This document shows, in pieces, positions 1-64,000 of a stretch of DNA of 64,000 nt. The notes beneath the pieces are model-generated. The model had not been told where the DNA came from. It ran no database searches and was given only the letters and a program-made list of their open reading frames with translations. The position numbers and the translations under genes are program-made. The first letter of the stretch is position 1. The number at the start of each line of letters is the position of its first letter. The stretch is taken from IMG/VR virus record IMGVR_UViG_3300031957_001675, positions 1-64,000 of that record; one strand, written 5' to 3'. This stretch comes from a virus.

Positions 1-640
1 CTATATTTAATAAAAAGTTATCACCACTTGAACCTGCTATTGCTTTTGTAACTGTAACTGCATCCCCAACAGCCAATGTACTTGCCATATCAACAGCACC
101 ATCTATATCCACTACATCAAGATTGGTTGTGCCATCTACATCTAAGTCTCCATTGAAATCTACATTGTCTGTAACCGTTAGTAAACCATCTTTTACGAAT
201 AAAGAACCACTTACGTCTACTGAACCTGTAAATTGATGTGAATCAGCTGTATCATCACCAAAAATATTCGAACCACTTGAAACTGCTATAGATGATGAGA
301 CAAATGTCGTGTGAATTTCAGTTGCAGTGATTGTACCAGTTGAATTTATATCTCCACTTGTTATTGTTCCAAAAGTAACATTTGAGTCTGTATTGACTGG
401 TTGACCTAAACTTGCGGTTATTGCAGCTATACTTGCTGTTGCTAACGTGATGTTGGCTGCGTTTGTATCGATTTCTGAATCAATTCTACTTATACTTGCA
501 GTTATGGCAGCTATACTTGCCGTTGCAAGAGTCATTTCAGAGTCATTTGACCCACTAACAGCACCTTTTAAAGCACTATCTATATTTGAGGGTGTTACTC
601 TAAAAGCATCAGCTGATTGAGGTTTACCAATGTAAGGCAT
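1..640 (-). CDS. Tail fibre-like protein, N-terminal part (cut by window start)
   Basis: The reading frame opens with ATG at 640 (MPYIGKPQSADAF) and stays open to base 1, so the C-terminus lies outside the window. Two ASIAAITAS repeats like those of the 1822-aa fibre gene at 1023-6491 occur near residues 38-80. They are followed by a module with IHTTFVSSSI, SGSNIFGDD and HQFTGSVDVSGSL, and then a low-complexity DVDGT/DIDGA stretch typical of trimeric fibre beta-helices. The downstream gene of the fibre cluster starts 1 nt after the stop of the 112-aa gene at 642-980. It is very probably a virion fibre paralogue of the 1822-aa protein; receptor and exact tail position are unknown. Confidence 0.75.
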   Translation of the reverse strand, partial: MPYIGKPQSADAFRVTPSNIDSALKGAVSGSNDSEMTLATASIAAITASISRIDSEIDTNAANITLATASIAAITASLGQPVNTDSNVTFGTITSGDINSTGTITATEIHTTFVSSSIAVSSGSNIFGDDTADSHQFTGSVDVSGSLFVKDGLLTVTDNVDFNGDLDVDGTTNLDVVDIDGAVDMASTLAVGDAVTVTKAIAGSSGDNFLLNI

Positions 641-641
641 A

Positions 642-980
642 TTATGTTATCTCCAATAAACTAACAGTTACATCTAATGAACTAGCTGTATCACTTTCAA
701 ATTGTAAAGTATCTGCGGCTTCTAAAACCACTTTATTACCTGCCATAACTTCAACCGCTGAACCGACTGGAACTGGAGCTGCTTTTACAATAAAAACATC
801 ATCTACTCCTACACCACTACCATTTTTTGCTAATTTTATTGAACCACCTATTGCACTTGAATCTATATTGGCAAGAGATGCTCCTAATATAATTGCAGTT
901 GTTGAACTTGGACACGTATAAACGTTAGTCGTTGTTGTCCCGATACTACCACTTGTGAATGATTTAAATGTGTTTGCCAT
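642..980 (-). CDS. Small virion-type protein, paralogue of the 108-aa gene at 8697-9023
   Basis: This 112-aa protein (start MANTFKSFTSGSIG) has no signal peptide or membrane segment. It matches the product of 8697-9023 along its length: both open MA-TF-S, share a YTCP-TT motif near residue 21-28 and end in LLEIT/ILEIT. An AAAGGA-type ribosome binding site precedes the ATG. It lies between two giant repeat fibres, which suggests a small structural accessory or head/tail decoration. The function is not recognised; the gene call is firm from frame, ribosome binding site and paralogy. Confidence 0.75.
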   Translation of the reverse strand: MANTFKSFTSGSIGTTTTNVYTCPSSTTAIILGASLANIDSSAIGGSIKLAKNGSGVGVDDVFIVKAAPVPVGSAVEVMAGNKVVLEAADTLQFESDTASSLDVTVSLLEIT

Positions 981-1003
981 TTTTTATATCCTTTATATCA
1001 TCT

Positions 1004-1011
1004 ATAAATAT
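1004..1011 (-). promoter_or_regulatory. Candidate late promoter element ATATTTAT
   Basis: The coding strand reads ATATTTAT 24 nt upstream of the ATG at 980, in the gap after the 1822-aa fibre gene. It is one of eleven copies found in intergenic gaps, all in the same orientation. Confidence 0.45.
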
Positions 1012-1022
1012 TAAATTTTTTA

Positions 1023-4000
1023 TTATCCTAATGCAATTGATAATGCAATCACATCACCACTTAAACTATCTAATCTTGATGCAATTGAACTTGAAACTGA
1101 TGTAAATGAACCACTTATAGTATCAGCATTAGTAAATTCTTTCATCTCTGCAACACTTGATGTAATGGCTGCTATACTTGCAGTAGCTAAAGTCATATCA
1201 GTTTCTCTTGAGTCAAATCTTGTGGCAACTGAAGAACTCATTACTGAAACTGAAGGTATACTCATTTCAGAAACATTTACATTACCGAATGAACCTGTTG
1301 AAGTTATTGAACCACTTACATTACCAGTAGTTGTGATTGAATCAATATATGCATTTCTCCAAAATTTAGATGTACTACCAATATCAAATGTACTATCTGC
1401 ATTTGGTATTAAATTCGAAGTTAAATCAGCATTAATTGTTATTGAATCACTATCCGCATCACCTATTGTTATGTTACCACCAAGTGTTAAATTACCATCT
1501 ATGTTACCATTTCCAACTACTTCTAATCTACCAAATGAACCTGTTGAACTAACTGAACCACTTATATCTCCAAAACTATCAAATGATAATTGTTCTGAAC
1601 CAGTTATTGCATTACGAAGTTGACCACCACCTACACTAATATTAGCATGACCTGAAATAGCATCTGCAAAGATGATATCCATTTTTGATGCATCAACGGC
1701 ACTTATACGTTCTGGTATAATTACATTATCACTCTCATCATATACTGTAACTGCTGGGTATTGTTCACCTATACTATGTGTTACTCTCCAGTTTGTTGAA
1801 ACTGTTGATTGTTCAAATATTACATTCTTACCTAATTCATCAACTGCTTGTCCACCTGTAGATACAATTGCAACACCTGATAATGGTGTATTGAATGAAA
1901 TTGTTATTGTGTTTGAATCTGTTGCCACAACTGAAGCTGGTATAACAAGTTCATCACTACCATTATAAACATCAATGTTAACATATTGATAATCAAATCC
2001 GTGAGAAACAGTCCAAGTGCTTGATGCTGCAGTTTGAACGTGTTTATATTTTTGACCTACTTCTAACCCCGAGTAAGACCCTGTTATTAAACCTGAAACA
2101 CTTAATGAACCAGTGATTTGTATATCATTATGAGTTCTATAAAATGAACCTGTTTGTTCAAATATACCTGCGTCATCTAATTCACCATCTATTCTACTGA
2201 TACTAGCAGTGATAGCTGCGATACTAGCAGTTGATAATGTTGCACTTGTTTTTAATTCACTAATACTTGAAGTGATGGCTGCTATACTTGCAGTTGCAAG
2301 AGTGATGTTAGTTGTGTTTGTATCAATTTCTGAGTCAATTCTACTAACACTAGCTGTTATTGCAGCGATACTTGCTGTTGCCAATGTCATATCACTTTCA
2401 TTTGAATCAAATCGTGTAGCTATAGAACTTGAAACAGAAGTGAATGAACCACTTATAGTATCAGCATTAGTAAATTCTTTCATCTCTGCAACACTAGCTG
2501 TGATAGCAGCAATACTAGCTGTTGCCAATGTCATATCGCTTTCATTTGAATCAAATCTTGTAGCTATAGAACTTGAAACAGCTGTAAACGAACCACTAAT
2601 TGTGTCGGCATTTGTAAATTCTTTCATCTCAGCAACACTAGCCGTGATTGCAGCTATTGATGCTGTAGCAAGAGTCATATCACTTTCATTTGAATCAAAT
2701 CTTGTAGCTATTGAACTTGAAACAGAAGTGAATGAACCACTAATTATAGTACTTGTTGCTGTTCCAAATGTAACACCTGTAATATCACCACTATCAATAT
2801 CAACGTTGGTCATATTCTGGTCATTAAAGTCAATAGCACCTCCAGCTGTGAATGCTCCAATCTCATCAGCTGTTAATGTACCATCAACTGTTGCTGAACC
2901 CGTGATTGATAAACTACTACTTACTGATACAGAACCTGTAAACGAGTGGTGGTCGTCAGTTGCATCACCAAAGTTGTTTGAACCTGACGTAACTGTTATA
3001 GATGATGATACAAATGTTGTATGAACTTCAACAGCTGTAATTGTACCAGTTGACGTAATATTACCAAAAGTAACGTCTGAATCAGTATTGACTGGCTGTC
3101 CTAAACTTGCAGTGATGGCTGCTATACTGGCAGTTGCTAAAGTAATGTTTGCTGCATTTGTTTCAGTCTCAGTATCGAGTCTAGCAATACTAGCTGTTAT
3201 TGCAGCTATACTTGCAGTTGCTAGATTCATATCTGTATCGTCTGTACTGATTTCATCATTTAACCTACTAATACTTGCTGTAATAGCTGCAATACTAGCA
3301 GTAGCAAGATTCATATCAGTTTCACGAGCATCAAACCTAGTTGCTATAGAACTTGAAACAGAAGTGAATGAACCACTAATTGTATCAGCGTTAGTAAATT
3401 CTTTCATCTCAGCAACACTAGCCGTGATTGCAGCTATTGATGCTGTAGCAAGAGTCATATCTGTTTCTCTTGAGTCAAATCTTGTTGCAATTGAACCTGA
3501 AAGTGATGTAAATGAACCACTAATTGTATCAGCGTTCGTAAATGGTTTCATCTCTGCAATACTAGCAGTAATTGCAGCAATACTAGCTGTTGCTAGTGTA
3601 ATATTTGTAACATTTGTATCGATTTCAGAATCTATTCTACTAATACTTGCTGTTATGGCTGCGATACTTGAAGTAGCTAATGTAATATTTGTAACATTTG
3701 TATCGATTTCTGAATCAATTCTGCTTATACTTGCAGTTATTGCAGCTATACTTGCAGTGGCTAAATTCATATCAGTATCATCTGTACTGATTTCATCGTT
3801 CAATCTACTGATGCTAGCTGTAATTGCTGCAATACTAGCAGTAGCTAATGTCATATCACTTTCATTTGAATCAAATCTTGTAGCTATAGAACTTGAAACA
3901 GCGGTAAACGAACCACTAATTGTATCAGCTTTTGTAAATTCTTTCATTTCAGCAACACTAGCTGTAATAGCAGCTATACTAGCTGTTGCGAGAGTCATAT

Positions 4001-6491
4001 CAGTTTCACGTGAATCAAATCGTGTAGCTATAGAACTTGAAACAGAAGTGAATGAACCACTAATTGTGTCTGCATTCGTAAATTCTTTCATTTCTGCTAC
4101 ACTTGCAGTGATTGCCGCAATACTAGCTGTTGCAATAGTCATATTAGCTGAATTTGTATCAATTTCAGAATCAATTCGACTGATACTAGCAGTGATTGCA
4201 GCTATACTTGCTGTTGCAAGATTCATATCAGTATCATCAGTACTTATCTCATCATTTAAACGACTAATACTTGCTGTTAGTGCTGCAATACTTGCAGTAG
4301 CTAATGTCATATTTGATTCGTTTAATGCAATACTAGCAGTTGCTAACGTCATATCTGTTTCACGAGAATCAAATCTTGTGGCGATAGAACTTGAAACAGC
4401 AGTAAACGAACCACTAATAGTAGTTGCTTTTGTAAATTCTTTCATTTCAGCAACACTAGCTGTTATTGCTGCTATACTTGCAGTAGCTAAAGTAATGTTA
4501 GTTACATTTGTATCGATTTCAGAATCTATTCTACTAACACTAGCTGTGATAGCTGCTATAGATGCTGTAGCTAATGTTATATCAACTTCACGTGAATCAA
4601 ATCGTGTAGCAATAGAACTTGAAACTGATGTAAAGGAACCACTAATTGTGTCAGCTTTTGTAAATTCTTTCATCTCTGCTATACTTGAAGTTATAGCCTC
4701 AATACTTGCAGTTGATAAAGTTTCGTGTGTTCTTAACTCAGATATACTAGCAGTGATTGCAGCAATACTTGCAGTAGCTAAATTCATATCTGTATCGTCT
4801 GTACTTATCTCATCATTTAATCGACTAATACTAGCGGTTAGTGCAGCTATACTTGCAGTCGCGAGTGTGATATTAGCAGCGTTAGTATCAATTTCAGAAT
4901 CTATTCGACTGACACTAGATGTGATTGCAGCAATACTAGCTGTTGCTAATGTCATATTATCGTTAATTGTACTTACACTTGCAGTGATTGCAGCGATACT
5001 AGCCGTAGCTAATGTCATATTTGTTTCATTAGATGCAATACTAGCAGTAGCTAGTGTCATATCTGTTTCACGTGAATCAAATCTCGTAGCTATTGAACTT
5101 GATAGAGCTGTTGTTGAACCAGTAATTATTGTACTTGTTGCGGTACCAAACGTTACACCTGTAATATCACCACTATCAATATCAACATTAGTCATATTTT
5201 GGTCATTAAAATCAATAGCACCAGCCGCAGTGAATGCTCCGATTTCATCAGCTGTTAATGTACCATCAACTGTCGCTGAACCAGTTATTGATAAACTACT
5301 ACTTACTGATACTGAACCAGTGAATGAATGATGGTCATCTGTAGTGTCACCAAAATTATTTGAACCAGTCGCTACTGAAATTGAAGATGAAATAAAAGTT
5401 GTGTGAATTTCAGTTGCAGTTATTGTTCCTGTAACATCTAAATCACTATCTATTGTAACATCACTTGCAAAATTACTTGTCCCGTCAATATCTAAATTAC
5501 CAGTAGCAAATATATTACCACTTGCACTTACATCTGCACTTGCTGTTACTGAATTAAATACTGGTGAACTTGTTGTTCCTAAACCTTGTAATTCACCAGT
5601 ACCAGATAATGTACTAAGACTTGAAGTGATTGCTGCTATACTAGCAGTTGCTAAAGTAATATCATCATTTATTCTACTAACACTTGATGTGATTGCTGCA
5701 ATACTAGCAGTTGCCAATGAACTTTCAGTATCTAATCGACTAATACTAGATGTTATTGCTGCAATACTTGCAGTAGCTAGTGTCATTTCAGTAGATTCAA
5801 TATTTGTTGTTTTTAAAGTACCTGTAACTAATAAATTTGATGCTGTAACTTCTCCATCTACTTCAAGACCTGAATTTAGTGTATCACCGACATATTGATA
5901 TACAGTTATAAAAACTGAATCATCATCAACTGGGTCTTTATCAGAATTTAAAAATTGTACAACACCAGTTTTGTAATCAAATTGATAATCATTTGTAGAT
6001 ATAATATCACCTGAACCGAGAGAACCTGTTTCAGCGTGTGAATTAATTGTAGATGATTTATAAAGAACAGCTAGATAACCAGGTGTTGAATCTTCAGTTG
6101 TTGAGTTTGCTAATGAAGATATTGAATACTTTGGTGAAATAAAGTTTGTTTGTTGATTACCATCAATTAACTGAGCTCCAATACCATCAACAGAACCCGT
6201 TGGATTTAAAAAGAAATATACTTCATTATTAATATTTGATTTTGTTAACTCGTGTCGATAATAGTATTTTACGACTTCTTTTCCGTTTTTAGAAAATGTC
6301 AAACCATTTTGTGAACTACCGCTAAAAGGTAAACTTGAACTTGGTATTAAGTTTGCTCTTGTGTATATCTCTTCACTTCTTAAATCAAGCACATTAGTAA
6401 AGGCCTCTTGTGCACTTGTAAGAGTATTGTGCGTATATCGTCTTGACGCTAAGAGTCTACTTGATTTTGAACCTGAGTCAATTAATCCCAT
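1023..6491 (-). CDS. Giant repeat-rich tail fibre protein (1822 aa)
   Basis: The N-terminal ~220 residues (start MGLIDSGSKSSRLLASRRY) are non-repetitive and probably anchor the protein to the virion. About 30 copies of a repeat with core TLATASIAAITAS follow. They are separated by linkers SRIDSEIDTN, SRLNDEISTDD or AEMKEF and interleaved with SGSFTSVSSSIATRFDSRETD units, a pattern expected of a long trimeric coiled-coil shaft. Two near-identical ~100-aa modules (HTTF-SSSI ... FGD ... HHSFTGSVSVSSSLSITGSA) interrupt the array. Near the C-terminus are two copies of a phage fibre domain (TWTVSHGF/NWRVTHSI ... VYDESDNVIIPE). No S74 chaperone is seen. It is a long-fibre candidate; the receptor is unknown. 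Confidence 0.85.
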   Translation of the reverse strand: MGLIDSGSKSSRLLASRRYTHNTLTSAQEAFTNVLDLRSEEIYTRANLIPSSSLPFSGSSQNGLTFSKNGKEVVKYYYRHELTKSNINNEVYFFLNPTGSVDGIGAQLIDGNQQTNFISPKYSISSLANSTTEDSTPGYLAVLYKSSTINSHAETGSLGSGDIISTNDYQFDYKTGVVQFLNSDKDPVDDDSVFITVYQYVGDTLNSGLEVDGEVTASNLLVTGTLKTTNIESTEMTLATASIAAITSSISRLDTESSLATASIAAITSSVSRINDDITLATASIAAITSSLSTLSGTGELQGLGTTSSPVFNSVTASADVSASGNIFATGNLDIDGTSNFASDVTIDSDLDVTGTITATEIHTTFISSSISVATGSNNFGDTTDDHHSFTGSVSVSSSLSITGSATVDGTLTADEIGAFTAAGAIDFNDQNMTNVDIDSGDITGVTFGTATSTIITGSTTALSSSIATRFDSRETDMTLATASIASNETNMTLATASIAAITASVSTINDNMTLATASIAAITSSVSRIDSEIDTNAANITLATASIAALTASISRLNDEISTDDTDMNLATASIAAITASISELRTHETLSTASIEAITSSIAEMKEFTKADTISGSFTSVSSSIATRFDSREVDITLATASIAAITASVSRIDSEIDTNVTNITLATASIAAITASVAEMKEFTKATTISGSFTAVSSSIATRFDSRETDMTLATASIALNESNMTLATASIAALTASISRLNDEISTDDTDMNLATASIAAITASISRIDSEIDTNSANMTIATASIAAITASVAEMKEFTNADTISGSFTSVSSSIATRFDSRETDMTLATASIAAITASVAEMKEFTKADTISGSFTAVSSSIATRFDSNESDMTLATASIAAITASISRLNDEISTDDTDMNLATASIAAITASISRIDSEIDTNVTNITLATSSIAAITASISRIDSEIDTNVTNITLATASIAAITASIAEMKPFTNADTISGSFTSLSGSIATRFDSRETDMTLATASIAAITASVAEMKEFTNADTISGSFTSVSSSIATRFDARETDMNLATASIAAITASISRLNDEISTDDTDMNLATASIAAITASIARLDTETETNAANITLATASIAAITASLGQPVNTDSDVTFGNITSTGTITAVEVHTTFVSSSITVTSGSNNFGDATDDHHSFTGSVSVSSSLSITGSATVDGTLTADEIGAFTAGGAIDFNDQNMTNVDIDSGDITGVTFGTATSTIISGSFTSVSSSIATRFDSNESDMTLATASIAAITASVAEMKEFTNADTISGSFTAVSSSIATRFDSNESDMTLATASIAAITASVAEMKEFTNADTISGSFTSVSSSIATRFDSNESDMTLATASIAAITASVSRIDSEIDTNTTNITLATASIAAITSSISELKTSATLSTASIAAITASISRIDGELDDAGIFEQTGSFYRTHNDIQITGSLSVSGLITGSYSGLEVGQKYKHVQTAASSTWTVSHGFDYQYVNIDVYNGSDELVIPASVVATDSNTITISFNTPLSGVAIVSTGGQAVDELGKNVIFEQSTVSTNWRVTHSIGEQYPAVTVYDESDNVIIPERISAVDASKMDIIFADAISGHANISVGGGQLRNAITGSEQLSFDSFGDISGSVSSTGSFGRLEVVGNGNIDGNLTLGGNITIGDADSDSITINADLTSNLIPNADSTFDIGSTSKFWRNAYIDSITTTGNVSGSITSTGSFGNVNVSEMSIPSVSVMSSSVATRFDSRETDMTLATASIAAITSSVAEMKEFTNADTISGSFTSVSSSIASRLDSLSGDVIALSIALG
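2742..3050 (-). repeat. Duplicated fibre module, copy A
   Basis: This segment encodes the module with TADEIGAFTAGGAIDFNDQN and FGDATDDHHSFTGSVSVSSS. The same module occurs again at 5123-5430, and a shorter relative occurs near 230-360 in the neighbouring partial fibre gene. The protein sequence is almost identical, with scattered synonymous differences. Confidence 0.8.
5123..5430 (-). repeat. Duplicated fibre module, copy B
   Basis: This is the second copy of the module at 2742-3050, encoding TADEIGAFTAAGAIDFNDQN and FGDTTDDHHSFTGSVSVSSS. The two copies flank most of the ASIAAIT repeat array, so recombination between them would delete about 2.4 kb in frame. Confidence 0.8.
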
Positions 6492-6499
6492 TATTATCC

Positions 6500-8695
6500 C
6501 TAACTAAAAGTTAATGTGATGTCATCAATTGGTGTTGGGTTACCTGCATATCTGACTATTACATATAATTCGTTATCACTATTATCTAAATACATACCAT
6601 CAGCATTTCTCATTGGAACTGTATATGTACCACTACTCAAACTACCACCCGTATTACCGTATAAATCTAAAGCGTCATTGAATGGATTTAAGTGAAAATC
6701 TGTTTGATGTGCTACACTACTTGAAATTAAATTTGAAGTTGTTTCTGATGGGTCATAAATTCTTGCTCTTGTTAATTCATTATTTGTCCCACTTCCACTT
6801 GCAGAACTTTTAAATAATAAAGCTGCTGCTATCGAGTCATCTGTAGTTGCTTTCCAATTCACTAGTGTTGTGTTATTTAAATTAACAGTCATACTTGTTT
6901 TTGTACCACTTGTTTGAAATCTTCTTATATAATATTTGAATGAACTACTACCATAATTTGATGGGTAATAATAACCGTGAGACTCACCTGGTTCAACTAA
7001 GAATCCCGGTTTAACTTGTAGTTCTTGTTCACTTAATTTTGAACCACTATCAAATGCATCACCGTTAAAACCAACAACATTATTATTTAATTGTATTCTA
7101 AAAGACTCACCAGTAAATGTTTCACTTGTACCTGTTAGACTACCACCATCGTAACCGTCTGCTCTTTGATATACTGCTAATGACCCACTGGTTTGTGGTT
7201 GACCAAATGAACTTGCAGTGTGATAAAAATATGTATATGTATCTAATGTTGAACGTGATGATGCTCTGTTTCTACCTCTTATTCCAATTGTGAATGATGA
7301 ATCACTAACACCAGTTTGATTTACGTTATCACCAGTACCACTTAATGTATAGATTGCATTATGTCTATATACATCTGTTCTTGTTGGTACAACACTAGTA
7401 CTTCTTACGGCTGCCGATGAACCTGACCCGGCAAACACTGCGTTTGCTGTTTGTATTGTACCACCACTTGTGCTCATATCATCAACACCAGATGTTGCAG
7501 ATACTGAACCAACACCTACTGAACTAATATTATCATCTACTAATGTACTTGACGCTGCATACATTGGGTCAAATAAACCATGGACTGATGCACTTAAATG
7601 ATAAGTCGCACTTACTAAATACGGTACACCACTTAAACTTCTACTTGTTGCTGTTAGATAACTTTGTGTTACTGCTGTTATACCAAGACTATTTGTACCG
7701 ATGTCAGTTTCAATTTGGTCTACTGGAGCATAAAATCTTGTTGTGTTTGTACCATTTACGAATGTGAAATTACCTGAACCTGTTGCAATACCAACTTTTA
7801 AATCGTGAAATCTATAGTAACCACTTGAAGATACACTTGTAAAACTTGTTTCAGATGAGTGATATTTACGAGTAAGTGTACCTGACATAGAAGTACCACC
7901 TACATTAGCAAACTTACCATCTTGAAAGGCTGCTGGTATTACTGCTGGTTGTGAAGTATTAATTTTTGCTAATGTTAAACCGTCAGATGTACCAAATGTT
8001 TCATTTGATAAAGTTAGATTTGAAGCAGTTGTAAATGTATTTGATGCTGCTGTTGGAGCAGTTACACTACCTGTATCACTAAATGATTGTGATGCTATAA
8101 CTTGTACTTCAAATTTAGTTTCAGCACCACTTGTTAATCCACCAAGACCAAATAACTCTGAATCTGCAGATGAACTAACTGTACCAGTACCTGTTGAGTT
8201 TGAATCAAAATCAATTTTATAAGTACTACCGTTATCGTGATATACAGATATACCAGAGAAGACTGTTTCACCTTCTGATACCCATTGTTTTGTTACTAAA
8301 TATTTTAGAGTAGTAATTGAATCATCATAACTTTGAGGTAGACGACCATCAACACTATCAGTACTACCTAAATTGTTTTCAGTTGTATCAACACTACCAA
8401 AAGTTTTAGTATTTGGTGATGCATCTGCAACATCTAATGAGTGACTTAACACACCTGACATAAATCTTAAAATTTCACTTGTATTAGTCGTATTATCAAA
8501 GTTATTGAAATAACTACCTTCTAAGTTTTGACCCCAAGGATTAGAAGTTGGATAACCATTGGTAATATTATTCGTAAGAATAGCAGTAGAACCACTATCA
8601 GCTTGTTCGACTTTTAAAAAAGTTGTACTACTTGAGCCCGTTATCACTAATGAACTCTTACGAATTTCTTTACCTTTGTAATTAAAGTTTGACAT
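6500..8695 (-). CDS. Ser/Thr/Gly-rich virion or fibre protein (731 aa)
   Basis: The protein (start MSNFNYKGKEIRKSSLVITG) is rich in Ser, Thr, Gly and Asn with alternating beta-type segments. It has no signal peptide, coiled coil or catalytic motif that I can identify. The C-terminal ~40 residues include YLDNSDNELYVIVRY, which looks like a compact beta-sandwich closing motif. It sits 8 nt upstream of the giant fibre gene (1023-6491) and 1 nt downstream of the small virion-type gene at 8697. The composition and position within the fibre operon support a tail or fibre-associated structural protein. The specific role is not recognised. Confidence 0.7.
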   Translation of the reverse strand: MSNFNYKGKEIRKSSLVITGSSSTTFLKVEQADSGSTAILTNNITNGYPTSNPWGQNLEGSYFNNFDNTTNTSEILRFMSGVLSHSLDVADASPNTKTFGSVDTTENNLGSTDSVDGRLPQSYDDSITTLKYLVTKQWVSEGETVFSGISVYHDNGSTYKIDFDSNSTGTGTVSSSADSELFGLGGLTSGAETKFEVQVIASQSFSDTGSVTAPTAASNTFTTASNLTLSNETFGTSDGLTLAKINTSQPAVIPAAFQDGKFANVGGTSMSGTLTRKYHSSETSFTSVSSSGYYRFHDLKVGIATGSGNFTFVNGTNTTRFYAPVDQIETDIGTNSLGITAVTQSYLTATSRSLSGVPYLVSATYHLSASVHGLFDPMYAASSTLVDDNISSVGVGSVSATSGVDDMSTSGGTIQTANAVFAGSGSSAAVRSTSVVPTRTDVYRHNAIYTLSGTGDNVNQTGVSDSSFTIGIRGRNRASSRSTLDTYTYFYHTASSFGQPQTSGSLAVYQRADGYDGGSLTGTSETFTGESFRIQLNNNVVGFNGDAFDSGSKLSEQELQVKPGFLVEPGESHGYYYPSNYGSSSFKYYIRRFQTSGTKTSMTVNLNNTTLVNWKATTDDSIAAALLFKSSASGSGTNNELTRARIYDPSETTSNLISSSVAHQTDFHLNPFNDALDLYGNTGGSLSSGTYTVPMRNADGMYLDNSDNELYVIVRYAGNPTPIDDITLTFS

Positions 8696-8696
8696 A

Positions 8697-9023
8697 TTAT
8701 GTTATTTCTAAAATACTTGCAAATACATCAATATCATTAGCAGCAGATGCTTTAGTTTCTAACTTATCACCAGCTCCTAAATTAATTGGTTTTTCTAAAA
8801 TTACTGATGAATCTGCAGGCACATCTACTGTTTTCATAAGATATCTTCTTGTATTAAAATTTGCACTTCCGCTAATAGAAATATCGATTGTTGCATCATT
8901 TGTACCATCAACATTACTAATGTAGATTGCATGAACTACACCTGTTGTATTAGTTGGGCATGTATATAATGGTGTAATTGCTGTATTTGAACCTGTTGCT
9001 GCACTTGTAAAAGTTTGAGCCAT
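8697..9023 (-). CDS. Small virion-type protein, paralogue of 642-980
   Basis: This 108-aa protein (start MAQTFTSAATGSN) contains YTCPTNTTG and ends ASILEIT, matching the gene at 642-980 in length, motif order and both termini. In each case the small gene directly precedes a giant fibre-type gene in transcription order, so gene pairs of small protein plus large fibre appear to have been duplicated together. A GGAGGATAATA ribosome binding site precedes the ATG. It is probably structural; the exact function is unknown. Confidence 0.75.
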   Translation of the reverse strand: MAQTFTSAATGSNTAITPLYTCPTNTTGVVHAIYISNVDGTNDATIDISISGSANFNTRRYLMKTVDVPADSSVILEKPINLGAGDKLETKASAANDIDVFASILEIT

Positions 9024-9025
9024 TA

Positions 9026-9247
9026 TTATCCTCCAAAGACTATAGCTAAAGCGGTTGCTGTATCTACAACACTCGTACCACCTTCAAAGACTCTACCTGT
9101 ACCAGTAGTATTGATACTACCACTTGTACTTAGTACATATGAACCTTGTGTAGGGTCATCACTACCACTCACAAAGAATGAACCTGTGTTTACTGCGAAT
9201 GAGCCTGATAAATTTTTACTTAGTTGTTTGCTGTCGATTAAAGCCAT
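9026..9247 (-). CDS. Small Ser/Gly-rich virion-type protein (73 aa)
   Basis: The protein (start MALIDSKQLSKNLSGSFAVN) has the SGS/TGS-rich composition shared by the fibre-cluster proteins here and ends TATALAIVFGG. Its first 31 nt overlap the 3' end of the zinc-ribbon gene at 9216-9506, which is read in another frame. It lies 2 nt upstream of the 108-aa small virion gene. No family is recognised. The gene call rests on the AAGAGA ribosome binding site, tight spacing and composition. Confidence 0.65.
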   Translation of the reverse strand: MALIDSKQLSKNLSGSFAVNTGSFFVSGSDDPTQGSYVLSTSGSINTTGTGRVFEGGTSVVDTATALAIVFGG

Positions 9248-9506
9248 ACTTTATCTCTTCTTGTTTTCTGTTTTCCCACCAATTTGTGATGGATTTGGAA
9301 ATATTTTTCTTGTGCTGTATTGTTTTTGGTTGTTTCATCTTTTCAATAGTTTGTAATGTAAGTTTTCTATCCATTTGTGCACAAGATTTACATACAGTAT
9401 TGTTTCCTACTGCACGGTCAAACGTGTCTTTTCTTGTATATGTTATCATTTTACTACAATCAGGACACTTTCTATTTTTCCTATTTTTCCAATGTCGTTT
9501 TCTCAT
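9216..9506 (-). CDS. Zinc-ribbon plus NUMOD3-like DNA-binding protein (homing-endonuclease related)
   Basis: The protein is small and very basic. It begins at ATG 9506 (MRKRHWKNRKNRK); a longer TTG start at 9521 is possible but less natural. Residues ~14-43 carry a CPDC ... CKSC pair consistent with a zinc ribbon. The C-terminal third contains a QHKKNISKSITNWWENRK segment resembling the NUMOD3 helix found in phage homing endonucleases. No GIY-YIG or HNH catalytic motif is visible, so it may be a DNA-binding remnant or a stand-alone regulator. It overlaps the next structural gene by 32 nt and breaks the run of Ser/Thr-rich fibre genes, which suggests insertion by a mobile gene. Confidence 0.6.
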   Translation of the reverse strand: MRKRHWKNRKNRKCPDCSKMITYTRKDTFDRAVGNNTVCKSCAQMDRKLTLQTIEKMKQPKTIQHKKNISKSITNWWENRKQEEIKYGFNRQQTTK

Positions 9507-9510
9507 AATA

Positions 9511-9518
9511 ATAAATAT
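9511..9518 (-). promoter_or_regulatory. Candidate late promoter element ATATTTAT
   Basis: The coding strand reads ATATTTAT only 5 nt before the ATG at 9506, closer than any other copy. It may drive a nearly leaderless message or serve the structural genes further down, or it may be a chance match. Confidence 0.3.
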
Positions 9519-9544
9519 CAAAGAATGGTAAAAGAAAAGTTGAC

Positions 9545-10372
9545 CTACGAATTAAATTTACCAAAAGCGACAATTTCATCTGTATTTTCTAAATTATATC
9601 CTATTGAAGTGCTATCTACTTTTAACAATAATGATGTATCATCTTGTTGTATTGTTAATGAATCATTTTCCATCATCGTTCCATTTAGAAAAAACATAAA
9701 ATCTTCTTTAGAAGTACTTGTAAGTTCACTCGGAGCTGATGCTGTTACAGCTGTAAAGCTTGCTGTACTTACACTTACAAAACTACCGGTATGAGCAAAA
9801 CTTTTTCTTAAATAAGCTGATTTTACAAAAAGCGGAGCATAAAATTCTTTTACTGCATTTTCTGTCAGGATTGCAGTTGTACTATCACCAGCTAAAGTTG
9901 AATCGTTACTGATTTCTGTAAGTTGATAATTATTTATATTGAAAGAACCAGTCAACGACATACTACCAGTCATATATTGTTCATCATCAATATCATCACC
10001 AAAAAGTGTACTACCACTTTCAAATAATGTTGCTGATTGTGATAATTCAGTTTCTATTTTTTCAGCAGTTAAAATACCATCAATTGTTAAATCTTCAGTA
10101 ATGATTAAATTTTTTGAAACCGACATATCACCAGTTTGTGTAATTGAACCTGTTATTGTGTTACCTGATAATATTAATGACTCATTATCTATAATGATTT
10201 TACTCGAAGTAACCTCATTGAATTGTACATTTGAACCTGAACCAACTGCTTGACCTATTGAAAAAATTACACCAGTATGGTCTCTTACGTATAACTCTAT
10301 CCCGTTTTGGTCAATTGTTAAACCTGTACCTTCTTTGAATGTAATGGGTTGGTTTAATATAAAATTTGGCAC
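9545..10372 (-). CDS. Fibre-type structural protein, paralogue of the C-terminal half of the gp15-like gene
   Basis: This 275-aa protein aligns from near its start (FKEGTGLTIDQNGIELY) to its last residues (EIVAFGKFNS) with the C-terminal ~270 residues of the 568-aa protein at 10383-12089. Shared landmarks are TAEKIETELS/TAQEFHTEFI, LFGDDIDD/QFGDTLDD, the EISNDSTLA/EISNDTALT segment, FMFFLNGTMMEND/FIFFINGQYMEHD and SIGYNLE. It is therefore a tandem duplication. The module also resembles the IHTTF...FGD...TGS modules in the larger fibres. It is probably a short fibre or collar-associated protein; the function is inferred from context. Confidence 0.75.
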   Translation of the reverse strand: MPNFILNQPITFKEGTGLTIDQNGIELYVRDHTGVIFSIGQAVGSGSNVQFNEVTSSKIIIDNESLILSGNTITGSITQTGDMSVSKNLIITEDLTIDGILTAEKIETELSQSATLFESGSTLFGDDIDDEQYMTGSMSLTGSFNINNYQLTEISNDSTLAGDSTTAILTENAVKEFYAPLFVKSAYLRKSFAHTGSFVSVSTASFTAVTASAPSELTSTSKEDFMFFLNGTMMENDSLTIQQDDTSLLLKVDSTSIGYNLENTDEIVAFGKFNS

Positions 10373-10382
10373 TTACGAACTC

Positions 10383-12089
10383 CTATGAATTAAACTTACC
10401 TATAGCTAATATTTCATCATCACTTTCTAAATTATACCCTATACTATCATTATTAACTTTCAATACAAAGACAGAACCTACTTGTTGAATTTCTAATGCA
10501 TCGTGTTCCATATACTGACCATTGATAAAGAAGATAAAATCATTTTCAGTTGTTGATGTAAGTGAAGCTGGTGCTGATGCTGTAACTGCTGTAAAACTAG
10601 CTGATGATGGGGCACTTATAGAAGTTGTTGTTTTTACAAAGTTTTTTCTCAAATATTCTTGTTCTGCATCAACTGTCGTTGTGGTGTAATTTTTAACTGC
10701 GTGTTCAGTTATTAATGCTGTTTCACTACCATCAGTCAAAGCTGTATCATTTGAAATCTCATCTATTGTGTAGTTGTTCAATGATACTGAACCCGTGATT
10801 TGTAAACTACCAGTGAATATATGAGTATCATCAAGTGTATCTCCAAATTGTGTAGAACCACTTGCATATATTATTGAACCACTTATAAATTCAGTATGAA
10901 ATTCTTGTGCTGTAACGATACCTGCAACAGTTGCATTACCATTTACTGTCATATTACCAGTAGTGGTAAGTGAACCTGTAAAATTCATATCACCAGTAAC
11001 ATTCCCACCATCATACGTAGTACTGTCTAATATGAGTGAACTCGCGGAAACTTGGTTAAACGTTACATTGGCCGTAGTAGATACGTCTTGGCCAATTGAA
11101 ATTGTTTGTTCTAAACGAGATGCACCATTAAACTCAATACCATCTCGTGATAATGTTACACCTGTACCTGCATTAAGGACTAATGGAAATGTTAAAGTTG
11201 TACCCAATGTATCAGTTGGTGAACCTGCTCCAATTTTTTCAGAACTATTTTGTATTTCACTTATAAATTGACCTGTTTTACCTGTTGTATTACTAACTTT
11301 AGTATCAACTTCAGTACCAAAGATTACTTTTTTTGGTGTCAAATATTTTTGTGTTGTTGAGCGATGGTCAAAATTACCTTGTGGTAATAAATATCCTCGC
11401 ATAGTAACTGTAAAATTTGTTCTTACTAATCGTTCTACATCAGAAACTTCTGTGGCATCAGTAAAGGTATCAACAGAAGTTCTAAATTTCATCTTATCAG
11501 GGTCACCCCAATAGGCACCATCTGAATACACCACTCGTTCAACAATTTTATTCATTTGTTCTATATATGAAGTCCATATAATGAAATCGTATGTTATCGT
11601 TACATAATCTGGCATTGTAACGTTATAGTATTCTCGTTGAGGTAACAGACCTATTTGTGTACTAAAATTATCATATCTGTTTACGTCTGAAAACTTTTTT
11701 TCAAATGTATAAAATTGATGTGGGTTATTAGCATCTAACTTATCAATTGGTAGAGCTTCGTCTTTTTCGATTGATGTTCTACGATACGCTATAACTGGTG
11801 TAATAGTTTGTCTTTTTTTGTCTTTCATAAAACCATCACGTTGAATAGCTTTCCAACGTTCTGGTGAAGCATACATCACTGGTACTTTGACATTTTCACC
11901 GTTATCCTCTACTGATGGTTGAATCACTTTATCAAAATAGTGTAATATTGCACCATCCATATCCATCAAAGTTACTGAAGGGTTTTTTACATCGTCTTTC
12001 GTTCTAGCTAATAAAGTACCTCTATTAATGACTCGTTGTTTTCTTGGTAAGGGTTTATTACCATTGTCTTGTTTAATACTTATTGCCAT
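10383..12089 (-). CDS. gp15-like tail terminator fused to a fibre-type domain (568 aa)
   Basis: Residues ~65-235 follow the layout of T4 gp15, the tail sheath stabiliser/terminator: VPVMYASPERWKAIQRDGF, then PVIAYRRTSI, then YDFIIWTSYIEQMNKIVERV and finally FTVTMRGYLLP. T4 gp15 is about 270 aa and ends there. This protein instead continues with residues ~295-568, homologous to the whole 275-aa product of the next gene (9545-10372). It follows gp14-like and gp13-like neck genes with a 1-nt overlap, matching the T4 order 13-14-15. The fusion of a terminator to a fibre module suggests fibres or whiskers attached at the neck. The gp15 assignment is by recognised pattern; the role of the fused part is inferred. 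Confidence 0.7.
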   Translation of the reverse strand: MAISIKQDNGNKPLPRKQRVINRGTLLARTKDDVKNPSVTLMDMDGAILHYFDKVIQPSVEDNGENVKVPVMYASPERWKAIQRDGFMKDKKRQTITPVIAYRRTSIEKDEALPIDKLDANNPHQFYTFEKKFSDVNRYDNFSTQIGLLPQREYYNVTMPDYVTITYDFIIWTSYIEQMNKIVERVVYSDGAYWGDPDKMKFRTSVDTFTDATEVSDVERLVRTNFTVTMRGYLLPQGNFDHRSTTQKYLTPKKVIFGTEVDTKVSNTTGKTGQFISEIQNSSEKIGAGSPTDTLGTTLTFPLVLNAGTGVTLSRDGIEFNGASRLEQTISIGQDVSTTANVTFNQVSASSLILDSTTYDGGNVTGDMNFTGSLTTTGNMTVNGNATVAGIVTAQEFHTEFISGSIIYASGSTQFGDTLDDTHIFTGSLQITGSVSLNNYTIDEISNDTALTDGSETALITEHAVKNYTTTTVDAEQEYLRKNFVKTTTSISAPSSASFTAVTASAPASLTSTTENDFIFFINGQYMEHDALEIQQVGSVFVLKVNNDSIGYNLESDDEILAIGKFNS

Positions 12090-12574
12090 TAAATACTCCG
12101 TATTCTTTCAATATTTAAATGAGATATTCTATTTAAGAATGTATTACACACAACTGAATGATTATAATCTGTTTGACCACCTACTAATTGATTTTCATTT
12201 ATTGAAGATACTTCCCAATAACCACTATTCCAGTTGATTACATCACCTATCTCAACAACATAATTTATATCAACTAATGATTGTCGTATAAAAGAAAATA
12301 TAGCATTTTGTTGTAAATCTGGTCCAAACTCATCTGTAGTTGTGGTTTGGTCTTCAGCATCTACTAAAGCATTAACTTGTACACCGTCTTTATAAACTTT
12401 ACCTTCAGCTGTTTCACCATACATATTTACATCAGTATCATATACTGATACTTTATAAATTATTACAGGTTGATAAATTATACCGTCTTTATTAGTATTT
12501 AAATCACCGACAAGTTCTTTATTAAATTTATCAAAAGTATCTATATCTTTTTGTGGGTAATAACGACTTCCCAT
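12089..12574 (-). CDS. gp14-like neck (head completion) protein
   Basis: This 161-aa protein begins MGSRYYPQKDIDTFDKFNKEL, like gp14 proteins of T4-type phages that start with a Y-F/Y-P-Q-x-D motif. It carries the family landmarks VYDTDVNMYGE, VYKDGV and a late GDVINWNSGYWEV segment. In T4, gp14 joins gp13 at the portal vertex to close the filled head and accept the tail. It lies between gp13-like and gp15-like genes, with 1-4 nt spacing. The length is somewhat shorter than T4 gp14 (256 aa) but typical of marine T4-like relatives as I recall them. Confidence 0.7.
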   Translation of the reverse strand: MGSRYYPQKDIDTFDKFNKELVGDLNTNKDGIIYQPVIIYKVSVYDTDVNMYGETAEGKVYKDGVQVNALVDAEDQTTTTDEFGPDLQQNAIFSFIRQSLVDINYVVEIGDVINWNSGYWEVSSINENQLVGGQTDYNHSVVCNTFLNRISHLNIERIRSI

Positions 12575-12578
12575 TTGA

Positions 12579-13730
12579 TTATCCTATGTAAATTGGGTAA
12601 GGTACTTTGTTTAGTTTTTCTTGTAAGAACTCAGCCTCATCCTTGTCTGCTTCTAACATTGCTCTTCTACTTGTTTGTTCTAACATTTCTCTTAATTGAG
12701 TTATTAAAGTTTCTTTCTCAGCAGCTGCTTCTGAACGTAATGTATCACCATCAAGAGTTGTATCAGAGTTTGGAATTGGAATAGTACCGTATTTACTACG
12801 AACGATACCTAATAATTCTTTTGATAAAGCAAGACCATATTTTCTTATCCATTGTTTACCAACATCATTAATAAATTGATATTGCATATTATCATATGGA
12901 ACATTTGAAAAATCTGATATAACATTTGCACTACCACTATACTCAGTAATTAATGCGTTATCTCTATCTGAAGTATTTACGTAATCAAAGTATATTGTTT
13001 TGTCTGAATCAGGGTCTGGGAATATTCTCAACTTATTATTCACAAGTGTAAAACTATAGGCTGATTTTCTAATGGAATCATTCATTTCTATAGCTTGAAC
13101 TCTTAGTAAATCTTCAAATATTGGCATCATTGTAAATGATACTGCCGGTGACATTTTACCAAATCCAAAACCTTCTATCATATTTATAGTACCATAACCT
13201 GTGGTAGCGTATGGGTCAAAGAAACGTTGCATTGCTGGTGTACCTTCATAGTATACTCTTTTTACTTCTATTGAACCACTTGTACTACCATCAACAAATA
13301 TATCATTTAAATCATATTCCTGTGAACCACTTGTTACAGAAATTGAACCTTTTTTGATATCAACATCACCACCTACACCAGCCTCTGTACCATATTGTTT
13401 AGCTAAAGTTACTGTTCTACCTAATGTAGGTGTAACTTTTTTATGTGTAACATTTGAACCAGTTGCTTGTCCAGTTAAATGTAATAAATTATCTTTTATA
13501 TTGAATTGATTTACTTGTGCAGAATATTCAGAAATACTTTCTTCAAAACAAGCGTAAAATTGAATATCTTGTAGTTCAACTGACATTATCGGATAACCTA
13601 GTCTTCTTGCACACCACGTAGCAAACTGTGGTGCTTGAGTCTGAAATTCAGAGTCTTCATCATAAAAACCAAATGGTGTACTACCACTTGCTGCTGAACC
13701 ACTACCTGGCCATATTGCTTCTTGAGCCAT
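12579..13730 (-). CDS. gp13-like neck protein
   Basis: This 383-aa protein has the gp13 signature near residues 37-60: WCARRLGYPIMSVELQDIQF followed by an acidic helix. The Gly/Ser-rich N-terminal arm (WPGSGSAASGS) is atypical. The C-terminus ends with a coiled, charged helix (TLRSEAAAEKETLITQLREM). In T4, gp13 binds the portal to form the neck. A GGAG site (TTTAGGAGAAAAAAATG) and the promoter-like ATATTTAT motif 35 nt upstream set it up as the first gene of the neck-fibre operon, just behind the terminator that follows the capsid gene. Confidence 0.75.
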   Translation of the reverse strand: MAQEAIWPGSGSAASGSTPFGFYDEDSEFQTQAPQFATWCARRLGYPIMSVELQDIQFYACFEESISEYSAQVNQFNIKDNLLHLTGQATGSNVTHKKVTPTLGRTVTLAKQYGTEAGVGGDVDIKKGSISVTSGSQEYDLNDIFVDGSTSGSIEVKRVYYEGTPAMQRFFDPYATTGYGTINMIEGFGFGKMSPAVSFTMMPIFEDLLRVQAIEMNDSIRKSAYSFTLVNNKLRIFPDPDSDKTIYFDYVNTSDRDNALITEYSGSANVISDFSNVPYDNMQYQFINDVGKQWIRKYGLALSKELLGIVRSKYGTIPIPNSDTTLDGDTLRSEAAAEKETLITQLREMLEQTSRRAMLEADKDEAEFLQEKLNKVPYPIYIG

Positions 13731-13764
13731 TTTTTTCTCCTAAATTACGAACTTTTACTCACTA

Positions 13765-13772
13765 ATAAATAT
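13765..13772 (-). promoter_or_regulatory. Candidate late promoter element ATATTTAT (neck operon)
   Basis: The coding strand reads TTTATATTTATTAGTG, 35 nt upstream of the gp13-like ATG and 18 nt downstream of the terminator hairpin at 13790-13820. Terminator followed by promoter is the expected boundary between capsid and neck operons. Confidence 0.55.
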
Positions 13773-13789
13773 AAAGAACTTGAAGAAAC

Positions 13790-13820
13790 AAAAAAAGGGA
13801 GACCGAAATCTCCCTTTTTT
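13790..13820 (-). terminator. Rho-independent terminator after the capsid gene
   Basis: A perfect 6-bp GGGAGA/TCTCCC stem (13797-13802 and 13809-13814) with a 6-nt loop is flanked by an A-run and a T-run, so it would work in either direction. On the minus strand it lies 40-70 nt beyond the stop codon of the major capsid gene. Confidence 0.85.
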
Positions 13821-13860
13821 CACTTTTGTACCTTAGTACGACTCAGTTTATTACTGAATG

Positions 13861-15507
13861 TTAGACTTTATCAACATCAGCAACAATAACTTTACCATAG
13901 AATTCAGGTCTGACAATCTTCTTAGCGTATCTTGTCATTACACCTTTTCTTGGAGTAAAGTTAGTTGGGTCATATACAAGAGGTGTCATTATCAACGGTA
14001 CATAAGGAGCATACACAGCACCAGTTTCTAGGAAGTTACTTCCACGGAAACCAACGAGAATTACATTCTCAAACTGGTATGGGTTCTTATATACTGTATA
14101 GCGGTTATTTAATAAACCAGCTTTTTGTACACCCATTGCGTAGGATTTATTTGTTGAATCACCATCAGCACTTGTTGCGTATCCAGGAATAGATTCAAGG
14201 ATTGTAGCAACTTCAGGAGAAACTACAACGAAGTTAGCTCCACCTCTAAGTGTTTTCTGATGAATAGCGTTGGAAACAGACTGTATCTTGTTACCAAGTG
14301 TCTGGAACCAATCACCTTTTGTGTAAGCATTAGAGTTACCTGAGGATTCTGCAAACAATGTAGTTGTAGAATCATACTCAAAACCAACTCTAGCTGACCA
14401 ACGTTCAGTCTTAGCTGCTGCGTTTAGACGAAGCATGTCAAGGATTTCTAAGTCGATTTCCATTGAAACGTACTCACTCAATAGTGAAGTAAGTTCTGCT
14501 TCAGCGTCAACACTATGATAAGCGTTTAAGTCTTGAGCTAACTCAGGAGTCCAAACAGCTTTCAATTTACGTGTTTTTGCAACTATAGGAATAGAGCGCA
14601 TTTGAATGTCAATCTCTGGTATTCCTGCGTCTGTTTCAGGTGGTCCTGAACCAGCTGCTGCTTCAAAGTCACCACGTGTAGTGTCTGTTGGTTGCTTGTG
14701 ATATCTGACAGATGCAGAAACTGCGTTACCAATTGTAGTTTCTTTTATGATGAAACGTACGTGAGATGCTGCTGCATCACTAGGTGCAACTTCATTACCA
14801 GCTACACCATCTAATACTTTAGTGTATGCTGGGTAGTAAGCTGAAAAAGCATTTGAGCCAGTGATTTCAAAAGCTCTTACGCCTTCTTTATCAGGGTTAG
14901 TCATTGCAGATAATGGTATATCAATTGCTTTAACTGTACCTGCTGCTACAGATGATGATAATGAAGGTTCAAAATCAACATTTGCCCAAGTAGCTGATGC
15001 TGTTAGAGCTGTAGTCGGCTGTGATGTTGTTTGTTGGTCATTAATTGAGTATCCGAATGCACCTGCTCCGTAGAGACCCGCTGTTGGGTCACTATCAGAA
15101 CCAGATGTTACACCGAATACCTGTTCGCCTGCACCGAAACCGGCTTGGGCTGTACCGTATTTAAAGTCAAGATAGAAAATCAGACCTGAAGGTAGGTTCA
15201 TTGGCTGAACAGAAACGAATTCCTGAGCTGCTAATTCACCAAAGATTTTACGAACTAAAGGAAGTGCAACACCGCTCCACTCTTCTGAGTTAGCTGATGT
15301 ACCTGTAGAACTTGACTCATCAATTAATTGACGAGCTTGGTTCTCAAGTAGAACTGCCATTCCGTTTGTTTTTTGTTCATCTTCCATGCCTTCAAGTAAA
15401 CCTGTTGGTTCCCATTTCTTGACCAATCCACGGGTTTCTTCCATGCGTTGACGGTAAGGATTAAATCCACCCATCAACTTTTCAATTGTTCCAAGATTTT
15501 TAGACAT
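13861..15507 (-). CDS. 23: Major capsid protein (gp23-like)
   Basis: The 548-aa protein has the gp23 N-terminal layout: VKKWEPTGLLEG near residue 29, then VLLENQARQL, EEWSGVALPLVRKIFGELAAQ and FVSVQPMNLPSGLIFYLDFK. The likely gp21 maturation site is I62-D63-E64 before S65 (RQLIDE|SSSTG), almost the same place as the Glu65 site in T4. The C-terminal part (KKIVRPEFYGKVIVADV) also matches the family. It is preceded by the gp22-like scaffold gene and followed by a strong terminator, as expected for the most highly expressed late gene. T4 gp23 is 521 aa, so the length fits. Confidence 0.95.
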   Translation of the reverse strand: MSKNLGTIEKLMGGFNPYRQRMEETRGLVKKWEPTGLLEGMEDEQKTNGMAVLLENQARQLIDESSSTGTSANSEEWSGVALPLVRKIFGELAAQEFVSVQPMNLPSGLIFYLDFKYGTAQAGFGAGEQVFGVTSGSDSDPTAGLYGAGAFGYSINDQQTTSQPTTALTASATWANVDFEPSLSSSVAAGTVKAIDIPLSAMTNPDKEGVRAFEITGSNAFSAYYPAYTKVLDGVAGNEVAPSDAAASHVRFIIKETTIGNAVSASVRYHKQPTDTTRGDFEAAAGSGPPETDAGIPEIDIQMRSIPIVAKTRKLKAVWTPELAQDLNAYHSVDAEAELTSLLSEYVSMEIDLEILDMLRLNAAAKTERWSARVGFEYDSTTTLFAESSGNSNAYTKGDWFQTLGNKIQSVSNAIHQKTLRGGANFVVVSPEVATILESIPGYATSADGDSTNKSYAMGVQKAGLLNNRYTVYKNPYQFENVILVGFRGSNFLETGAVYAPYVPLIMTPLVYDPTNFTPRKGVMTRYAKKIVRPEFYGKVIVADVDKV

Positions 15508-15536
15508 TATATTTTCTCCAAATATATGTTATGAAA

Positions 15537-16715
15537 TTAAAGAATACCGGCTAGCTTCTTGAAACGGTCTCTCATTTCTGAACCTTCTGCAATTACTTCT
15601 GTTTCTTGCTTTTCAGATTTAGTTGAGGCGACAGCTTTAGATGCTGAACCTTTTGATTCTTTGATTTCGGTTTTAGTTGTTTTCGTTCCAAACGATTCAG
15701 CTAAAGTGGAATAAACCAATTTAACTTCACGTAAGTTATGTGCTCTATCAAAGTTTTCCACAACTTTCATTTTCTGGTCATTTGTTAAACCAAATGAACG
15801 GAAAAGTTTGTTTGTGAATAGTAACTTTGCATTAAGCAAATTAACTTCATTTAATTTAGAACGTAAGTATTTAACGACATTGCGATGCTCGTCAAGTTCA
15901 GATTGAAGTTTAGTGACTTCTGCAGTTGTTTCTTCTTCATCTTCTTCTTCAGAAAGAGCTGCGATGACTTCTTCAAGGTCGATTTCTTCTTCGACATCTT
16001 CTTTATCATCTTCATCTTCTTCAGTAATTTCTACTGATTCATTATGTTTTGCTTTATCTTTAGTTCCGATACCAGAAGATTTATCTGCTGTACCTGTTTT
16101 GTTATCAGAAGAACCGATTCCAGTTGTAGCGTCAACTTCTTCGTCAACGTCTTCTTTATCTTCATCATCTTTTTCTTCTTCAACAGATTCTTTAGGTTCA
16201 TCATCTTCATCATCACCTTCTTCTTCAAGTTCACGTAGAACAGCTTCTAGGTCGAGGTCTTCATCCATATCTTCATCTTCGTCTTTGTCCATTCTCTCTT
16301 CTACATCATCATCTTCATCTTCTTCTTCAGCGACGACTGGTGCATATTTTACACCATCGATTTCGATTACGTTTTCGTCCACGTCATCATCTTCTTCGTG
16401 TTCACCTTCTTCTACTTCATCTTCATCTTCATCTGTAGCTCTTTCTTCTACGTCATCTTCATCTTCGTCTGCGTGCATTCTCTCTTCAGCACCTCTCTCT
16501 TCCATTTCATCATCTTCATCATGCATGGCTTCTTCTTTTTCTTCATCATCTTCGTGTTCACCTTCTTCGACATCCATTTCTGATTGGATTTTCTTAGAAA
16601 GCATTGACTGTAGACGTGGAGTAAAAGCTTCTTCTAATGCTATTTTAGCATTCTCAAGAGCTGTTTCACGAACTGCTTTTGCATCAGCAATGGCTTCTTT
16701 TAATAAATCATCCAT
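15537..16715 (-). CDS. 22: Prohead scaffold protein (gp22-like)
   Basis: The start is ATG 16715 (MDDLLKEAIADAKAVRETAL), chosen because TAGGAGAAAACGTA lies directly upstream; an upstream TTG would add 11 unlikely residues. The N-terminal helix is followed by ~200 residues dominated by Glu and Asp, much longer than the acidic part of T4 gp22 (total 269 aa versus 392 aa here). The family end is present: NLLNAKLLFTNKLF, GLTNDQKMKVVENFD and AREVKLVYSTL-like spacing. Scaffold proteins form the prohead core and are degraded by gp21 before packaging. It sits directly upstream of the capsid gene. The acidic tract may mimic DNA charge inside the prohead. Confidence 0.85.
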   Translation of the reverse strand: MDDLLKEAIADAKAVRETALENAKIALEEAFTPRLQSMLSKKIQSEMDVEEGEHEDDEEKEEAMHDEDDEMEERGAEERMHADEDEDDVEERATDEDEDEVEEGEHEEDDDVDENVIEIDGVKYAPVVAEEEDEDDDVEERMDKDEDEDMDEDLDLEAVLRELEEEGDDEDDEPKESVEEEKDDEDKEDVDEEVDATTGIGSSDNKTGTADKSSGIGTKDKAKHNESVEITEEDEDDKEDVEEEIDLEEVIAALSEEEDEEETTAEVTKLQSELDEHRNVVKYLRSKLNEVNLLNAKLLFTNKLFRSFGLTNDQKMKVVENFDRAHNLREVKLVYSTLAESFGTKTTKTEIKESKGSASKAVASTKSEKQETEVIAEGSEMRDRFKKLAGIL

Positions 16716-16800
16716 TACGTTTTCTCCTATGATTAAATTAATAATCATTAGTTTGGATTTAATATAGCTATTGGGAACTATAATTTGATTAATTATCGAT

Positions 16801-16835
16801 TACACTATATGAGGACCGAAAAGGGTCATAGTGTA
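16801..16835 (-). other. Stem-loop in the scaffold-gene leader
   Basis: TACACTAT pairs with ATAGTGTA and an inner GACC pairs with GGTC around a short A-rich loop, with a 5-nt bulge on one side. It starts 12 nt downstream of the ATATTTAT motif at 16847-16854, so it would form at or near the 5' end of the scaffold/capsid mRNA. A terminator is less likely because no T-run follows it in the direction of transcription. Confidence 0.55.
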
Positions 16836-16846
16836 TTTTTATATAT

Positions 16847-16854
16847 ATAAATAT
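16847..16854 (-). promoter_or_regulatory. Candidate late promoter element ATATTTAT (scaffold-capsid operon)
   Basis: The coding strand reads TATATATTTATATATAT in the 158-nt gap between bS21 and the gp22-like gene, 132 nt before the start codon. This is the longest leader of any copy and carries the stem-loop at 16801-16835. The rest of the gap shows nothing else. Confidence 0.5.
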
Positions 16855-16873
16855 ATAAAAGTTTGAAAAGTTA

Positions 16874-17059
16874 TCAACTATTTGACAATTTTTTATTTCT
16901 TAATCTTGCCTTAGCTTTTTTTTCTTTTTTTATAACTGATGGTTTTGTGTAGTACTCTCGTTCTCTTAACTCTAACATTAACTTAGATTCTTTTACTTTC
17001 TTTTTAAGAATACTAAGAGCTTTCTCTACATTATTATTTCGTACCTTTACGTAAAGCAA
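16874..17059 (-). CDS. rpsU: Ribosomal protein bS21 (phage-encoded)
   Basis: The 61-aa protein matches bS21 along its length: the MLYVKVRNNNVEKALSILKK start, KESKLMLELREREYYTKPS core (family core ElRkReyYekPS) and a basic tail (KKEKKAKARLRNKK). bS21 binds the small subunit near the anti-Shine-Dalgarno end of 16S rRNA and helps initiation; phage copies are thought to compete with the host protein. It ends in TGA followed at once by in-frame TAA. It lies 8 nt after a packaged-protein gene and upstream of the scaffold promoter region, so it would be made with the head genes. Its role in biasing ribosomes to phage messages is inferred. Confidence 0.9.
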   Translation of the reverse strand: MLYVKVRNNNVEKALSILKKKVKESKLMLELREREYYTKPSVIKKEKKAKARLRNKKLSNS

Positions 17060-17067
17060 ATGGCCTC

Positions 17068-17688
17068 CTAATCTGTTTCTTTTTCCGCCTTGTAGTTTTT
17101 ATCTACATAATTAAAAAATTCTTTTTTCTTATCGTCATCTAATTCATCAGGTGAACTGATACCAAACTTCTTCATTGCTGATTGAAAGAAAGCTTCATAT
17201 TCACCTTCTTTAATTGATTTCTCTTTAGTTTCACCAATTGAATAATATCTACCAAGAATGTTACCCATATCTTCATAAAGAGCACCCATTCTTTCTTGTA
17301 AAGTTTTTGCTTCATTAGATATTTTAGTAAATTGTTTAGATAAACCAGTTAATTCTTTCATATTACGATTAACGGTAATCTTGTCAAACCAATCTTCTGT
17401 TTCACTTAATGTGTGAGATTTAGCTTGATTAGCAATCCAACTTAGTTTTTCTGCTATCTTTGTTATATTAGATTCACCAAATATTGATTCACCTAATTTA
17501 TTATAGCTTGAAATTTCATTAGTTAGACCTTTAACGTCTATACTTTCTTCTTCTACTTCACCATACTTTTCTTTAACGATTGCAGATAATGAAGTACTAT
17601 CTTTATTGATAACTGGTGTTGTAACTAATCCACCTACAAGTGAAAAGTTTTCATCTAATAATTGTTTTAACTTTATTTTTTTGCTCAT
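17068..17688 (-). CDS. Probable prohead internal protein with capsid-targeting leader
   Basis: The protein of 206 aa begins MSKKIKLKQLLDE|NFSLVGG. The basic leader ending in L-D-E is the pattern cut by the gp21 protease. The C-terminal region has FFQSAMKKFGISSPDELDDD followed by KKKEFFNYVDKNY, a motif I have seen in internal or core proteins of T4-like phages. The middle is helical and charged with no catalytic motif. It shares the leader with the genes at 17741, 18169, 20111, 21358, 33131 and 48065. The likely fate is packaging inside the head and cleavage; its activity is unknown. Confidence 0.65.
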   Translation of the reverse strand: MSKKIKLKQLLDENFSLVGGLVTTPVINKDSTSLSAIVKEKYGEVEEESIDVKGLTNEISSYNKLGESIFGESNITKIAEKLSWIANQAKSHTLSETEDWFDKITVNRNMKELTGLSKQFTKISNEAKTLQERMGALYEDMGNILGRYYSIGETKEKSIKEGEYEAFFQSAMKKFGISSPDELDDDKKKEFFNYVDKNYKAEKETD

Positions 17689-17729
17689 AATAAAATACCT
17701 AATTTTTTCCAGTTTAATTATTTATAATA

Positions 17730-17737
17730 ATAAATAT
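17730..17737 (-). promoter_or_regulatory. Candidate late promoter element ATATTTAT
   Basis: The coding strand reads CTTATATTTATTATTATAAAT, 42 nt upstream of the ATG at 17688 and 4 nt beyond the stop of the preceding gene. The motif is part of an ATTTAT/ATAAAT dyad. Confidence 0.5.
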
Positions 17738-17740
17738 AAG

Positions 17741-18169
17741 TTATCTTAGTTTTCCTCGTTTTGAATATCTTCTGAAGCCATCTCGTACTCTATTCCATAA
17801 GGCTCTCATAAGTGTTCTTTGACCTGTTCCAGTGTCTCGTACTGGACCTGTCATTATTGCTCTTTGTATATCCATAGCATCATACTTTTTACTTTTTACA
17901 CCATCCATCATCATTTTTATAGTTTGTGCAGATGCTTTACCTAAAATCTTTCCCATTTTCTGTATGTCTTTTTCTACTAATTGTTGAGCTTCTCGTGAAC
18001 TGTATGGTAATTGTGAGGGTGAAGTCAATGGTGCTTCACCAAAAACTTTTCTTGAAGTGAAAAAATCATATGCGTCTGAATTATTTGATATAACCTCTAT
18101 TGAACTTCTAGGTGCTTTAGTGAAAGAACTTTCATTTATAAGTTTTTTATATATTGATTTTTTACTCAC
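17741..18169 (-). CDS. Basic packaged-type protein with capsid-targeting leader (142 aa)
   Basis: The start MSKKSIYKKLINE|SSF carries a basic leader ending I-N-E before Ser, as expected for gp21 cleavage. The body is helical (EAQQLVEKDIQKMGKILGKA) and ends in a strongly basic Arg/Lys tail (RRYSKRGKLR), consistent with DNA contact. It overlaps the neighbouring 341-aa gene by one nucleotide and is the last gene before the promoter-like motif at 17730. No enzyme family is recognised. Packaging in the head is inferred from the leader and location. Confidence 0.6.
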   Translation of the reverse strand: MSKKSIYKKLINESSFTKAPRSSIEVISNNSDAYDFFTSRKVFGEAPLTSPSQLPYSSREAQQLVEKDIQKMGKILGKASAQTIKMMMDGVKSKKYDAMDIQRAIMTGPVRDTGTGQRTLMRALWNRVRDGFRRYSKRGKLR

Positions 18170-19194
18170 TAAAATCTACCTTTTAAAATACGACTAGCTT
18201 TTTGAGCAACTGCTCTACCATCATCAGGTGCTCGATAGTAAGATACCTTTTCACCTTTTGCTTTAGCTTCTTTTTCTCTTTCTTCATCATATCGTGATGA
18301 TTCAATATATCTTTCAAGTGAAGAATATAAATCTTGCATCTCACGAGCAATAGCAGTCAAGAAATCATATACTTTAGCCTCGTCATTCATCTTCCAACTA
18401 TTATATTTATTTAATAATTTTTTAAACTTGGCATCTTGTTTACCACCAATAGCTGTTGCAATTAAACCATTTGTAAAATCTTTAGCTGCTTTTACCTTAG
18501 CATTTACTTTTGCTGAATCTTTGTACGTTTGAGAAAGTAAATTTTTATATCTTCTTTCGTTTTCGTATCTAAAGTCACTATCATCTTTAAATTTCCAAGA
18601 ACCTTCTCCAGCTGCTTGTCTTAATTCTCTTTTTTCTTTACCACCCATATATGGCATATCGTCTTCAAGTGTAACTTGATAAAACACAATACCAGGTATT
18701 TTACGTACAGCTCTTAAACTTTGATAACCTAATTGATTTAATCCGAATGTTTCTTTGTTATCACCATAGAGGTCTGTTTTTTTACCACCACTTACACTCA
18801 TAGCTGAACCTACTGCCTTCTGTCTTTTTTTAGGAGCATTTCTCCAACTTTTTGTAAACCAAAGAGGTTTACCATCTTTCAATGTAAGAACTGCTGTATT
18901 TTTATCAACCTCTATATCACTATTCCATCTACTGTATCTACCACCTGGTTCTAATGATACTTTTTTAGTTGTGATTGCAAATTCAATACCTTTTTTCTTT
19001 GGTGTTCTATTCATTGTTAATTGACTATCTGTTATTTTATTCCACTCAACACCGTATTTAGCAGTGAAACTAAAAAAGTCTTTATCTAATCCTGTAAAGT
19101 TATTTGTCATCTTTCTTAAAATACTACTTTTGAAAGCTTCTGTTACAAGATATGAAACTTTTGATTCTTTTAGTATATTTTTTAACTTAATCAT
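18169..19194 (-). CDS. Packaged-type protein of unknown function with MIKLKNIL leader (341 aa)
   Basis: The leader MIKLKNILKE|SKVSYL matches those at 20111, 33131 and 48065 almost residue for residue. A second possible gp21 site (LVTE|AF) follows 10 residues later. The middle contains a beta-rich region with FGLNQLGYQSLRAVRKIPG, and the C-terminal half is a long charged helical region (SLERYIESSRYDEEREKEAK) ending RASRILKGRF-like. I do not recognise a fold or active site. The start and end overlap neighbours by 1 nt, so it is translated as part of the head operon. It is a candidate injected protein. Confidence 0.6.
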   Translation of the reverse strand: MIKLKNILKESKVSYLVTEAFKSSILRKMTNNFTGLDKDFFSFTAKYGVEWNKITDSQLTMNRTPKKKGIEFAITTKKVSLEPGGRYSRWNSDIEVDKNTAVLTLKDGKPLWFTKSWRNAPKKRQKAVGSAMSVSGGKKTDLYGDNKETFGLNQLGYQSLRAVRKIPGIVFYQVTLEDDMPYMGGKEKRELRQAAGEGSWKFKDDSDFRYENERRYKNLLSQTYKDSAKVNAKVKAAKDFTNGLIATAIGGKQDAKFKKLLNKYNSWKMNDEAKVYDFLTAIAREMQDLYSSLERYIESSRYDEEREKEAKAKGEKVSYYRAPDDGRAVAQKASRILKGRF

Positions 19195-20111
19195 TATGCT
19201 ATCCTTTTAACGTCTTTATCACCAATCAAAGCCGCTCCCACCTTTTTTAAGTTTTGAGCTGCTTGATTAACCATAGTGTATTTACCTAATTTAAATGGTT
19301 TGTTTTTAATCACTACGTATAACATACCTCTTTCAGTTTCAAACTGAAGTGGGAATGTTTTCTTTTTATCCATACCACGAATCTCAACTTCAATTTTAAA
19401 TCCAACCTTATCTCTCTTACTGACTTTAAATCCACCACCCATCATTTTAGCTGTCTTAGGTCTCATACCTGCTTTTTTAATTACAGTTGCTATACCACCT
19501 AAAAGCATATCAGCTCCTAAAGATGAGGCTTCATTTACGGATTCAGCAGGATTCATAATGTAATCACGAGACTTACCAACATAATCTTTAGCTAGTGTAA
19601 TCTTATCAGTCCACCAACTTGGTAATGAATCTTCGTTAGATTTTGATTTTAATGCGTTAATCACATCGTTTGCGTCTTGTACAATAAGTTTTAATTTTCT
19701 TTCTATTGAAGCTACATCTGTATGTCCGTCTTCATTTACTGATTCATTTTTCTTCATAAACTTATTCTTTAATCTTTGAAATATACTCTTAGACTTCTTA
19801 TGTAACGGATGGTCTTTATCACGAAGTGGTGTAACAGCACTTATCTTTTTACCAGTTGATGGGTTTTGAAGTTTCATCATCACCATAGCAGCGGCTGCAC
19901 TAGCTGCTGGATTTTCACTCATCAAATACTCTCTTACCTTATTTGGTAAGTCATCGTGTTTCGTAGATGCAAAATCTTTAGTTGATTTTTTCTTCATTGA
20001 TTTAGCTGCGTCCTTTACGGCTTTACTCACTTTACTTGCTGGAATTTCACCTTTTTTATAAGCGTGAACTAATCCCATAAATCTTTGTTGTGCTTTACTA
20101 ACTGAAGGCAT
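19194..20111 (-). CDS. DUF3008-like head-associated protein (305 aa)
   Basis: The N-terminal ~60 residues (MPSVSKAQQRFMGLVHAYKK ... KDFASTKHDDLPNKV) match my recollection of the short DUF3008 family common in marine phages. The protein continues with several candidate gp21 sites (LMSE|NPAAS, SVNE|DG, SVNE|AS) and a C-terminal basic beta domain (KMGGGFKVSKRDKVGFKIEV). It may be a polyprotein cut into two or three pieces in the prohead. It overlaps both neighbours by one nucleotide. The exact role is unknown. Confidence 0.6.
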   Translation of the reverse strand: MPSVSKAQQRFMGLVHAYKKGEIPASKVSKAVKDAAKSMKKKSTKDFASTKHDDLPNKVREYLMSENPAASAAAAMVMMKLQNPSTGKKISAVTPLRDKDHPLHKKSKSIFQRLKNKFMKKNESVNEDGHTDVASIERKLKLIVQDANDVINALKSKSNEDSLPSWWTDKITLAKDYVGKSRDYIMNPAESVNEASSLGADMLLGGIATVIKKAGMRPKTAKMMGGGFKVSKRDKVGFKIEVEIRGMDKKKTFPLQFETERGMLYVVIKNKPFKLGKYTMVNQAAQNLKKVGAALIGDKDVKRIA

Positions 20112-20458
20112 TATTTCATTTTCTTTCTAAGTCTAATCATCTCTCTCATAAACTTAGTTACTGTACCCTTATAAACTTTTTTAATTTCTTTGGCTATCTT
20201 CACGTTTTCTGGTCTTGCATCTCTAAGAAAAATTTGTTCTAATTTCAACATTCTTTCTCGTAATTTTGCTTCTGCCTTTACAATGCGTTGTACCTCTTGG
20301 TCTGCTGGTCTCTGTTCATCTGGACCTTCTGTAATACCACAGCAATCACCACCACAGTCACAATTTTTTTCATTCATTACATCTGTAAGTGTTGGTAATG
20401 GTTCACCAAACTTTCTGTCCCATGCACTTTCACTAAGTATTTGTTTTAACTTAATCAC
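20111..20458 (-). CDS. Packaged-type protein with MIKLKQIL leader and Cys cluster (115 aa)
   Basis: The start is GTG 20458, overlapping the upstream TGA as GTGA. The leader MIKLKQILSE|SAWDRKFGEPLPTL is shared with the gene at 33131, which has the same block with Asn for the first Ser after the cleavage site. A CDCGGDCCG cluster near residue 33 could bind a metal, and a basic helical C-terminus (FMREMIRLRKKMK) follows. The duplicated leader-plus-block suggests a functional head-entry or core-binding sequence longer than the leader alone. Function otherwise unknown. Confidence 0.65.
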   Translation of the reverse strand: MIKLKQILSESAWDRKFGEPLPTLTDVMNEKNCDCGGDCCGITEGPDEQRPADQEVQRIVKAEAKLRERMLKLEQIFLRDARPENVKIAKEIKKVYKGTVTKFMREMIRLRKKMK

Positions 20459-20718
20459 GTGTTTTTCCTTTTAAACTCGTTTAACTTTACTTTTAACTCA
20501 ATAAAGTTTCTTTTATATAAACGTTGTAATTCTAAGACTTGTTGTTTATAATTAGCATCTTTATCTTTAGCTAACTCTTTAGTCAAGCTCTTCATTAATC
20601 TATCAACTCTATTCATAGCGTCTTCTAAACTATCAAAATCACCTTTATATCCACCTGAACCCATATTGATTTTATCTTCTGAGAGTCTCCAGTCTTTCCA
20701 TTTATTTAAGTAACTCAT
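20455..20718 (-). CDS. Small helical core-type protein (87 aa)
   Basis: The protein begins MSYLNKWKDWRLSE|DKINMG, an amphipathic leader ending L-S-E that resembles the packaged-protein leaders, although the Lys-rich pattern differs. The remainder is a predicted helical hairpin (SLEDAMNRVDRLMKSL and QQVLELQRLYKRNFIELK). It sits between the prohead protease and a packaged protein gene, where T4 has small core proteins gp67/gp68. An AGAGG site precedes the ATG. Core protein is the favoured guess. Confidence 0.6.
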   Translation of the reverse strand: MSYLNKWKDWRLSEDKINMGSGGYKGDFDSLEDAMNRVDRLMKSLTKELAKDKDANYKQQVLELQRLYKRNFIELKVKLNEFKRKNT

Positions 20719-20719
20719 C

Positions 20720-21337
20720 CTAGCCTCTCATTATATCATTAATGATAGATTCAACTTTACAATATTCACCACAAGTTCTACCTGCTGGTAAATCTTTATC
20801 AATCGATTCATTCATTGGATACATAAATGCTCCGTGTGTAGATGGATTAGAAACAAAGTCAAATGCTATAAGTTCAAAGTCAGGTTGTACTTGAGTAACT
20901 TGGTCACCTGTATCTTCTGTAACTGTTTCTACTGAACCCATACCACGTGAACTAATACCAAGTTTGATACCTGCTTTAAATAATTCTTTTAATATGTTAC
21001 CACTTGGTGTACCTAACACCTCTACAGTGCCTAACAAATTATCACCTTCCCAATCCATCTCTTTGATGTTATGAGATACGTTTTGTAAATTAACAACTGA
21101 TGATTCTGGATGGTCTAATTCACCCATAGCTCTTCTTTGTGATATAAATTCTTTTGTATACTTTTTAGCTTCACGTTGTAAAATCTCACGAGGGTAAACT
21201 CTACCATTTTGATTTTTAGCTTCTGCACGTTGTAACACACCACGTACAATCAACTTACCATTATTTTCTTTAATGGATTCATTGATTTGTTCAGGTTTTA
21301 CTTCAAATGGTAAATAATCTACTATTAAGTTTTTCAC
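20720..21337 (-). CDS. 21: Prohead core protease (gp21-like)
   Basis: The 205-aa protein has the phage prohead protease layout: RGVLQRAEAKNQNGRVYP near residue 32, the catalytic His in MGELDHPESS (His76) and the catalytic Ser in IKLGISSRGMGS (Ser129/130), followed by FELIAFDFVSNPSTHGA. T4 gp21 uses His85 and Ser140 and cuts after (L/I)-x-E, the sequence that ends the leaders of many neighbouring genes here. It works in the prohead on scaffold, capsid and internal proteins and then destroys itself. A TTTAATGTG start is preceded by GGAG. Confidence 0.92.
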   Translation of the reverse strand: MKNLIVDYLPFEVKPEQINESIKENNGKLIVRGVLQRAEAKNQNGRVYPREILQREAKKYTKEFISQRRAMGELDHPESSVVNLQNVSHNIKEMDWEGDNLLGTVEVLGTPSGNILKELFKAGIKLGISSRGMGSVETVTEDTGDQVTQVQPDFELIAFDFVSNPSTHGAFMYPMNESIDKDLPAGRTCGEYCKVESIINDIMRG

Positions 21338-21357
21338 ATTAAACTCCGTTTTTTTAT

Positions 21358-22002
21358 TTAGTAAAGTTGACCAACTTTATTTGCTAATTTTACTAATCTT
21401 TCACTAATTTTTTTCATTGCACCGTGAGTACGTTTCCAATAAGATGTAGAATCAACACCAATTTCGTTTTTTAATCTCACGTTCATTTTAACAAGTTTAT
21501 CTAACTCGTTTAATTTATCTCTAACTTCTCTCATTGAATAACCAATTTTTTGTTTTGCTGTTAGAGATTCATCATTTCTGTAATCGTGATAACGACCTTC
21601 ATTTACATTTTCAAGTTTTTTATCAATTTGTTTTGCTTTACCAGTCTGTACTCTTCTTACATTCGATATACTTTTTGAACCACCTTTGAGTTTTCTAGCT
21701 ACTTTCATTTTAGCTGCACCTTCTGAACCTGCATCCACTATTACTGTTAATTTAACACCAGCTTCATCTTTTATATCTAATGCAAATCTAGCTTCGGATA
21801 CTTTTTGAAAACCTGCTGCTTTAACTATATCATCTTTTTTCTTTTTATCTTTTTTACGTTTACCTGTAAAAGCATATGGTGTTTTTGGTGGACCTTCTCC
21901 ACCGTCTAAATTACCAGTCATAGATGCTTCTTCTAATTCTTGTTTGATTAACTCTTTGATATATTTTTTTAAAAGTTCAAGTTTAATTTTTTTTGTGGAC
22001 AT
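21358..22002 (-). CDS. Prohead internal/core protein with gp21-type leader (214 aa)
   Basis: The start is ATG 22002 (MSTKKIKLELLKKYIKEL), behind AAGGAGATTGATA. The basic helical leader ends ELEE|ASMTGNLDGGEGPPKTP; the Gly/Pro-rich block after the site recurs in T4-like prohead proteins as I recall. A small beta domain (FALDIKDEAGVKLTVIVDAG) and a basic linker follow, with another possible site (NVNE|GR). The first 20 nt overlap the end of the upstream gene. It lies between portal-side and protease genes, supporting a core role. Confidence 0.65.
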   Translation of the reverse strand: MSTKKIKLELLKKYIKELIKQELEEASMTGNLDGGEGPPKTPYAFTGKRKKDKKKKDDIVKAAGFQKVSEARFALDIKDEAGVKLTVIVDAGSEGAAKMKVARKLKGGSKSISNVRRVQTGKAKQIDKKLENVNEGRYHDYRNDESLTAKQKIGYSMREVRDKLNELDKLVKMNVRLKNEIGVDSTSYWKRTHGAMKKISERLVKLANKVGQLY

Positions 22003-22855
22003 TATCAATCTCCTTAGCTAATTCGTAATATCTCATAAGGGTTAAAACTTGTTTTTCTTTTACTACTTTACCAACAGTTAAGTTATCAATTTGATTTATT
22101 GCTTCTGTTAGTTTGATTTTTGTTATTTTATCAGTAATATTTGGTAATTCTTTTTTCAAATGATTTTTAACTTTTGAAGACTCTGTTTTAACAAATTCTT
22201 TTAATGAATTGGTATTACTAACATTATTTATGTAATTTTTTAACAAACTTCTTTGTGATTCATTTAATGTTTTATACTTTGTATTGAATTTATCAACGAG
22301 TATTTGATAAGCAAGTAATCTTAAATCTTTGTCTTTTTTAGTATATTCTTTTAAGACGTGAGCCTTAACTTGTTTTGCTGTAATTTTCTTACTTGTGATA
22401 TGTTCAAGTATTGTGAACTTTGCATTAACAGTTTGTTCTGGGTTAAATGTTTCATCAACAGTTTCAGCTTGGAATGTATTATAGATAGAAGCAAGAAGTT
22501 TATAATTAGAAATACGACCATTAAAAAAATCATCAGAATTGTAATTCTCTTTAATTTCTTTAATTAAATTGTATTTTTCATTACGTAATTTTGAATTACT
22601 TAACTTGTGTCTTGATTTTAATACAATTGACAATAAATCGTGAGCTCTACTCTCAGATTCGTAATGTTTTTCAGATAATAACTTATATAATTGAAGTTCT
22701 TTACCTAATTCTGTATTTTCATTAAAATATTTTTTTACAATTTTAACTGATTTTGTACTTTTGCCTGCTAAAACGTCAGCAGTAATTTGTCTTGTTAATA
22801 ATTCAAAGAGTATACTTGTATTTTTTATCTTTGAATGTTTTAGTTTTCGAACCAT
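21983..22855 (-). CDS. Conserved head-module protein next to the portal (290 aa)
   Basis: The start is ATG 22855 (MVRKLKHSKIKNTSILFELL), behind TTGGAGTATTTCGTA; an upstream frame extension of five residues is not needed. The protein is all-helical and Lys-rich, with ILFELLTRQITADVLAGKS and KYFNENTELGKELQLYKLL near the N-terminus, a sequence pattern I have seen repeatedly beside portal genes in marine T4-like phages without an assigned function. No leader with an E-cleavage site is present. It may act in prohead initiation or the portal-core contact. Confidence 0.65.
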   Translation of the reverse strand: MVRKLKHSKIKNTSILFELLTRQITADVLAGKSTKSVKIVKKYFNENTELGKELQLYKLLSEKHYESESRAHDLLSIVLKSRHKLSNSKLRNEKYNLIKEIKENYNSDDFFNGRISNYKLLASIYNTFQAETVDETFNPEQTVNAKFTILEHITSKKITAKQVKAHVLKEYTKKDKDLRLLAYQILVDKFNTKYKTLNESQRSLLKNYINNVSNTNSLKEFVKTESSKVKNHLKKELPNITDKITKIKLTEAINQIDNLTVGKVVKEKQVLTLMRYYELAKEIDNVHKKN

Positions 22856-22893
22856 TACGAAATACTCCAATACTTAGTTATATTTACTCATAA

Positions 22894-22901
22894 ATAAATA
22901 T
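22894..22901 (-). promoter_or_regulatory. Candidate late promoter element ATATTTAT (prohead operon)
   Basis: The coding strand reads CTTTATATTTATTTATGAG, 39 nt upstream of the ATG at 22855 and 25 nt after the portal gene stop. Confidence 0.5.
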
Positions 22902-22925
22902 AAAGTTAACTAATAATTATTCATT

Positions 22926-24761
22926 TCAAGCATCTTTAGTTAAAGAACTTACCTCATTTTGGTATTCATTTTCTACTTCAGATGTTTCATTTATAATTTT
23001 TATTTCTTTTTTACTAATTTCCATTGATTTTTTTATTTTGTCAAAATGAGCTAGTGCTAATGGTTTACCATATTTAGGTGCACTACTACCACCTTTTTTC
23101 TTATCGTGAGCTCCAAGTGGGTCTCTTCCACGAACTCCACTATCTTTACTATATTTATTTGGTTCTTTTGGTCTACCAGCTCCTTCAAAACCACCTTCTG
23201 GTGCTCCACCTTTATCATCTAGTTCGTGACCTGTTCTACCCATTGCCATATCTGATGGTGTACCTTGAGCTTCACCTGATTTAGCTGGGTCATTACCTTC
23301 ATTTTCTATTTGTTGTCTTCTAAACTTTTGTTTATAATCAAACACTATCTTATCGTCTTCTTGTTTTATTTGTTCATCTGTAAATTCAAATATATTTTTA
23401 TAAATCCATTCTGATGAAACTAAACCGTCTTGTATCATTGAAGAAGCTAATTGAGTTTTGTTATTCCATAGTTCTATTTTTTCTTGTTCATATATAGTAG
23501 ATGGATTAGTTAAACCTAATTCAAAGTTAACTAAGTCTGAATCTTGATAACCTTGAGCAAATAAATGTACAATACCTATTTTAGTTAATTCTGATAATGT
23601 GATTCTTTGTATTCTTTCAATCGTACGAGCAAAACGAACATCTTCTGCTGCTAGTGTAGCTTTAGAACCTACTTGTTCTTCATATCCTAAAAACGCTTTT
23701 GGTATTCTAAGTGAAGCTAGTAGTTTATTTTTTAAATATTCAATGTCTTCTGTTGCTTCATAGGTTAAACCAGGTAATGACTCTATACTTGTACCACTAT
23801 CACCTCCTCGTACTGGCATAAAGAAATCTTCTGTTATGTTTTGCATATTGTATTTTAAATTATAGTCACCTGTATTCTCATCAACAACAGGTGCTTTTTT
23901 CATTTTGTTTACAATCTGTTGCATATAATTATCAACTTCACTTGGTGGTATATTACCAATATCAATTTTAAATACACGTTTTTCAGGAGCTCTCATAATT
24001 CTATGAATTAACATAGCGTCTTCCATAAGTGTTAATTGTTTCCAAATCTTACGACCACCTTCAACTTGTGATTTACCATAAGGTAAATAATTAGAATCAG
24101 AAAGTAATCTAAAGTGAGCAACTTCATAATTTTCTAACTCTTCTCTATGAGCAGATGTGTCAGATGGTTTATATCTATGTTCATTAGTCGCTGATTCTAT
24201 CATATACTTTACGTACTCTGGATTTTCTGGGTCTAAACCTTCTAATCTTGAAACATCATATACAGACATTGGTACTACGTTTGTAATACCATACTTTTCG
24301 TTGATTTCTAATTTTAAGAAGAAATCTCCATATTTACACATATTACGAACCCAAGGCCATAAATTAAATTCGATATTAATAATATCATAATACAAGTTGT
24401 GTAGTATTTGTTTAATTTGGTCGTTGTCTGTTTTAATTTGTAAAACATCACCATATTCTGATTTCATAGTAGATTCATCTGCATATATATCAAGTGCTGA
24501 TGATACAATTGGGTCACTATCCATACTTTCATAATCTTTAAAAAGATTTAGTCTCATTGATTTTGTCAATAATGAATCTGAATACCCACTAAGACCTGAA
24601 TTAGTAAATAATTTTTGATATCTATCAATAAGATTATTATGTGCAATAGATTGTGTTCTACTTGTATCAGAAACTTTTAGTTTTTTTCCACCTACGTTTC
24701 TAACAACTACACTCGTAGAAAATAATCTTCTTAATCTACCAAATAATGTTGTGTCGGCCAT
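22926..24761 (-). CDS. 20: Portal protein (gp20-like)
   Basis: The 611-aa protein has the T4-portal layout: LIDRYQKLF, YESMDSDPIVSSALDIYADE near residue 77, WPWVRNMCKYGDFFLKLEI, the MEDAMLIHRIMRAPEKRVFKID block near residue 247 and LRIPKAFLGYEEQVGSKATLA. The C-terminal ~130 residues are Gly/Lys-rich (GAPEGGFEGAGRPKEPNKY). T4 gp20 is 524 aa, so the tail is extended. The dodecameric portal is the packaging and exit channel. It lies 10 nt after the terminase gene. Confidence 0.93.
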   Translation of the reverse strand: MADTTLFGRLRRLFSTSVVVRNVGGKKLKVSDTSRTQSIAHNNLIDRYQKLFTNSGLSGYSDSLLTKSMRLNLFKDYESMDSDPIVSSALDIYADESTMKSEYGDVLQIKTDNDQIKQILHNLYYDIINIEFNLWPWVRNMCKYGDFFLKLEINEKYGITNVVPMSVYDVSRLEGLDPENPEYVKYMIESATNEHRYKPSDTSAHREELENYEVAHFRLLSDSNYLPYGKSQVEGGRKIWKQLTLMEDAMLIHRIMRAPEKRVFKIDIGNIPPSEVDNYMQQIVNKMKKAPVVDENTGDYNLKYNMQNITEDFFMPVRGGDSGTSIESLPGLTYEATEDIEYLKNKLLASLRIPKAFLGYEEQVGSKATLAAEDVRFARTIERIQRITLSELTKIGIVHLFAQGYQDSDLVNFELGLTNPSTIYEQEKIELWNNKTQLASSMIQDGLVSSEWIYKNIFEFTDEQIKQEDDKIVFDYKQKFRRQQIENEGNDPAKSGEAQGTPSDMAMGRTGHELDDKGGAPEGGFEGAGRPKEPNKYSKDSGVRGRDPLGAHDKKKGGSSAPKYGKPLALAHFDKIKKSMEISKKEIKIINETSEVENEYQNEVSSLTKDA

Positions 24762-24771
24762 TTTTACCTCT

Positions 24772-26355
24772 TTAGTTAATTAACCATTCTAATGATTCTT
24801 GTTTTTTATTAATATCTATAGTCCAAGTGTTATTTTGAGTGTCTTTAGGTGTATAAGCTCCTTGATTAGAATTAATACTACTTACAGCCTTCTTTTGTAA
24901 TTCTATACCTTCTGTTCTCAATCTAAGTGCAGTTTCTCGTATCCATAATCCCATAGCGTATGACATTACTAAGTCATCGTTATAGCCTCTCATCGCTTCT
25001 GCTCTACTCCCGTTATATATAAATACAAACAACTCATCAATTAATCTCTGTGAATGTACTATAGATAATTTTTCTCTAAAAAATTCTTCTAACTTTGCAA
25101 TAACAAGTGGTCTTGTTTTTTGTGTTAATGTAAATCCAGGTACTACCTGTTTTTCTAAACGATTAATTTTATTATTAATTTGTTTATGTGTATCTACATA
25201 TTGTAAATCTTTACTCATATAAAATAAATTATCATACTGTCTATCTATTACTTGTTGTATTGTAGCCCAACCAATATTATTGTTCTCAATCACTAGTAAT
25301 GCATTATTATATTCTGTTGCTATATTGACTAGTAGATTACCATAGTCTCTTGTAGATATTCTACCTTTGTATTCTGCTACTTGTTCGACATTTTCAATAT
25401 CAATTACGTGAAAAGCAGAATAGTCTGTAGAGTCACCTCTACTCACGTCAGCACATACTATATAATCTTTAGTATAGTTTGGTGGTTTCCATATCCACAC
25501 ATTTGAATCTATACCTCTTTTCTCTACAGGTTCAGAAACTTGTGATGTTCTATATTCTTCTAATATTACACCATCAATAACACTTTGACCAGAAGTAATG
25601 AAGTCACAATCACATTCTTGAGCTGCTAGAGATGGACCTAACAATGCATCTTGTTCATCTCTCCATTCTTGACCTCTATCTGGATGAACAGTCCAAAACA
25701 ATTTTGTAAAATTAAAGTCATTCAACCCATCTTCAGCATCCATCCAAGTTCTATGAAACCAATTACCAACACCATTAGGTGTAGATAAAGCTATACATTG
25801 ACCACCTGTTGATAACGTCTGAGAAGCAGCTGCCCATATTGTATCAATTTTATCAATAAAAGCTGCCTCATCAAGTATCAATAATGATAGAGCTTCAGAA
25901 CGACCACTCTCTTCACCACTTGATACAGCTTTTATTTGAGAACCATTCTTGTATCTTAAACTCAACTTATTATCTTCAACACAAGGTTGTTTCAACCAAC
26001 TTGGTAGATTAGCATGCATCACACGAACCTTTGTTACCAAGTTTTTTGCTACCTCTTGTTTAGTAGCAATAACTAAGATGTTCTTGTCGAGATGAAACGT
26101 CATCATCCATAATGAGTACCCAGCAGTTAATGTACTTATACCTAACTGTCGAGCCTTCAATATGATGTTAAGTCGATGTTGTACAAACTGTTCAACTGTT
26201 TTTTCTTGAAAATCATACAATTGAAATGGTATCTTACCTTTCATTGGATGTTGTATCAAACAATACTTTTTTAAAAAGTATATAGGGTCTGCAGCACATT
26301 TTACATACTCTTGTTTAATTACATCTTTCAACTGCCCTTTTGTGTTTCGGTTCAT
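24772..26355 (-). CDS. 17: Large terminase subunit (gp17-like)
   Basis: The ATPase domain has a Walker A variant KARQLGIST (residues 67-75) and Walker B LLILDEAAF. The RNase H-fold nuclease domain has VCADVSRGDSTDYSAFHVID and LLVIENNNIGW, with acidic residues in the expected order, and a late YNDDLVMSYAMGLW. At 527 aa it is slightly shorter than T4 gp17 (610 aa). It packages DNA through the portal encoded immediately downstream. No gp18/gp19 sheath and tube genes sit between terminase and portal, unlike T4. Confidence 0.95.
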   Translation of the reverse strand: MNRNTKGQLKDVIKQEYVKCAADPIYFLKKYCLIQHPMKGKIPFQLYDFQEKTVEQFVQHRLNIILKARQLGISTLTAGYSLWMMTFHLDKNILVIATKQEVAKNLVTKVRVMHANLPSWLKQPCVEDNKLSLRYKNGSQIKAVSSGEESGRSEALSLLILDEAAFIDKIDTIWAAASQTLSTGGQCIALSTPNGVGNWFHRTWMDAEDGLNDFNFTKLFWTVHPDRGQEWRDEQDALLGPSLAAQECDCDFITSGQSVIDGVILEEYRTSQVSEPVEKRGIDSNVWIWKPPNYTKDYIVCADVSRGDSTDYSAFHVIDIENVEQVAEYKGRISTRDYGNLLVNIATEYNNALLVIENNNIGWATIQQVIDRQYDNLFYMSKDLQYVDTHKQINNKINRLEKQVVPGFTLTQKTRPLVIAKLEEFFREKLSIVHSQRLIDELFVFIYNGSRAEAMRGYNDDLVMSYAMGLWIRETALRLRTEGIELQKKAVSSINSNQGAYTPKDTQNNTWTIDINKKQESLEWLIN

Positions 26356-26356
26356 A

Positions 26357-26686
26357 TTAATAAACTACGTGTACAATACCTGAGCTACCACTTACTTGTT
26401 TTACACCAATTTCATATAGTGTACCAGTTGTGAAGACAGAGGCATCAATAGCATCACCGTCAGTTGGTGTAATAAACACTTCGTTTGCAGCCGGTACTTC
26501 TTGTACTATAAAGCCACTTGAACCTGCTAATGAACCAGTGTAAAATGTTGAACCAGATGTTTGACTTTTTATTTTACTGAACTTAGCGTCATCTTTGTTT
26601 AATGAAAGTTTACGACTCGATACATCAGTTCTTTTGTTACCTCTTTCAATCTGAGAACCATAGTCATCAGTTGTTATTGTTGCCAT
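26357..26686 (-). CDS. Small protein of unknown function upstream of terminase (109 aa)
   Basis: The protein begins MATITTDDYGSQIERGNKRTD and has a beta-rich C-terminal half (EVFITPTDGDAIDASVF ... GIVHVVY) with the Ser/Gly composition of virion proteins in this phage. A TTAGGAGAAAAAA site precedes the ATG, and the promoter-like motif lies 34 nt upstream. It is in the place of a small terminase subunit but shows no helix-turn-helix or coiled coil, so I do not call it gp16. A minor virion protein is possible. Confidence 0.6.
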   Translation of the reverse strand: MATITTDDYGSQIERGNKRTDVSSRKLSLNKDDAKFSKIKSQTSGSTFYTGSLAGSSGFIVQEVPAANEVFITPTDGDAIDASVFTTGTLYEIGVKQVSGSSGIVHVVY

Positions 26687-26719
26687 TTTTTTCTCCTAAT
26701 AATAGACAATTCTATATAT

Positions 26720-26727
26720 ATAAATAT
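26720..26727 (-). promoter_or_regulatory. Candidate late promoter element ATATTTAT (terminase-portal operon)
   Basis: The coding strand reads AGAATATTTATATATATAG, directly after the upstream stop codon. It is followed by a short ATAGA-attg-TCTAT hairpin before the GGAG site. Confidence 0.5.
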
Positions 26728-26728
26728 T

Positions 26729-27253
26729 CTATTTTAAAGAATCTTCTATTTTTTGCAGATGATTTAAGGCTTCATCTGCTTGTTCTTTTAACTTTTTAAA
26801 ATCAATATTCCATTTTTCTTTATCGATTGAGTGACCGTCTGGTGATACTTGATTATACACATCTGGTGCTTTTTGATTTTTAAATGATATTAATTGTTCT
26901 TTTTGTTCTTTAACCCACGCTCGTTTGTTTTCAATAGCCTTTTTTGTTGCCCACTCATCAAACTTTCCTTCTAATCTTAACTTGTGTTCAATATTTATTT
27001 GACAATCAAAACAATGACCGTGTAGTAACCACATTTTATCATCTAAACGTTTTTTCATTGTCTTTGTACAGTTTGGACAAAACCAAGGCATCCGAGCCTC
27101 TTTCATAATATCAGATAATCTATCAATTTTATCACCTTGATTCAAATCTTTTTTATCTCGATAGCCAACCATTACTCTTTTTTCTGGTGTTTCACCTCGT
27201 AAGATAGATTGCATTGCTTTATTCTCTCTTACACTTTCTCTACTTCTTGCCAT
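26729..27253 (-). CDS. Zinc-ribbon protein upstream of terminase (174 aa)
   Basis: The protein begins MARSRESVRENKAMQSILRG and has a CxxC pair at WFCPNCTKTM and a second at HGHCFDCQIN, near residues 57-84, forming a likely zinc ribbon. The C-terminal half is a long charged helix. I recall similar proteins upstream of the terminase in other marine T4-like phages, with no assigned role. The position would suit a packaging adaptor or small terminase replacement, but a zinc ribbon is not typical of gp16. GGAGTTATA precedes the start. Confidence 0.65.
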   Translation of the reverse strand: MARSRESVRENKAMQSILRGETPEKRVMVGYRDKKDLNQGDKIDRLSDIMKEARMPWFCPNCTKTMKKRLDDKMWLLHGHCFDCQINIEHKLRLEGKFDEWATKKAIENKRAWVKEQKEQLISFKNQKAPDVYNQVSPDGHSIDKEKWNIDFKKLKEQADEALNHLQKIEDSLK

Positions 27254-27261
27254 TATAACTC

Positions 27262-30200
27262 CTAAAAATTTAATAAACCTAATATTTGATTAACTGGAGC
27301 AAACGCACCAGTAAACTTATATGTTTTACCTTTGTATTTAAATACTATTCCTTCTGATGGTACTATAGCTTTTAGTCCACCGATTTTATTTAATTTATCT
27401 AACTGTAATTTTAACGTTTGTATTTTCTTTACATCACCACCACTTTTAACAGTTTTGATTGCGTTAATTACATCTTTTCTTATTTTTTGTACTGCCTTAT
27501 CTGGTGAAGCAGCTAAGTAACCACTTATGTTTTTTAAAATTTCAGCACCAACGTCAAAGAACAATACTTCAAATGGTTTCATATTTTGTTTAACCCATTT
27601 TTGATGGTCATTTTTATCAAATGATAATACCCAATCTAAAAACTTTTCATTCTTAATATCTTTTTTTATCATTGGTATCTTGTATGACTTATTGAAGTAC
27701 GCCCACCTTTTAGTTAAGTTAACTAAAACTTTATTTGGTATCTTATAATTATACTGCTTTGAAGCATTAAAAATAAACTCTTCCCAAAATGATTGATGAT
27801 ACATAGCTAACTCATCATTGTCTTTTAACTTATATTGTTTTTGTAATTTATTTAATCTACTCAAATATATTTTTTTCTTTTTACTAAAATCTTGTACTTT
27901 AGGTACTGTTAAAAATTGTGGTTTACCAATTGTATAATTTTTTTGTACATTCTGATTTACTTGTTTAATCATACCAGCTAACATACGAGCTGAATCTTTT
28001 GGTTGACCTATTGCAGTACCGCTTTCATCATACTCTAATGTACCGTGAAATACTATTTGTGCTTTATCATAATCTATAACATTTGCAGACTTTGGATACA
28101 TAACTTCTAAGTTCATCCAACGTTTACCATTACCAAATATCTTTTCTTTTTGTTTATCAGATAAAGAACCTATTGATTTATTTAAATCTTTCATTGCGAA
28201 AACAAATGCATCTCTTATATCACCTCTACCTGCAAACTTAGATGCTACACCTTTTATGTCCATAGCTGATGACCCAAAGTTTTTCAATTGACCTTTGTTT
28301 CTTGCTGTAACCAATTTATTATTTACCCACGAAATCATTAGATTTTGACCGTCAAGTTTTTCTGTAACCCCATCTTCTCTATTTAATTTACCACCTAGTC
28401 CATTAATAATTATCTGTTTTAAATCTGAAAATGTAATATTTTTGTCATCAAACGGATGATTCATATGTCCGTATGCTCCACCTTCTAATATCAAACCTTC
28501 TTTGATTTCTTTTTTAGATTTTGATTGAGCATTGATAGCACTACCGTGTGTTGCTCCTGGTACGACTAAAACTTTCTTACCTTGTTTTTTATACTCTTCC
28601 ATTTTACGAGACATATTATCTCGTCTCAACTGATTCCAAGCTAATTGAGCTTTACCTAATGTGGTTGAACCAGCTTTACCTGTATCTTCAGGAAAACTTT
28701 GATTGAATAGTTGTTTTACTTCTTCACCACTTGGTGGAAACTCACCTTTATACCCATTATCTTTTAGATATTGCTTACCTTCATCTGTTAGATACGTAGC
28801 TTCTTTAGGGTTATCACCTTGTCCTACTAAAAATGCATACATAGCACCTGTCATTTGTGATGGTGTAGCATTCATCTTTTTGGCTAAGTCCTTATAGATT
28901 GGTGCATCTTGATTAGTGTGTTCGTTGTATTTACCATCCCAAGTATCAACACTACCACCTGCTTTTTCAACCATCTTACCAATAAGTTCTTGTTCTGTAC
29001 CCTCGTGGTAATTGTGTCCATCACCTTGTCCACCCTCTCCTAAAAACACTACGTTTTCTGCTCCGTGCTTTTTTATAAAATCTTGAACCATTGGAACTAC
29101 TTGTTTCTTTACAAACTCACCAGCTTTTGGGTCATCATTACTCATATGAGGTGTTCCAATAACCATACTATCATCGGTTTCGGTTACGTATTGAGCTTTG
29201 TGAACTTTTGGTTCGTAACCAACTTCCTCATCACCTAAGTATAAATTACCGTGTGGGTCTTTACCAAAACTTTTAATTTTATCCATTCTTTTTTTAGTTG
29301 AACCACCATTTTTTTCATCATAATCTCTGTCAAATTCTGCAGGTTGTATTTTTTTAGATGTATCTTGTTTCTCACCGTTATCAGTCATACTTTTTGCTTG
29401 TTTATAAGCTGGATGTTCTTCACCTTGTTTGAGAGCTCCTTTTACTGTGATTTCTTTTTCATTTCCATCTTTAGTTTTGTATTTAATTTTTTTGTCCATT
29501 ACATCATCTTGTTCAATTAGTAATTTCACATAATCATCTAAATTAATTCTTTCTTTTAAATCTAATTTATCTGTTTCAGTATTTCCTACATTGTCTTTAC
29601 CAATACCTGGTAAAACTGGAGTCTCTACTTCTACACCTGTATAATTTTTACCATCAGGTGTTATACCCATCCATTTTAATACTTGATAACCTAAATCTCT
29701 TAAAACAGTGCCTTCAATATAATCCTTATATGACTGAATTGGATTATTTGTACCGAAACGAGAACCATACTTACCAGATGTTTTTCTACCATACGCAACT
29801 GCAGGTACAACATTATAATTTAATGTATAGTCAAAGTCAGGGTTTACGGCGTGTTTTCCTAAAATATACTGTAGTACTTCCCAACCAGTACCAGCATACA
29901 TATCATCTATCCATAATTTAGCGAATTTTTTATAATCACTAAATCCTTTATAAAATGTTGGTGGTCCGTCATCAGTTGGTGTTAGTAACGTAGTGCTTTC
30001 TGTTACAAGTTTTTTTATATCATTATTGATTAAAAATTCGTCTATTGATTCAAATAACTTTTTAAACTTATTATTCATCATAGTGTAGATACCTTTATCA
30101 AAGTATCCAAATGCTTTTTTAAATAACTTTTCTCTATTTTTTTCATAATCAGGTGAACCAAGTAATTGTCTCATTACGGTTCCACTAACTTCTTTACCAC

Positions 30201-32190
30201 CTACTTTAACTGAAACGTGTGGTGCTGTAAGAACGTATCCGTTATCTTCATAACCATTCATATTGTTTTTGTTCTTTTTATAATCTTGAAAGTATTTACC
30301 ACCTTTTAATCTACCAGCATCTTTAGCTCCAAATATATAAACAACTGCTGTAGTATCTTTATCATATTTCTTTAATACGTTTTTAGCCACATAAGGTGAC
30401 TTCTCTTGTATAATACGATTTTTAGGTACACCCATCTTTACCATATGACGAACTTTCTCTGCAAAGTTCATAGGGTGTCTTGGTGGTTGTTTTATATTAG
30501 ATGTAGTGATGTAAGCGTCATCTACTCTTTTCTTTAACCACTCGTAAGTTTTTTTGTGATGAGGACCAAATGGTTGAAATCTTCCACCATAAATACCTAC
30601 AACTTTTTTAATTTCTTTTTGTTCATTAACTTTTTTATAACCACTACCATAAGGAACTGAAGTGTTGCCTTTCTTCTTCATCTTCTCAACACCTTTACGA
30701 CTAGGTGATGGTATAGTCAATTCATTTTTTTTCTTAGTTTTCTTTTTCATTTTGTTGATGAATGCTCTATACACTGCCGCTTGAGAAGCTTTACCCATTT
30801 CTTTTGCTCGTTGTTCCATAGCAACTGCTGCTTGTATTTTGTGAGCGTGAGACTTACCACTATTTTTAATTTTACTTACAGATGCTTGAGCGTCTTTTAC
30901 TGTTGCGAACTTTAGTCCTTTTATTGTTCCTTTTGGATTTTCATCTGTATATAAATCTGAATGAGATTTTGAACCTCTATGTTGTCCTTTTTTTCTTGGT
31001 ACTCTTGGTGCTTCTATTACAGGTTCATAACCTTTTTTCTTTTTATTTGGTTTCTTATCTTGATTACCACCTATTTCTTTATCATCATCATCAAAGTCAT
31101 ACGTATCTGGTTCTGATAGTGAACCCATTTGGTTTGCACTCATAGAATATTTATGGTGTTTTGAAAAATTTTTACCAGCATCTGTTTCTGGTTTATTCTT
31201 AATCTTTTTAATCTTATCTGTTACTTTAGTTGGTAGTGCTTCTGAAAGACCTTGTTTTTTTAATATTTGTTGTTTTTTAATCCAACGTTTAGCTAGTTTA
31301 TTTTTTATAGGTAACTTTAAAAATTTACTTACACCTTTTCTAACTAATGATGCAAATTTCTTTTGAGCTTCTTGAGGTTTTAAAAATTTAGAATTATCTA
31401 CGATTAAAAAATTTTGTTTAAAAAGATTTTGAAACTTACCTAAATTAGATTGAACATCTTTCCAACTTTTTTCTAATAAGTCTGGTGGTAATATTCTATC
31501 TCTTTCTTGATTTCTTTGTTGAGCAACTTCTAAAGATGTATTAACGAAAACCATATATGTGTCATAACCATCTTCTTGTAATTCTCTTTTCATTTTAGCA
31601 AGTTTACCAAAGTCGTGACCAGTACCATCTATAATCATACCCAACTTACCTTTTTGGTATAACTTCATTCTTTGTACAGTAAGTGATTTAGCAAAATCTC
31701 TTAAACCACTTTTTCCTTTAGCTGTTAAGTCTTTGAACACCTCATCTGGCATCTTATCTAAATCTGTACCAAAACCAAACTTGTTTAAAAGAAACTTTAA
31801 CTCTTTATCTGAGTTAACCATCTTCATACCACTTACACTAATGTTTAATCTTTCAGGTATTCCAAATAGTTGTTTAGCTACATAAGTCTTACCACTACCT
31901 GGCCCTCCAGCTAAGAATACAGCTTTGAATATACCTGGGTCATTTACACCCTCTGTAACTTTTTTCTTTTTTGCATTAAGAAATTTTCTACTATTTTTTT
32001 TAGGGATTCTAAATGTAGTGGCTTTTCTACCATTGATAGTCGGCATACCGTGTACATCTTTACGTATAGATTTAACAACAGTTTTTTTATTTTTAAATCT
32101 ACCTGTAAGGATAGTATCACCAACCTTTACTGGTATAGTGATGTCCTCTTCTAAAAAAGGTTTAGTTAACCATTCGGTTAATTTTTTCAT
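27262..32190 (-). CDS. Giant packaged polyprotein: kinase-, NMNAT-, TraB/ChaN- and ligase-like domains (1642 aa)
   Basis: A leader MKKLTEWLTKPFLEE|D (residues 1-15) matches the gp21-cut capsid-targeting pattern. Domains in order: P-loop kinase with GGPGSGKT at 95-102 (zeta-toxin/polynucleotide-kinase type); basic linker ~320-520; adenylyltransferase fold with GRFQPFGPHH at 536-545 and SGTVMRQLL at 669-677 (NMNAT-like); unknown ~745-890; TraB/ChaN-like region ~1000-1220 ending VLVVPGATHG; and a covalent nucleotidyltransferase (ligase) with EKLDGQNL at 1277-1284, LEVMYP at 1361-1366 and EGIVFKYKG at 1613-1621. Candidate gp21 sites fall between domains: VTE80, LSE317, VIE393, LFE714, VTE731, ILE1236. 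Inferred: cut into separate enzymes in the prohead and injected. Domain calls are by motif only. Confidence 0.8.
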   Translation of the reverse strand: MKKLTEWLTKPFLEEDITIPVKVGDTILTGRFKNKKTVVKSIRKDVHGMPTINGRKATTFRIPKKNSRKFLNAKKKKVTEGVNDPGIFKAVFLAGGPGSGKTYVAKQLFGIPERLNISVSGMKMVNSDKELKFLLNKFGFGTDLDKMPDEVFKDLTAKGKSGLRDFAKSLTVQRMKLYQKGKLGMIIDGTGHDFGKLAKMKRELQEDGYDTYMVFVNTSLEVAQQRNQERDRILPPDLLEKSWKDVQSNLGKFQNLFKQNFLIVDNSKFLKPQEAQKKFASLVRKGVSKFLKLPIKNKLAKRWIKKQQILKKQGLSEALPTKVTDKIKKIKNKPETDAGKNFSKHHKYSMSANQMGSLSEPDTYDFDDDDKEIGGNQDKKPNKKKKGYEPVIEAPRVPRKKGQHRGSKSHSDLYTDENPKGTIKGLKFATVKDAQASVSKIKNSGKSHAHKIQAAVAMEQRAKEMGKASQAAVYRAFINKMKKKTKKKNELTIPSPSRKGVEKMKKKGNTSVPYGSGYKKVNEQKEIKKVVGIYGGRFQPFGPHHKKTYEWLKKRVDDAYITTSNIKQPPRHPMNFAEKVRHMVKMGVPKNRIIQEKSPYVAKNVLKKYDKDTTAVVYIFGAKDAGRLKGGKYFQDYKKNKNNMNGYEDNGYVLTAPHVSVKVGGKEVSGTVMRQLLGSPDYEKNREKLFKKAFGYFDKGIYTMMNNKFKKLFESIDEFLINNDIKKLVTESTTLLTPTDDGPPTFYKGFSDYKKFAKLWIDDMYAGTGWEVLQYILGKHAVNPDFDYTLNYNVVPAVAYGRKTSGKYGSRFGTNNPIQSYKDYIEGTVLRDLGYQVLKWMGITPDGKNYTGVEVETPVLPGIGKDNVGNTETDKLDLKERINLDDYVKLLIEQDDVMDKKIKYKTKDGNEKEITVKGALKQGEEHPAYKQAKSMTDNGEKQDTSKKIQPAEFDRDYDEKNGGSTKKRMDKIKSFGKDPHGNLYLGDEEVGYEPKVHKAQYVTETDDSMVIGTPHMSNDDPKAGEFVKKQVVPMVQDFIKKHGAENVVFLGEGGQGDGHNYHEGTEQELIGKMVEKAGGSVDTWDGKYNEHTNQDAPIYKDLAKKMNATPSQMTGAMYAFLVGQGDNPKEATYLTDEGKQYLKDNGYKGEFPPSGEEVKQLFNQSFPEDTGKAGSTTLGKAQLAWNQLRRDNMSRKMEEYKKQGKKVLVVPGATHGSAINAQSKSKKEIKEGLILEGGAYGHMNHPFDDKNITFSDLKQIIINGLGGKLNREDGVTEKLDGQNLMISWVNNKLVTARNKGQLKNFGSSAMDIKGVASKFAGRGDIRDAFVFAMKDLNKSIGSLSDKQKEKIFGNGKRWMNLEVMYPKSANVIDYDKAQIVFHGTLEYDESGTAIGQPKDSARMLAGMIKQVNQNVQKNYTIGKPQFLTVPKVQDFSKKKKIYLSRLNKLQKQYKLKDNDELAMYHQSFWEEFIFNASKQYNYKIPNKVLVNLTKRWAYFNKSYKIPMIKKDIKNEKFLDWVLSFDKNDHQKWVKQNMKPFEVLFFDVGAEILKNISGYLAASPDKAVQKIRKDVINAIKTVKSGGDVKKIQTLKLQLDKLNKIGGLKAIVPSEGIVFKYKGKTYKFTGAFAPVNQILGLLNF

Positions 32191-32193
32191 TGA

Positions 32194-32700
32194 CTACCAC
32201 TTTCTACAAGACCAGTATCGAGCTTTATGTCTTGGTCCTGGATTATCACAATTGTGTCTTGCTCTAAAAGCTTTACGTGCTTTTGGATTTGATTTACGTA
32301 TTCTCATTGTACCACCTTTAGCATCTCCACCTTGTCCAAAGTTAACTTTAACTACATTACCTTTTGGATTTTTTACATATACTTTAAACTTCTTAGCATC
32401 ACCCTGCATTATCTTACCAAGTTTTACTTTTCTACCTTGATACTCAGCTTCCATCATTGGTTGTTTTTCAAATTCGAACGTATAACCACAACCCTCACCT
32501 AAAGAATTTTCCCAATAGATTTCAGCAACACAATTAGGTACCATCTTATCACCTTTTTTCTTCATACCAACTTGTTGATACCCTACCCAACAAGTACCTC
32601 TTGCCTCGTCTTTACGCTTACCATCTTTATCGTATTTACCACTTTTCTTTTTTGCTATAGCAATAGCTGCTTGTTGTGCTGCACTAGATGCTTCTTTCAT
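32194..32700 (-). CDS. Conserved phage protein with Cys/His-rich C-terminus (168 aa)
   Basis: The start is ATG 32700 (MKEASSAAQQAAIAIAKKKS), with AAAGGTTAATT upstream; a longer in-frame start at 32718 lacks a ribosome binding site. The C-terminus (FRARHNCDNPGPRHKARYWSC) is a motif I recognise from other T4-like marine phages, perhaps a small zinc-binding end. The central part has KFKVYVKNPKGNVVKVNFG, a beta hairpin. The MKEA start resembles a leader-less version of the packaged proteins. It directly precedes the polyprotein gene. A virion-packaged protein is likely; activity unknown. Confidence 0.65.
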   Translation of the reverse strand: MKEASSAAQQAAIAIAKKKSGKYDKDGKRKDEARGTCWVGYQQVGMKKKGDKMVPNCVAEIYWENSLGEGCGYTFEFEKQPMMEAEYQGRKVKLGKIMQGDAKKFKVYVKNPKGNVVKVNFGQGGDAKGGTMRIRKSNPKARKAFRARHNCDNPGPRHKARYWSCRKW

Positions 32701-32702
32701 AA

Positions 32703-32891
32703 TTAACCTTTCTTCCAACCACCACCTGCAGCTTTGTATTGTTTAGCTGCCCAAGCGTTTGCGTAAGCTGAAGGATAAACATCAAACTTCTTTTTAGCTT
32801 GTGACTTATAGTAAGACCACTTACTTGGATTTGTTGGTACGTTTTTTTCTAAAAACATTGTTAACTTTTGTTCTGCTTCTTTTACATTCAT
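32703..32891 (-). CDS. DUF5872-like small protein, in-frame 3' part of an interrupted gene (62 aa)
   Basis: The frame from ATG 32891 (MNVKEAEQKLTMFLEKNV) to the stop at 32703 encodes the KKKFDVYPSAYANAWAAKQY motif and a GGGWKKG end, which I recall from small phage proteins (DUF5872). No ribosome binding site precedes this ATG (the upstream codons are Lys AAG/AAA). The frame continues open upstream into a further 66 codons up to an in-frame TGA, so this is probably the C-terminal part of a larger gene (see 32703-33128). Confidence 0.6.
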   Translation of the reverse strand: MNVKEAEQKLTMFLEKNVPTNPSKWSYYKSQAKKKFDVYPSAYANAWAAKQYKAAGGGWKKG

Positions 32892-33128
32892 CTTCTTTTT
32901 TTTCTTTCTTGGATGTGAATGTGAAGACTCATCAGTTGGATTAAGTCTACTTACACTTACATTTTTGTAAAGTTTATTACCGAATTGTATATCTACAATT
33001 TCAACTTTACCATCTTCACTTAATGAGTGCCAAGTTACTTTACCGACACCCTCATTTTTTCTCTCAGGAGACCCCCAAGTTGCGTGATGAAATCATTGAT
33101 GTTGAACTGATTTATTATATTTATCCAT
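32703..33128 (-). pseudogene. Full-length form of the DUF5872-like gene, interrupted by TGA at codon 12
   Basis: ATG at 33128, behind AAAAGGAATTA and 2 nt after the upstream stop, starts MDKYNKSVQHQ. Codon 12 (33095-33093) is TGA, then FHHATWGSPERKNEGVGKV and a beta segment (GKVEIVDIQFGNKLYKNVSV) run in frame into the 62-aa ORF at 32891. A Trp codon (TGG) would fit the site. TGA is a working stop elsewhere in this phage (several ATGA overlaps), so general recoding is unlikely. Options are a real nonsense mutation, an assembly or sequencing error, or specific readthrough. Confidence 0.65.
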
Positions 33129-33130
33129 TA

Positions 33131-33583
33131 TTAATTCCTTTTGAACCTATTAACAATTTCCATTACGTGTAGTTTTATGAAGTTTGTATCTCTTTCGAAA
33201 TCATCATTTATCATCTCAGCTACACGACCTAATTTAAAAGATATTATATTAGTTAATTCTATAGCGTGTTCAACTGGGTCGTGGTCAACTTCTTCATCTT
33301 TCACGACTTGTTTTTCCATTTCAAATAAATGGTCTAAATCTTTAGCTGAACTCTTTACTAATTCTTTAGCACTGTCATCTAAATCTTTTTCTATAAGTTT
33401 GTTATATAATATGACTGCAGACTTACAAATATCAAAATGTTCAGTTTTGAACCCTAGTATATCTATATTTTCACCGCCACCAAAATGTTCTGGTTCCTCT
33501 TGTTCTAATTTTAATGTAGGTAGAGGTTCACCAAATTTTCTATCCCACGCATTCTCACTAAGTATGTTTTTTAATTTAATCAT
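33131..33583 (-). CDS. Packaged-type protein with MIKLKNIL leader (150 aa)
   Basis: The leader and following block MIKLKNILSE|NAWDRKFGEP continue LPTL, as in the 115-aa protein at 20111-20458; the two then diverge. The remainder is helical and acidic (KSAVILYNKLIEKDLDDSAKE, VVKDEEVDHDPVEHAIELTN), with no Cys cluster. The leader predicts targeting into the prohead core and gp21 cleavage after Glu10. The function after entry is unknown; the two proteins may form a pair. Confidence 0.65.
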   Translation of the reverse strand: MIKLKNILSENAWDRKFGEPLPTLKLEQEEPEHFGGGENIDILGFKTEHFDICKSAVILYNKLIEKDLDDSAKELVKSSAKDLDHLFEMEKQVVKDEEVDHDPVEHAIELTNIISFKLGRVAEMINDDFERDTNFIKLHVMEIVNRFKRN

Positions 33584-33585
33584 TT

Positions 33586-33948
33586 TTATGCACCTGTTTT
33601 TACTTTTATTGTTTTTTGTCCTTTAGTTCTTTCACCACCTTTTTTAGGGTCACCACCTTTTTTCTGTGCTGTTCTTTTTCGTTTAACAAAAGAAGCAATA
33701 CCTTTTTTACCTAATTTTCTAGCTTTAGTAGCAGATAAACATGCTGCGTATGCATCACCTTCTTCACTATCACCACACTTACCTAATTTTTTACCAGTAG
33801 AAGAGTATCTGTCCCAACCACCTTTTGTTGTACCACCTGCACCACCTTTACCAAACCATTTACGTAAGTCTTCATTTGTAGGTGTACCACAAAAGATACA
33901 TATGTTGTCTTTTATAGTTTGTATTGCTTTTTGTGTTTTTTCATTCAT
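33586..33948 (-). CDS. Conserved basic phage protein with Cys motifs (120 aa)
   Basis: The protein has an N-terminal CIFCGTP segment, then DLRKWFGKGGAGGTTKGGWDRY, KCGDSEEGDAYAACLSATKA and a strongly basic GIASFVKRKRTAQKKGGDPK tail. This order of motifs is familiar from cyanophage and other marine phage small proteins of unknown role. The Cys residues may bind zinc and the tail may contact DNA. It lies between the endolysin and a packaged-protein gene, overlapping the endolysin gene end by one base. A packaged or DNA-binding role is inferred only. Confidence 0.6.
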   Translation of the reverse strand: MNEKTQKAIQTIKDNICIFCGTPTNEDLRKWFGKGGAGGTTKGGWDRYSSTGKKLGKCGDSEEGDAYAACLSATKARKLGKKGIASFVKRKRTAQKKGGDPKKGGERTKGQKTIKVKTGA

Positions 33949-34445
33949 TATACTGATAATGCCCTTTTATACCAACCGAATATGAATCGTTCTTGTTCAG
34001 GTTTTTTATTCACTAAATCATAGTAGTGTTTTAATCTGTAACAACGAACTCTATCTAATTCAGGTGTATGTTTTGCTAATGCTGCTTTTGTACCTGGTCC
34101 AAATCCCCCATCAACAGTCAAATCACCTCCCTTACCATTAATGGCTCTTTGTAATATTTTTACAGCAGTACCTCTACCTTGATTTACACACATATCAAAA
34201 AAGATGTGTTTTAAATCATCGGGTAAATCATCTACTTTATTTTTGTCCCAGTAGTCTTTTTTATAAATATCTTTTGCATCTTCTTTTGTAAGATTTTTTA
34301 TATCAACATCAGGGTAAAATCGTTTAGCTATACCAAAGTTTGTCTCACCACCTAAATCTTTTGGGTCGTGGACGTATCCGCCTTCGTGATGTAGTGTTAT
34401 TTCGATTATTTCATCAAATGTTGTTAAAATTTTATCATTTTTCAT
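33948..34445 (-). CDS. Endolysin, GH108-type N-acetylmuramidase with peptidoglycan-binding domain
   Basis: The start is ATG 34445 (MKNDKILTTFDEIIEITLHH), behind GGGAGTAAACCT; the longer upstream frame lacks a ribosome binding site. The N-terminal domain has the GH108 signature HHEGGYVHDPKDLGGETNFG with the catalytic Glu at residue 21, followed by YKKDYWDKNKVDDLP. A C-terminal peptidoglycan-binding region has TVDGGFGPGTKAAL and a KPEQERFIFGWYKRA end, as in known muramidases. It has no signal peptide, so it needs a holin; candidate holin and spanin genes lie at 49.6-50.6 kb, well separated. Confidence 0.88.
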   Translation of the reverse strand: MKNDKILTTFDEIIEITLHHEGGYVHDPKDLGGETNFGIAKRFYPDVDIKNLTKEDAKDIYKKDYWDKNKVDDLPDDLKHIFFDMCVNQGRGTAVKILQRAINGKGGDLTVDGGFGPGTKAALAKHTPELDRVRCYRLKHYYDLVNKKPEQERFIFGWYKRALSV

Positions 34446-34501
34446 AGGTTTACTCCCTAGTAACTTTATTATATATTGTAAAATGCTATATATATTCATT
34501 A

Positions 34502-34509
34502 ATAAATAT
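34502..34509 (-). promoter_or_regulatory. Candidate late promoter element ATATTTAT (endolysin operon)
   Basis: The coding strand reads CAGATATTTATTAATG, 57 nt upstream of the endolysin ATG at 34445. An AT-rich ATATATA dyad lies in the leader. Confidence 0.5.
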
Positions 34510-34532
34510 CTGTTTGATTGTTTTTCTTATTT

Positions 34533-37421
34533 TTATAAGCCATTTTGCTTCACGGTATATGTGTGGAAATCAGCACTCGATACAACCGTATTATCACCAG
34601 AATCTAATAGTTTAGCTGAAACCGTTAGGTTCATAGTTTGAATTGACTCTGGTAATGCCCCTCCGTCACCTTGACTTCTGATTTGGAATTGAACGGTATT
34701 TGAACCTGCATTCAAACCTGTTTCAGTTAAACTTACTGCGGAGGTCGTACTTACATCACTTGATACCACTACACCTGTTTGTGCTGTGCCATTTGAGGCA
34801 AACACCGTACCAGCACCAGCTGTAAATGGTAGATGACCCATATCTACAGCTACTCTAGTTAGGTTAGAACCTGCAGCAGTAAGTGTTACTTGTAACTTGT
34901 CGTTAGCTGCTGCTTGAACCGTGAATGTGAATTTATCACTCAAGTGAACCGTGCTTGAATCTAAATGTTGGTCGGTTGTGGATGAACCATCATCGACACT
35001 TATCGAACGAGCACTATCTGTAGCAAAGTTTGTCGTACCAGTGAAGGAACCATTTTGATGATTGTTTTCAGCTCTTACTTTAATAGCGTAAGTTTCACCT
35101 GCACTCAATGTTAACCCAACATCATCTTTAAGTGAAATATCTTGTGTGATACTTGCTCCTTGTGAGTCCGCGTTTACCGTTCCTTCTAAAGCAGCTCCTC
35201 CAGAAGCAGCTTGTGCATTAACTCTAAATGTTCTTGTAACTAGAGCGTTAGCTGTAATTCTAATTTCAATATCATCAGTTGCTGTTGAAACTGCTGTTCC
35301 ATTTATACTCGGTGTGCTTGGTGTATCACTTCTTAAACTCGATACAACACCACTACCATTAATAATAAAAACCTCTCCATTGAAGTTAAACGCTTTACTA
35401 TTACCATTGAAAGCTGTCGTTGTAGAGGCATTACTATAAATCGTATCACCATCTGATATACTACCAAATCGATATTTAGTAGCTGTTGCACTTGAGGCTT
35501 GTTCTGCACCCTCTAACAATGAATCGTAACCTACGAATGTACCAGACTTTCCAATAAGTGCAAATGATATGGCCACTACTGAAGTGAATGCCGGTGAGAA
35601 AGCAGAAATACTACTACCGTTTTGAGAAGCTCCTGAAAATAAGGTTACTTTTATCACATAAGTGTCTGCATCTGGTGCATTAAATGTACTTGCTAAACTT
35701 GTGAAAGCAACATCACCAGAAGCATTCTGTGATTGGTCTCCTCCCGCATCAGGTGATGTATGATTAACATCATTACCAACTTGTGTACTCGTATCCTCAT
35801 CATCAAATAATTCATATCTAGCAGAAGCGGCTGCGAACCCTTGCCAATTATAGGCAATCGTAAGTGAATTACTATTTGTATTGTTACCAGCTATGTCTGG
35901 TGTTCCAACACTATAAATTCGTGGCATATAATCAACCGATACGGTACCATCCGTAGCTGTTTGTTGACTTGAGTTACCATCAACCGTGTATCTGATGGTG
36001 GCATCACCTGCTTGGTCTGTTGCGGTGACCGTTGGTTGTGTTGCTGTTTGAGAACTAGGTGTTAAATCACCTGATAAACCTATGACTCCACTTGAGTCAG
36101 CGTGTTCCGTGTATGTCCCTTGTGTTACGTTGTCTGTTCTGTTTGAGGGACTAGCAATAACAAAACTTGTTGGGTAATCACCAGTATTATTATTATTATC
36201 GGTTGAGTAAATAGTCCTTGATGTTGACGGGCTTCCGTCCGAATTTAGATTAATCACGTTTTTACTTGTTGTGAGTAGAGGGAATATATTGAAGGCATTT
36301 GATTCTGCCTCATCACTACCATCAAAGGCTCTTACCTTGACGGATAACGTATTATTTGCTTGGTCAGGAGCTGTAAATGTTTGATTCTGATTAGTTACTT
36401 TTGTAATCGTTGAATTAGTTCCATGGTCATTTTGTAAAAGAACATTGTTATTATCTGCTCGTATCAAATCAACATCAACACCACTACTGAATCCTTGATG
36501 TGTAACAGCGGTGTTTATTGTGGCTCCAGAGTTTACATCACTAGGGTTACCTATACTGACTGCTTTTGAATAATGTATTTCGTGTTCGACTTCTGTTGCT
36601 GTTGCTGAATTTCTAGCTTGAGTAGGGTTACCATCTACCCTGAGATTTATTGAGAATCGACCAGGGCCTTTATAATTAATTGAAGGTGAAGCGTCACTGG
36701 TTGCAGTCAACGATACTGAATTAGCATATGAACCTTCACCAGCATTTAGACCGCCACTATCACCGTCTTCTTTGGCAAATGTCCAATTATAATGGTCTAT
36801 AGCATTTGAATTACCAATAGATGAAATCGTGTGTTCAATTGCAGTTATTGTGGTGTTAGCCGCTACAGTAGGTGTTGATGAGGCATCAGGGTCTGTTACG
36901 GCAACTGAGGCAATAGCATCGTGATAATTAATATTCGTTCCGTCTTGAGTCAAGAAACCTAATCTTAATCTTGGTGTGTAGGTATCATCCGTAAGAGCTA
37001 AACTCGAAAAAGTAACAGATACATTATCAGAACCATCAGGTGTACCAGTACCAGATGCATCAATATTATTATCACTATCAATAAGTTGAACCGTGTGAGT
37101 ACCTGTTTGTGTTGTATCAAAAGCTACTGTTAAGTTTTCACCATCAACGATATTGAAATCTGAGGTTCCAGCTGGTGTTGTAATGACAATACTACTGAAC
37201 TCATCTGATGAAAAGTTTGAGTCATAAAATTCTGAAATAGCGTACGGTGCGGCTATAAGATTTGACCTTGCAGTTGTTTGTGCACCACTACCATCCACAA
37301 TAGAACCTGAAGCAAATGTTTCTGATTCAGTTTTTAGTGATATATCAGTACCAGTAGAACCTGCTCTGTTAGTTCTGATATCACCTAAAGATATTTCACC
37401 TGAGGATGTTAAGTTAGCCAT
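34533..37421 (-). CDS. Large adhesin-like fibre protein with Ig-like repeats (962 aa)
   Basis: The start MANLTSSGEISLGDIRTNRA is a phage fibre-start pattern (SSGxISLxDI). The body is Ser/Thr/Asp/Asn-rich with repeated beta-sandwich-like units containing FNIVDGENLTVAFDTTQTG, NTTITAIEHTISS and TVDGNSSQQTATDGTVSV, compatible with Ig/PKD-type domains. There is no signal peptide, no S74 domain and no coiled coil. It follows the 1901-aa fibre by a TAATG overlap. It could be a receptor-binding or adhesin tip protein. The domain type is inferred from composition. Confidence 0.7.
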   Translation of the reverse strand: MANLTSSGEISLGDIRTNRAGSTGTDISLKTESETFASGSIVDGSGAQTTARSNLIAAPYAISEFYDSNFSSDEFSSIVITTPAGTSDFNIVDGENLTVAFDTTQTGTHTVQLIDSDNNIDASGTGTPDGSDNVSVTFSSLALTDDTYTPRLRLGFLTQDGTNINYHDAIASVAVTDPDASSTPTVAANTTITAIEHTISSIGNSNAIDHYNWTFAKEDGDSGGLNAGEGSYANSVSLTATSDASPSINYKGPGRFSINLRVDGNPTQARNSATATEVEHEIHYSKAVSIGNPSDVNSGATINTAVTHQGFSSGVDVDLIRADNNNVLLQNDHGTNSTITKVTNQNQTFTAPDQANNTLSVKVRAFDGSDEAESNAFNIFPLLTTSKNVINLNSDGSPSTSRTIYSTDNNNNTGDYPTSFVIASPSNRTDNVTQGTYTEHADSSGVIGLSGDLTPSSQTATQPTVTATDQAGDATIRYTVDGNSSQQTATDGTVSVDYMPRIYSVGTPDIAGNNTNSNSLTIAYNWQGFAAASARYELFDDEDTSTQVGNDVNHTSPDAGGDQSQNASGDVAFTSLASTFNAPDADTYVIKVTLFSGASQNGSSISAFSPAFTSVVAISFALIGKSGTFVGYDSLLEGAEQASSATATKYRFGSISDGDTIYSNASTTTAFNGNSKAFNFNGEVFIINGSGVVSSLRSDTPSTPSINGTAVSTATDDIEIRITANALVTRTFRVNAQAASGGAALEGTVNADSQGASITQDISLKDDVGLTLSAGETYAIKVRAENNHQNGSFTGTTNFATDSARSISVDDGSSTTDQHLDSSTVHLSDKFTFTVQAAANDKLQVTLTAAGSNLTRVAVDMGHLPFTAGAGTVFASNGTAQTGVVVSSDVSTTSAVSLTETGLNAGSNTVQFQIRSQGDGGALPESIQTMNLTVSAKLLDSGDNTVVSSADFHTYTVKQNGL

Positions 37422-40400
37422 TATAACTCCTCAAGTTTTTTCTTTAATTCATCAATCTGTTTTTGTTGTTCTTGAATTGCTCCAATCAAATGTGTAGTGA
37501 TTTTTGAATAATCGACTGTCTTGTGATTATCACCTTTTAGAAATTCTTTTGTTTTACCAATAGATACATTAGTTTTAATAACTTCTGGTATAATCTTTTC
37601 AACTTCTTGTGCAATAAGACCGATATCATCTTGTTTATCTTTTACAAGCCAAGTAAATGAAGATGGTTTTAATTGTAAAATTTTATTCAAATTATTTTTT
37701 AATGGTTTTATATTTTCTTTTAATCGTATATCTGAAGTAACACTTGTTGAGAATGCTGTAACATCATTATCAGCGTGAATATGTCCACCATCTGCAAATA
37801 AAACAGTAGTATCATTGTTGATTACAAATGATATACCACCACTATGATATAAACCATCATTAGCACTTCCAAGTTGAATTGCTGGAGTATTTTCATCACC
37901 ATTACCTGTTTTTAAATATTCACTTGTTTCGATATGACCAGTTGTTGTGATATCACTACCTACAGTCGTTGTATCTGATGCACCTAATTCTCTAATTTGT
38001 ATAGACCCAGTAACATGCACTGAACCCTGTGTTTCAAGTGTTTTTGGTTCTTCAGGTGATATTCGTACAAAAGTATTTGCTGAATTTTCTAATGTTGAGT
38101 TTCCTAATAAAACTGTTTGTATACCTGCAGGTGCTATTTCAGTTTTCTTGTTACTTGGTTGATGAGACATTGCTGTAAAGTAAGCAGCAATTGCTGTTAT
38201 ATCAGGTGTACTTGTGATTGTTTTACCACCTGTGATGTAACTTTCTGTAATACCGTTATTTGTAACTGTTACATCATCTATTTCAAAATAAAAATCTGTT
38301 GTATCTGTTACTACAGTATGATTAAACGATACGTTAACGTTTTTGTTTATACGTGTTGTTGAAGCAAATGTATCTCTATCGATGTTGAGATTAGATGATA
38401 GTACTTGAGTCGCCACAATACTATTATCACTTGCGGCTCGTAAAGTAATGTTACCACCTATTGTTGCTGTACCAGTGATAGTTGAATTATTACTAAATTG
38501 TGGTGAATCAACTGCAATTGAAATTCTTACAGTTGCTGTGCTCTTATAAACTTTATTACCACCACTTAATGTTACATCAGTAATACTCCCAGATGTTGTG
38601 TGTGTTGATGCACCTCCTCCTTGAGTACCTGTGAAGCCACCAAATAATTCTAATACATTAGATGTTTGTCCTGTAGACACATTTGTAGTGTCTGTATCAC
38701 CATTATTATTAGTGAATGAGAATGCACTACCATTCCAAGAGGCGTCTGTAAGATTACCAAGTGCTATACTTGCACTATATGAATTACCACCAGCCGATAG
38801 AATAATATTTGCTGGTGTGAAATCTGGTACAAATTCAGCAACAAAACTACCACTTGTAATCGTGATATTAGGTGAATCTTGATTTGCATCTAATTCTATA
38901 ATGTTGTTTACATCACCGATTGTACTACCATCAATGTTCCAACCAGAACCAGTACCTGAACCAATAAACCCTGACGTTGCACTTATATTGCCTTTGAAAT
39001 TACCATCAGTTGCAGTCATAATCCCTGCTGTTGAAACACTAAATGAAGGAAAGTTAATATTTAAACCACCTGTAGAACCACTAATGAAGTTATTCAAACC
39101 ACCTAATACAAATTCTGGTGTATTGAATCGTACAGCAGAACCTGAGATATCAAGTGTACCAGTATCACTATCCCAAATAAAAGAACTTTTTAAACTGAAA
39201 TCACCACTTGAACTTACGTAAAAACCAGTATCATCATTACCGTGACTACCTGCTCCTATAAATAATTTTTGAGCACCCATACTAATACCACCAATAGAAC
39301 CACTGTTAGCTCGTATCATACCAGATAAAAATACATTTTCACTAGCAAGTCCAAAACCTGGGTCATCTGATATACCAACTTCTCTACCAAATGCTGACCT
39401 TTTTAAACCACTTAAATCACCTAAACGAGTTTTCATTTTTACATCATAAACACCACTACCTGTTCTTTCTACAAAATCCATAAACGGTGTATCACCTGTA
39501 GACGGGTTAGCATTTAATAGCATATAACCACTACCTGTTGTATTACTTCCAGTACCGCCTAGATAACGACCAGTTGATACTAAAACTTGACCTGGTGTAT
39601 ATGTTTCTCTTGGTGAAAGAAAACTTGCAATCATTGCAGCTTCTCTTGATAATTGTCCAACGACTGCATTATCTGAATGAGCAGCTTTTTGACTACCATC
39701 TGCTCCTCTAATAACTTCAATTTTTGTATCAAGTGATGCAGTCATCACTTTCATATATTCATGGTCAATTTTAATAATTGACCTTTCAAGTAACGGAGCA
39801 TTATCATCGACTGTTAATACAGTTTGTTCAGCATCTATAGCTCCATCTAAATTCGTAATAGATGATGTATATGAACTTGATATTTCATTCGTTTCTCTAT
39901 CTACAAATAATGTACCAACAAAATTAGTATCTGAAGCTGAATCTTCTCTACTCGAAGAAGTTACTTTCATAAATTCTTTTGTAAAACCTGTATTACTAAT
40001 TTTCTTTGCGAAAATTATTTCATCAGGTCTAAATCCACTTACATTCTCACATACTATTTCATCATCTGATGCTGCAACAGATTTAGTTACTACAGTAGAA
40101 TTTGCAATCCATACTTGACCACCGACTGCATTTACTGTTTCTTTTTCAAATGTTGTTGTTCTTAATGTACCTCTAATTCTAGCATTTCCAAATTCAGCAA
40201 AACTAGCACCATCACCACCATCTGCAGTTATTATGAATCCATCAAACTGTGGTTCGTAATCGTTTGATTCTATATAACCTGAATTGTGTATAGTAAGATT
40301 ACCACTTGATATTTGTGAATCAGATATAGCCCACCCACCAACATTTCCAGATGAGGCTGATACTGCTCCTGCAGGTGTTACACTAAATGGTGCACTTGAA

Positions 40401-43126
40401 AATGTAGTATTACCTAATTGTATACCTGTATCAGCATCCGCTATAAATACATTACTTGTACTTGTGTCACCTAATTTTATAGATTTATCGGTTGTATTAA
40501 GAACAAAATCAGTTGCAGTTAAATTATCTGTACCTATACTAAACCCACCAATTGTACCACCAGCCTCTGCTGTGATAGTACCTTGCATCACTACATCACC
40601 ATCTGGTTGTAAATGAAAGTTACTTGATGTTATTTCAATATTACCATTTGAACCACTAATGAAACTACTGTCACCACCTAAAAAGAATCGTGATGAACTC
40701 ATTACTAAATTACCATTTGAACCACTTATAAATTGACCTGATGTTTTATTACCAAAAAAGAAACTATCAGTTTTAACTCTAAATTCTGATGGGTTCGTTC
40801 TGAATTTAAAGAAACTCTCATCATCACCAACTGTACCATCGTGTATCTCTAAACCTGCACCTGCGTAATCATCTGGTGCGTCTGGTAATACAGAACCACT
40901 AAATATCATAAATCCACCTTGACCAGCTGAAGCACTTACAAACCCTTCATAACCAATTGAACGCATATAAGCAGAGTTTGCACCTGCCATCTCGATACCT
41001 TGACCTTGTAGATTACCAATAAACAATGAACCTGTTAATAAGTTATCACCACCCTCAACAACTAATGCTGAACCTGATATACCAACGTTATTTACGAACG
41101 TTGTGGCTTCTGCCGTGTTACCATTTATATCATAATACTCAAGAAAGAAATCATAATTATCAGGTCTTTGTGTATTAGGTGGTAATGGTATACGAATTTT
41201 CATCTCATCAGGTGAAAATCCAGTATCTCTTGCGGGTTTCAATGATACATCACTAATATACCATTCACCAGCCTCAATTCTAAATTGAATTATTGTATCG
41301 TCATTTTTTACTGTATCTAATTTAAACTTTGGAAAGAACGTATGACTTACTCTAGGAAAATCATAACTAGTATAAGGTTCATCAGTTTTTAATTCTAAAC
41401 CTACTTTTTGATTTGTTGCGTTTGTTAATGACTGACCAAATGAACTAGCGTGTGTTATATCTAATCTACTATCAGCTGATAAATTAGAGCCACTTAAATG
41501 AATCATCAACTTTGCATATGATTCGACTTTACCACCACTATTAACCACTTTTTCAGTTTTTTTAGCTGTTGCTTGAAAACTAAGTGTATAGGGTATATCT
41601 TTTTTTACTGTAAAGGCATAATCTTGGTCTAACTCAAATCTACCAACTTCTTTATAACCTCTATAAGAACCCGATATATATAAACCATCTACATATACTG
41701 TACTTGTTGATACCGTATTGATTGTGCCAGTATTATTATCACCACCAAAACTATTCCAATATTTGTCAATATGGTCTTGGTCTAAAAAATAACCAGTTCT
41801 TAATGGAAACTTTAAAATATCATTATCAACTAATGTTTCTGGTGACTCTACAATCGTATCAAGTAAAACTGGAAACTCACCTTGAGCACTATCACTAGCA
41901 CCATAAACTTTCATTCTATAGACATCACCACTAAACGTTCTTAAATTAGAAATATCTAAATCAACAATTGTGTCGAATCTATAACTACTCGTTGTTGGTA
42001 CTGCCCAATCAAGATATGATGCTGAATAGCTAGCATACAAATTATCACTAGGTGATGATGAACCTATATCACTATACATTCTAAGTTCACCTACTGATGG
42101 ACTTTCGAATTGTAATGAGTATGGTTTTGAAGTTGTGAGTTGTTTATCACTAATTACACTTTCAACTCTAGCTTTATAAGTTGGAAATGTAAACATTTCA
42201 TTTATATCTTCTTGAGATACAGCACCTACACCATCATTACCAAAACCACTTAAAGTACTTTTTTCACTATCAGTTAGATTTATATTTGTAACTGTAATTT
42301 CACCACCTACCATTTTTGAGTTGAACGCTGGTGTTGTTGAGTATAATCTCATTTGGGGTGGTTCTGGTGATTCTCTTTCCTCTGACATACCTCTTCTTGT
42401 TAATACAGTGCGTTTAGAATATAAACCTGACTTATATTTCCACAAATTTGTTTCTGTTTTTACATCACCTGACGGTGTATCAGATTTACCACCTTCATCA
42501 AAATTTTCTTGTACATTTACCGCAGAACCAGTTTCAAATCTTTTACTTTTTAATTCTTTATTAACTATACCATATAAATTAGTACCTGCTACAAAAGCAT
42601 TTGCTGGTGGGTCTGATTTCTTTTGTGCTACTGTTGTTGATGTTGCTGAGACTGTTGGTTTTTTATAAAATAATATTGGTTGTGTATTGATAACTGTTGC
42701 AGTATCAATATTTACTTTTTTTAAATATCTTACATTATAAGTACCTATGAATTCATTTGGAATATTAAAAGGTACTTTTGTTTCATCAAGTTCACCTAAT
42801 ATAACAAGTTCTGCCTCACCTGGGACATTAAATGGTGGTGGGTATACTTCTACACTAATATACCTATGAGGTAGTTTTGGTGATATACCTTGACCGTATT
42901 TTACAGGTTGTACATAAACAGTATTACCACTTTTGTCTAAAATTTCTATTTTTAATGGTACATTTTTTTTCAAAAACTGTGAACCAAAAATCTTGAATGC
43001 AGACCTACCTTGCACAAATGTATCTGGTATATCTTGTACTATAAAATATTCATTTTGAGTATCTTCAATAAATACTTGAGTTGTATTTAGATTTTCGATT
43101 ATTCTTCTACGTGGAATAAATCCCAT
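37421..43126 (-). CDS. Giant tail fibre protein with C-terminal S74 chaperone (1901 aa)
   Basis: The N-terminal ~700 residues are beta-rich with several domains (VQDIPDTFVQGRSAFKIFGS near residue 28). The middle repeats short beta-helix turns (FISGSNGNIEITSSNFHLQP, SASSGNVGGWAISD). The last ~104 residues form an S74 intramolecular chaperone: SDIRLKENIKPLKNNL from Ser1798, IGLIAQEVEKIIPEV, then VDYSKITTHLIGAIQEQQ and a trimeric coiled coil. S74 domains trimerise the fibre and then cut themselves off just before the Ser. GGAGACAATTTA precedes the ATG, and a promoter motif lies 21 nt upstream. It is a side or long fibre; the receptor is unknown. Confidence 0.88.
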   Translation of the reverse strand: MGFIPRRRIIENLNTTQVFIEDTQNEYFIVQDIPDTFVQGRSAFKIFGSQFLKKNVPLKIEILDKSGNTVYVQPVKYGQGISPKLPHRYISVEVYPPPFNVPGEAELVILGELDETKVPFNIPNEFIGTYNVRYLKKVNIDTATVINTQPILFYKKPTVSATSTTVAQKKSDPPANAFVAGTNLYGIVNKELKSKRFETGSAVNVQENFDEGGKSDTPSGDVKTETNLWKYKSGLYSKRTVLTRRGMSEERESPEPPQMRLYSTTPAFNSKMVGGEITVTNINLTDSEKSTLSGFGNDGVGAVSQEDINEMFTFPTYKARVESVISDKQLTTSKPYSLQFESPSVGELRMYSDIGSSSPSDNLYASYSASYLDWAVPTTSSYRFDTIVDLDISNLRTFSGDVYRMKVYGASDSAQGEFPVLLDTIVESPETLVDNDILKFPLRTGYFLDQDHIDKYWNSFGGDNNTGTINTVSTSTVYVDGLYISGSYRGYKEVGRFELDQDYAFTVKKDIPYTLSFQATAKKTEKVVNSGGKVESYAKLMIHLSGSNLSADSRLDITHASSFGQSLTNATNQKVGLELKTDEPYTSYDFPRVSHTFFPKFKLDTVKNDDTIIQFRIEAGEWYISDVSLKPARDTGFSPDEMKIRIPLPPNTQRPDNYDFFLEYYDINGNTAEATTFVNNVGISGSALVVEGGDNLLTGSLFIGNLQGQGIEMAGANSAYMRSIGYEGFVSASAGQGGFMIFSGSVLPDAPDDYAGAGLEIHDGTVGDDESFFKFRTNPSEFRVKTDSFFFGNKTSGQFISGSNGNLVMSSSRFFLGGDSSFISGSNGNIEITSSNFHLQPDGDVVMQGTITAEAGGTIGGFSIGTDNLTATDFVLNTTDKSIKLGDTSTSNVFIADADTGIQLGNTTFSSAPFSVTPAGAVSASSGNVGGWAISDSQISSGNLTIHNSGYIESNDYEPQFDGFIITADGGDGASFAEFGNARIRGTLRTTTFEKETVNAVGGQVWIANSTVVTKSVAASDDEIVCENVSGFRPDEIIFAKKISNTGFTKEFMKVTSSSREDSASDTNFVGTLFVDRETNEISSSYTSSITNLDGAIDAEQTVLTVDDNAPLLERSIIKIDHEYMKVMTASLDTKIEVIRGADGSQKAAHSDNAVVGQLSREAAMIASFLSPRETYTPGQVLVSTGRYLGGTGSNTTGSGYMLLNANPSTGDTPFMDFVERTGSGVYDVKMKTRLGDLSGLKRSAFGREVGISDDPGFGLASENVFLSGMIRANSGSIGGISMGAQKLFIGAGSHGNDDTGFYVSSSGDFSLKSSFIWDSDTGTLDISGSAVRFNTPEFVLGGLNNFISGSTGGLNINFPSFSVSTAGIMTATDGNFKGNISATSGFIGSGTGSGWNIDGSTIGDVNNIIELDANQDSPNITITSGSFVAEFVPDFTPANIILSAGGNSYSASIALGNLTDASWNGSAFSFTNNNGDTDTTNVSTGQTSNVLELFGGFTGTQGGGASTHTTSGSITDVTLSGGNKVYKSTATVRISIAVDSPQFSNNSTITGTATIGGNITLRAASDNSIVATQVLSSNLNIDRDTFASTTRINKNVNVSFNHTVVTDTTDFYFEIDDVTVTNNGITESYITGGKTITSTPDITAIAAYFTAMSHQPSNKKTEIAPAGIQTVLLGNSTLENSANTFVRISPEEPKTLETQGSVHVTGSIQIRELGASDTTTVGSDITTTGHIETSEYLKTGNGDENTPAIQLGSANDGLYHSGGISFVINNDTTVLFADGGHIHADNDVTAFSTSVTSDIRLKENIKPLKNNLNKILQLKPSSFTWLVKDKQDDIGLIAQEVEKIIPEVIKTNVSIGKTKEFLKGDNHKTVDYSKITTHLIGAIQEQQKQIDELKKKLEEL

Positions 43127-43140
43127 TAAATTGTCTCCAT

Positions 43141-43218
43141 ATACTTATAAATATTTTGTTTAAAAATAATGAATAAGAAGTATGTATTTTTTAATTAAAA
43201 AGTATGTATGATATACTT
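43141..43218. promoter_or_regulatory. AAGTAT/ATACTT repeats between divergent genes (candidate operator)
   Basis: The hexamer occurs four times in 78 bp: ATACTT at 43141 and 43213, AAGTAT at 43178 and 43200. The ten bases AAGTATGTAT are repeated exactly at 43178-43187 and 43200-43209, 22 bp (two helical turns) apart. Spaced short direct or inverted repeats suit ribbon-helix-helix repressors, and the adjacent plus-strand gene encodes such a protein. Confidence 0.45.
43147..43154 (-). promoter_or_regulatory. Candidate late promoter element ATATTTAT (giant fibre gene)
   Basis: The coding strand reads AAAATATTTATAAGTATATGG, 21 nt upstream of the fibre ATG. It directly abuts the ATACTT copy at 43141-43146, so a protein bound to the repeats could block it. 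Confidence 0.5.
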
Positions 43219-43380
43219 ATTGATATGGAAGACAAATTTGTAAATATTAAGATACGAAAAGAATACCGTGATATGTTGAAAGATTATTCAAAGAATCACG
43301 GATATAAGATGTATGCTCTTATTGAAGAACTTATAAAAGAGAAGTGTACGAAAAGAATATTATATTCTAATCAAACATAA
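43204..43380 (+). CDS. Ribbon-helix-helix-like small regulator (58 aa), only plus-strand gene
   Basis: ATG at 43204 opens MYDILIDMEDKFVNIKIRK and the frame ends TAA at 43380; an internal ATG at 43225 is an alternative start. The order of a short beta strand (KFVNIKIRKEY), helix (RDMLKDYSKNHGY) and helix (KMYALIEELIKEK) is that of Arc/CopG/MetJ-type DNA-binding dimers. The ribosome binding site is weak. It diverges from the giant fibre gene and its 3' end overlaps the convergent gp47-gp46 gene by 14 nt. Repeats over its start suggest autoregulation and control of the fibre promoter. Family assignment is by pattern and not by alignment. Confidence 0.6.
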   Translation: MYDILIDMEDKFVNIKIRKEYRDMLKDYSKNHGYKMYALIEELIKEKCTKRILYSNQT

Positions 43381-46300
43381 TGTTACTATAATCTTTTTCT
43401 TTTTTAATTTCTAATAACGTATCAACCGCATCTCTCATTGAATCTATGTGAGATACGATTAATGTAAATTGAAATTGTGATTTGAGATATTGAAATAAAC
43501 TATATACTGAATTAAGGTTATCTGAATCCATTGTACCCCAACCCTCGTCAATAGCTAAGAAGTTACTTCGTGGTAAGTTACTAACGTTTATTAGTCCAAC
43601 ACGAACAGCCAAACTTGATATAAATCTTTCCATACCACTACTTAGTTCTAATGGCCAGATATTATCATCATCATATACAATATAGTTATTTATATTTTTA
43701 CCATCCATTTCAAATACCATCTGAAAATCTACAAGTTGAGAAAGTATATTATTTACTTCACCTTCGATAGTAGGCAAAGCTTTTGAAATTAAATCATAAG
43801 GTACACCATCACGTTTGACTGCATCAAGATAATATTGATATGCCTCATACTTATCTTCAAGTTCTTCTACTTTTTTAATATTATCTAATATACTACGTCT
43901 TTTTGTATCTACAACTTTAATTTCACCAAATATATTATTTGTATTATCTGTAACCATATCAAGACTGTTATTTATATCATCTAATTCAGATTCAACTTTT
44001 TGTATTTCATTTTCTATTTGCTGATTAAACATAATATCATTTTCTTGTTCATAATACTTAACTATTTTTTCTTCAATAGTTGTTAATTGATGCAATACAT
44101 TTTTTCGTTTCTCATCAAGTAGAACTTTACTACTATTAGTTTCACTCATCAAAGTTGATACTTGTTGTAGTTTATTGATATTATCATCTAAATCTAACTT
44201 TGCTTCTCTTAACTCAGATAGATTTTTCATCTCATAAGATATTTCATCCATCTTCTGTAAATGTTCTTTTACTCTTTGTTTATCTTTATCAACAGATTTT
44301 TGAGTCTCTATAGCGTCGAGTGTAAACGGATTTTTCATACAGTAATCACAATCTTCATCATACTCTAATATACCTAATTTTTCAATCTTATCTAATTTAT
44401 TACGAACTTCTATTTTGAGTTTAGATAATTCTTGATTCAGTTTATCGTGTTCTGCATTTAATTTTTCACCTTCAACAAATTTTTCATTTGTATTTTGTTC
44501 TTCGTGATACTTTATTTTTAATCTTATTTGTTCTTCTAATATATTGACTTTTTCAGTTTTTGAAATAACCTCACCTAATTGATTGTCAATATTACTAAGT
44601 GTAGTGGTCAATACTTCTTTATTTTCTTTTAAGTTGTTTATATCACCGATTGATTTATCAGTTGGTTTTAATTTTTTTGTTAATGTTATTATTTGACTTT
44701 CAATTAATTTCTTTTTAGATTGAATTTCATTTTTTTCATTTAATAGTTTTTTATGTGTCTTTTTAAATTCTTCTTTCTGTTCTTTAATGTCAGCTAAATC
44801 TTTTTCCCAATCATTTTGTTTAAAGTTTTTTAATACAGCAGATACGTCTTTTATTTCTTCTGAAGCTGTTGTCCATAATCTATCAAATATCTCTAACCCC
44901 ATAAACTGAGCAAGAAGTGTTTTCTTTTCTTTTTGAGTTTTTTCAATAAAGACAGAATTTTTAATTTGAGAAGAAAGAGCTGTTAGAATAAAATCATCAT
45001 ACGACCCTATAACTTTTTTAATATTATTTTGAGTACTTCTTCTTTGGTCACCATTCATTGATACTTTTTCACCAGTATCATCTATTGTGTAGAAATCAAC
45101 ATCTACTTTGACATTACCTCTTCTTTGTTTCTTTGCAACTCGTTCAATATAATAGTCTTGACCATCTATTTCAAAATTTACTTTACAGAAAAAATCTTTC
45201 TTTTTATTATTAAGAACGTTTTCAGCTTTAAATGCTCTAGCACACGTATCAAATAAACAAAATGATAGAGCATCTAGGAGTGATGATTTACCTGCTGCAT
45301 TAGGAGCAAACATACCAACAATACCATTTAATTTAGTAAAGTCTACTTTATTGTTTTCACCATAACTAAACATATTAGAAAACTCAAAATGTTTAAGTTT
45401 CCAATTTACATTTCTATAAACTTCTTCTTCTGGTATAATCTGATTTAATGATTCATTAATATTTTTTATTTTTAATAAAACATCATCACTCACAATATGA
45501 TTATTACTAAGATATTCTCTTATTAAGTTGAATTGAACATCAGTGCTATTTATATCTCCTACTGATATTTTATCGTTTCTAACTCTATCGTTATTATAAA
45601 TTGTATCAGTTCTGGTAACTGACATTTCTTCTACACCATATCTATCGTGAATCACTGCAAGAGCTTTTTTAAGTTCTGTTGCTGATGTGTTTGCCACACG
45701 AACTCTAAGTCTTGCCTTAGTTGGCATATCATCTACATCTGGTACGATACCTTTATCTATATCTAAAGTGTAATAACCATAATCATTTTTTACTTCAATA
45801 TATTCAGATGTTCTCTTTGGTACATCCCATAAAAGATATCCATGAGATAGTCCTTCTCCGTGATTTTGTTGAACTAGAGAACCGCAGTAAGAAATAGTTT
45901 CTTCTTTATTTAAATGTTGTCTTTTATGAATATCACCGAGTAACCCTAAATCATAACCTTTAAACTTTGTAATCTTCACATCCGAGGGTAGTCTAAAACC
46001 TAAATCAGTTTCACATCTATCTACTGTACCGTGAAACAAAACAACTTTAGTATCACCTTCTACTTGGTCGGCTGTGATAAAATCTTTCTCATCAGTCCAA
46101 CAATCCCATACTACAAATGTTGTATCAGCACATTTATATACACCACTATCTTTTAGATAATGTAAGTTAGGGTGATTTAAATTATTAACAATTGGTGTCA
46201 ATACATCAAGTCGAGAGCGATTATTTAGATTACAATCGTGATTACCTGCTATAATAATAGTAGGTACAATATCTGCTAGATTTTTAAATAACCTTGATAA

Positions 46301-46522
46301 TTGGTCAACCAATTCTGGTGACATATCAGTTTTAGAGTGAGCTATATCACCACCGATATAAGCTACTGCGTTGTCTTTATTTTTTCGTACTTCCTCGTAA
46401 GTTCTTTCAAACACTTGTTCATATTCTTTATGACGTTTTAGATTACGAATCTGTATATCTGAAATGTGGTGTATATGTTTTAATTTACGAAATGGAACTT
46501 TTACGATATTTTGTTCTATCAA
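43367..46522 (-). CDS. Fused gp47-gp46 (Mre11/Rad50, SbcD/SbcC-like) recombination nuclease
   Basis: Residues ~15-235 are a metallophosphoesterase: HHISDIQIRN (Asp22), YIGGDIAHS (Asp59), AGNHDCN (93-96), LFHGTVD and LGDIHKRQ. Residues ~375-1051 are an SMC-type ATPase: Walker A APNAAGKSS at 406-414, a long coiled coil with a zinc-hook CDYC, the signature LSSGMERFISSLAVR and Walker B FLAIDEGWG. T4 and Mre11/Rad50 systems encode these as two genes; here one 1051-aa chain carries both. It resects ends for recombination-dependent replication. The start is TTG 46522, overlapping the upstream TGA. The C-terminus overlaps the plus-strand regulator. Confidence 0.9.
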   Translation of the reverse strand: MIEQNIVKVPFRKLKHIHHISDIQIRNLKRHKEYEQVFERTYEEVRKNKDNAVAYIGGDIAHSKTDMSPELVDQLSRLFKNLADIVPTIIIAGNHDCNLNNRSRLDVLTPIVNNLNHPNLHYLKDSGVYKCADTTFVVWDCWTDEKDFITADQVEGDTKVVLFHGTVDRCETDLGFRLPSDVKITKFKGYDLGLLGDIHKRQHLNKEETISYCGSLVQQNHGEGLSHGYLLWDVPKRTSEYIEVKNDYGYYTLDIDKGIVPDVDDMPTKARLRVRVANTSATELKKALAVIHDRYGVEEMSVTRTDTIYNNDRVRNDKISVGDINSTDVQFNLIREYLSNNHIVSDDVLLKIKNINESLNQIIPEEEVYRNVNWKLKHFEFSNMFSYGENNKVDFTKLNGIVGMFAPNAAGKSSLLDALSFCLFDTCARAFKAENVLNNKKKDFFCKVNFEIDGQDYYIERVAKKQRRGNVKVDVDFYTIDDTGEKVSMNGDQRRSTQNNIKKVIGSYDDFILTALSSQIKNSVFIEKTQKEKKTLLAQFMGLEIFDRLWTTASEEIKDVSAVLKNFKQNDWEKDLADIKEQKEEFKKTHKKLLNEKNEIQSKKKLIESQIITLTKKLKPTDKSIGDINNLKENKEVLTTTLSNIDNQLGEVISKTEKVNILEEQIRLKIKYHEEQNTNEKFVEGEKLNAEHDKLNQELSKLKIEVRNKLDKIEKLGILEYDEDCDYCMKNPFTLDAIETQKSVDKDKQRVKEHLQKMDEISYEMKNLSELREAKLDLDDNINKLQQVSTLMSETNSSKVLLDEKRKNVLHQLTTIEEKIVKYYEQENDIMFNQQIENEIQKVESELDDINNSLDMVTDNTNNIFGEIKVVDTKRRSILDNIKKVEELEDKYEAYQYYLDAVKRDGVPYDLISKALPTIEGEVNNILSQLVDFQMVFEMDGKNINNYIVYDDDNIWPLELSSGMERFISSLAVRVGLINVSNLPRSNFLAIDEGWGTMDSDNLNSVYSLFQYLKSQFQFTLIVSHIDSMRDAVDTLLEIKKEKDYSNIMFD

Positions 46523-46743
46523 CTAAAATCCTTGATGTGTTTCTTCACATCGCTTATGTATGTATTTGATACTACAATATCCCAACCTATTGGTTTAGAA
46601 AAACTTTTATCATAGTACTTAGTACACGTATCTATTTGGTTCATAAGATTAAATGTTTGGCATACACTTTCCATAAGTTTAGAGTCTGTAATGTGGACTT
46701 TCCAATCATCATAGTATTTCCATATGTTTTTTTGTTTTGCCAT
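46519..46743 (-). CDS. Small protein of unknown function between primase and nuclease (74 aa)
   Basis: The protein begins MAKQKNIWKYYDDWKVHITD and has no obvious membrane segment or zinc ligands (two Cys). A GAGG site lies upstream of the ATG, and the gene overlaps the primase end by 35 nt and the nuclease start as TTGA. Its position suggests a replication accessory, but no family is recognised. Confidence 0.6.
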   Translation of the reverse strand: MAKQKNIWKYYDDWKVHITDSKLMESVCQTFNLMNQIDTCTKYYDKSFSKPIGWDIVVSNTYISDVKKHIKDFS

Positions 46744-47656
46744 TTAATTTTAACCTCATTAAATCTGAGAACTTAGTTTGTTTTGTCTTACTTATTAAAT
46801 ATAACAAACTTTTAAAACCAGTCTCACTTGGGTCTTTTTCTTCAAATTTCATCATTTTGACTTTTATACCATTATTAATGAAATGTTCTGAAATCTTTGT
46901 AGCTTCTATCATTGCATCATTGTCTAAAGCTAAGTATATAGTTTTTACTCTTGATTCAATTATTTTTTTCTGTAGAGTTTTCATAACTGTTTTACCGAAT
47001 AAAGGGATTGCATTTCTTTTAAATGCCATAGCATCAAACACACCCTCACATAATATAAGTGGTTCATCCCAATTAATAAATAAATCAAATCCAATAATAT
47101 CTTTAGAAGTAGGTGAATTACGATATTTCATCTTACTACTATAAAAGTCTCTACCTACAAAAAAATTTAACGTACCATCTAAATCATATGATGGAATGAT
47201 AATACGATTAGAATATAAACCCGAATCACAATAACCAATGTTATATTTTAAAATATCTTCATCTGTTATGTTTCTTTTATATAGATAACTTAATGCATGT
47301 CTTTTAACAATACTATCATTACCATTCCATAGTGGTTTAAACTCTTTTGGTAATTCTACTACTTCAGTTTTTTTTCTATCTTCTTTTTTATATTTATATG
47401 AATCACCGACTAATTCATTAAGTTCTTCAAAATGTTGATGTGAAGCATTGACTTTTTTAAATAACTGAAACAATGTACGACCACCTGTATTAGATACCCA
47501 ACAATGCCAATTTTGATTCTTAATATTAATCTGTAACTTTTGTTTATGATGAGATACGAAAGGACTCCAATACATAAACTCATTTTCTTTTTTTAACTTA
47601 GTTCCATTACTACTAAGAACTCTGTTAATAAGATTTACAATTTTATTTTGATTCAT
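46709..47656 (-). CDS. DNA primase (gp61/DnaG-like) with degenerate zinc-binding motif
   Basis: Residues ~25-55 occupy the place of the DnaG zinc domain, but the CPFH...CxxC ligands are largely replaced (WSPFVSHHK and WHCWVS). The TOPRIM part is intact: LILCEGVFDAMAFKR with the catalytic Glu, IYLALDNDAM with the D-x-D pair, preceded by GLYSNRIIIPSYDLDG. At 315 aa it is close to T4 gp61 (342 aa). It primes lagging strands with the replicative helicase, which is not in this window. It overlaps the resolvase-like gene by 14 nt. The zinc change may mean altered initiation or metal-free folding. Confidence 0.85.
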   Translation of the reverse strand: MNQNKIVNLINRVLSSNGTKLKKENEFMYWSPFVSHHKQKLQINIKNQNWHCWVSNTGGRTLFQLFKKVNASHQHFEELNELVGDSYKYKKEDRKKTEVVELPKEFKPLWNGNDSIVKRHALSYLYKRNITDEDILKYNIGYCDSGLYSNRIIIPSYDLDGTLNFFVGRDFYSSKMKYRNSPTSKDIIGFDLFINWDEPLILCEGVFDAMAFKRNAIPLFGKTVMKTLQKKIIESRVKTIYLALDNDAMIEATKISEHFINNGIKVKMMKFEEKDPSETGFKSLLYLISKTKQTKFSDLMRLKLNGKTKKHMEIL

Positions 47657-47984
47657 TTAATAATTCTAATAACTTGTCAAATTCTAAAACAGCATATGTT
47701 TTAGTTCTGTTTCTTTTAAATATCAACAATGGTGTGTGAACACCACTATTATTTTCTGCTTGTTCTAATGAAGACCAGATATTTAGTTTTTCTTGATTTT
47801 TACATTCTACTGAGAAAGGAAATAGTTTTCTTGCAGCTGGTGATAAAAGAATATCTTCTCCACTATCACCCATAGTAATAGAACGAACATCATCTTGTTC
47901 TAATGTTTCAAATTTCTCGAGGATTAAATCTCTAACGTCATTCTGTAACCGTTTACCTTTATTCTTTGCCGAACGAGGTTTCAT
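47643..47984 (-). CDS. PD-(D/E)XK nuclease, Holliday-junction resolvase-like (113 aa)
   Basis: The N-terminal SAKNKGKRLQNDVRDLIL helix, then GDSGEDILLSPAARKLFPFSVECKNQEKLNIW, show the nuclease order: Asp in GEDILL and the E-C-K pair in VECKNQ, followed by a Gln-containing helix (SSLEQAENN). This matches small archaeal-type resolvases and phage VRR-type nucleases. T4 uses gp49 (endonuclease VII) for this job, which is unrelated. It lies directly before the primase gene. It probably trims branched DNA before packaging. The 80-nt gap upstream holds only an AT-rich stretch. Confidence 0.7.
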   Translation of the reverse strand: MKPRSAKNKGKRLQNDVRDLILEKFETLEQDDVRSITMGDSGEDILLSPAARKLFPFSVECKNQEKLNIWSSLEQAENNSGVHTPLLIFKRNRTKTYAVLEFDKLLELLNESK

Positions 47985-48064
47985 CTATATATTCTTCTCT
48001 TTTACTTTTATAAAATAGTCTATTATAATTATAATTGTAAAACATCAAATTACATTTTATTTTT

Positions 48065-49264
48065 CTACTTTTCATAGTCGAGTGAAAAATCTTTATAACC
48101 ATACTTATCCCAACTAGCTACTTCGTCTTCAAAACCTTCATATTTATCACTTGTATTTATAATTTTTTTAATTACTTGTACTATAGGTGTCTTTTCATCT
48201 TTATCGTCATAAATGTTATCAGCTTGTGGAAAATCTTCTTGTGTATAACCACCTTTTTCAAACCAAGGTTCTGGTTTATTATCACTAATACCTAAAATTC
48301 TAGGTAATCCTGTAGATAGAAATCCTGTATCTGGTTCACCACCATCTGCTGAATAACTATTATTATTAGAACTACTTTCCGTAACCACCTCTATTATTTT
48401 ATTTTTCCATTTACGATATTCTCTCTTACCCCACTTTTCAGCTATCTCTTCAAACTTATTATCATCGTGAAAGTCACCACCTTTTTGTACAGCTAGTTCA
48501 CCTGCTACAGTATAAAACTTCTCATATTTTTTAGCACCCATTTTCTTTCTATCTAATGCGTGTTTAATTTCGTGTAAAACTGTTATTAAAAATTCTTTGA
48601 CACTCGAATAACTTTTTCTTAAATTTATAGTGTCGGTTATCCAATCATAATCTGCCATATTATTACCACTTGTAAATCTTACTTTTGATTTTAATCGATA
48701 TTTTTTTACCAATTTTTCAGCTGTATCTAAAAAGTCAATTCTTTCCAATAACAGATAACCTGTTGTGTTTTCTATTGATTTTTTTAATGATTTCTTTTTT
48801 GCTTCCCATTCCTCTGGTTTAATAAAACCTGTGGCACCTTTTAGACCTTTTATATTCGCAGTTCGTGATGCCTCATCTATATTGTTTATTACTTTAATAA
48901 CTCTTTTATCAAATGGTTTTGGTAATTCATCTATAGGAAAATAACCCCAATCAGTATGTTCGTGATTTATACGGGGTACAAATTGTTTATCACCTTTACA
49001 CATAAAAACGTGAAATTGACCACCTTTGTTTTTAGGTGATTTATGTGAAAATTTAATTGGTTTATTAAGTATGATTTGAGTCTCTTCAGAAAACTCTCTG
49101 TAAGCACCTTCTTCAGGTGTTTCATCGATATGAATATGACCTTTAGGTATACCCCACAAACCTTCAGTGCTTAAACAACAAAGCAAAGTATTATTATAAA
49201 AGTAAGCTATACCAGCTGCGTCTTTTGAATCTTTACTTTCTATTATTTGTTTTAATTTAATCAT
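48065..49264 (-). CDS. Packaged Nudix hydrolase-zinc metalloprotease fusion (399 aa)
   Basis: The start is ATG 49264 (MIKLKQIIE|SKDSKD), whose leader is near-identical to four head-module proteins and predicts gp21 cleavage after Glu9. A Nudix box spans residues 42-64 (GHIHIDETPEEGAYREFSEE). A second domain has a zinc-protease motif HEIKH at 231-235 with ADYDWITDTINLR before and VAGELAVQ after (third ligand candidate). A further site VTE|SSS near residue 300 separates an acidic tail (FLDYEK end). Nudix enzymes hydrolyse nucleoside-diphosphate-X compounds. Injection with the DNA is inferred; substrates are unknown. It overlaps the zinc-ribbon gene upstream by 8 nt. Confidence 0.8.
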   Translation of the reverse strand: MIKLKQIIESKDSKDAAGIAYFYNNTLLCCLSTEGLWGIPKGHIHIDETPEEGAYREFSEETQIILNKPIKFSHKSPKNKGGQFHVFMCKGDKQFVPRINHEHTDWGYFPIDELPKPFDKRVIKVINNIDEASRTANIKGLKGATGFIKPEEWEAKKKSLKKSIENTTGYLLLERIDFLDTAEKLVKKYRLKSKVRFTSGNNMADYDWITDTINLRKSYSSVKEFLITVLHEIKHALDRKKMGAKKYEKFYTVAGELAVQKGGDFHDDNKFEEIAEKWGKREYRKWKNKIIEVVTESSSNNNSYSADGGEPDTGFLSTGLPRILGISDNKPEPWFEKGGYTQEDFPQADNIYDDKDEKTPIVQVIKKIINTSDKYEGFEDEVASWDKYGYKDFSLDYEK

Positions 49265-49466
49265 TACATATCTCACAAGAACAATTTTTTAATTCTTCAG
49301 GTAATTCTGTTCTTGTTATTTCATTCCCGTCTTTGTCTTTTATAGTTAAATCAGAAGGTTTTTTTACCATAATATCTTCTACAGCTAAGTCATCAATATG
49401 ACAGCCACAATGATTACATACTTTAGAAATTTGTTGACCACTTGATGTAAACTTTACTCGTATCAT
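49257..49466 (-). CDS. Small four-Cys zinc-binding protein (69 aa)
   Basis: The protein (MIRVKFTSSGQQISKVCNHC) has CNHCGC near residue 17 and a C-terminal CSCEICND, enough ligands for one zinc. The middle has KDKDGNEITRTELPEELKN. The start codon overlaps the upstream TGA as ATGA, and the 3' end overlaps the Nudix gene. No family is recognised; it could be a small rubredoxin-like or regulatory protein. Confidence 0.6.
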   Translation of the reverse strand: MIRVKFTSSGQQISKVCNHCGCHIDDLAVEDIMVKKPSDLTIKDKDGNEITRTELPEELKNCSCEICND

Positions 49467-49615
49467 CTTCTACCATATACTGGAAATTGAGGTCCTTTTT
49501 CTGCTTGTTTAGCTAACCACTTTTTGTGTTGTTTAGCTGTTCTACCTTCAGTAGCCCATTTTTCGTTTAATGCCGCTTTTTTCTTTTTTCTATTTTTAGC
49601 TTCTTTACTTGGCAT
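49463..49615 (-). CDS. Small basic protein (50 aa)
   Basis: ATG at 49615 lies 8 nt behind a perfect GGAGG inside the end of the upstream gene. The peptide (MPSKEAKNRKKKKAALNEKW ... KGPQFPVYGRR) is very basic at its N-terminus with two Trp. It ends TGA overlapping the next ATG. I recall similar short Lys-rich phage peptides but no function. The coupled overlaps on both sides make translation likely. Confidence 0.65.
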   Translation of the reverse strand: MPSKEAKNRKKKKAALNEKWATEGRTAKQHKKWLAKQAEKGPQFPVYGRR

Positions 49616-49838
49616 CTTTTCCTCCCATAACTTTTTCAACACCAGCTATTCCAAAACAACCAAGTGTTATATATAAAAAACTATTATAAACAAAATCATT
49701 TATAGGTAAATCTAAACCCATATAACCAGTAACTAAATCTACTGCACTATACATACCCATAATTGTAAATGATAAAAATCCTATAATTGTTTTTTCATTA
49801 AACTCATTTTCATCTTTAAAAATATCTTTGAAAGCCAT
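49605..49838 (-). CDS. Holin-like small membrane protein (77 aa)
   Basis: Two hydrophobic segments, IIGFLSFTIMGMYSAVDLV (about residues 18-38) and FVYNSFLYITLGCFGIAGV (about 49-69), follow a charged N-terminus (MAFKDIFKDENEFNEK), and a short charged tail (KVMGGKDAK) ends it. The size and two-TM layout suit class II holins. The next gene upstream has a spanin-like architecture, and the phage encodes a muramidase without a signal peptide, so a holin is needed somewhere. Sequence alone cannot prove holin activity. The alternative is a generic inner-membrane protein. Confidence 0.5.
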   Translation of the reverse strand: MAFKDIFKDENEFNEKTIIGFLSFTIMGMYSAVDLVTGYMGLDLPINDFVYNSFLYITLGCFGIAGVEKVMGGKDAK

Positions 49839-49839
49839 T

Positions 49840-50562
49840 CTATTTCCAATCCCAAAGTTTTATGAGATTATAAGTAATACCTATACCCCATATTGGTTCT
49901 GTTAAACCTGTTATTTGATTATATGTTACACCTAACATAGGTCCTATTGAAATTTGATTTCTTGGTGGTTTGATTTTAATCACCTCACTTTTACCACCTT
50001 TTATTTTCAAATTCAAAAATTCATTATCTGGGTAAATAGCTTGAAATTCATATCTATCTAATTTCTCTATCGAAGGAGGTCCTAAATTAAGTTCTCCTTC
50101 AAAGTCGGCTATTGTTTCAGATTGTACGACTTTATTGTCTTTTATACGAAGACCAGTTCTACCAAAGACTTTTATATAACTATCTTGAGTCCCAAATTCT
50201 TTTAAAAAAGGAACTGTAGAAGCTTCAACACTTAATAACTCTAATCGCATTAACTCTAACGTGTCTTGAAGATTCTGTATTTTTTGTTCGTATTCTTTAC
50301 TCCAACGAACTATGTCATATAAATCTTTAGATAATGTTTTAAATTTTTTATCTTGAGTATCATTATCTTTTTGTAATTTTTTTGTTATAGTTGATAAACT
50401 ATCTATAGAACTTTCATTTGTGACTATTAATTGTTCTTGTCTATCACTATCACTTTTAAGAAAATCAACTTCTTGTTTAGCATAAAAGTAACGAACACCT
50501 ATTATTGTTAAAACTGTAATTATGTTTATTAAGTTTATACCTATTACGTAACTTTTTTTCAT
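49840..50562 (-). CDS. Spanin-like protein: TM anchor, coiled coil, C-terminal barrel-like end (240 aa)
   Basis: An N-terminal membrane segment (INLINIITVLTIIGVRYFY) is followed by ~90 residues of coiled coil (SLSTITKKLQKDNDTQDKKF) and a periplasmic beta region. The end (SIGPMLGVTYNQITGL, then WGIGITYNLIKLWDW) reads like a short outer-membrane-type hairpin. Rz-type proteins of Bacteroidota phages have a similar order as I recall (DUF6808-type). An inner-membrane anchor, coiled coil and outer-membrane-facing end would let it fuse the membranes at lysis. The position next to the holin-like gene supports this. The start overlaps the upstream TGA. Confidence 0.5.
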   Translation of the reverse strand: MKKSYVIGINLINIITVLTIIGVRYFYAKQEVDFLKSDSDRQEQLIVTNESSIDSLSTITKKLQKDNDTQDKKFKTLSKDLYDIVRWSKEYEQKIQNLQDTLELMRLELLSVEASTVPFLKEFGTQDSYIKVFGRTGLRIKDNKVVQSETIADFEGELNLGPPSIEKLDRYEFQAIYPDNEFLNLKIKGGKSEVIKIKPPRNQISIGPMLGVTYNQITGLTEPIWGIGITYNLIKLWDWK

Positions 50563-50699
50563 TTTGATAACTCCTTACTTGCATAATCTTTTAAGACATC
50601 AGGTAACCAAGCGTGAATAAAAAGAGCTCCACTCAATTTCATTGCTCTCAACCAATGTGACCAATACCCAATGTTATTTTCTTTTAAATGTTTTATCAT
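50559..50699 (-). CDS. DUF6356-like small protein (46 aa)
   Basis: ATG at 50699 overlaps the TGA of the CsgG-like gene, and its own TGA overlaps the spanin-like ATG. The sequence (MIKHLKENNIGYWSHWLRAM, then LSGALFIHAWLPDVLKDYAS) matches the small DUF6356 family pattern (H-x-x-x-G-x-x-Y-x-x-H, later HAxxP) found in phages and bacteria. One amphipathic or membrane-associated helix is likely. The function is unknown; its place inside the envelope cassette suggests a membrane role. Confidence 0.65.
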   Translation of the reverse strand: MIKHLKENNIGYWSHWLRAMKLSGALFIHAWLPDVLKDYASKELSK

Positions 50700-51301
50700 T
50701 TTAAATCTTTTGTTGCTATATCAATTGCTTTTCTTACAGCTCCTCCTAGTTCACTTTGATTAAAAGGTAAACTCTCTTCTATTTGTAAAGCTGTTGCTGT
50801 AATGTTTGTCTGTATTGTACCTGTACCTCGTCCTGTCATCACTCTACCTGTAGCTACTTCTTGGACCATCACGTTCATACGAACTTCTGTTTCTGTTTTT
50901 CTACGATTAAATATACCTATAATACTAAAAGCCTCATCAGGTCTACCGACATAAACGATTTCTGCTGTCACAACAAAATTAGCATTGTCATCAGCTACTA
51001 GGTTATATTTACTTTCAGAAAATGTTTCTTCTAACAACTGACGAACTCCCATTGTTACTCTGTCGTCTTGTATACCAACTCTATCTGCTACTCTTACAAA
51101 CTCACTAATCTTTAGTGTTGGTACAATCAAGTCCTCACCTAATATAGCTGGTTGTGGTAGTGCAGATTCTTTTTGTTCTTGTAATTTTTTTTCACGTTCT
51201 TTATCACGTTCTAATCTTGAACGCATTATCTCACCTTGACCTGATGCTATTTCCATCATAGCGAATCCTAGTAGTAAGAAAATTAAGAATCTACGTTTCA
51301 T
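50696..51301 (-). CDS. CsgG-like exported protein (201 aa)
   Basis: A signal peptide (MKRRFLIFLLLGFAMMEIAS|GQ) has no lipobox Cys. After a charged helix, the body resembles the CsgG/LpoB fold: GVRQLLEETFSESKYNLVAD, then ANFVVTAEIVYVGRPD, EVRMNVMVQEVATGRVMTG and a late LGGAVRKAIDIA helix. CsgG proteins form outer-membrane curli export pores; relatives are periplasmic activators. A second CsgG-like lipoprotein (52300) lies in the same operon, with a barrel between them. GGAGACAAAA precedes the ATG. Pore formation is not shown, because the transmembrane hairpins of true CsgG are not obvious here. Confidence 0.6.
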   Translation of the reverse strand: MKRRFLIFLLLGFAMMEIASGQGEIMRSRLERDKEREKKLQEQKESALPQPAILGEDLIVPTLKISEFVRVADRVGIQDDRVTMGVRQLLEETFSESKYNLVADDNANFVVTAEIVYVGRPDEAFSIIGIFNRRKTETEVRMNVMVQEVATGRVMTGRGTGTIQTNITATALQIEESLPFNQSELGGAVRKAIDIATKDLK

Positions 51302-51310
51302 TTTTGTCTC

Positions 51311-52294
51311 CTAAAAATAAGTCCCAAATAATACTGAAAATGTTTTGTTTCTATCCCCATAATCATTTACAACTGTATTGTACCCCATTGATATACCCAC
51401 ATTAAATGTAAATGCTGTACCTACTCTCCAATCAAATGAAATAGTAGGGAAGAAGATTATAGGACTTCTCAAGAATAAATATCGACCACCTTCAATATTT
51501 CCTTCATAATATCGCAGTAGAGTATATGCTATATAACTTGAAAATGTTACCTCACCAAAATTAAATTTGGCAGGATATCTAATAGCGTACATTCCTGTTA
51601 CATTTCCAAATCCAACACCACTTACTCTACCATAACTCATTGTCAATACTGCAGCTTCAGGGTTACTTTTAACAAGTGATTTAGCTGCTGAAGCACTTAA
51701 CAACCAATCCCAACCTTCAAACGTTTTATAAGTCAATCCACTTGATGATAATTGTAAACTTTGTTTTTTAGCTTTAAATCTGAATCCTCGTCCATACGTC
51801 AAAGATGTTTTTCTGAAATCATTTGTAAAGTTAAAGTTACCATCGTGTCTACTACTACCATCAAATGATGTAGCGGTATAAACACTATTAAACTGAGTTA
51901 TCCATCTATCTTCTCCTTGTGTAGAACGAATAGCATAGTTAACCTGAGTTGGGTCATTACTAATATCACTTTTACTAAATTGTTCAGTAACGTTATCAGC
52001 AATGACTGAAGATAATATTTCTTCAGCTACTTTAACGGCACACGGAAAAAGTCTTTCAAAATCATTATAAACTTTTTCAGTCCAAGATTCTAACTGACCT
52101 TCTAATACTTCTTGTAATGTAAAAAACTTAGTACGATTGTAATAAGTAACTTGAAATCCTTGTTGACCATCACCACCTATAACGGTGTTTGTTCTAATAA
52201 CGGTTTGTTCACAAGGGTCTACATAACTATAAAAGAATGATTGGGCAGAGATACTACTCAATAAAAATAAAAAACTAAATAACCTCTGCCTCAT
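51311..52294 (-). CDS. Outer-membrane beta-barrel protein (327 aa)
   Basis: A signal peptide (MRQRLFSFLFLLSSISAQ) is followed by ~130 residues of globular, partly helical sequence with two Cys (DPCEQTVIRT, LFPCAVKVAEEI). The C-terminal ~190 residues alternate as amphipathic beta strands (KTSLTYGRGFRFKA, VLTMSYGRVSGVGFG, FSSYIAYTLLRYYEG) and end in an aromatic residue (SVLFGTYF), the usual signal for barrel insertion. It lies between two CsgG-like genes. It may be a surface protein, porin or exclusion factor; no family is recognised. Confidence 0.65.
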   Translation of the reverse strand: MRQRLFSFLFLLSSISAQSFFYSYVDPCEQTVIRTNTVIGGDGQQGFQVTYYNRTKFFTLQEVLEGQLESWTEKVYNDFERLFPCAVKVAEEILSSVIADNVTEQFSKSDISNDPTQVNYAIRSTQGEDRWITQFNSVYTATSFDGSSRHDGNFNFTNDFRKTSLTYGRGFRFKAKKQSLQLSSSGLTYKTFEGWDWLLSASAAKSLVKSNPEAAVLTMSYGRVSGVGFGNVTGMYAIRYPAKFNFGEVTFSSYIAYTLLRYYEGNIEGGRYLFLRSPIIFFPTISFDWRVGTAFTFNVGISMGYNTVVNDYGDRNKTFSVLFGTYF

Positions 52295-52299
52295 TCATA

Positions 52300-52935
52300 T
52301 TACCAACCTCGTTTGTCAATAGCTTTTATAACATTGACTACGGCTGTCTCCATAGCTTTATTTGATGCAGAACTAAGTGAACTTTGATTCCAATCCATAT
52401 TTGGATTCATTAAAAATCCTTTACCTATGGTTGAAGCAGTTCCTCTTCCACTACCTACAACATATTGTGTGTTTTCATTGTTGATGAGTTTTACTTGTAT
52501 ACCAACAAATGTTTCGTTGATTGTTTCAACTTTACCAGCTTTGATTTCTTCTTTTAGATTTACACCAAAGTCATAAATACTTACACTAGCAGAATACTTT
52601 GCTTTTGTAATCTTGGCTTTGTTAGCTTTTAAATCATTCATAATTAAAAGTTGCATATCTCTTTCAGCTTCAACTAAATTAAATCTACCAACATAAGAGA
52701 TTACATTTTGAAGTTCTTGAACAAGACCCATAGAAACTCTCTTCTCAGCTAGTTCAGGGTATCTTTCTTCTAACTCTTTATTAAACTTCAAATCATAAAG
52801 TTTCAATCCATCAACTTTTGTTACTTCAATCTCATCTAATGATTTTTGTTTTTCATATTCACCAACGTATTGTTCTGTTGATACTGATGCAGCACAACCA
52901 AAGAATACTAATAGTAAAGGTAATATTTTAATCAT
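52300..52935 (-). CDS. CsgG-like lipoprotein (211 aa)
   Basis: The start is ATG 52935 (MIKILPLLLVFFGC), since GGAGAGACAA lies in place and the codon overlaps the upstream TGA as ATGA. The lipobox LLVFFGC gives a lipidated Cys at residue 14. The body (KRVSMGLVQELQNVISYVGR, FNLVEAERD, KYSASVSIYDFG, VVGSGRGTAS, then a SNKAMETAVVNVIKAI helix) has the CsgG-type order of ABC-like beta-alpha units. Residue 15 is Ala and not Asp, so export to the outer membrane by Lol would be expected under the E. coli rule. Its partner may be the CsgG-like gene at 50696 or the barrel between them. Confidence 0.6.
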   Translation of the reverse strand: MIKILPLLLVFFGCAASVSTEQYVGEYEKQKSLDEIEVTKVDGLKLYDLKFNKELEERYPELAEKRVSMGLVQELQNVISYVGRFNLVEAERDMQLLIMNDLKANKAKITKAKYSASVSIYDFGVNLKEEIKAGKVETINETFVGIQVKLINNENTQYVVGSGRGTASTIGKGFLMNPNMDWNQSSLSSASNKAMETAVVNVIKAIDKRGW

Positions 52936-53303
52936 TTGTCTCTCCATATAATTGGTTTTTTACCACCATCTTTTTTCTTATCTTTCCAAGAATCTTCACC
53001 GACTTTATATCCGATGTAATATGAAACACCTGCAACAACTAATGTATGAATCATACGACGTGTTCTCATCTTCTGACGAGCTTGTCTTACCACTATTTGT
53101 TTATTTCGAACACCTTGTTTCTGATTCATTTTCATATGTGCCCTTTTATGAGCCGCTTCATACTTTTTAAAATCCCAATCTTGAATTGTTTTTACTACTT
53201 TCTCACCTGTAGTTTCTTTAACATCTTGTGCTACTAATTGTGTACCTACAGATAACGCTATTATTATAGCAAATAGTATCCAAAACTTTTTATTATTTTT
53301 CAT
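52932..53303 (-). CDS. Exported small membrane protein (123 aa)
   Basis: The signal peptide MKNNKKFWILFAIIIALSVG (cleavage after QLVAQ) is clearly related to that of the PorV/PorQ-like gene at 54093. The middle is basic and His/Arg/Gln-rich (AAHKRAHMKMNQKQGVRNKQ), and a second hydrophobic segment (MIHTLVVAGVSYYIGYKVG) precedes a Lys-rich tail. GGAGAGAATA precedes the ATG. No family is recognised; it is probably a small envelope protein acting with its neighbours. Confidence 0.6.
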   Translation of the reverse strand: MKNNKKFWILFAIIIALSVGTQLVAQDVKETTGEKVVKTIQDWDFKKYEAAHKRAHMKMNQKQGVRNKQIVVRQARQKMRTRRMIHTLVVAGVSYYIGYKVGEDSWKDKKKDGGKKPIIWRDK

Positions 53304-53638
53304 TATTCTCTCCTCGTGGTTCTTCTACCACCTCTACTTTTACCACCTTTGTGACCACCTTTGTTATTACCTCTACGATATTCACCACTTCTTTTTTTCT
53401 TTGGTTTGATGTAAACATATTTAGGTGTGTCTACATAATAATTTACACCATAGTAATAATCCCTATAGTTTTTGTTCCAATATAGGTCTGAGTATGAGTT
53501 TCTAAAATGTACATCATAATATACGTTGTAGTACGCTTGAGAAACTCTTGTACTATCGTTTGGTATGACAGGTTCTCTGTCGAAACTACCAATCGAAATG
53601 CCGATAATTAAACCGGTTATGAGTTCTAATATTCCCAT
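53303..53638 (-). CDS. Tyr-rich membrane-anchored or exported protein (111 aa)
   Basis: A short hydrophobic start (MGILELITGLIIGISIGS) may be a signal anchor. The middle is unusually rich in Tyr and Asn (YYNVYYDVHFRN, YRDYYYGVNYYVD), and the last 30 residues are Lys/Arg/Gly-rich (RRGNNKGGHKGGKSRGG). Low-complexity Tyr-rich, Gly/Arg-rich sequences tend to aggregate or coat surfaces. A GGAGATAT site and 1-nt overlap with the next gene indicate expression. The function is unknown. Confidence 0.6.
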   Translation of the reverse strand: MGILELITGLIIGISIGSFDREPVIPNDSTRVSQAYYNVYYDVHFRNSYSDLYWNKNYRDYYYGVNYYVDTPKYVYIKPKKKRSGEYRRGNNKGGHKGGKSRGGRRTTRRE

Positions 53639-53645
53639 ATATCTC

Positions 53646-54035
53646 CTATCTAAAATCTGATAAAGGGTCTTTAAGTAGTTCTTCTAGCTTCTTGATTTCT
53701 CTTTTTAGATTTTTGATTTCATTGTTTAAGTTAGCTACATCTTTATCATAAGATTTAACTTTAGGTGTTTTTAAGTTATCAAGTTTATCACGAAGATATT
53801 TAATATCCTCATCATACCCATCTAACTTAGATGTTACTAATTCAATATCACTTGCTTCCGCGAAACCCTCTACAACTTCTTCTAATCCATCAATACGACC
53901 AGTAAACGAATACCAACCAGCAATACCAGTTGATAATACAGTTACAAGTGCTATGATATTTTGGATTGATAATCCAAACTTTTTATTTTTTATTTCTTCT
54001 ACTGCTGCTTCAGCATCGACTATATTTTTTGCCAT
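53646..54035 (-). CDS. Single-TM coiled-coil protein (129 aa)
   Basis: A 25-residue charged N-terminus precedes one membrane segment (IQNIIALVTVLSTGIAGWYS). The rest is a heptad-type coiled coil (YLRDKLDNLKTPKV, VANLNNEIKNLKREIKKLEE). The orientation places the coil in the periplasm or cytoplasm; it cannot be decided. It resembles a second inner-membrane spanin-type subunit, or a scaffold for the envelope cassette. AAGGAGATAAGTT precedes the ATG. Confidence 0.6.
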   Translation of the reverse strand: MAKNIVDAEAAVEEIKNKKFGLSIQNIIALVTVLSTGIAGWYSFTGRIDGLEEVVEGFAEASDIELVTSKLDGYDEDIKYLRDKLDNLKTPKVKSYDKDVANLNNEIKNLKREIKKLEELLKDPLSDFR

Positions 54036-54046
54036 AACTTATCTCC

Positions 54047-54091
54047 TTAATTACAACAACCGCATTCGCAGTTATCTTGATAATTTTTCAT
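54047..54091 (-). CDS. Cys-rich micro-ORF (14 aa)
   Basis: ATG at 54091 follows the upstream TAA by one base and has GGAG 8 nt before it. The peptide MKNYQDNCECGCCN has four Cys in eight residues and ends TAA. It could bind a metal or haem-like group, be a leader peptide, or be a decayed gene end. Very short ORFs arise by chance; the ribosome binding site and exact fit in the gap argue for translation. Confidence 0.35.
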   Translation of the reverse strand: MKNYQDNCECGCCN

Positions 54092-54092
54092 A

Positions 54093-54980
54093 TTAAAACT
54101 CCAAGTTTATTGTTAATCTAATTGTGTTACTTAATGGTAACGTCTTGTCTCCATAAATATAACTCATACCAATAAGATACTTATCATATTTAAAATCTAA
54201 TCCAAATGTAGGGTAGGTTAATTTGTGCATATTATCTATGTAATATCCAGTTTTTCCCCATAACATATTTTTATAATTGTAACCTGTTCCTATACCAAAT
54301 GTTTGATGTTTTTTCATTCTATTAAATTGACCATAAAACATCCATTCTTTATATGGGTATGTTCCAGCTACATTTACACTTGTAGGTAGTTCTGATTTGT
54401 ATTCACCAAACTTAGGTGCAAATCCAAAGTTACGAACCATGACATCTAAATCTAAATCTTTATATACTTTAGGAAAATACCATCCTAATCCGAGTATTAA
54501 TCCTGTGGCTTTTTCTGAGAATAAATCGTGATGTACTATCTTACTTTCAATACCCCAATAATAATCTTTTATCAAACCTCCAAAAGCTGTTCCTGGAGCT
54601 TTACCTCCCCAATTGAATCCCCATACAGAACTCAAAGGAGTAAATTGTCCTAAAATTATTCCGTATTCATCAGCTTGATTCTGTTCTCCATAATTAAAAA
54701 ACAAAACATCAATTCCATATTGTTGACGTTCAACTCTTATATAGTTGTAGTTCATATCATTAACAATACTCGTCATCCAATTCACTCTACTAAAACTGAA
54801 ATGGTCTTTATCAAAAAGATTACGAGCTGGATTCATCATTGGTAACATTACATTACCAATAGAACTTACTTGAGCAGTTGGTGCTAACGTAAGTATTCTA
54901 TTTGCTTGTGCTAATAGTTGACTACTTAACGATAATAATATCGCTAAACTGAATAATATCCAAAATTTATTTTTTTTCAC
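54093..54980 (-). CDS. PorV/PorQ-like (UPF0164-type) outer-membrane protein, T9SS-associated family
   Basis: The preferred start is GTG 54980, giving the signal peptide MKKNKFWILFSLAILLSLSS (cleavage after QLLAQ) behind GGAAGAAAAAC; a longer TTG start would spoil it. After cleavage, ILTLAPTAQVSSIGNVMLPM then MNPARNLFD and SFSRVNWMTSIVNDMNYNYI follow the PorV/PorQ order (early small-residue turn, N-P-A motif, then alternating strands). About 14 strands end in IRLTINLEF with a terminal Phe. PorV carries T9SS cargo to the sortase; PorQ supports cell-surface attachment. The cargo-type gene with a sorting tail lies just upstream. Family by pattern; FadL/OmpP1-type barrels are the alternative. Confidence 0.6.
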   Translation of the reverse strand: MKKNKFWILFSLAILLSLSSQLLAQANRILTLAPTAQVSSIGNVMLPMMNPARNLFDKDHFSFSRVNWMTSIVNDMNYNYIRVERQQYGIDVLFFNYGEQNQADEYGIILGQFTPLSSVWGFNWGGKAPGTAFGGLIKDYYWGIESKIVHHDLFSEKATGLILGLGWYFPKVYKDLDLDVMVRNFGFAPKFGEYKSELPTSVNVAGTYPYKEWMFYGQFNRMKKHQTFGIGTGYNYKNMLWGKTGYYIDNMHKLTYPTFGLDFKYDKYLIGMSYIYGDKTLPLSNTIRLTINLEF

Positions 54981-55083
54981 GTTTTTCTTCCATTTTTTCT
55001 GAAAACCAAACAATAAGTTTCATCGTATAATATAATGCTGGTAACATCAGTGCTACTGCTAAAAAGAATTGTCCTTCATTCAT
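54967..55083 (-). CDS. Small single-TM protein (38 aa)
   Basis: ATG at 55083 overlaps the upstream stop as TAATG, behind GGTGGTGAAA. The peptide MNEGQFFLAVALMLPALYYT then MKLIVWFSEKMEEKREKK has one hydrophobic segment and a charged tail. Its end overlaps the start of the PorV/PorQ-like gene by 14 nt, so translation of the two is probably coupled. The function is unknown. Confidence 0.55.
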   Translation of the reverse strand: MNEGQFFLAVALMLPALYYTMKLIVWFSEKMEEKREKK

Positions 55084-57914
55084 TATTTCACCACCGTAAA
55101 TTTATTTGCTTTTATTTTATTGTTTGTTTGCATTACAAATATATAAACACCTGGTTCAAGTTTTTGATGATTTTCATATACGCTCATCTCTGGTATCCAA
55201 ACACTTGGTTCGTTTGTAAAATCAAAAGTATGTAATCCAGCCATTACGTGTTCATTTAGTAATGTCCCTACCTTCTGTCCTATTGAATTTAAGATATATA
55301 ATTTTACATCTTTTGATTGGGGTAGATAGAATTGGAATGTAGTATTTTCTTTGAATGGATTCGGATAGTTGTAAGTAATACCATCACCATCTGGTTCTGA
55401 ACCTCCGAATGCCCAATACTTATTCCATACTAATACTTGTCCGTCATTTCGTTTCATCAATAAGTCTCTACCCGCTGGTGTACCTGCTGAATACTTACCA
55501 GTAAATCTTATTGGAGCTGTTGTCCACTCTCTATCAGGAAAATCAGCTTCGAATAATAAATTCAACCCTGTAATCTCTTTGTCAATCCAATACGTTTCAG
55601 GTTTATTACTAGGTGAATAATCAACACCTCCAAATGATACTTTTCTCCAACCATCTACTGCTTCGTGAACATTTACATACGTCATCCAAGGGCCTGGTAG
55701 AACGTCAGTTTTCATATCTATAAATTTTAACTCGTCTTCTTTATACTCAACTTCAAATTCAAATCCTGCTAACAAAACTTCGTCTATTGGTGTGATAGTC
55801 AAAGGAACTTCTATTTGATTACCAGATTGAACTCGTACGGTTGAATCAGCAGGTAACGATAAAGTTACGTCAGGATTTATTGATTGATTGTTCGTAATTA
55901 CTTTGTTTACATAATTAGAAGGAGCACTACCACCTTTCCATCTATGAAACATTATATTGGAGGCTATATCATTTTGATAACCATCTCCTCCACTCTCTGA
56001 TACTTTCGTACCCGTATTGTTTATGTCACCTGTAAAGTAATATCCAATGTCTGGTATCAAGTAATCTGGGTTACCTACTTGACCAGTTCTTTCATATAAT
56101 CTATCTTTATGCCACGAAGAATATCCACCACCTAATATTAAGTGAAGTGTATCTAGTCCTGTTTGATGGTCATCCATCAGAGGGTTGATAGTTTCTATCT
56201 GACCAAATGTTAAAGCCTTTTGATTTGTGGCTAAAGCTCTTGTTGTTGTGGTTGGAGATTTAAAACCATTATTATCACCCGAACTTCTATCACCAGCTGT
56301 ACCTGATTCTGCTGTTGTGGTCTCATCCCAATATACCGTGAACTCATATTTTTGTGGTCGTGATTGTCCGTTCACCGTTTGATAATAAGTGTAATCATTA
56401 GCATTACCACTTTCTTTAAAAACCTCGATAGTCGCCCAATCTTCGTAAGAATTTCCATTATGATGAGTATAGTTGTTTAAGATACCTGAAACATAAGCCC
56501 ATAAAATATAAGTGTCGTTTAACTGATACACATCGTCACCATCAACATCACCAACTAAATATTCGATAGCTGTTAAAGTATCTATTCGACCACCACCACT
56601 ATTGTAGTTATGATGTTTACCTGATTGGAAATTGAATGAAGCTATAGCATCATTAGCATTTGTAATAGCCGTTCTGTCTAACTCAAGTTGTGTATGTGCT
56701 TCAATATTATCACTTGCATCGGGTGGCCAAAATGATATACGATATCTATTGTTTCTTGGTAACTGAATATTATAATATCCTTTATCATCGGTATAAGTAG
56801 AATCATAATAACTTATACCAAGAAATCCCTCTTTGGGTAATGCTTGTAAAGCAGTTGTTGATTTGTTATCATAATAAAATGTTGCTGTGTGGTCTCCGAT
56901 AATATCATCAGAATTATCCTCATCAACTAAATTAGCTTCGTTTGTAGTAGTCTCAAAGTTTAACCAGTTAGTTATTCTTGGACTGAAGTTAGCTTCATTG
57001 TGGTCTAACTCAAATTTTACTTTCCAATATGGATATGTATTCTCCGCTGGTGCACTCCAAGCCGCTCCAAGAGCTCTATCTTTACCTTGAGCATATCTGA
57101 AGTATCCTTCAACATCTAGTAGTTTTGGGTGTAGTGTTATATCACCTCTAGCTCCACCTATACCAACTTGTTCTGTACCAGTGTTACCATCAATGTAAAC
57201 TTTGTAATTAGAACCATAAAGACCGTTTGTAACGTATGTGTAATACCCTATACTACCATCATATTTTGTAGCAACTCTAAAAGCTTTCGGAGCAAAGTTA
57301 TCAGCTACATCATTGACCTTAAAATGTAATTTCAATAACTCTGTTTGTGTACCGTTACCATTACCAAAAGTTTTCACATTACCATTGTGAGATACCATTG
57401 TTATTCTCAACCAATCATATCTTGTATCAGTAACGGATAGTTCATCATCTGCGTCAGCTAATGAATCGGTATATCCCACATTCTCATATCTGACGACTTC
57501 GTATGAATAATGTGCTCCGGCTGAACTATCACCTTCTGTCCAACCTGAAATGTAAGCTCCTTTTTCAACGTGAGTTGAGTCGTGTCCCCAAGTAAATAAA
57601 TCATTGTCGAAAGCTAAATCTAAACGAAAGGCAGTAACACTAGCTCCGTTATCATCAAGAGTAACAGCTAAAGTCATTACTGAATCTCTCCAGGCATCGA
57701 AGTTATTGTTCTTATATGCAACACCTACTGCGGCATTAGATGTGTTCATACCGGTAGTGTCATCTGCCAAGTAACCTCTTAGTTTAAAGGTTTCTGAGTC
57801 TCTCCACCAAAACTTAGGTGTTTTATATTCTCTTGATTGCATAAGTCTAATTATTGGTGTTTGAGTATAAGAAAAACTCATCAACAATATTAAACTTAAT
57901 AAAAATTTACGCAA
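55083..57914 (-). CDS. Secreted protein with cohesin/dockerin-like parts and T9SS sorting tail (943 aa)
   Basis: TTG 57914 follows a GAGGAG site. Signal peptide MRKFLLSLILLMSFSYTQ. Cohesin-like beta regions lie at ~70-215 and ~685-815 (SGNQIEVPLTITPIDEVLLA). A dockerin-like calcium loop (GDVDGDDVYQLND) is near 455-467. The last ~96 residues (848-943) are a type A T9SS tail: YNYPNPFKENTTFQFYLPQS, then VKLYILNSIGQKVGTLLN, AGLHTFDF and LEPGVYIFVMQ. Such tails route Bacteroidota/FCB proteins across the outer membrane, where they are cut and anchored. A phage cannot use it outside such a host. A PorV/PorQ-like gene lies two genes downstream. Role inferred: display on the infected cell surface. Confidence 0.82.
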   Translation of the reverse strand: MRKFLLSLILLMSFSYTQTPIIRLMQSREYKTPKFWWRDSETFKLRGYLADDTTGMNTSNAAVGVAYKNNNFDAWRDSVMTLAVTLDDNGASVTAFRLDLAFDNDLFTWGHDSTHVEKGAYISGWTEGDSSAGAHYSYEVVRYENVGYTDSLADADDELSVTDTRYDWLRITMVSHNGNVKTFGNGNGTQTELLKLHFKVNDVADNFAPKAFRVATKYDGSIGYYTYVTNGLYGSNYKVYIDGNTGTEQVGIGGARGDITLHPKLLDVEGYFRYAQGKDRALGAAWSAPAENTYPYWKVKFELDHNEANFSPRITNWLNFETTTNEANLVDEDNSDDIIGDHTATFYYDNKSTTALQALPKEGFLGISYYDSTYTDDKGYYNIQLPRNNRYRISFWPPDASDNIEAHTQLELDRTAITNANDAIASFNFQSGKHHNYNSGGGRIDTLTAIEYLVGDVDGDDVYQLNDTYILWAYVSGILNNYTHHNGNSYEDWATIEVFKESGNANDYTYYQTVNGQSRPQKYEFTVYWDETTTAESGTAGDRSSGDNNGFKSPTTTTRALATNQKALTFGQIETINPLMDDHQTGLDTLHLILGGGYSSWHKDRLYERTGQVGNPDYLIPDIGYYFTGDINNTGTKVSESGGDGYQNDIASNIMFHRWKGGSAPSNYVNKVITNNQSINPDVTLSLPADSTVRVQSGNQIEVPLTITPIDEVLLAGFEFEVEYKEDELKFIDMKTDVLPGPWMTYVNVHEAVDGWRKVSFGGVDYSPSNKPETYWIDKEITGLNLLFEADFPDREWTTAPIRFTGKYSAGTPAGRDLLMKRNDGQVLVWNKYWAFGGSEPDGDGITYNYPNPFKENTTFQFYLPQSKDVKLYILNSIGQKVGTLLNEHVMAGLHTFDFTNEPSVWIPEMSVYENHQKLEPGVYIFVMQTNNKIKANKFTVVK

Positions 57915-57936
57915 TGTAAATCTCCTCGTTTAGTTA

Positions 57937-57970
57937 TATAGGTTAAAAGTCGATTAGACTTCTACCTATA
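57937..57970 (-). other. Stem-loop/dyad in the envelope-cassette leader
   Basis: TATAGGT pairs with ACCTATA and an inner AAGTC pairs with GACTT around a GATTA loop, with a small internal bulge. It begins one base from the ATATTTAT motif at 57972 and lies in the 88-nt leader of the 943-aa secreted protein. It could be a 5'-stabilising hairpin or a protein-binding dyad over the transcription start. Confidence 0.6.
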
Positions 57971-57971
57971 C

Positions 57972-57979
57972 ATAAATAT
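57972..57979 (-). promoter_or_regulatory. Candidate late promoter element ATATTTAT (envelope cassette)
   Basis: The coding strand reads ATTATATTTATGTATAGG, 58 nt upstream of the TTG at 57914. It would start the operon running from the T9SS-type gene to at least the Nudix gene, since no other copy lies between 57.9 and 43.2 kb. Confidence 0.5.
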
Positions 57980-58002
57980 AATATATATTGCGAAATAGTG
58001 GG

Positions 58003-59094
58003 TTAGTTTGTGTCGAATCTCACAACAAATGCAAGTGACATTTCTTTGTCGTTTTTAACTGGTTTTGCTAATTTACCTAGAGCTAGTAGTTCGTTTTGGT
58101 CATTATATAAACCAATATTTGTGACATATGTGGCAAAGTTTGAATGAGAGGCCTCACCTATAAGTTGTGTACCAATTTCATATCCAGAAGTACTCCAAGA
58201 ACTTGTTGAATAACCAACAACATTATAATTGAAGGTATCATATATACTATGACCTTCTAATGAATGCTGAAAACCTTCTATCGCTACACTACTACTGAAA
58301 CCTTGTTTTATACTTTTGTTATTAGTGTGTTGAAAATCATTTTCATCTACTCTACATACATACTCTCGTTCATATATAGTTTGAGTTGAATCAAATTCTA
58401 TAGTGAATCCATCAGAACCATTACCAGTACTTATATCTTTGTATGACCCTGTGTTTGTTACTACAGCTAGACCATCATTATAAAAAAAGTTACCTACTAC
58501 ACTACCACTACCCTGAGCTGTAACTGCTTTGTTTGCGTAGCTTGAAGAAAAGTCTGTATCGTATAAATTACCTCTACCGTCATCTTTTAATATAATAGTT
58601 GAGTCGGTACTATTGTCTGTAATAGTGACAGAACCCGGTCTTACTCTTTCACCGTATAGTTTTTGTGATATTGAAATAACGTTAGCTGTATCGTGTAGTT
58701 GTCTTGTATATGGTCTACGTAAACTATATGTTCTTCTTCTTGTAGAGTTATCTAAAGTGGATAATGGTTCAGTATATGTATATGATAAAACTGCATCTGA
58801 AGCTGAAGGTACACCTCGAATATAATCGATACTACCTCTCATTTGTGTTATATCTCTATAATATAATTTATAAATAGTTTGATATGTTGGTACACTATAA
58901 AACACACTAGAAGAAATTGTTTTAGTAGTTGCTGAACTAATATCAAAGTCGTGAAGATTTGAATCAGTAGGCTTAACTAAATTTATAGCATAAACACCAC
59001 TACCACTATCAGCCTCTGTTAAAGCAAATGTTTTATGTGTTTCAAATGAGGATATTAAAATATCTTCTGGTTCAAGATTTTTCTTGAATGACAT
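58003..59094 (-). CDS. Tail/baseplate-type structural protein, paralogue of the next gene (363 aa)
   Basis: The protein begins MSFKKNLEPEDILISSFETH and is beta-rich with Ser/Thr/Tyr. The end THVTNIGLYNDQNELLALGK-type (here TYVTNIGLYNDQNELLALGK then LAKPVKN) matches the end of the 341-aa product at 59107 (TFITTVGMYNADNELLAIAK then LSKPIIK). The shared end suggests a common attachment domain. It has no signal peptide or catalytic motif. I recall this end motif in T4-like marine phage structural proteins. It lies last in its operon, before the envelope-cassette promoter region. Confidence 0.7.
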   Translation of the reverse strand: MSFKKNLEPEDILISSFETHKTFALTEADSGSGVYAINLVKPTDSNLHDFDISSATTKTISSSVFYSVPTYQTIYKLYYRDITQMRGSIDYIRGVPSASDAVLSYTYTEPLSTLDNSTRRRTYSLRRPYTRQLHDTANVISISQKLYGERVRPGSVTITDNSTDSTIILKDDGRGNLYDTDFSSSYANKAVTAQGSGSVVGNFFYNDGLAVVTNTGSYKDISTGNGSDGFTIEFDSTQTIYEREYVCRVDENDFQHTNNKSIKQGFSSSVAIEGFQHSLEGHSIYDTFNYNVVGYSTSSWSTSGYEIGTQLIGEASHSNFATYVTNIGLYNDQNELLALGKLAKPVKNDKEMSLAFVVRFDTN

Positions 59095-59106
59095 TTTTTA
59101 CCCCTT

Positions 59107-60132
59107 TTAGAAATCAAGTTTAACTTTTATAAGAGCTTCTCTTGATTTTGATTTGATGATTGGTTTACTTAATTTTGCTATAGCTAACAATTCATTATCA
59201 GCATTATACATACCGACAGTTGTTATGAATGTCTTAGGGTCTTTTTGTAATCCAGGTACAACTCTTTTTACACCTGATACCGACTCTGTATAAAAAGTTT
59301 CATTTGTTGTACTATTAAACTCTTTTGCTGTAGCTCTTACGAAGAAATGTCTTGATGTTATTTCTTCTTGTCTTTTTGCTGAGAAGTATGCACCTTCTTT
59401 AACAGCATTTGAAAAAAGTCTAGCATTTCTATCATCACTATTAGAACCACTTTTTGTAATTAAATTCAATGGTGCATTTTGTAATCTTATTGGATTAAAT
59501 ATCATACTACCTAAGCTTGGATAAAATAAACCATATGAACCAATTGTTGTACCTTCACCAGCAGCTGTTGTGTTGATTGTAGTGCCACCTACGAGAGTAC
59601 CACTAACAATGTTATACTCTGGTGAGAAATTTCTTTGGTCTGTATTACCACCTTTATTAGTGCTTGAATCATCAATCAACTTAACTGTATGATTACCGTC
59701 ATTAATATGTAGTTCCCAACCACCTGGTTCTAATGATTCTCTAATTCTTGCTCTATTGAATGTTAATGCATAAAATTGTTTTACATCATCTAACCCACTA
59801 AATTTAAATCTTTGTGTTTGAGGTGGGTTAATCATATTGTTGAACTGACCGAATACGGCTGCAGTTGTTCTATCACCTGCTGTACCAGGTAAACCAAGAG
59901 ATGCACTACCCTCTGCGTGACCATAAGCAACACCAAATTGAACAGATGCTGATGAGTTAGTTGCTGGGTCATATCTGTATAAATCTACATTGTAGTCACC
60001 AGTATTTGTGTATTGTGTAGATGATGTATGAAACGTAGTTATACTTGATGCTCCGTCTTGGAAAACACCCGAAGTAACTATAGCTACATCAGATACTTTA
60101 TCATCTTCTGTTAATGGTTTAAACATTGACAT
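59107..60132 (-). CDS. Tail/baseplate-type structural protein (341 aa)
   Basis: The protein starts MSMFKPLTEDDKVSDVAIVT and contains AEGSASLGLPGTAGDRTTAA, FKFSGLDDVKQFYALTFNRA and a C-terminal GMYNADNELLAIAKLSKPII segment shared with the 363-aa neighbour. The two are tandem paralogues with divergent middles. It is spaced 12 nt from the next gene. A baseplate or tail role is inferred from the composition, the tandem arrangement and the neighbouring LamG-type protein. Confidence 0.7.
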   Translation of the reverse strand: MSMFKPLTEDDKVSDVAIVTSGVFQDGASSITTFHTSSTQYTNTGDYNVDLYRYDPATNSSASVQFGVAYGHAEGSASLGLPGTAGDRTTAAVFGQFNNMINPPQTQRFKFSGLDDVKQFYALTFNRARIRESLEPGGWELHINDGNHTVKLIDDSSTNKGGNTDQRNFSPEYNIVSGTLVGGTTINTTAAGEGTTIGSYGLFYPSLGSMIFNPIRLQNAPLNLITKSGSNSDDRNARLFSNAVKEGAYFSAKRQEEITSRHFFVRATAKEFNSTTNETFYTESVSGVKRVVPGLQKDPKTFITTVGMYNADNELLAIAKLSKPIIKSKSREALIKVKLDF

Positions 60133-60156
60133 ATTTTTATTCCTTATAATTTAAAA

Positions 60157-60813
60157 TTAAGGTGCTTCGTATTGACCAGAACCACCAGAACCTCCAGAAC
60201 CTCCAGTATTACCAGTACCACCACCATTAGCAGGGTCTTGTGGTGCATCTGGAGGTGTTGTGCTACCTTCATCGGCCTTTACAGATATAGTGATTACATT
60301 TACTATACTAGAATTTTCACCTTGAACTGTAACAGTTGTTGTTGCCGTTGGGTTAATAGATTGTGCTATCAACGTAACAGTTTTAGCTGTATGTACTCGT
60401 TGTGATGGTACACTTTTAAATTTTACAATATTTGTATTTTCTATTGTAAATACATAATTTTCTGCTGCTCCACCAACAGTGGTTGGTGAAAGTGCTATCT
60501 CTGAGAATGCGGGGGTGTCTGGATAAGTTAACGATGCAACATTTACTTTGACACCAGCTAAAGATTGATTTACAAGAAAACTATTGAATGCTTTTCTATT
60601 AGGTGCTGCCTCTAATAAAGACATATTCTCTATTGCTACACCATACGAATCTGTACCGTCTGGGTGTGTTACATCATAAAGTGTGTAATCTATTTCTTCA
60701 TCGCTAAGTGCAAACTTAGTAATGTTAAAATTACCACCTTGTGATAAGATTTCCCTACCTCTTTTTGTTAAAATAGCATCTACTGTAATGCTCGAGTTGT
60801 CTAAAAAGCCCAT
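60157..60813 (-). CDS. Phage structural protein with Gly-rich C-terminus (218 aa)
   Basis: The start MGFLDNSSITVDAILTKRGR then FNITKFALSDEEIDYTLYDV is a pattern seen in T4-like marine phage virion proteins; this part (~100 residues) is probably the structural domain. A beta-rich middle (VHTAKTVTLIAQSINPTATT) resembles an Ig-like unit, and the last 30 residues are Pro/Gly/Ser-rich (GGTGNTGGSGGSGGSGQYEA). GGAGATAAACA precedes the ATG, and a promoter motif lies 44 nt upstream. Precise position in the virion is unknown. Confidence 0.7.
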   Translation of the reverse strand: MGFLDNSSITVDAILTKRGREILSQGGNFNITKFALSDEEIDYTLYDVTHPDGTDSYGVAIENMSLLEAAPNRKAFNSFLVNQSLAGVKVNVASLTYPDTPAFSEIALSPTTVGGAAENYVFTIENTNIVKFKSVPSQRVHTAKTVTLIAQSINPTATTTVTVQGENSSIVNVITISVKADEGSTTPPDAPQDPANGGGTGNTGGSGGSGGSGQYEAP

Positions 60814-60856
60814 TGTTTATCTCCAAGATTTAAAATTTGATATAACTTTACTGTTA

Positions 60857-60864
60857 ATAAATAT
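60857..60864 (-). promoter_or_regulatory. Candidate late promoter element ATATTTAT
   Basis: The coding strand reads ATATATATTTATTAACAG, 44 nt upstream of the ATG at 60813 and 29 nt after the stop of the LamG-type gene. Confidence 0.5.
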
Positions 60865-60892
60865 ATATGTTCTAAGTTTTTTAACAATTTAA

Positions 60893-63800
60893 TTACTCCG
60901 AATCTATGACGTTTAAGTTTGTATCAGTAGAATCAGTCGGTACTGCAACTGTTGGTGATGTAACTCTGATAACAACAGGGTAATCACCATCAATTGTTGT
61001 TGATATTGTGTTTTTAACACCTTCATAAAAACTATTATTTAGAGCAGTAACGTGTTGATATTCTGGGTCTAAATCAGTTTCTACCAAAGACTTAGAACTA
61101 TAGAAGTTTACATATCTATCAAGTGATGTTAATTGACTCTGTGCATAATGTGCTGAACTTGTATAGTAAAATTTATATTGTTGATTAAGTTCTGATTTTC
61201 TATTATCAAGTATAATAGAACCTGTTGGCTCACTAAATACTTTATTTGGTCCACCAAATTTAGCAGAACCGCTTATATAAAGAGTTTCATCATTTACATA
61301 TTTGTGTAGTGATTGATTCAATGTATATAAAGATGGTGTTCTGAAAGTTGCAGAACTATCGATTTCACCTGTATAATTTGGATATTCAGTTTCGATTGTA
61401 ATTATAGAACCACTTTGTTCTTGTTCACCGTATGCTGATGTATCTACAAAACGTGATATATTAATATTATCTTCGTACGAAGGTTGAGTTACAGTTGGAT
61501 TATTTCTTTGTACTGGTGATTTAGACCTTTCAAATATATTACCTTCAATCAATGTACCCATTTGAGATTTTGCTCTTGCAGGTACAAGTTTTCTCAACTG
61601 TTTAAATACAGATTGGTCATAGTATTTAATAATATGCATATAGTCCCAAAACGTAGCACTACCAGATGTGTATTTCTGAAAGTATTGTTTTGAAATATCA
61701 CGTAGTCCAGAATAACTTTCATCAAATACATCTCTTGGGTCACCCAAGTATTGATTAAAATCTAAATTAGCAAATGATGAAATTATATCTTCATTAACAA
61801 CATCAACGGGTGAAAAATAAATACCAAGTTTTGGTGAATCAAGAGGAGCAAAATCATTTGAACTTACATCATATCTCTCATTTATACTTAATGATGCACC
61901 ACTACCACTTAGAAAATTATTTTCAATTCTAATCTTAGTGGCATTTCTACGATTTGGACCAGAATTAGGTATAATTGTTTTTGTTTTATCTACTACACTT
62001 TCAAACGTATTCTCACCGTCAAAACCAAAAGCACTACCTGTTTGTGTAGTTGTTTGGTTTGCCTTTACATCTCTGATGCTATCACCGTCTGATAATGTTT
62101 TATTATCATCAAACGAAAATCTTCTTGATACATTATAATATGATGAAGACGGTGTATTACCAGTGTATGATTTTGGATTTGATACGTGAAGATTAAATGA
62201 CTCTTCTTTTAGTGGTTCACTTAACAATCTAAACTCCATCATCGAACCACCAAATCTATCGGCATTGAAAACACCTGATGCTGTACCACTATTGTCACCA
62301 CCTATATATAAATTACCACTACCCGTCCACGAAGCGTTGTATGATTGAGAAGCTGAGCCTGTAATATGAAGTGTTGATTTTGAAGAATGTACTATTCTAT
62401 CTACACCAGAGTCATATTTCTTAACATATAAATCATAGTTAAAATTATCATTTATAGAATCTGTATTTGATGAAACTTTTCTTAACGATATATCATCCCA
62501 GAAAATGGTTGTTTGAGGTTTTAGATTTTCAAATCGTACACCCAAATTAGCAGTATTTGGAAACTTCATTGTTTTTTCAACAACGATTTGTTTCCACTCT
62601 GTTTCATTCAATCCGACTTGTTCAGATGATTTTATACCACCATCTTGTAAACTATATTCAAATTCTTGGTCCCAATTAACGATTTCTTCATTTGAATCTA
62701 ATTCAAATAAACTAAGTCTACCGACAGAATCAACTACACTCGAAGAAACTTTTGCATATGCAGAAAACATAAATGTTTCACCTTGACTTACACTCGCTGC
62801 AGATATGTTATCAGTTATATCGTTTGATGGTTTTTTATAAAATTTTGAAAATGAAGAACCGTCATATGATGTATTAATATGACTCAAACTTTTTGTACCA
62901 GACTTAGCTACATTAGAACTACTTACTATTTGTATATCACCATTTTCTGCATTTGATATACCTTTTATAAAAGGTGGATTAAATAGACTTGCGGTTTCAA
63001 TTGAGGGAAATAAAAATAACTCAGGTTCAATTTTAGTTTTTCTCAACATAACAGAATGATACTCACCATCGTAGATTGGTAATAAAGAAGAACTTATTTC
63101 TTGTAAACCAAAAGAACCAGTGAGCATGAATGCTACAGTACCTTTATTATCAGTAGAATTATTATCTTTTAATTTTATTGCCCAATCTGTATCTTTTTGT
63201 ACGAGTATTTGGTCTGAACCCGAAACTGCTCTAAATCTAAACTCAACAGTATCTGGTTTTCTATTCGTAGTATCATCATCATCCCAAGATGTCAAAACGT
63301 ATTGAGCACCTTTAAATCTTAACGCTCTTGTAAACTTTCTAGCTATTTCAAATTGTGCTTTTTGATTTTGTTTTTGTAAACCACCGTATTCTCTAACACG
63401 TAGTATACTACTTGGTATACCATAACAATTCAATACACCCTTCAATGCACCTAATGTACCTTTTGCTTTTAATAAGTATGGCATACTTGCTATTAATCTT
63501 TTTGTAATCTCTTTTGATATATCACCTTCAGGTGGTGAACTTAAAGAACCTGATGTGTAGAGTGAATAAGTCGAACCAGTAAGTTTTTGGCCAAAAGCAA
63601 TTTGACTTAAATCTAATAAGTCTTTACCATCTTGCTGAGTCCAACCTAAAGACTTTGCTATATTCAAAACTAACTCTTTAGAAAAGCCTTCAGATAAATC
63701 ATTTTGTCTATCTGTAATTTCTGACATTGCTGTAGTGTATGACCATATCTCGTCAAACTGTTGACCAATCATATCAAGAAAATCAAAAAATTGTTTGTTC

Positions 63801-64000
63801 TCAATATCTTCTTTTACGTGTGTTGGTAACAAATTTACTAATCTATTTTGATTATCTATATCATATAAAGAAGCACTATACAGTTGACCAGTTTTACTAC
63901 CTATACTACCATACCAATCTGTAAATGTTGAATTAGATGAGCTTACTGGTACAAATGGGTCATCATAAGTACCACTACCTGTTTTAGGCCAACTAGCATT
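60893..64000 (-). CDS. Large virion protein with LamG-like segment (cut by window end)
   Basis: The frame is open to base 64000 with no start in the window: the residues NASWPKTGSGTYDD precede the first in-frame TTG at 63832, so that TTG is not the start. At least 1035 residues are present. The middle contains TEW-KQIVVEKTMKF-type beta strands and a LamG/lectin-like stretch (GSGNLYIGGDNSGTASGVFN then MMEFRLLSEPL). The N-terminal portion has VKEDIENKQFFDFLDMIGQQ, helical. The C-terminus ends TAVPTDSTDTNLNVIDSE-like. It is probably a tail or baseplate protein with carbohydrate-binding potential. Confidence 0.75.
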   Translation of the reverse strand, partial: NASWPKTGSGTYDDPFVPVSSSNSTFTDWYGSIGSKTGQLYSASLYDIDNQNRLVNLLPTHVKEDIENKQFFDFLDMIGQQFDEIWSYTTAMSEITDRQNDLSEGFSKELVLNIAKSLGWTQQDGKDLLDLSQIAFGQKLTGSTYSLYTSGSLSSPPEGDISKEITKRLIASMPYLLKAKGTLGALKGVLNCYGIPSSILRVREYGGLQKQNQKAQFEIARKFTRALRFKGAQYVLTSWDDDDTTNRKPDTVEFRFRAVSGSDQILVQKDTDWAIKLKDNNSTDNKGTVAFMLTGSFGLQEISSSLLPIYDGEYHSVMLRKTKIEPELFLFPSIETASLFNPPFIKGISNAENGDIQIVSSSNVAKSGTKSLSHINTSYDGSSFSKFYKKPSNDITDNISAASVSQGETFMFSAYAKVSSSVVDSVGRLSLFELDSNEEIVNWDQEFEYSLQDGGIKSSEQVGLNETEWKQIVVEKTMKFPNTANLGVRFENLKPQTTIFWDDISLRKVSSNTDSINDNFNYDLYVKKYDSGVDRIVHSSKSTLHITGSASQSYNASWTGSGNLYIGGDNSGTASGVFNADRFGGSMMEFRLLSEPLKEESFNLHVSNPKSYTGNTPSSSYYNVSRRFSFDDNKTLSDGDSIRDVKANQTTTQTGSAFGFDGENTFESVVDKTKTIIPNSGPNRRNATKIRIENNFLSGSGASLSINERYDVSSNDFAPLDSPKLGIYFSPVDVVNEDIISSFANLDFNQYLGDPRDVFDESYSGLRDISKQYFQKYTSGSATFWDYMHIIKYYDQSVFKQLRKLVPARAKSQMGTLIEGNIFERSKSPVQRNNPTVTQPSYEDNINISRFVDTSAYGEQEQSGSIITIETEYPNYTGEIDSSATFRTPSLYTLNQSLHKYVNDETLYISGSAKFGGPNKVFSEPTGSIILDNRKSELNQQYKFYYTSSAHYAQSQLTSLDRYVNFYSSKSLVETDLDPEYQHVTALNNSFYEGVKNTISTTIDGDYPVVIRVTSPTVAVPTDSTDTNLNVIDSE

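Follow-up and report, generated by a model that had tools for sequence, protein, structure and literature searches.

The window analysed here, a 64,000-nucleotide stretch (positions 1 to 64,000 of IMG/VR virus record IMGVR_UViG_3300031957_001675), encodes a cohesin-bearing protein with a type A T9SS sorting tail and, behind it, a PorV-type outer-membrane barrel. The reading we favour, with moderate confidence, is that such phages display the cohesin protein on the host surface late in infection via the host T9SS, and that the marine branch to which this virus belongs supplies its own cognate shuttle. The predicted export of the cargo by the T9SS is well supported, and a shuttle role for the phage PorV is likely. 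The pair and its parts are as follows.

55083..57914, minus strand: T9SS cargo protein, 943 aa, TTG start
57864..57914, minus strand: cargo signal peptide, cleavage before Gln18
56487..56573, minus strand: dockerin-like motif of the cargo, residues about 448-476, GDVDGDD...LND
55410..55841, minus strand: cohesin domain of the cargo, residues about 692-835, PF00963
55086..55367, minus strand: T9SS type A sorting tail of the cargo, residues 850-943, TIGR04183
55161..55211, minus strand: insertion in the cargo tail, residues about 902-918, confined to PorV-carrying phages
54967..55083, minus strand: membrane peptide between the cargo and PorV-like genes, 38 aa, MNEGQFFLAVALMLPALYYTMKLIVWFSEKMEEKREKK
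54093..54980, minus strand: PorV-like outer-membrane barrel, 295 aa, GTG start (the mechanical ORF reaches 55013)

The cargo gene, counted at 71 viral loci, is under purifying selection (median dN/dS 0.21). Its TTG start is preceded by a GAGGAG ribosome-binding site, and relatives start at the same position. The product opens with a Sec signal peptide, recognisable by a hydrophobic N terminus with Q at +1; Q18 is invariant in 36 relatives, and a simple rule places the cut before Q in 33 of 40 distinct relatives. A sequence-only reading of this DNA had described parts of the protein as cohesin/dockerin-like. The cohesin stands by both HMM (PF00963, E 4.4e-5, exactly at the cut-off) and fold: with the AlphaFold model of the whole cargo poor (pLDDT 56), the C-terminal part alone was used for structure comparison, and Foldseek matched it to the cohesins 1g1k/2vn5 (TM (target) 0.77) and 2w1n (E 2.3e-11). 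The dockerin-like part is an assignment at the level of a motif, in which D456, D458, G459, D460, D461, L465, N466 and D467 are invariant in 36 relatives; no dockerin HMM match was found there.

The cargo tail (residues 850-941) matched TIGR04183 at E 1.5e-4 and 21.6 bits, just below the curated cut-off of 23, and PF18962 at E 3.4e-4. Because TIGR04183 was also matched by the cargos of 36/36 distinct marine PorV+ relatives (E <= 0.01; best 1.1e-9), we do not regard the window's sub-cut-off match as chance. The same family was matched by 20/20 PorV- cargos (E <= 0.01), and its cut-off was passed by the tails of relatives L079 (29.1 bits) and L054 (35.6) and of the phage vB_FspM_immuto (MW353176; 45.4). 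The earlier proposal of a T9SS-targeted cargo is supported. No window protein matched the type B tail family TIGR04131 or the PorP/SprF barrel TIGR03519.

The tail had been called a full type A tail. It is of type A, but with about 17-20 additional residues inserted ahead of its last two strands. Measured from the motif to the end, tails span 94-100 aa in 48/48 PorV+ cargos, against 77-83 aa in 33/33 PorV- cargos, with no overlap. This association of tail length with PorV is known from a single branch, and so counts as one event. Specific co-evolution of PorV and tail was considered and rejected, as their distances correlate at 0.82, no higher than those of PorV and a neighbouring gene (likewise 0.82).

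The barrel probably starts at GTG 54980 rather than at the listed TTG 55013; we prefer the former because of the spacing in relatives, and the latter falls within the ORF of the 38-aa peptide. Against NF033709 (PorV/PorQ family), the window's barrel scored 76.5 bits (E 2.7e-21; cut-off 90), and that of the divergent relative L054 scored 95.1 bits, above the cut-off. Neither reached the 250-bit cut-off of the PorV equivalog NF033710 (window 43.8, L054 52; host PorVs 276-293). The AlphaFold2 model (pLDDT 85.6), compared by Foldseek, has the PorV fold, a FadL-type barrel with an N-terminal helix. Its top matches were PorV 8gl6_F (1.3e-12) and 6h3i_F (4.1e-11), with TM 0.70 and 0.69, and an hmmsearch against the PDB returned PorV 6h3i_F (1.2e-14) as the sole sequence match. 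In a phylogenetic tree whose PorV and PorQ rows were verified by NCBIfam, the viral barrels formed a clade sister to true PorV and apart from PorQ, with support of 99/95 for the split between virus plus PorV and PorQ and others. The barrel is thus PorV-type, not PorQ-type: of the earlier label "PorV/PorQ-like", the PorV half holds by fold, sequence and tree, and the PorQ half falls away. The proposal that the phage carries its own homologue of the shuttle is supported as well. Viral PorV is under purifying selection (median dN/dS about 0.2); among the module genes compared it evolves fastest, with a mean p-distance of 0.53. No PorV was found among predicted viral structures, and plain tblastn found neither PorV nor cargo in cultured phages; as far as we found, PorV in a virus has no earlier report in the literature. 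Counting against the display reading, neither the tail nor the barrel of the window itself reaches its curated cut-off.

The two genes form a fixed pair. The cargo lies directly upstream of the barrel in 60 of 61 PorV+ viral contigs, and in the 61st, a short one, the last 33 residues of the cargo are still visible upstream, which brings the pairing to 61/61. A putative shuttle gene directly behind its cargo gene, the layout of a type B cognate pair, was thus found in all 61 contigs. The sequence-only reading had suggested looking for the pair in related phage contigs, where it indeed recurs, and had placed the cargo two genes upstream of the barrel, which is right if the conserved 38-aa membrane peptide is counted. 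A small ORF is present in the cargo-PorV gap of 24/36 distinct relatives, a few of them probably spurious.

The cargo is part of a module found far more widely in phages, made up of the protein with cohesin and T9SS tail, a membrane protein, a lipoprotein and secreted proteins. In the window, the further members and neighbours are these.

53646..54035, minus strand: one-TM coiled-coil protein, conserved module member, 129 aa
53303..53638, minus strand: small variable module protein, in 10/77 related loci
52932..53303, minus strand: small secreted protein, variable, Q after the signal peptide, in 11/77 related loci
52300..52947, minus strand: lipoprotein, core module member, 215 aa
51311..52294, minus strand: secreted protein, possible barrel, core module member, 327 aa
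50696..51301, minus strand: secreted protein, paralogue of the lipoprotein, 201 aa
49840..50562, minus strand: one-TM coiled-coil protein, spanin-like, with weak phrog_739 (Rz-like) and TIGR03495 LysB matches

The 129-aa coiled-coil protein has 50 related loci, at 53-91% identity outside near-identical copies. The lipoprotein, whose lipobox Cys is present in 29/29 distinct relatives, is homologous to immuto35A_17 (E 3e-31) and has 578 related viral stretches. Its family and that of the 201-aa protein (Q at +1 in 24/27) cross-match by profile. For the 327-aa protein, 27/29 sequences show a signal peptide with Q at +1; a profile of it matches the corresponding protein of immuto and of other PorV- phages, with E from 1e-8 to 1e-15. 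A residue pattern had raised the idea that the module lipoproteins are CsgG, which gained no support from Pfam, the PDB or genome searches: the CsgG HMM (PF03783) was empty in three viral records and positive in four control genomes, and the lipoproteins had no Pfam or PDB match.

Within module-bearing phages, PorV is confined to the marine branch that includes this virus, as are the lengthened tails. A search for PorV drew a blank in immuto and in 12 long PorV- records of 105-227 kb, and found it in 4/4 controls. Neither the wider cargo module nor this restriction of PorV to one branch figured in the sequence-only reading. Immuto resembles the window in encoding, in the same order, a homologous protein with cohesin and T9SS tail, a small membrane protein, a lipoprotein and secreted proteins; it differs in its canonical short tail, in a cargo apparently split over two genes and in having no PorV. 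We asked whether the N-terminal half of the cargo corresponds to immuto gp14 and set the idea aside, as the profile comparison was not significant. The two share the same motif order (cohesin-like, GDxNGTG).

The virus is T4-like, as had been proposed, with a major capsid protein of phrog_138, a portal of phrog_213 and a terminase of phrog_2. T4-like late promoters (TATAAATA) were not enriched (17 found, 12.5 expected), and no RNA families or tRNAs were found within the window. A Bacteroidota host with a T9SS, which the sequence-only reading also favoured, is likely. The module's signal peptides follow the Bacteroidetes Q-rule, and the cultured cargo homologue comes from a Flavobacterium phage, immuto, with a tail above the TIGR04183 cut-off. 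In addition, a Flavobacteriales MAG includes a binned phage contig of this clade; of the 42 tail matches in that MAG, one lies on the phage contig. The YNYPNPF style of the tail had suggested a Marinimicrobia host. We put this aside because the Q-rule, reported for Bacteroidetes, does not extend to the FCB group as a whole (PMC5837995), and because the MAG and the cultured phage point to Flavobacteriales. The sequence-only reading had named three results that would tell against it (no HMM match for the tail, a host lacking T9SS, a barrel unlike PorV/PorQ); none was seen.

We propose that the secreted cohesin protein would cross the inner membrane by Sec, and that its type A tail would then engage the host SprA translocon. 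A PorV-family barrel would collect the cargo; in the marine branch this is probably the phage-supplied cognate shuttle encoded directly behind it, and the tail, longer before its last two strands, would have changed along with the shuttle. Late in infection the protein would likely be shown at the surface or shed from it, and the dockerin-like motif in a cohesin-bearing chain would permit head-to-tail self-association. The most likely purpose would be an altered infected-cell surface that blocks further phage adsorption, or that holds cells or progeny. A stronger version, in which the phage's own PorV and altered tail carry a self-associating cohesin cargo through host SprA independently of host PorV, is one we put forward tentatively. 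It counts against our reading that type A substrates in cells all share one common PorV, so that we found no cellular precedent for a private type A shuttle.

The claim that no phage system of this kind had been described does not survive: type A T9SS cargo proteins encoded by Cryophage were reported in 2020, with superinfection exclusion suggested, as in the sequence-only reading (PMC7468147). They likewise have type A sorting tails and are thought to use the host T9SS. However, the metagenomic islands of Cryophage encode variable cargos, either enzymes or PA14 proteins, with no phage shuttle reported (PMC7468147), whereas here a conserved cohesin cargo lies in a core module together with a phage PorV. 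In cells, the gene for a type B T9SS substrate is followed directly by that of its shuttle, and SprB-SprF (type B cargo and PorP/SprF) resembles the phage genes as a dedicated pair in that arrangement (PMC12618676). SprB-SprF combines a type B tail with a PorP/SprF shuttle, and the phage a type A-like tail bearing an insertion with a PorV-family barrel. Compared with host PorV (PDB 6h3i/8gl6 chain F), the phage barrel shares the fold, the best sequence match and a sister clade, but it is shorter (295 versus about 360-400 aa), about 14% identical by structural alignment and, unlike host PorV, below the PorV equivalog cut-off. The csgFG operon of pelagimyophages and methylophage Melnitz (PMC7029224, PMC9004378) offers a parallel, in that those phages are also T4-like and marine and carry outer-membrane secretion parts of their own; theirs is a type VIII (curli) pore, as opposed to the T9SS here, and the CsgG HMM fails on the module lipoproteins.

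Tail structural genes adjoin the module, with the cargo gene directly behind them, and two other roles could be read from this position. The cargo, barrel, lipoprotein and coiled-coil proteins could be a lysis module that weakens or fuses the outer membrane at lysis or masks receptors on debris, with display on living cells secondary. Relatives L174, L191 and L193 have an endolysin and/or holin-like gene beside the module, and 49840-50562 and 53646-54035 have spanin-like matches. Those matches are weak coiled-coil hits, however, the GH108 endolysin lies 15 kb from the module in the window, and disruption of the outer membrane needs neither a T9SS tail nor a PorV shuttle; we consider this unlikely. 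Alternatively, the cargo could decorate the head or tail of the virion, its tail-like end being no more than an Ig-type fold of the kind shared with sorting tails. We find this highly improbable given the signal peptide with Q at +1, the T9SS HMM matches in all relatives, PorV- phages included, and the secreted or membrane proteins that neighbour the cargo.

Two further explanations concern the barrel. Its fold and its sister relation to true PorV, together with a rate of change above that of the other module genes compared, would suit a protein that replaces host PorV at SprA and blocks or reprograms the T9SS, removing T9SS-exported phage receptors. The barrel is never found without the cargo, however, and the cargo itself would require a working T9SS, which makes such jamming quite unlikely. 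A general porin of the FadL/PorV superfamily, serving uptake or a change of receptor and unconnected with cargo export, is a very unlikely identity for the barrel. FadL proteins do come next in the structural ranking, but PorV stands far above them (1.3e-12 versus 1.7e-7) and is the only sequence match in the PDB, and the pairing with the cargo is fixed.

Display through the host T9SS, our preferred reading, bears on a large group of Bacteroidota phages in which the T9SS-tagged cargo is a core gene, where only occasional viral T9SS cargos were known before; surface display via the T9SS would then be a regular part of Bacteroidota infection. The phage PorV and the longer tail are a natural experiment on the recognition between shuttle and tail, with the possibility of a private type A shuttle, and the cultured immuto phage makes the role of the cargo directly testable.

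The barrel gene of the window encodes a PorV-like protein, as judged by fold, sequence and phylogeny. Its start codon is probably the GTG at 54980, because the spacing from the cargo stop is then that of the ATG start in the related locus L003, and because the longer TTG form overlaps a small ORF. We modeled the barrel with AlphaFold2 using 34 viral relatives (pLDDT 85.6). When this model was compared with the PDB by Foldseek, the top two matches were chain F, the PorV of the T9SS translocon (8gl6, 1.3e-12; 6h3i, 4.1e-11), with FadL next at 1.7e-7, and a profile search of PDB sequences returned only PorV (1.2e-14). In a tree of 19 viral rows and 29 PorV-family proteins of Bacteroidota genomes, with PorV and PorQ rows checked by NCBIfam, the viral proteins formed a single clade that joins true PorV (support 99/95), with PorQ and the other family members on the opposite side. 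No relatives of the barrel were found among 50,697 phage records or among viral predicted structures.

The window represents 64,000 of the 65,575 bases of the IMG/VR virus record. It encodes a major capsid protein, a portal and a terminase, each with a match to T4-type PHROGs. Among the closest cultured capsid proteins are those of Flavobacterium phage immuto (52%) and Rhodothermus phage RM378 (38%). Microcystis phage Mel-JY01 (PP395634) is also among them, with 56% identity to the window's capsid protein, although a cyanobacterium is its stated host; neither the cargo profile nor the PorV profile matched this genome, and either the stated host or a possible host jump may merit a check. The T9SS module lies immediately behind the tail structural genes on the minus strand, in the order cargo (943 aa), 38-aa membrane peptide, PorV-like barrel, coiled-coil membrane protein, lipoprotein and more secreted proteins. 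The lipoprotein (52300-52947) and a secreted protein (50696-51301) represent two paralogous families with no family match. An endolysin with a GH108 and a peptidoglycan-binding domain (33948-34499; PF05838, E 3.4e-26) is encoded 15 kb from the module. Separately, an N-terminal peptide, MIKLK-x-[IL]-[IL]..E, is common to unrelated proteins (37 distinct ORFs in 22 viral loci, including L003, L005 and L079; 0/1,614 opposite-strand ORFs), and may direct proteins to the capsid or have another sorting role.

Proteins of the window with a MIKLK-type N terminus
18169-19194, MIKLK-type N terminus
20111-20458, MIKLK-type N terminus
33131-33583, MIKLK-type N terminus
48065-49276, MIKLK-type N terminus; NUDIX-domain protein (PF00293, E 5.4e-13) with a weak MPTase-PolyVal match

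Residues 850-941 of the cargo match the type A tail profile TIGR04183 just below its cut-off (E 1.5e-4), with PF18962 concordant, and all 36 distinct relatives match TIGR04183. The cohesin match (PF00963) is at cut-off; in an AlphaFold2 model, the C-terminal half matches cohesins (target TM <=0.77) and cohesin-plus-Ig modules. A dockerin-like repeat is suggested, at motif level only, by the invariant GDVDGDD...LND, and cohesin and dockerin-like parts within one chain would permit self-association.

Cargo and barrel are consistently paired. An intact tailed cargo ends directly upstream of the barrel in 60 of the 61 barrel-bearing viral contigs, and the remaining contig retains the cargo's last 33 residues there. 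The gap is -4 to 495 bases, and the longer gaps may contain small ORFs. Both evolve under purifying selection, with a median dN/dS of 0.195 for the barrel and 0.208 for the cargo.

The module extends beyond the loci that encode PorV. At least 578 viral stretches across IMG/VR are related to the lipoprotein gene, which among cultured phages appears in only four records, all immuto, and a protein with a cohesin domain and a T9SS tail is encoded upstream in all divergent lipoprotein loci examined. TIGR04183 was matched by 20/20 representative cargos from loci lacking PorV. Immuto itself has the module: its cohesin protein immuto35A_15 carries the tail (TIGR04183, 45.4 bits), and it also encodes a membrane protein and a homolog of the window's lipoprotein (E 3e-31); profile comparison backs homology of the cohesin and tail region (E 2.7e-12 and 4.8e-9). 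The immuto cargo is seemingly split into two genes, immuto35A_14 and immuto35A_15 (7599-9423 of its locus), while in other phages lacking PorV (L191-L195) it is one gene of 634-658 aa with, as judged by eye, the same domain order. PorV was not found in immuto or in 12 long records of the PorV-lacking group, and was found in 4/4 controls.

Where the PNP motif was found, it lies 94-100 residues from the end in 48/48 cargos accompanied by PorV and 77-83 residues in 33/33 cargos without it. In a Flavobacteriales MAG, the tail match on the phage contig spans 92 residues and the other 41 span <=80. The longer tail thus seems to accompany the phage PorV, an association that is suggestive rather than proof because the PorV-encoding loci are a single evolutionary branch; distance correlations revealed no extra co-evolution of the two.

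Gln follows the predicted cleavage site of the secreted module proteins in 33/40, 35/35, 27/29 and 24/27 distinct sequences. Such a Q-rule characterizes Bacteroidetes without extending to the FCB group as a whole (PMC5837995), and it has been applied likewise to Porphyromonas phages (PMC10367356). One contig of this phage clade is binned in the Flavobacteriales MAG, and the host of the cultured homolog is Flavobacterium. The host is therefore likely a T9SS-bearing Bacteroidota.

A phage-encoded T9SS cargo is already known from Cryophage (PMC7468147); no report of a phage PorV was found in searches of open-licence papers. Known T9SS shuttles include PorV, which picks up type A tails at SprA, and the cognate shuttles of type B cargos, whose genes lie directly downstream of the cargo genes (PMC12618676). 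From the observed sequence, fold, kinship, fixed pairing and tail difference, we infer that the phage PorV would be the cognate shuttle for the phage tail. Display of the cargo could serve exclusion of other phages, cell aggregation or lysis; endolysin or holin-like genes adjoin the module in some relatives, in keeping with a possible role in lysis.
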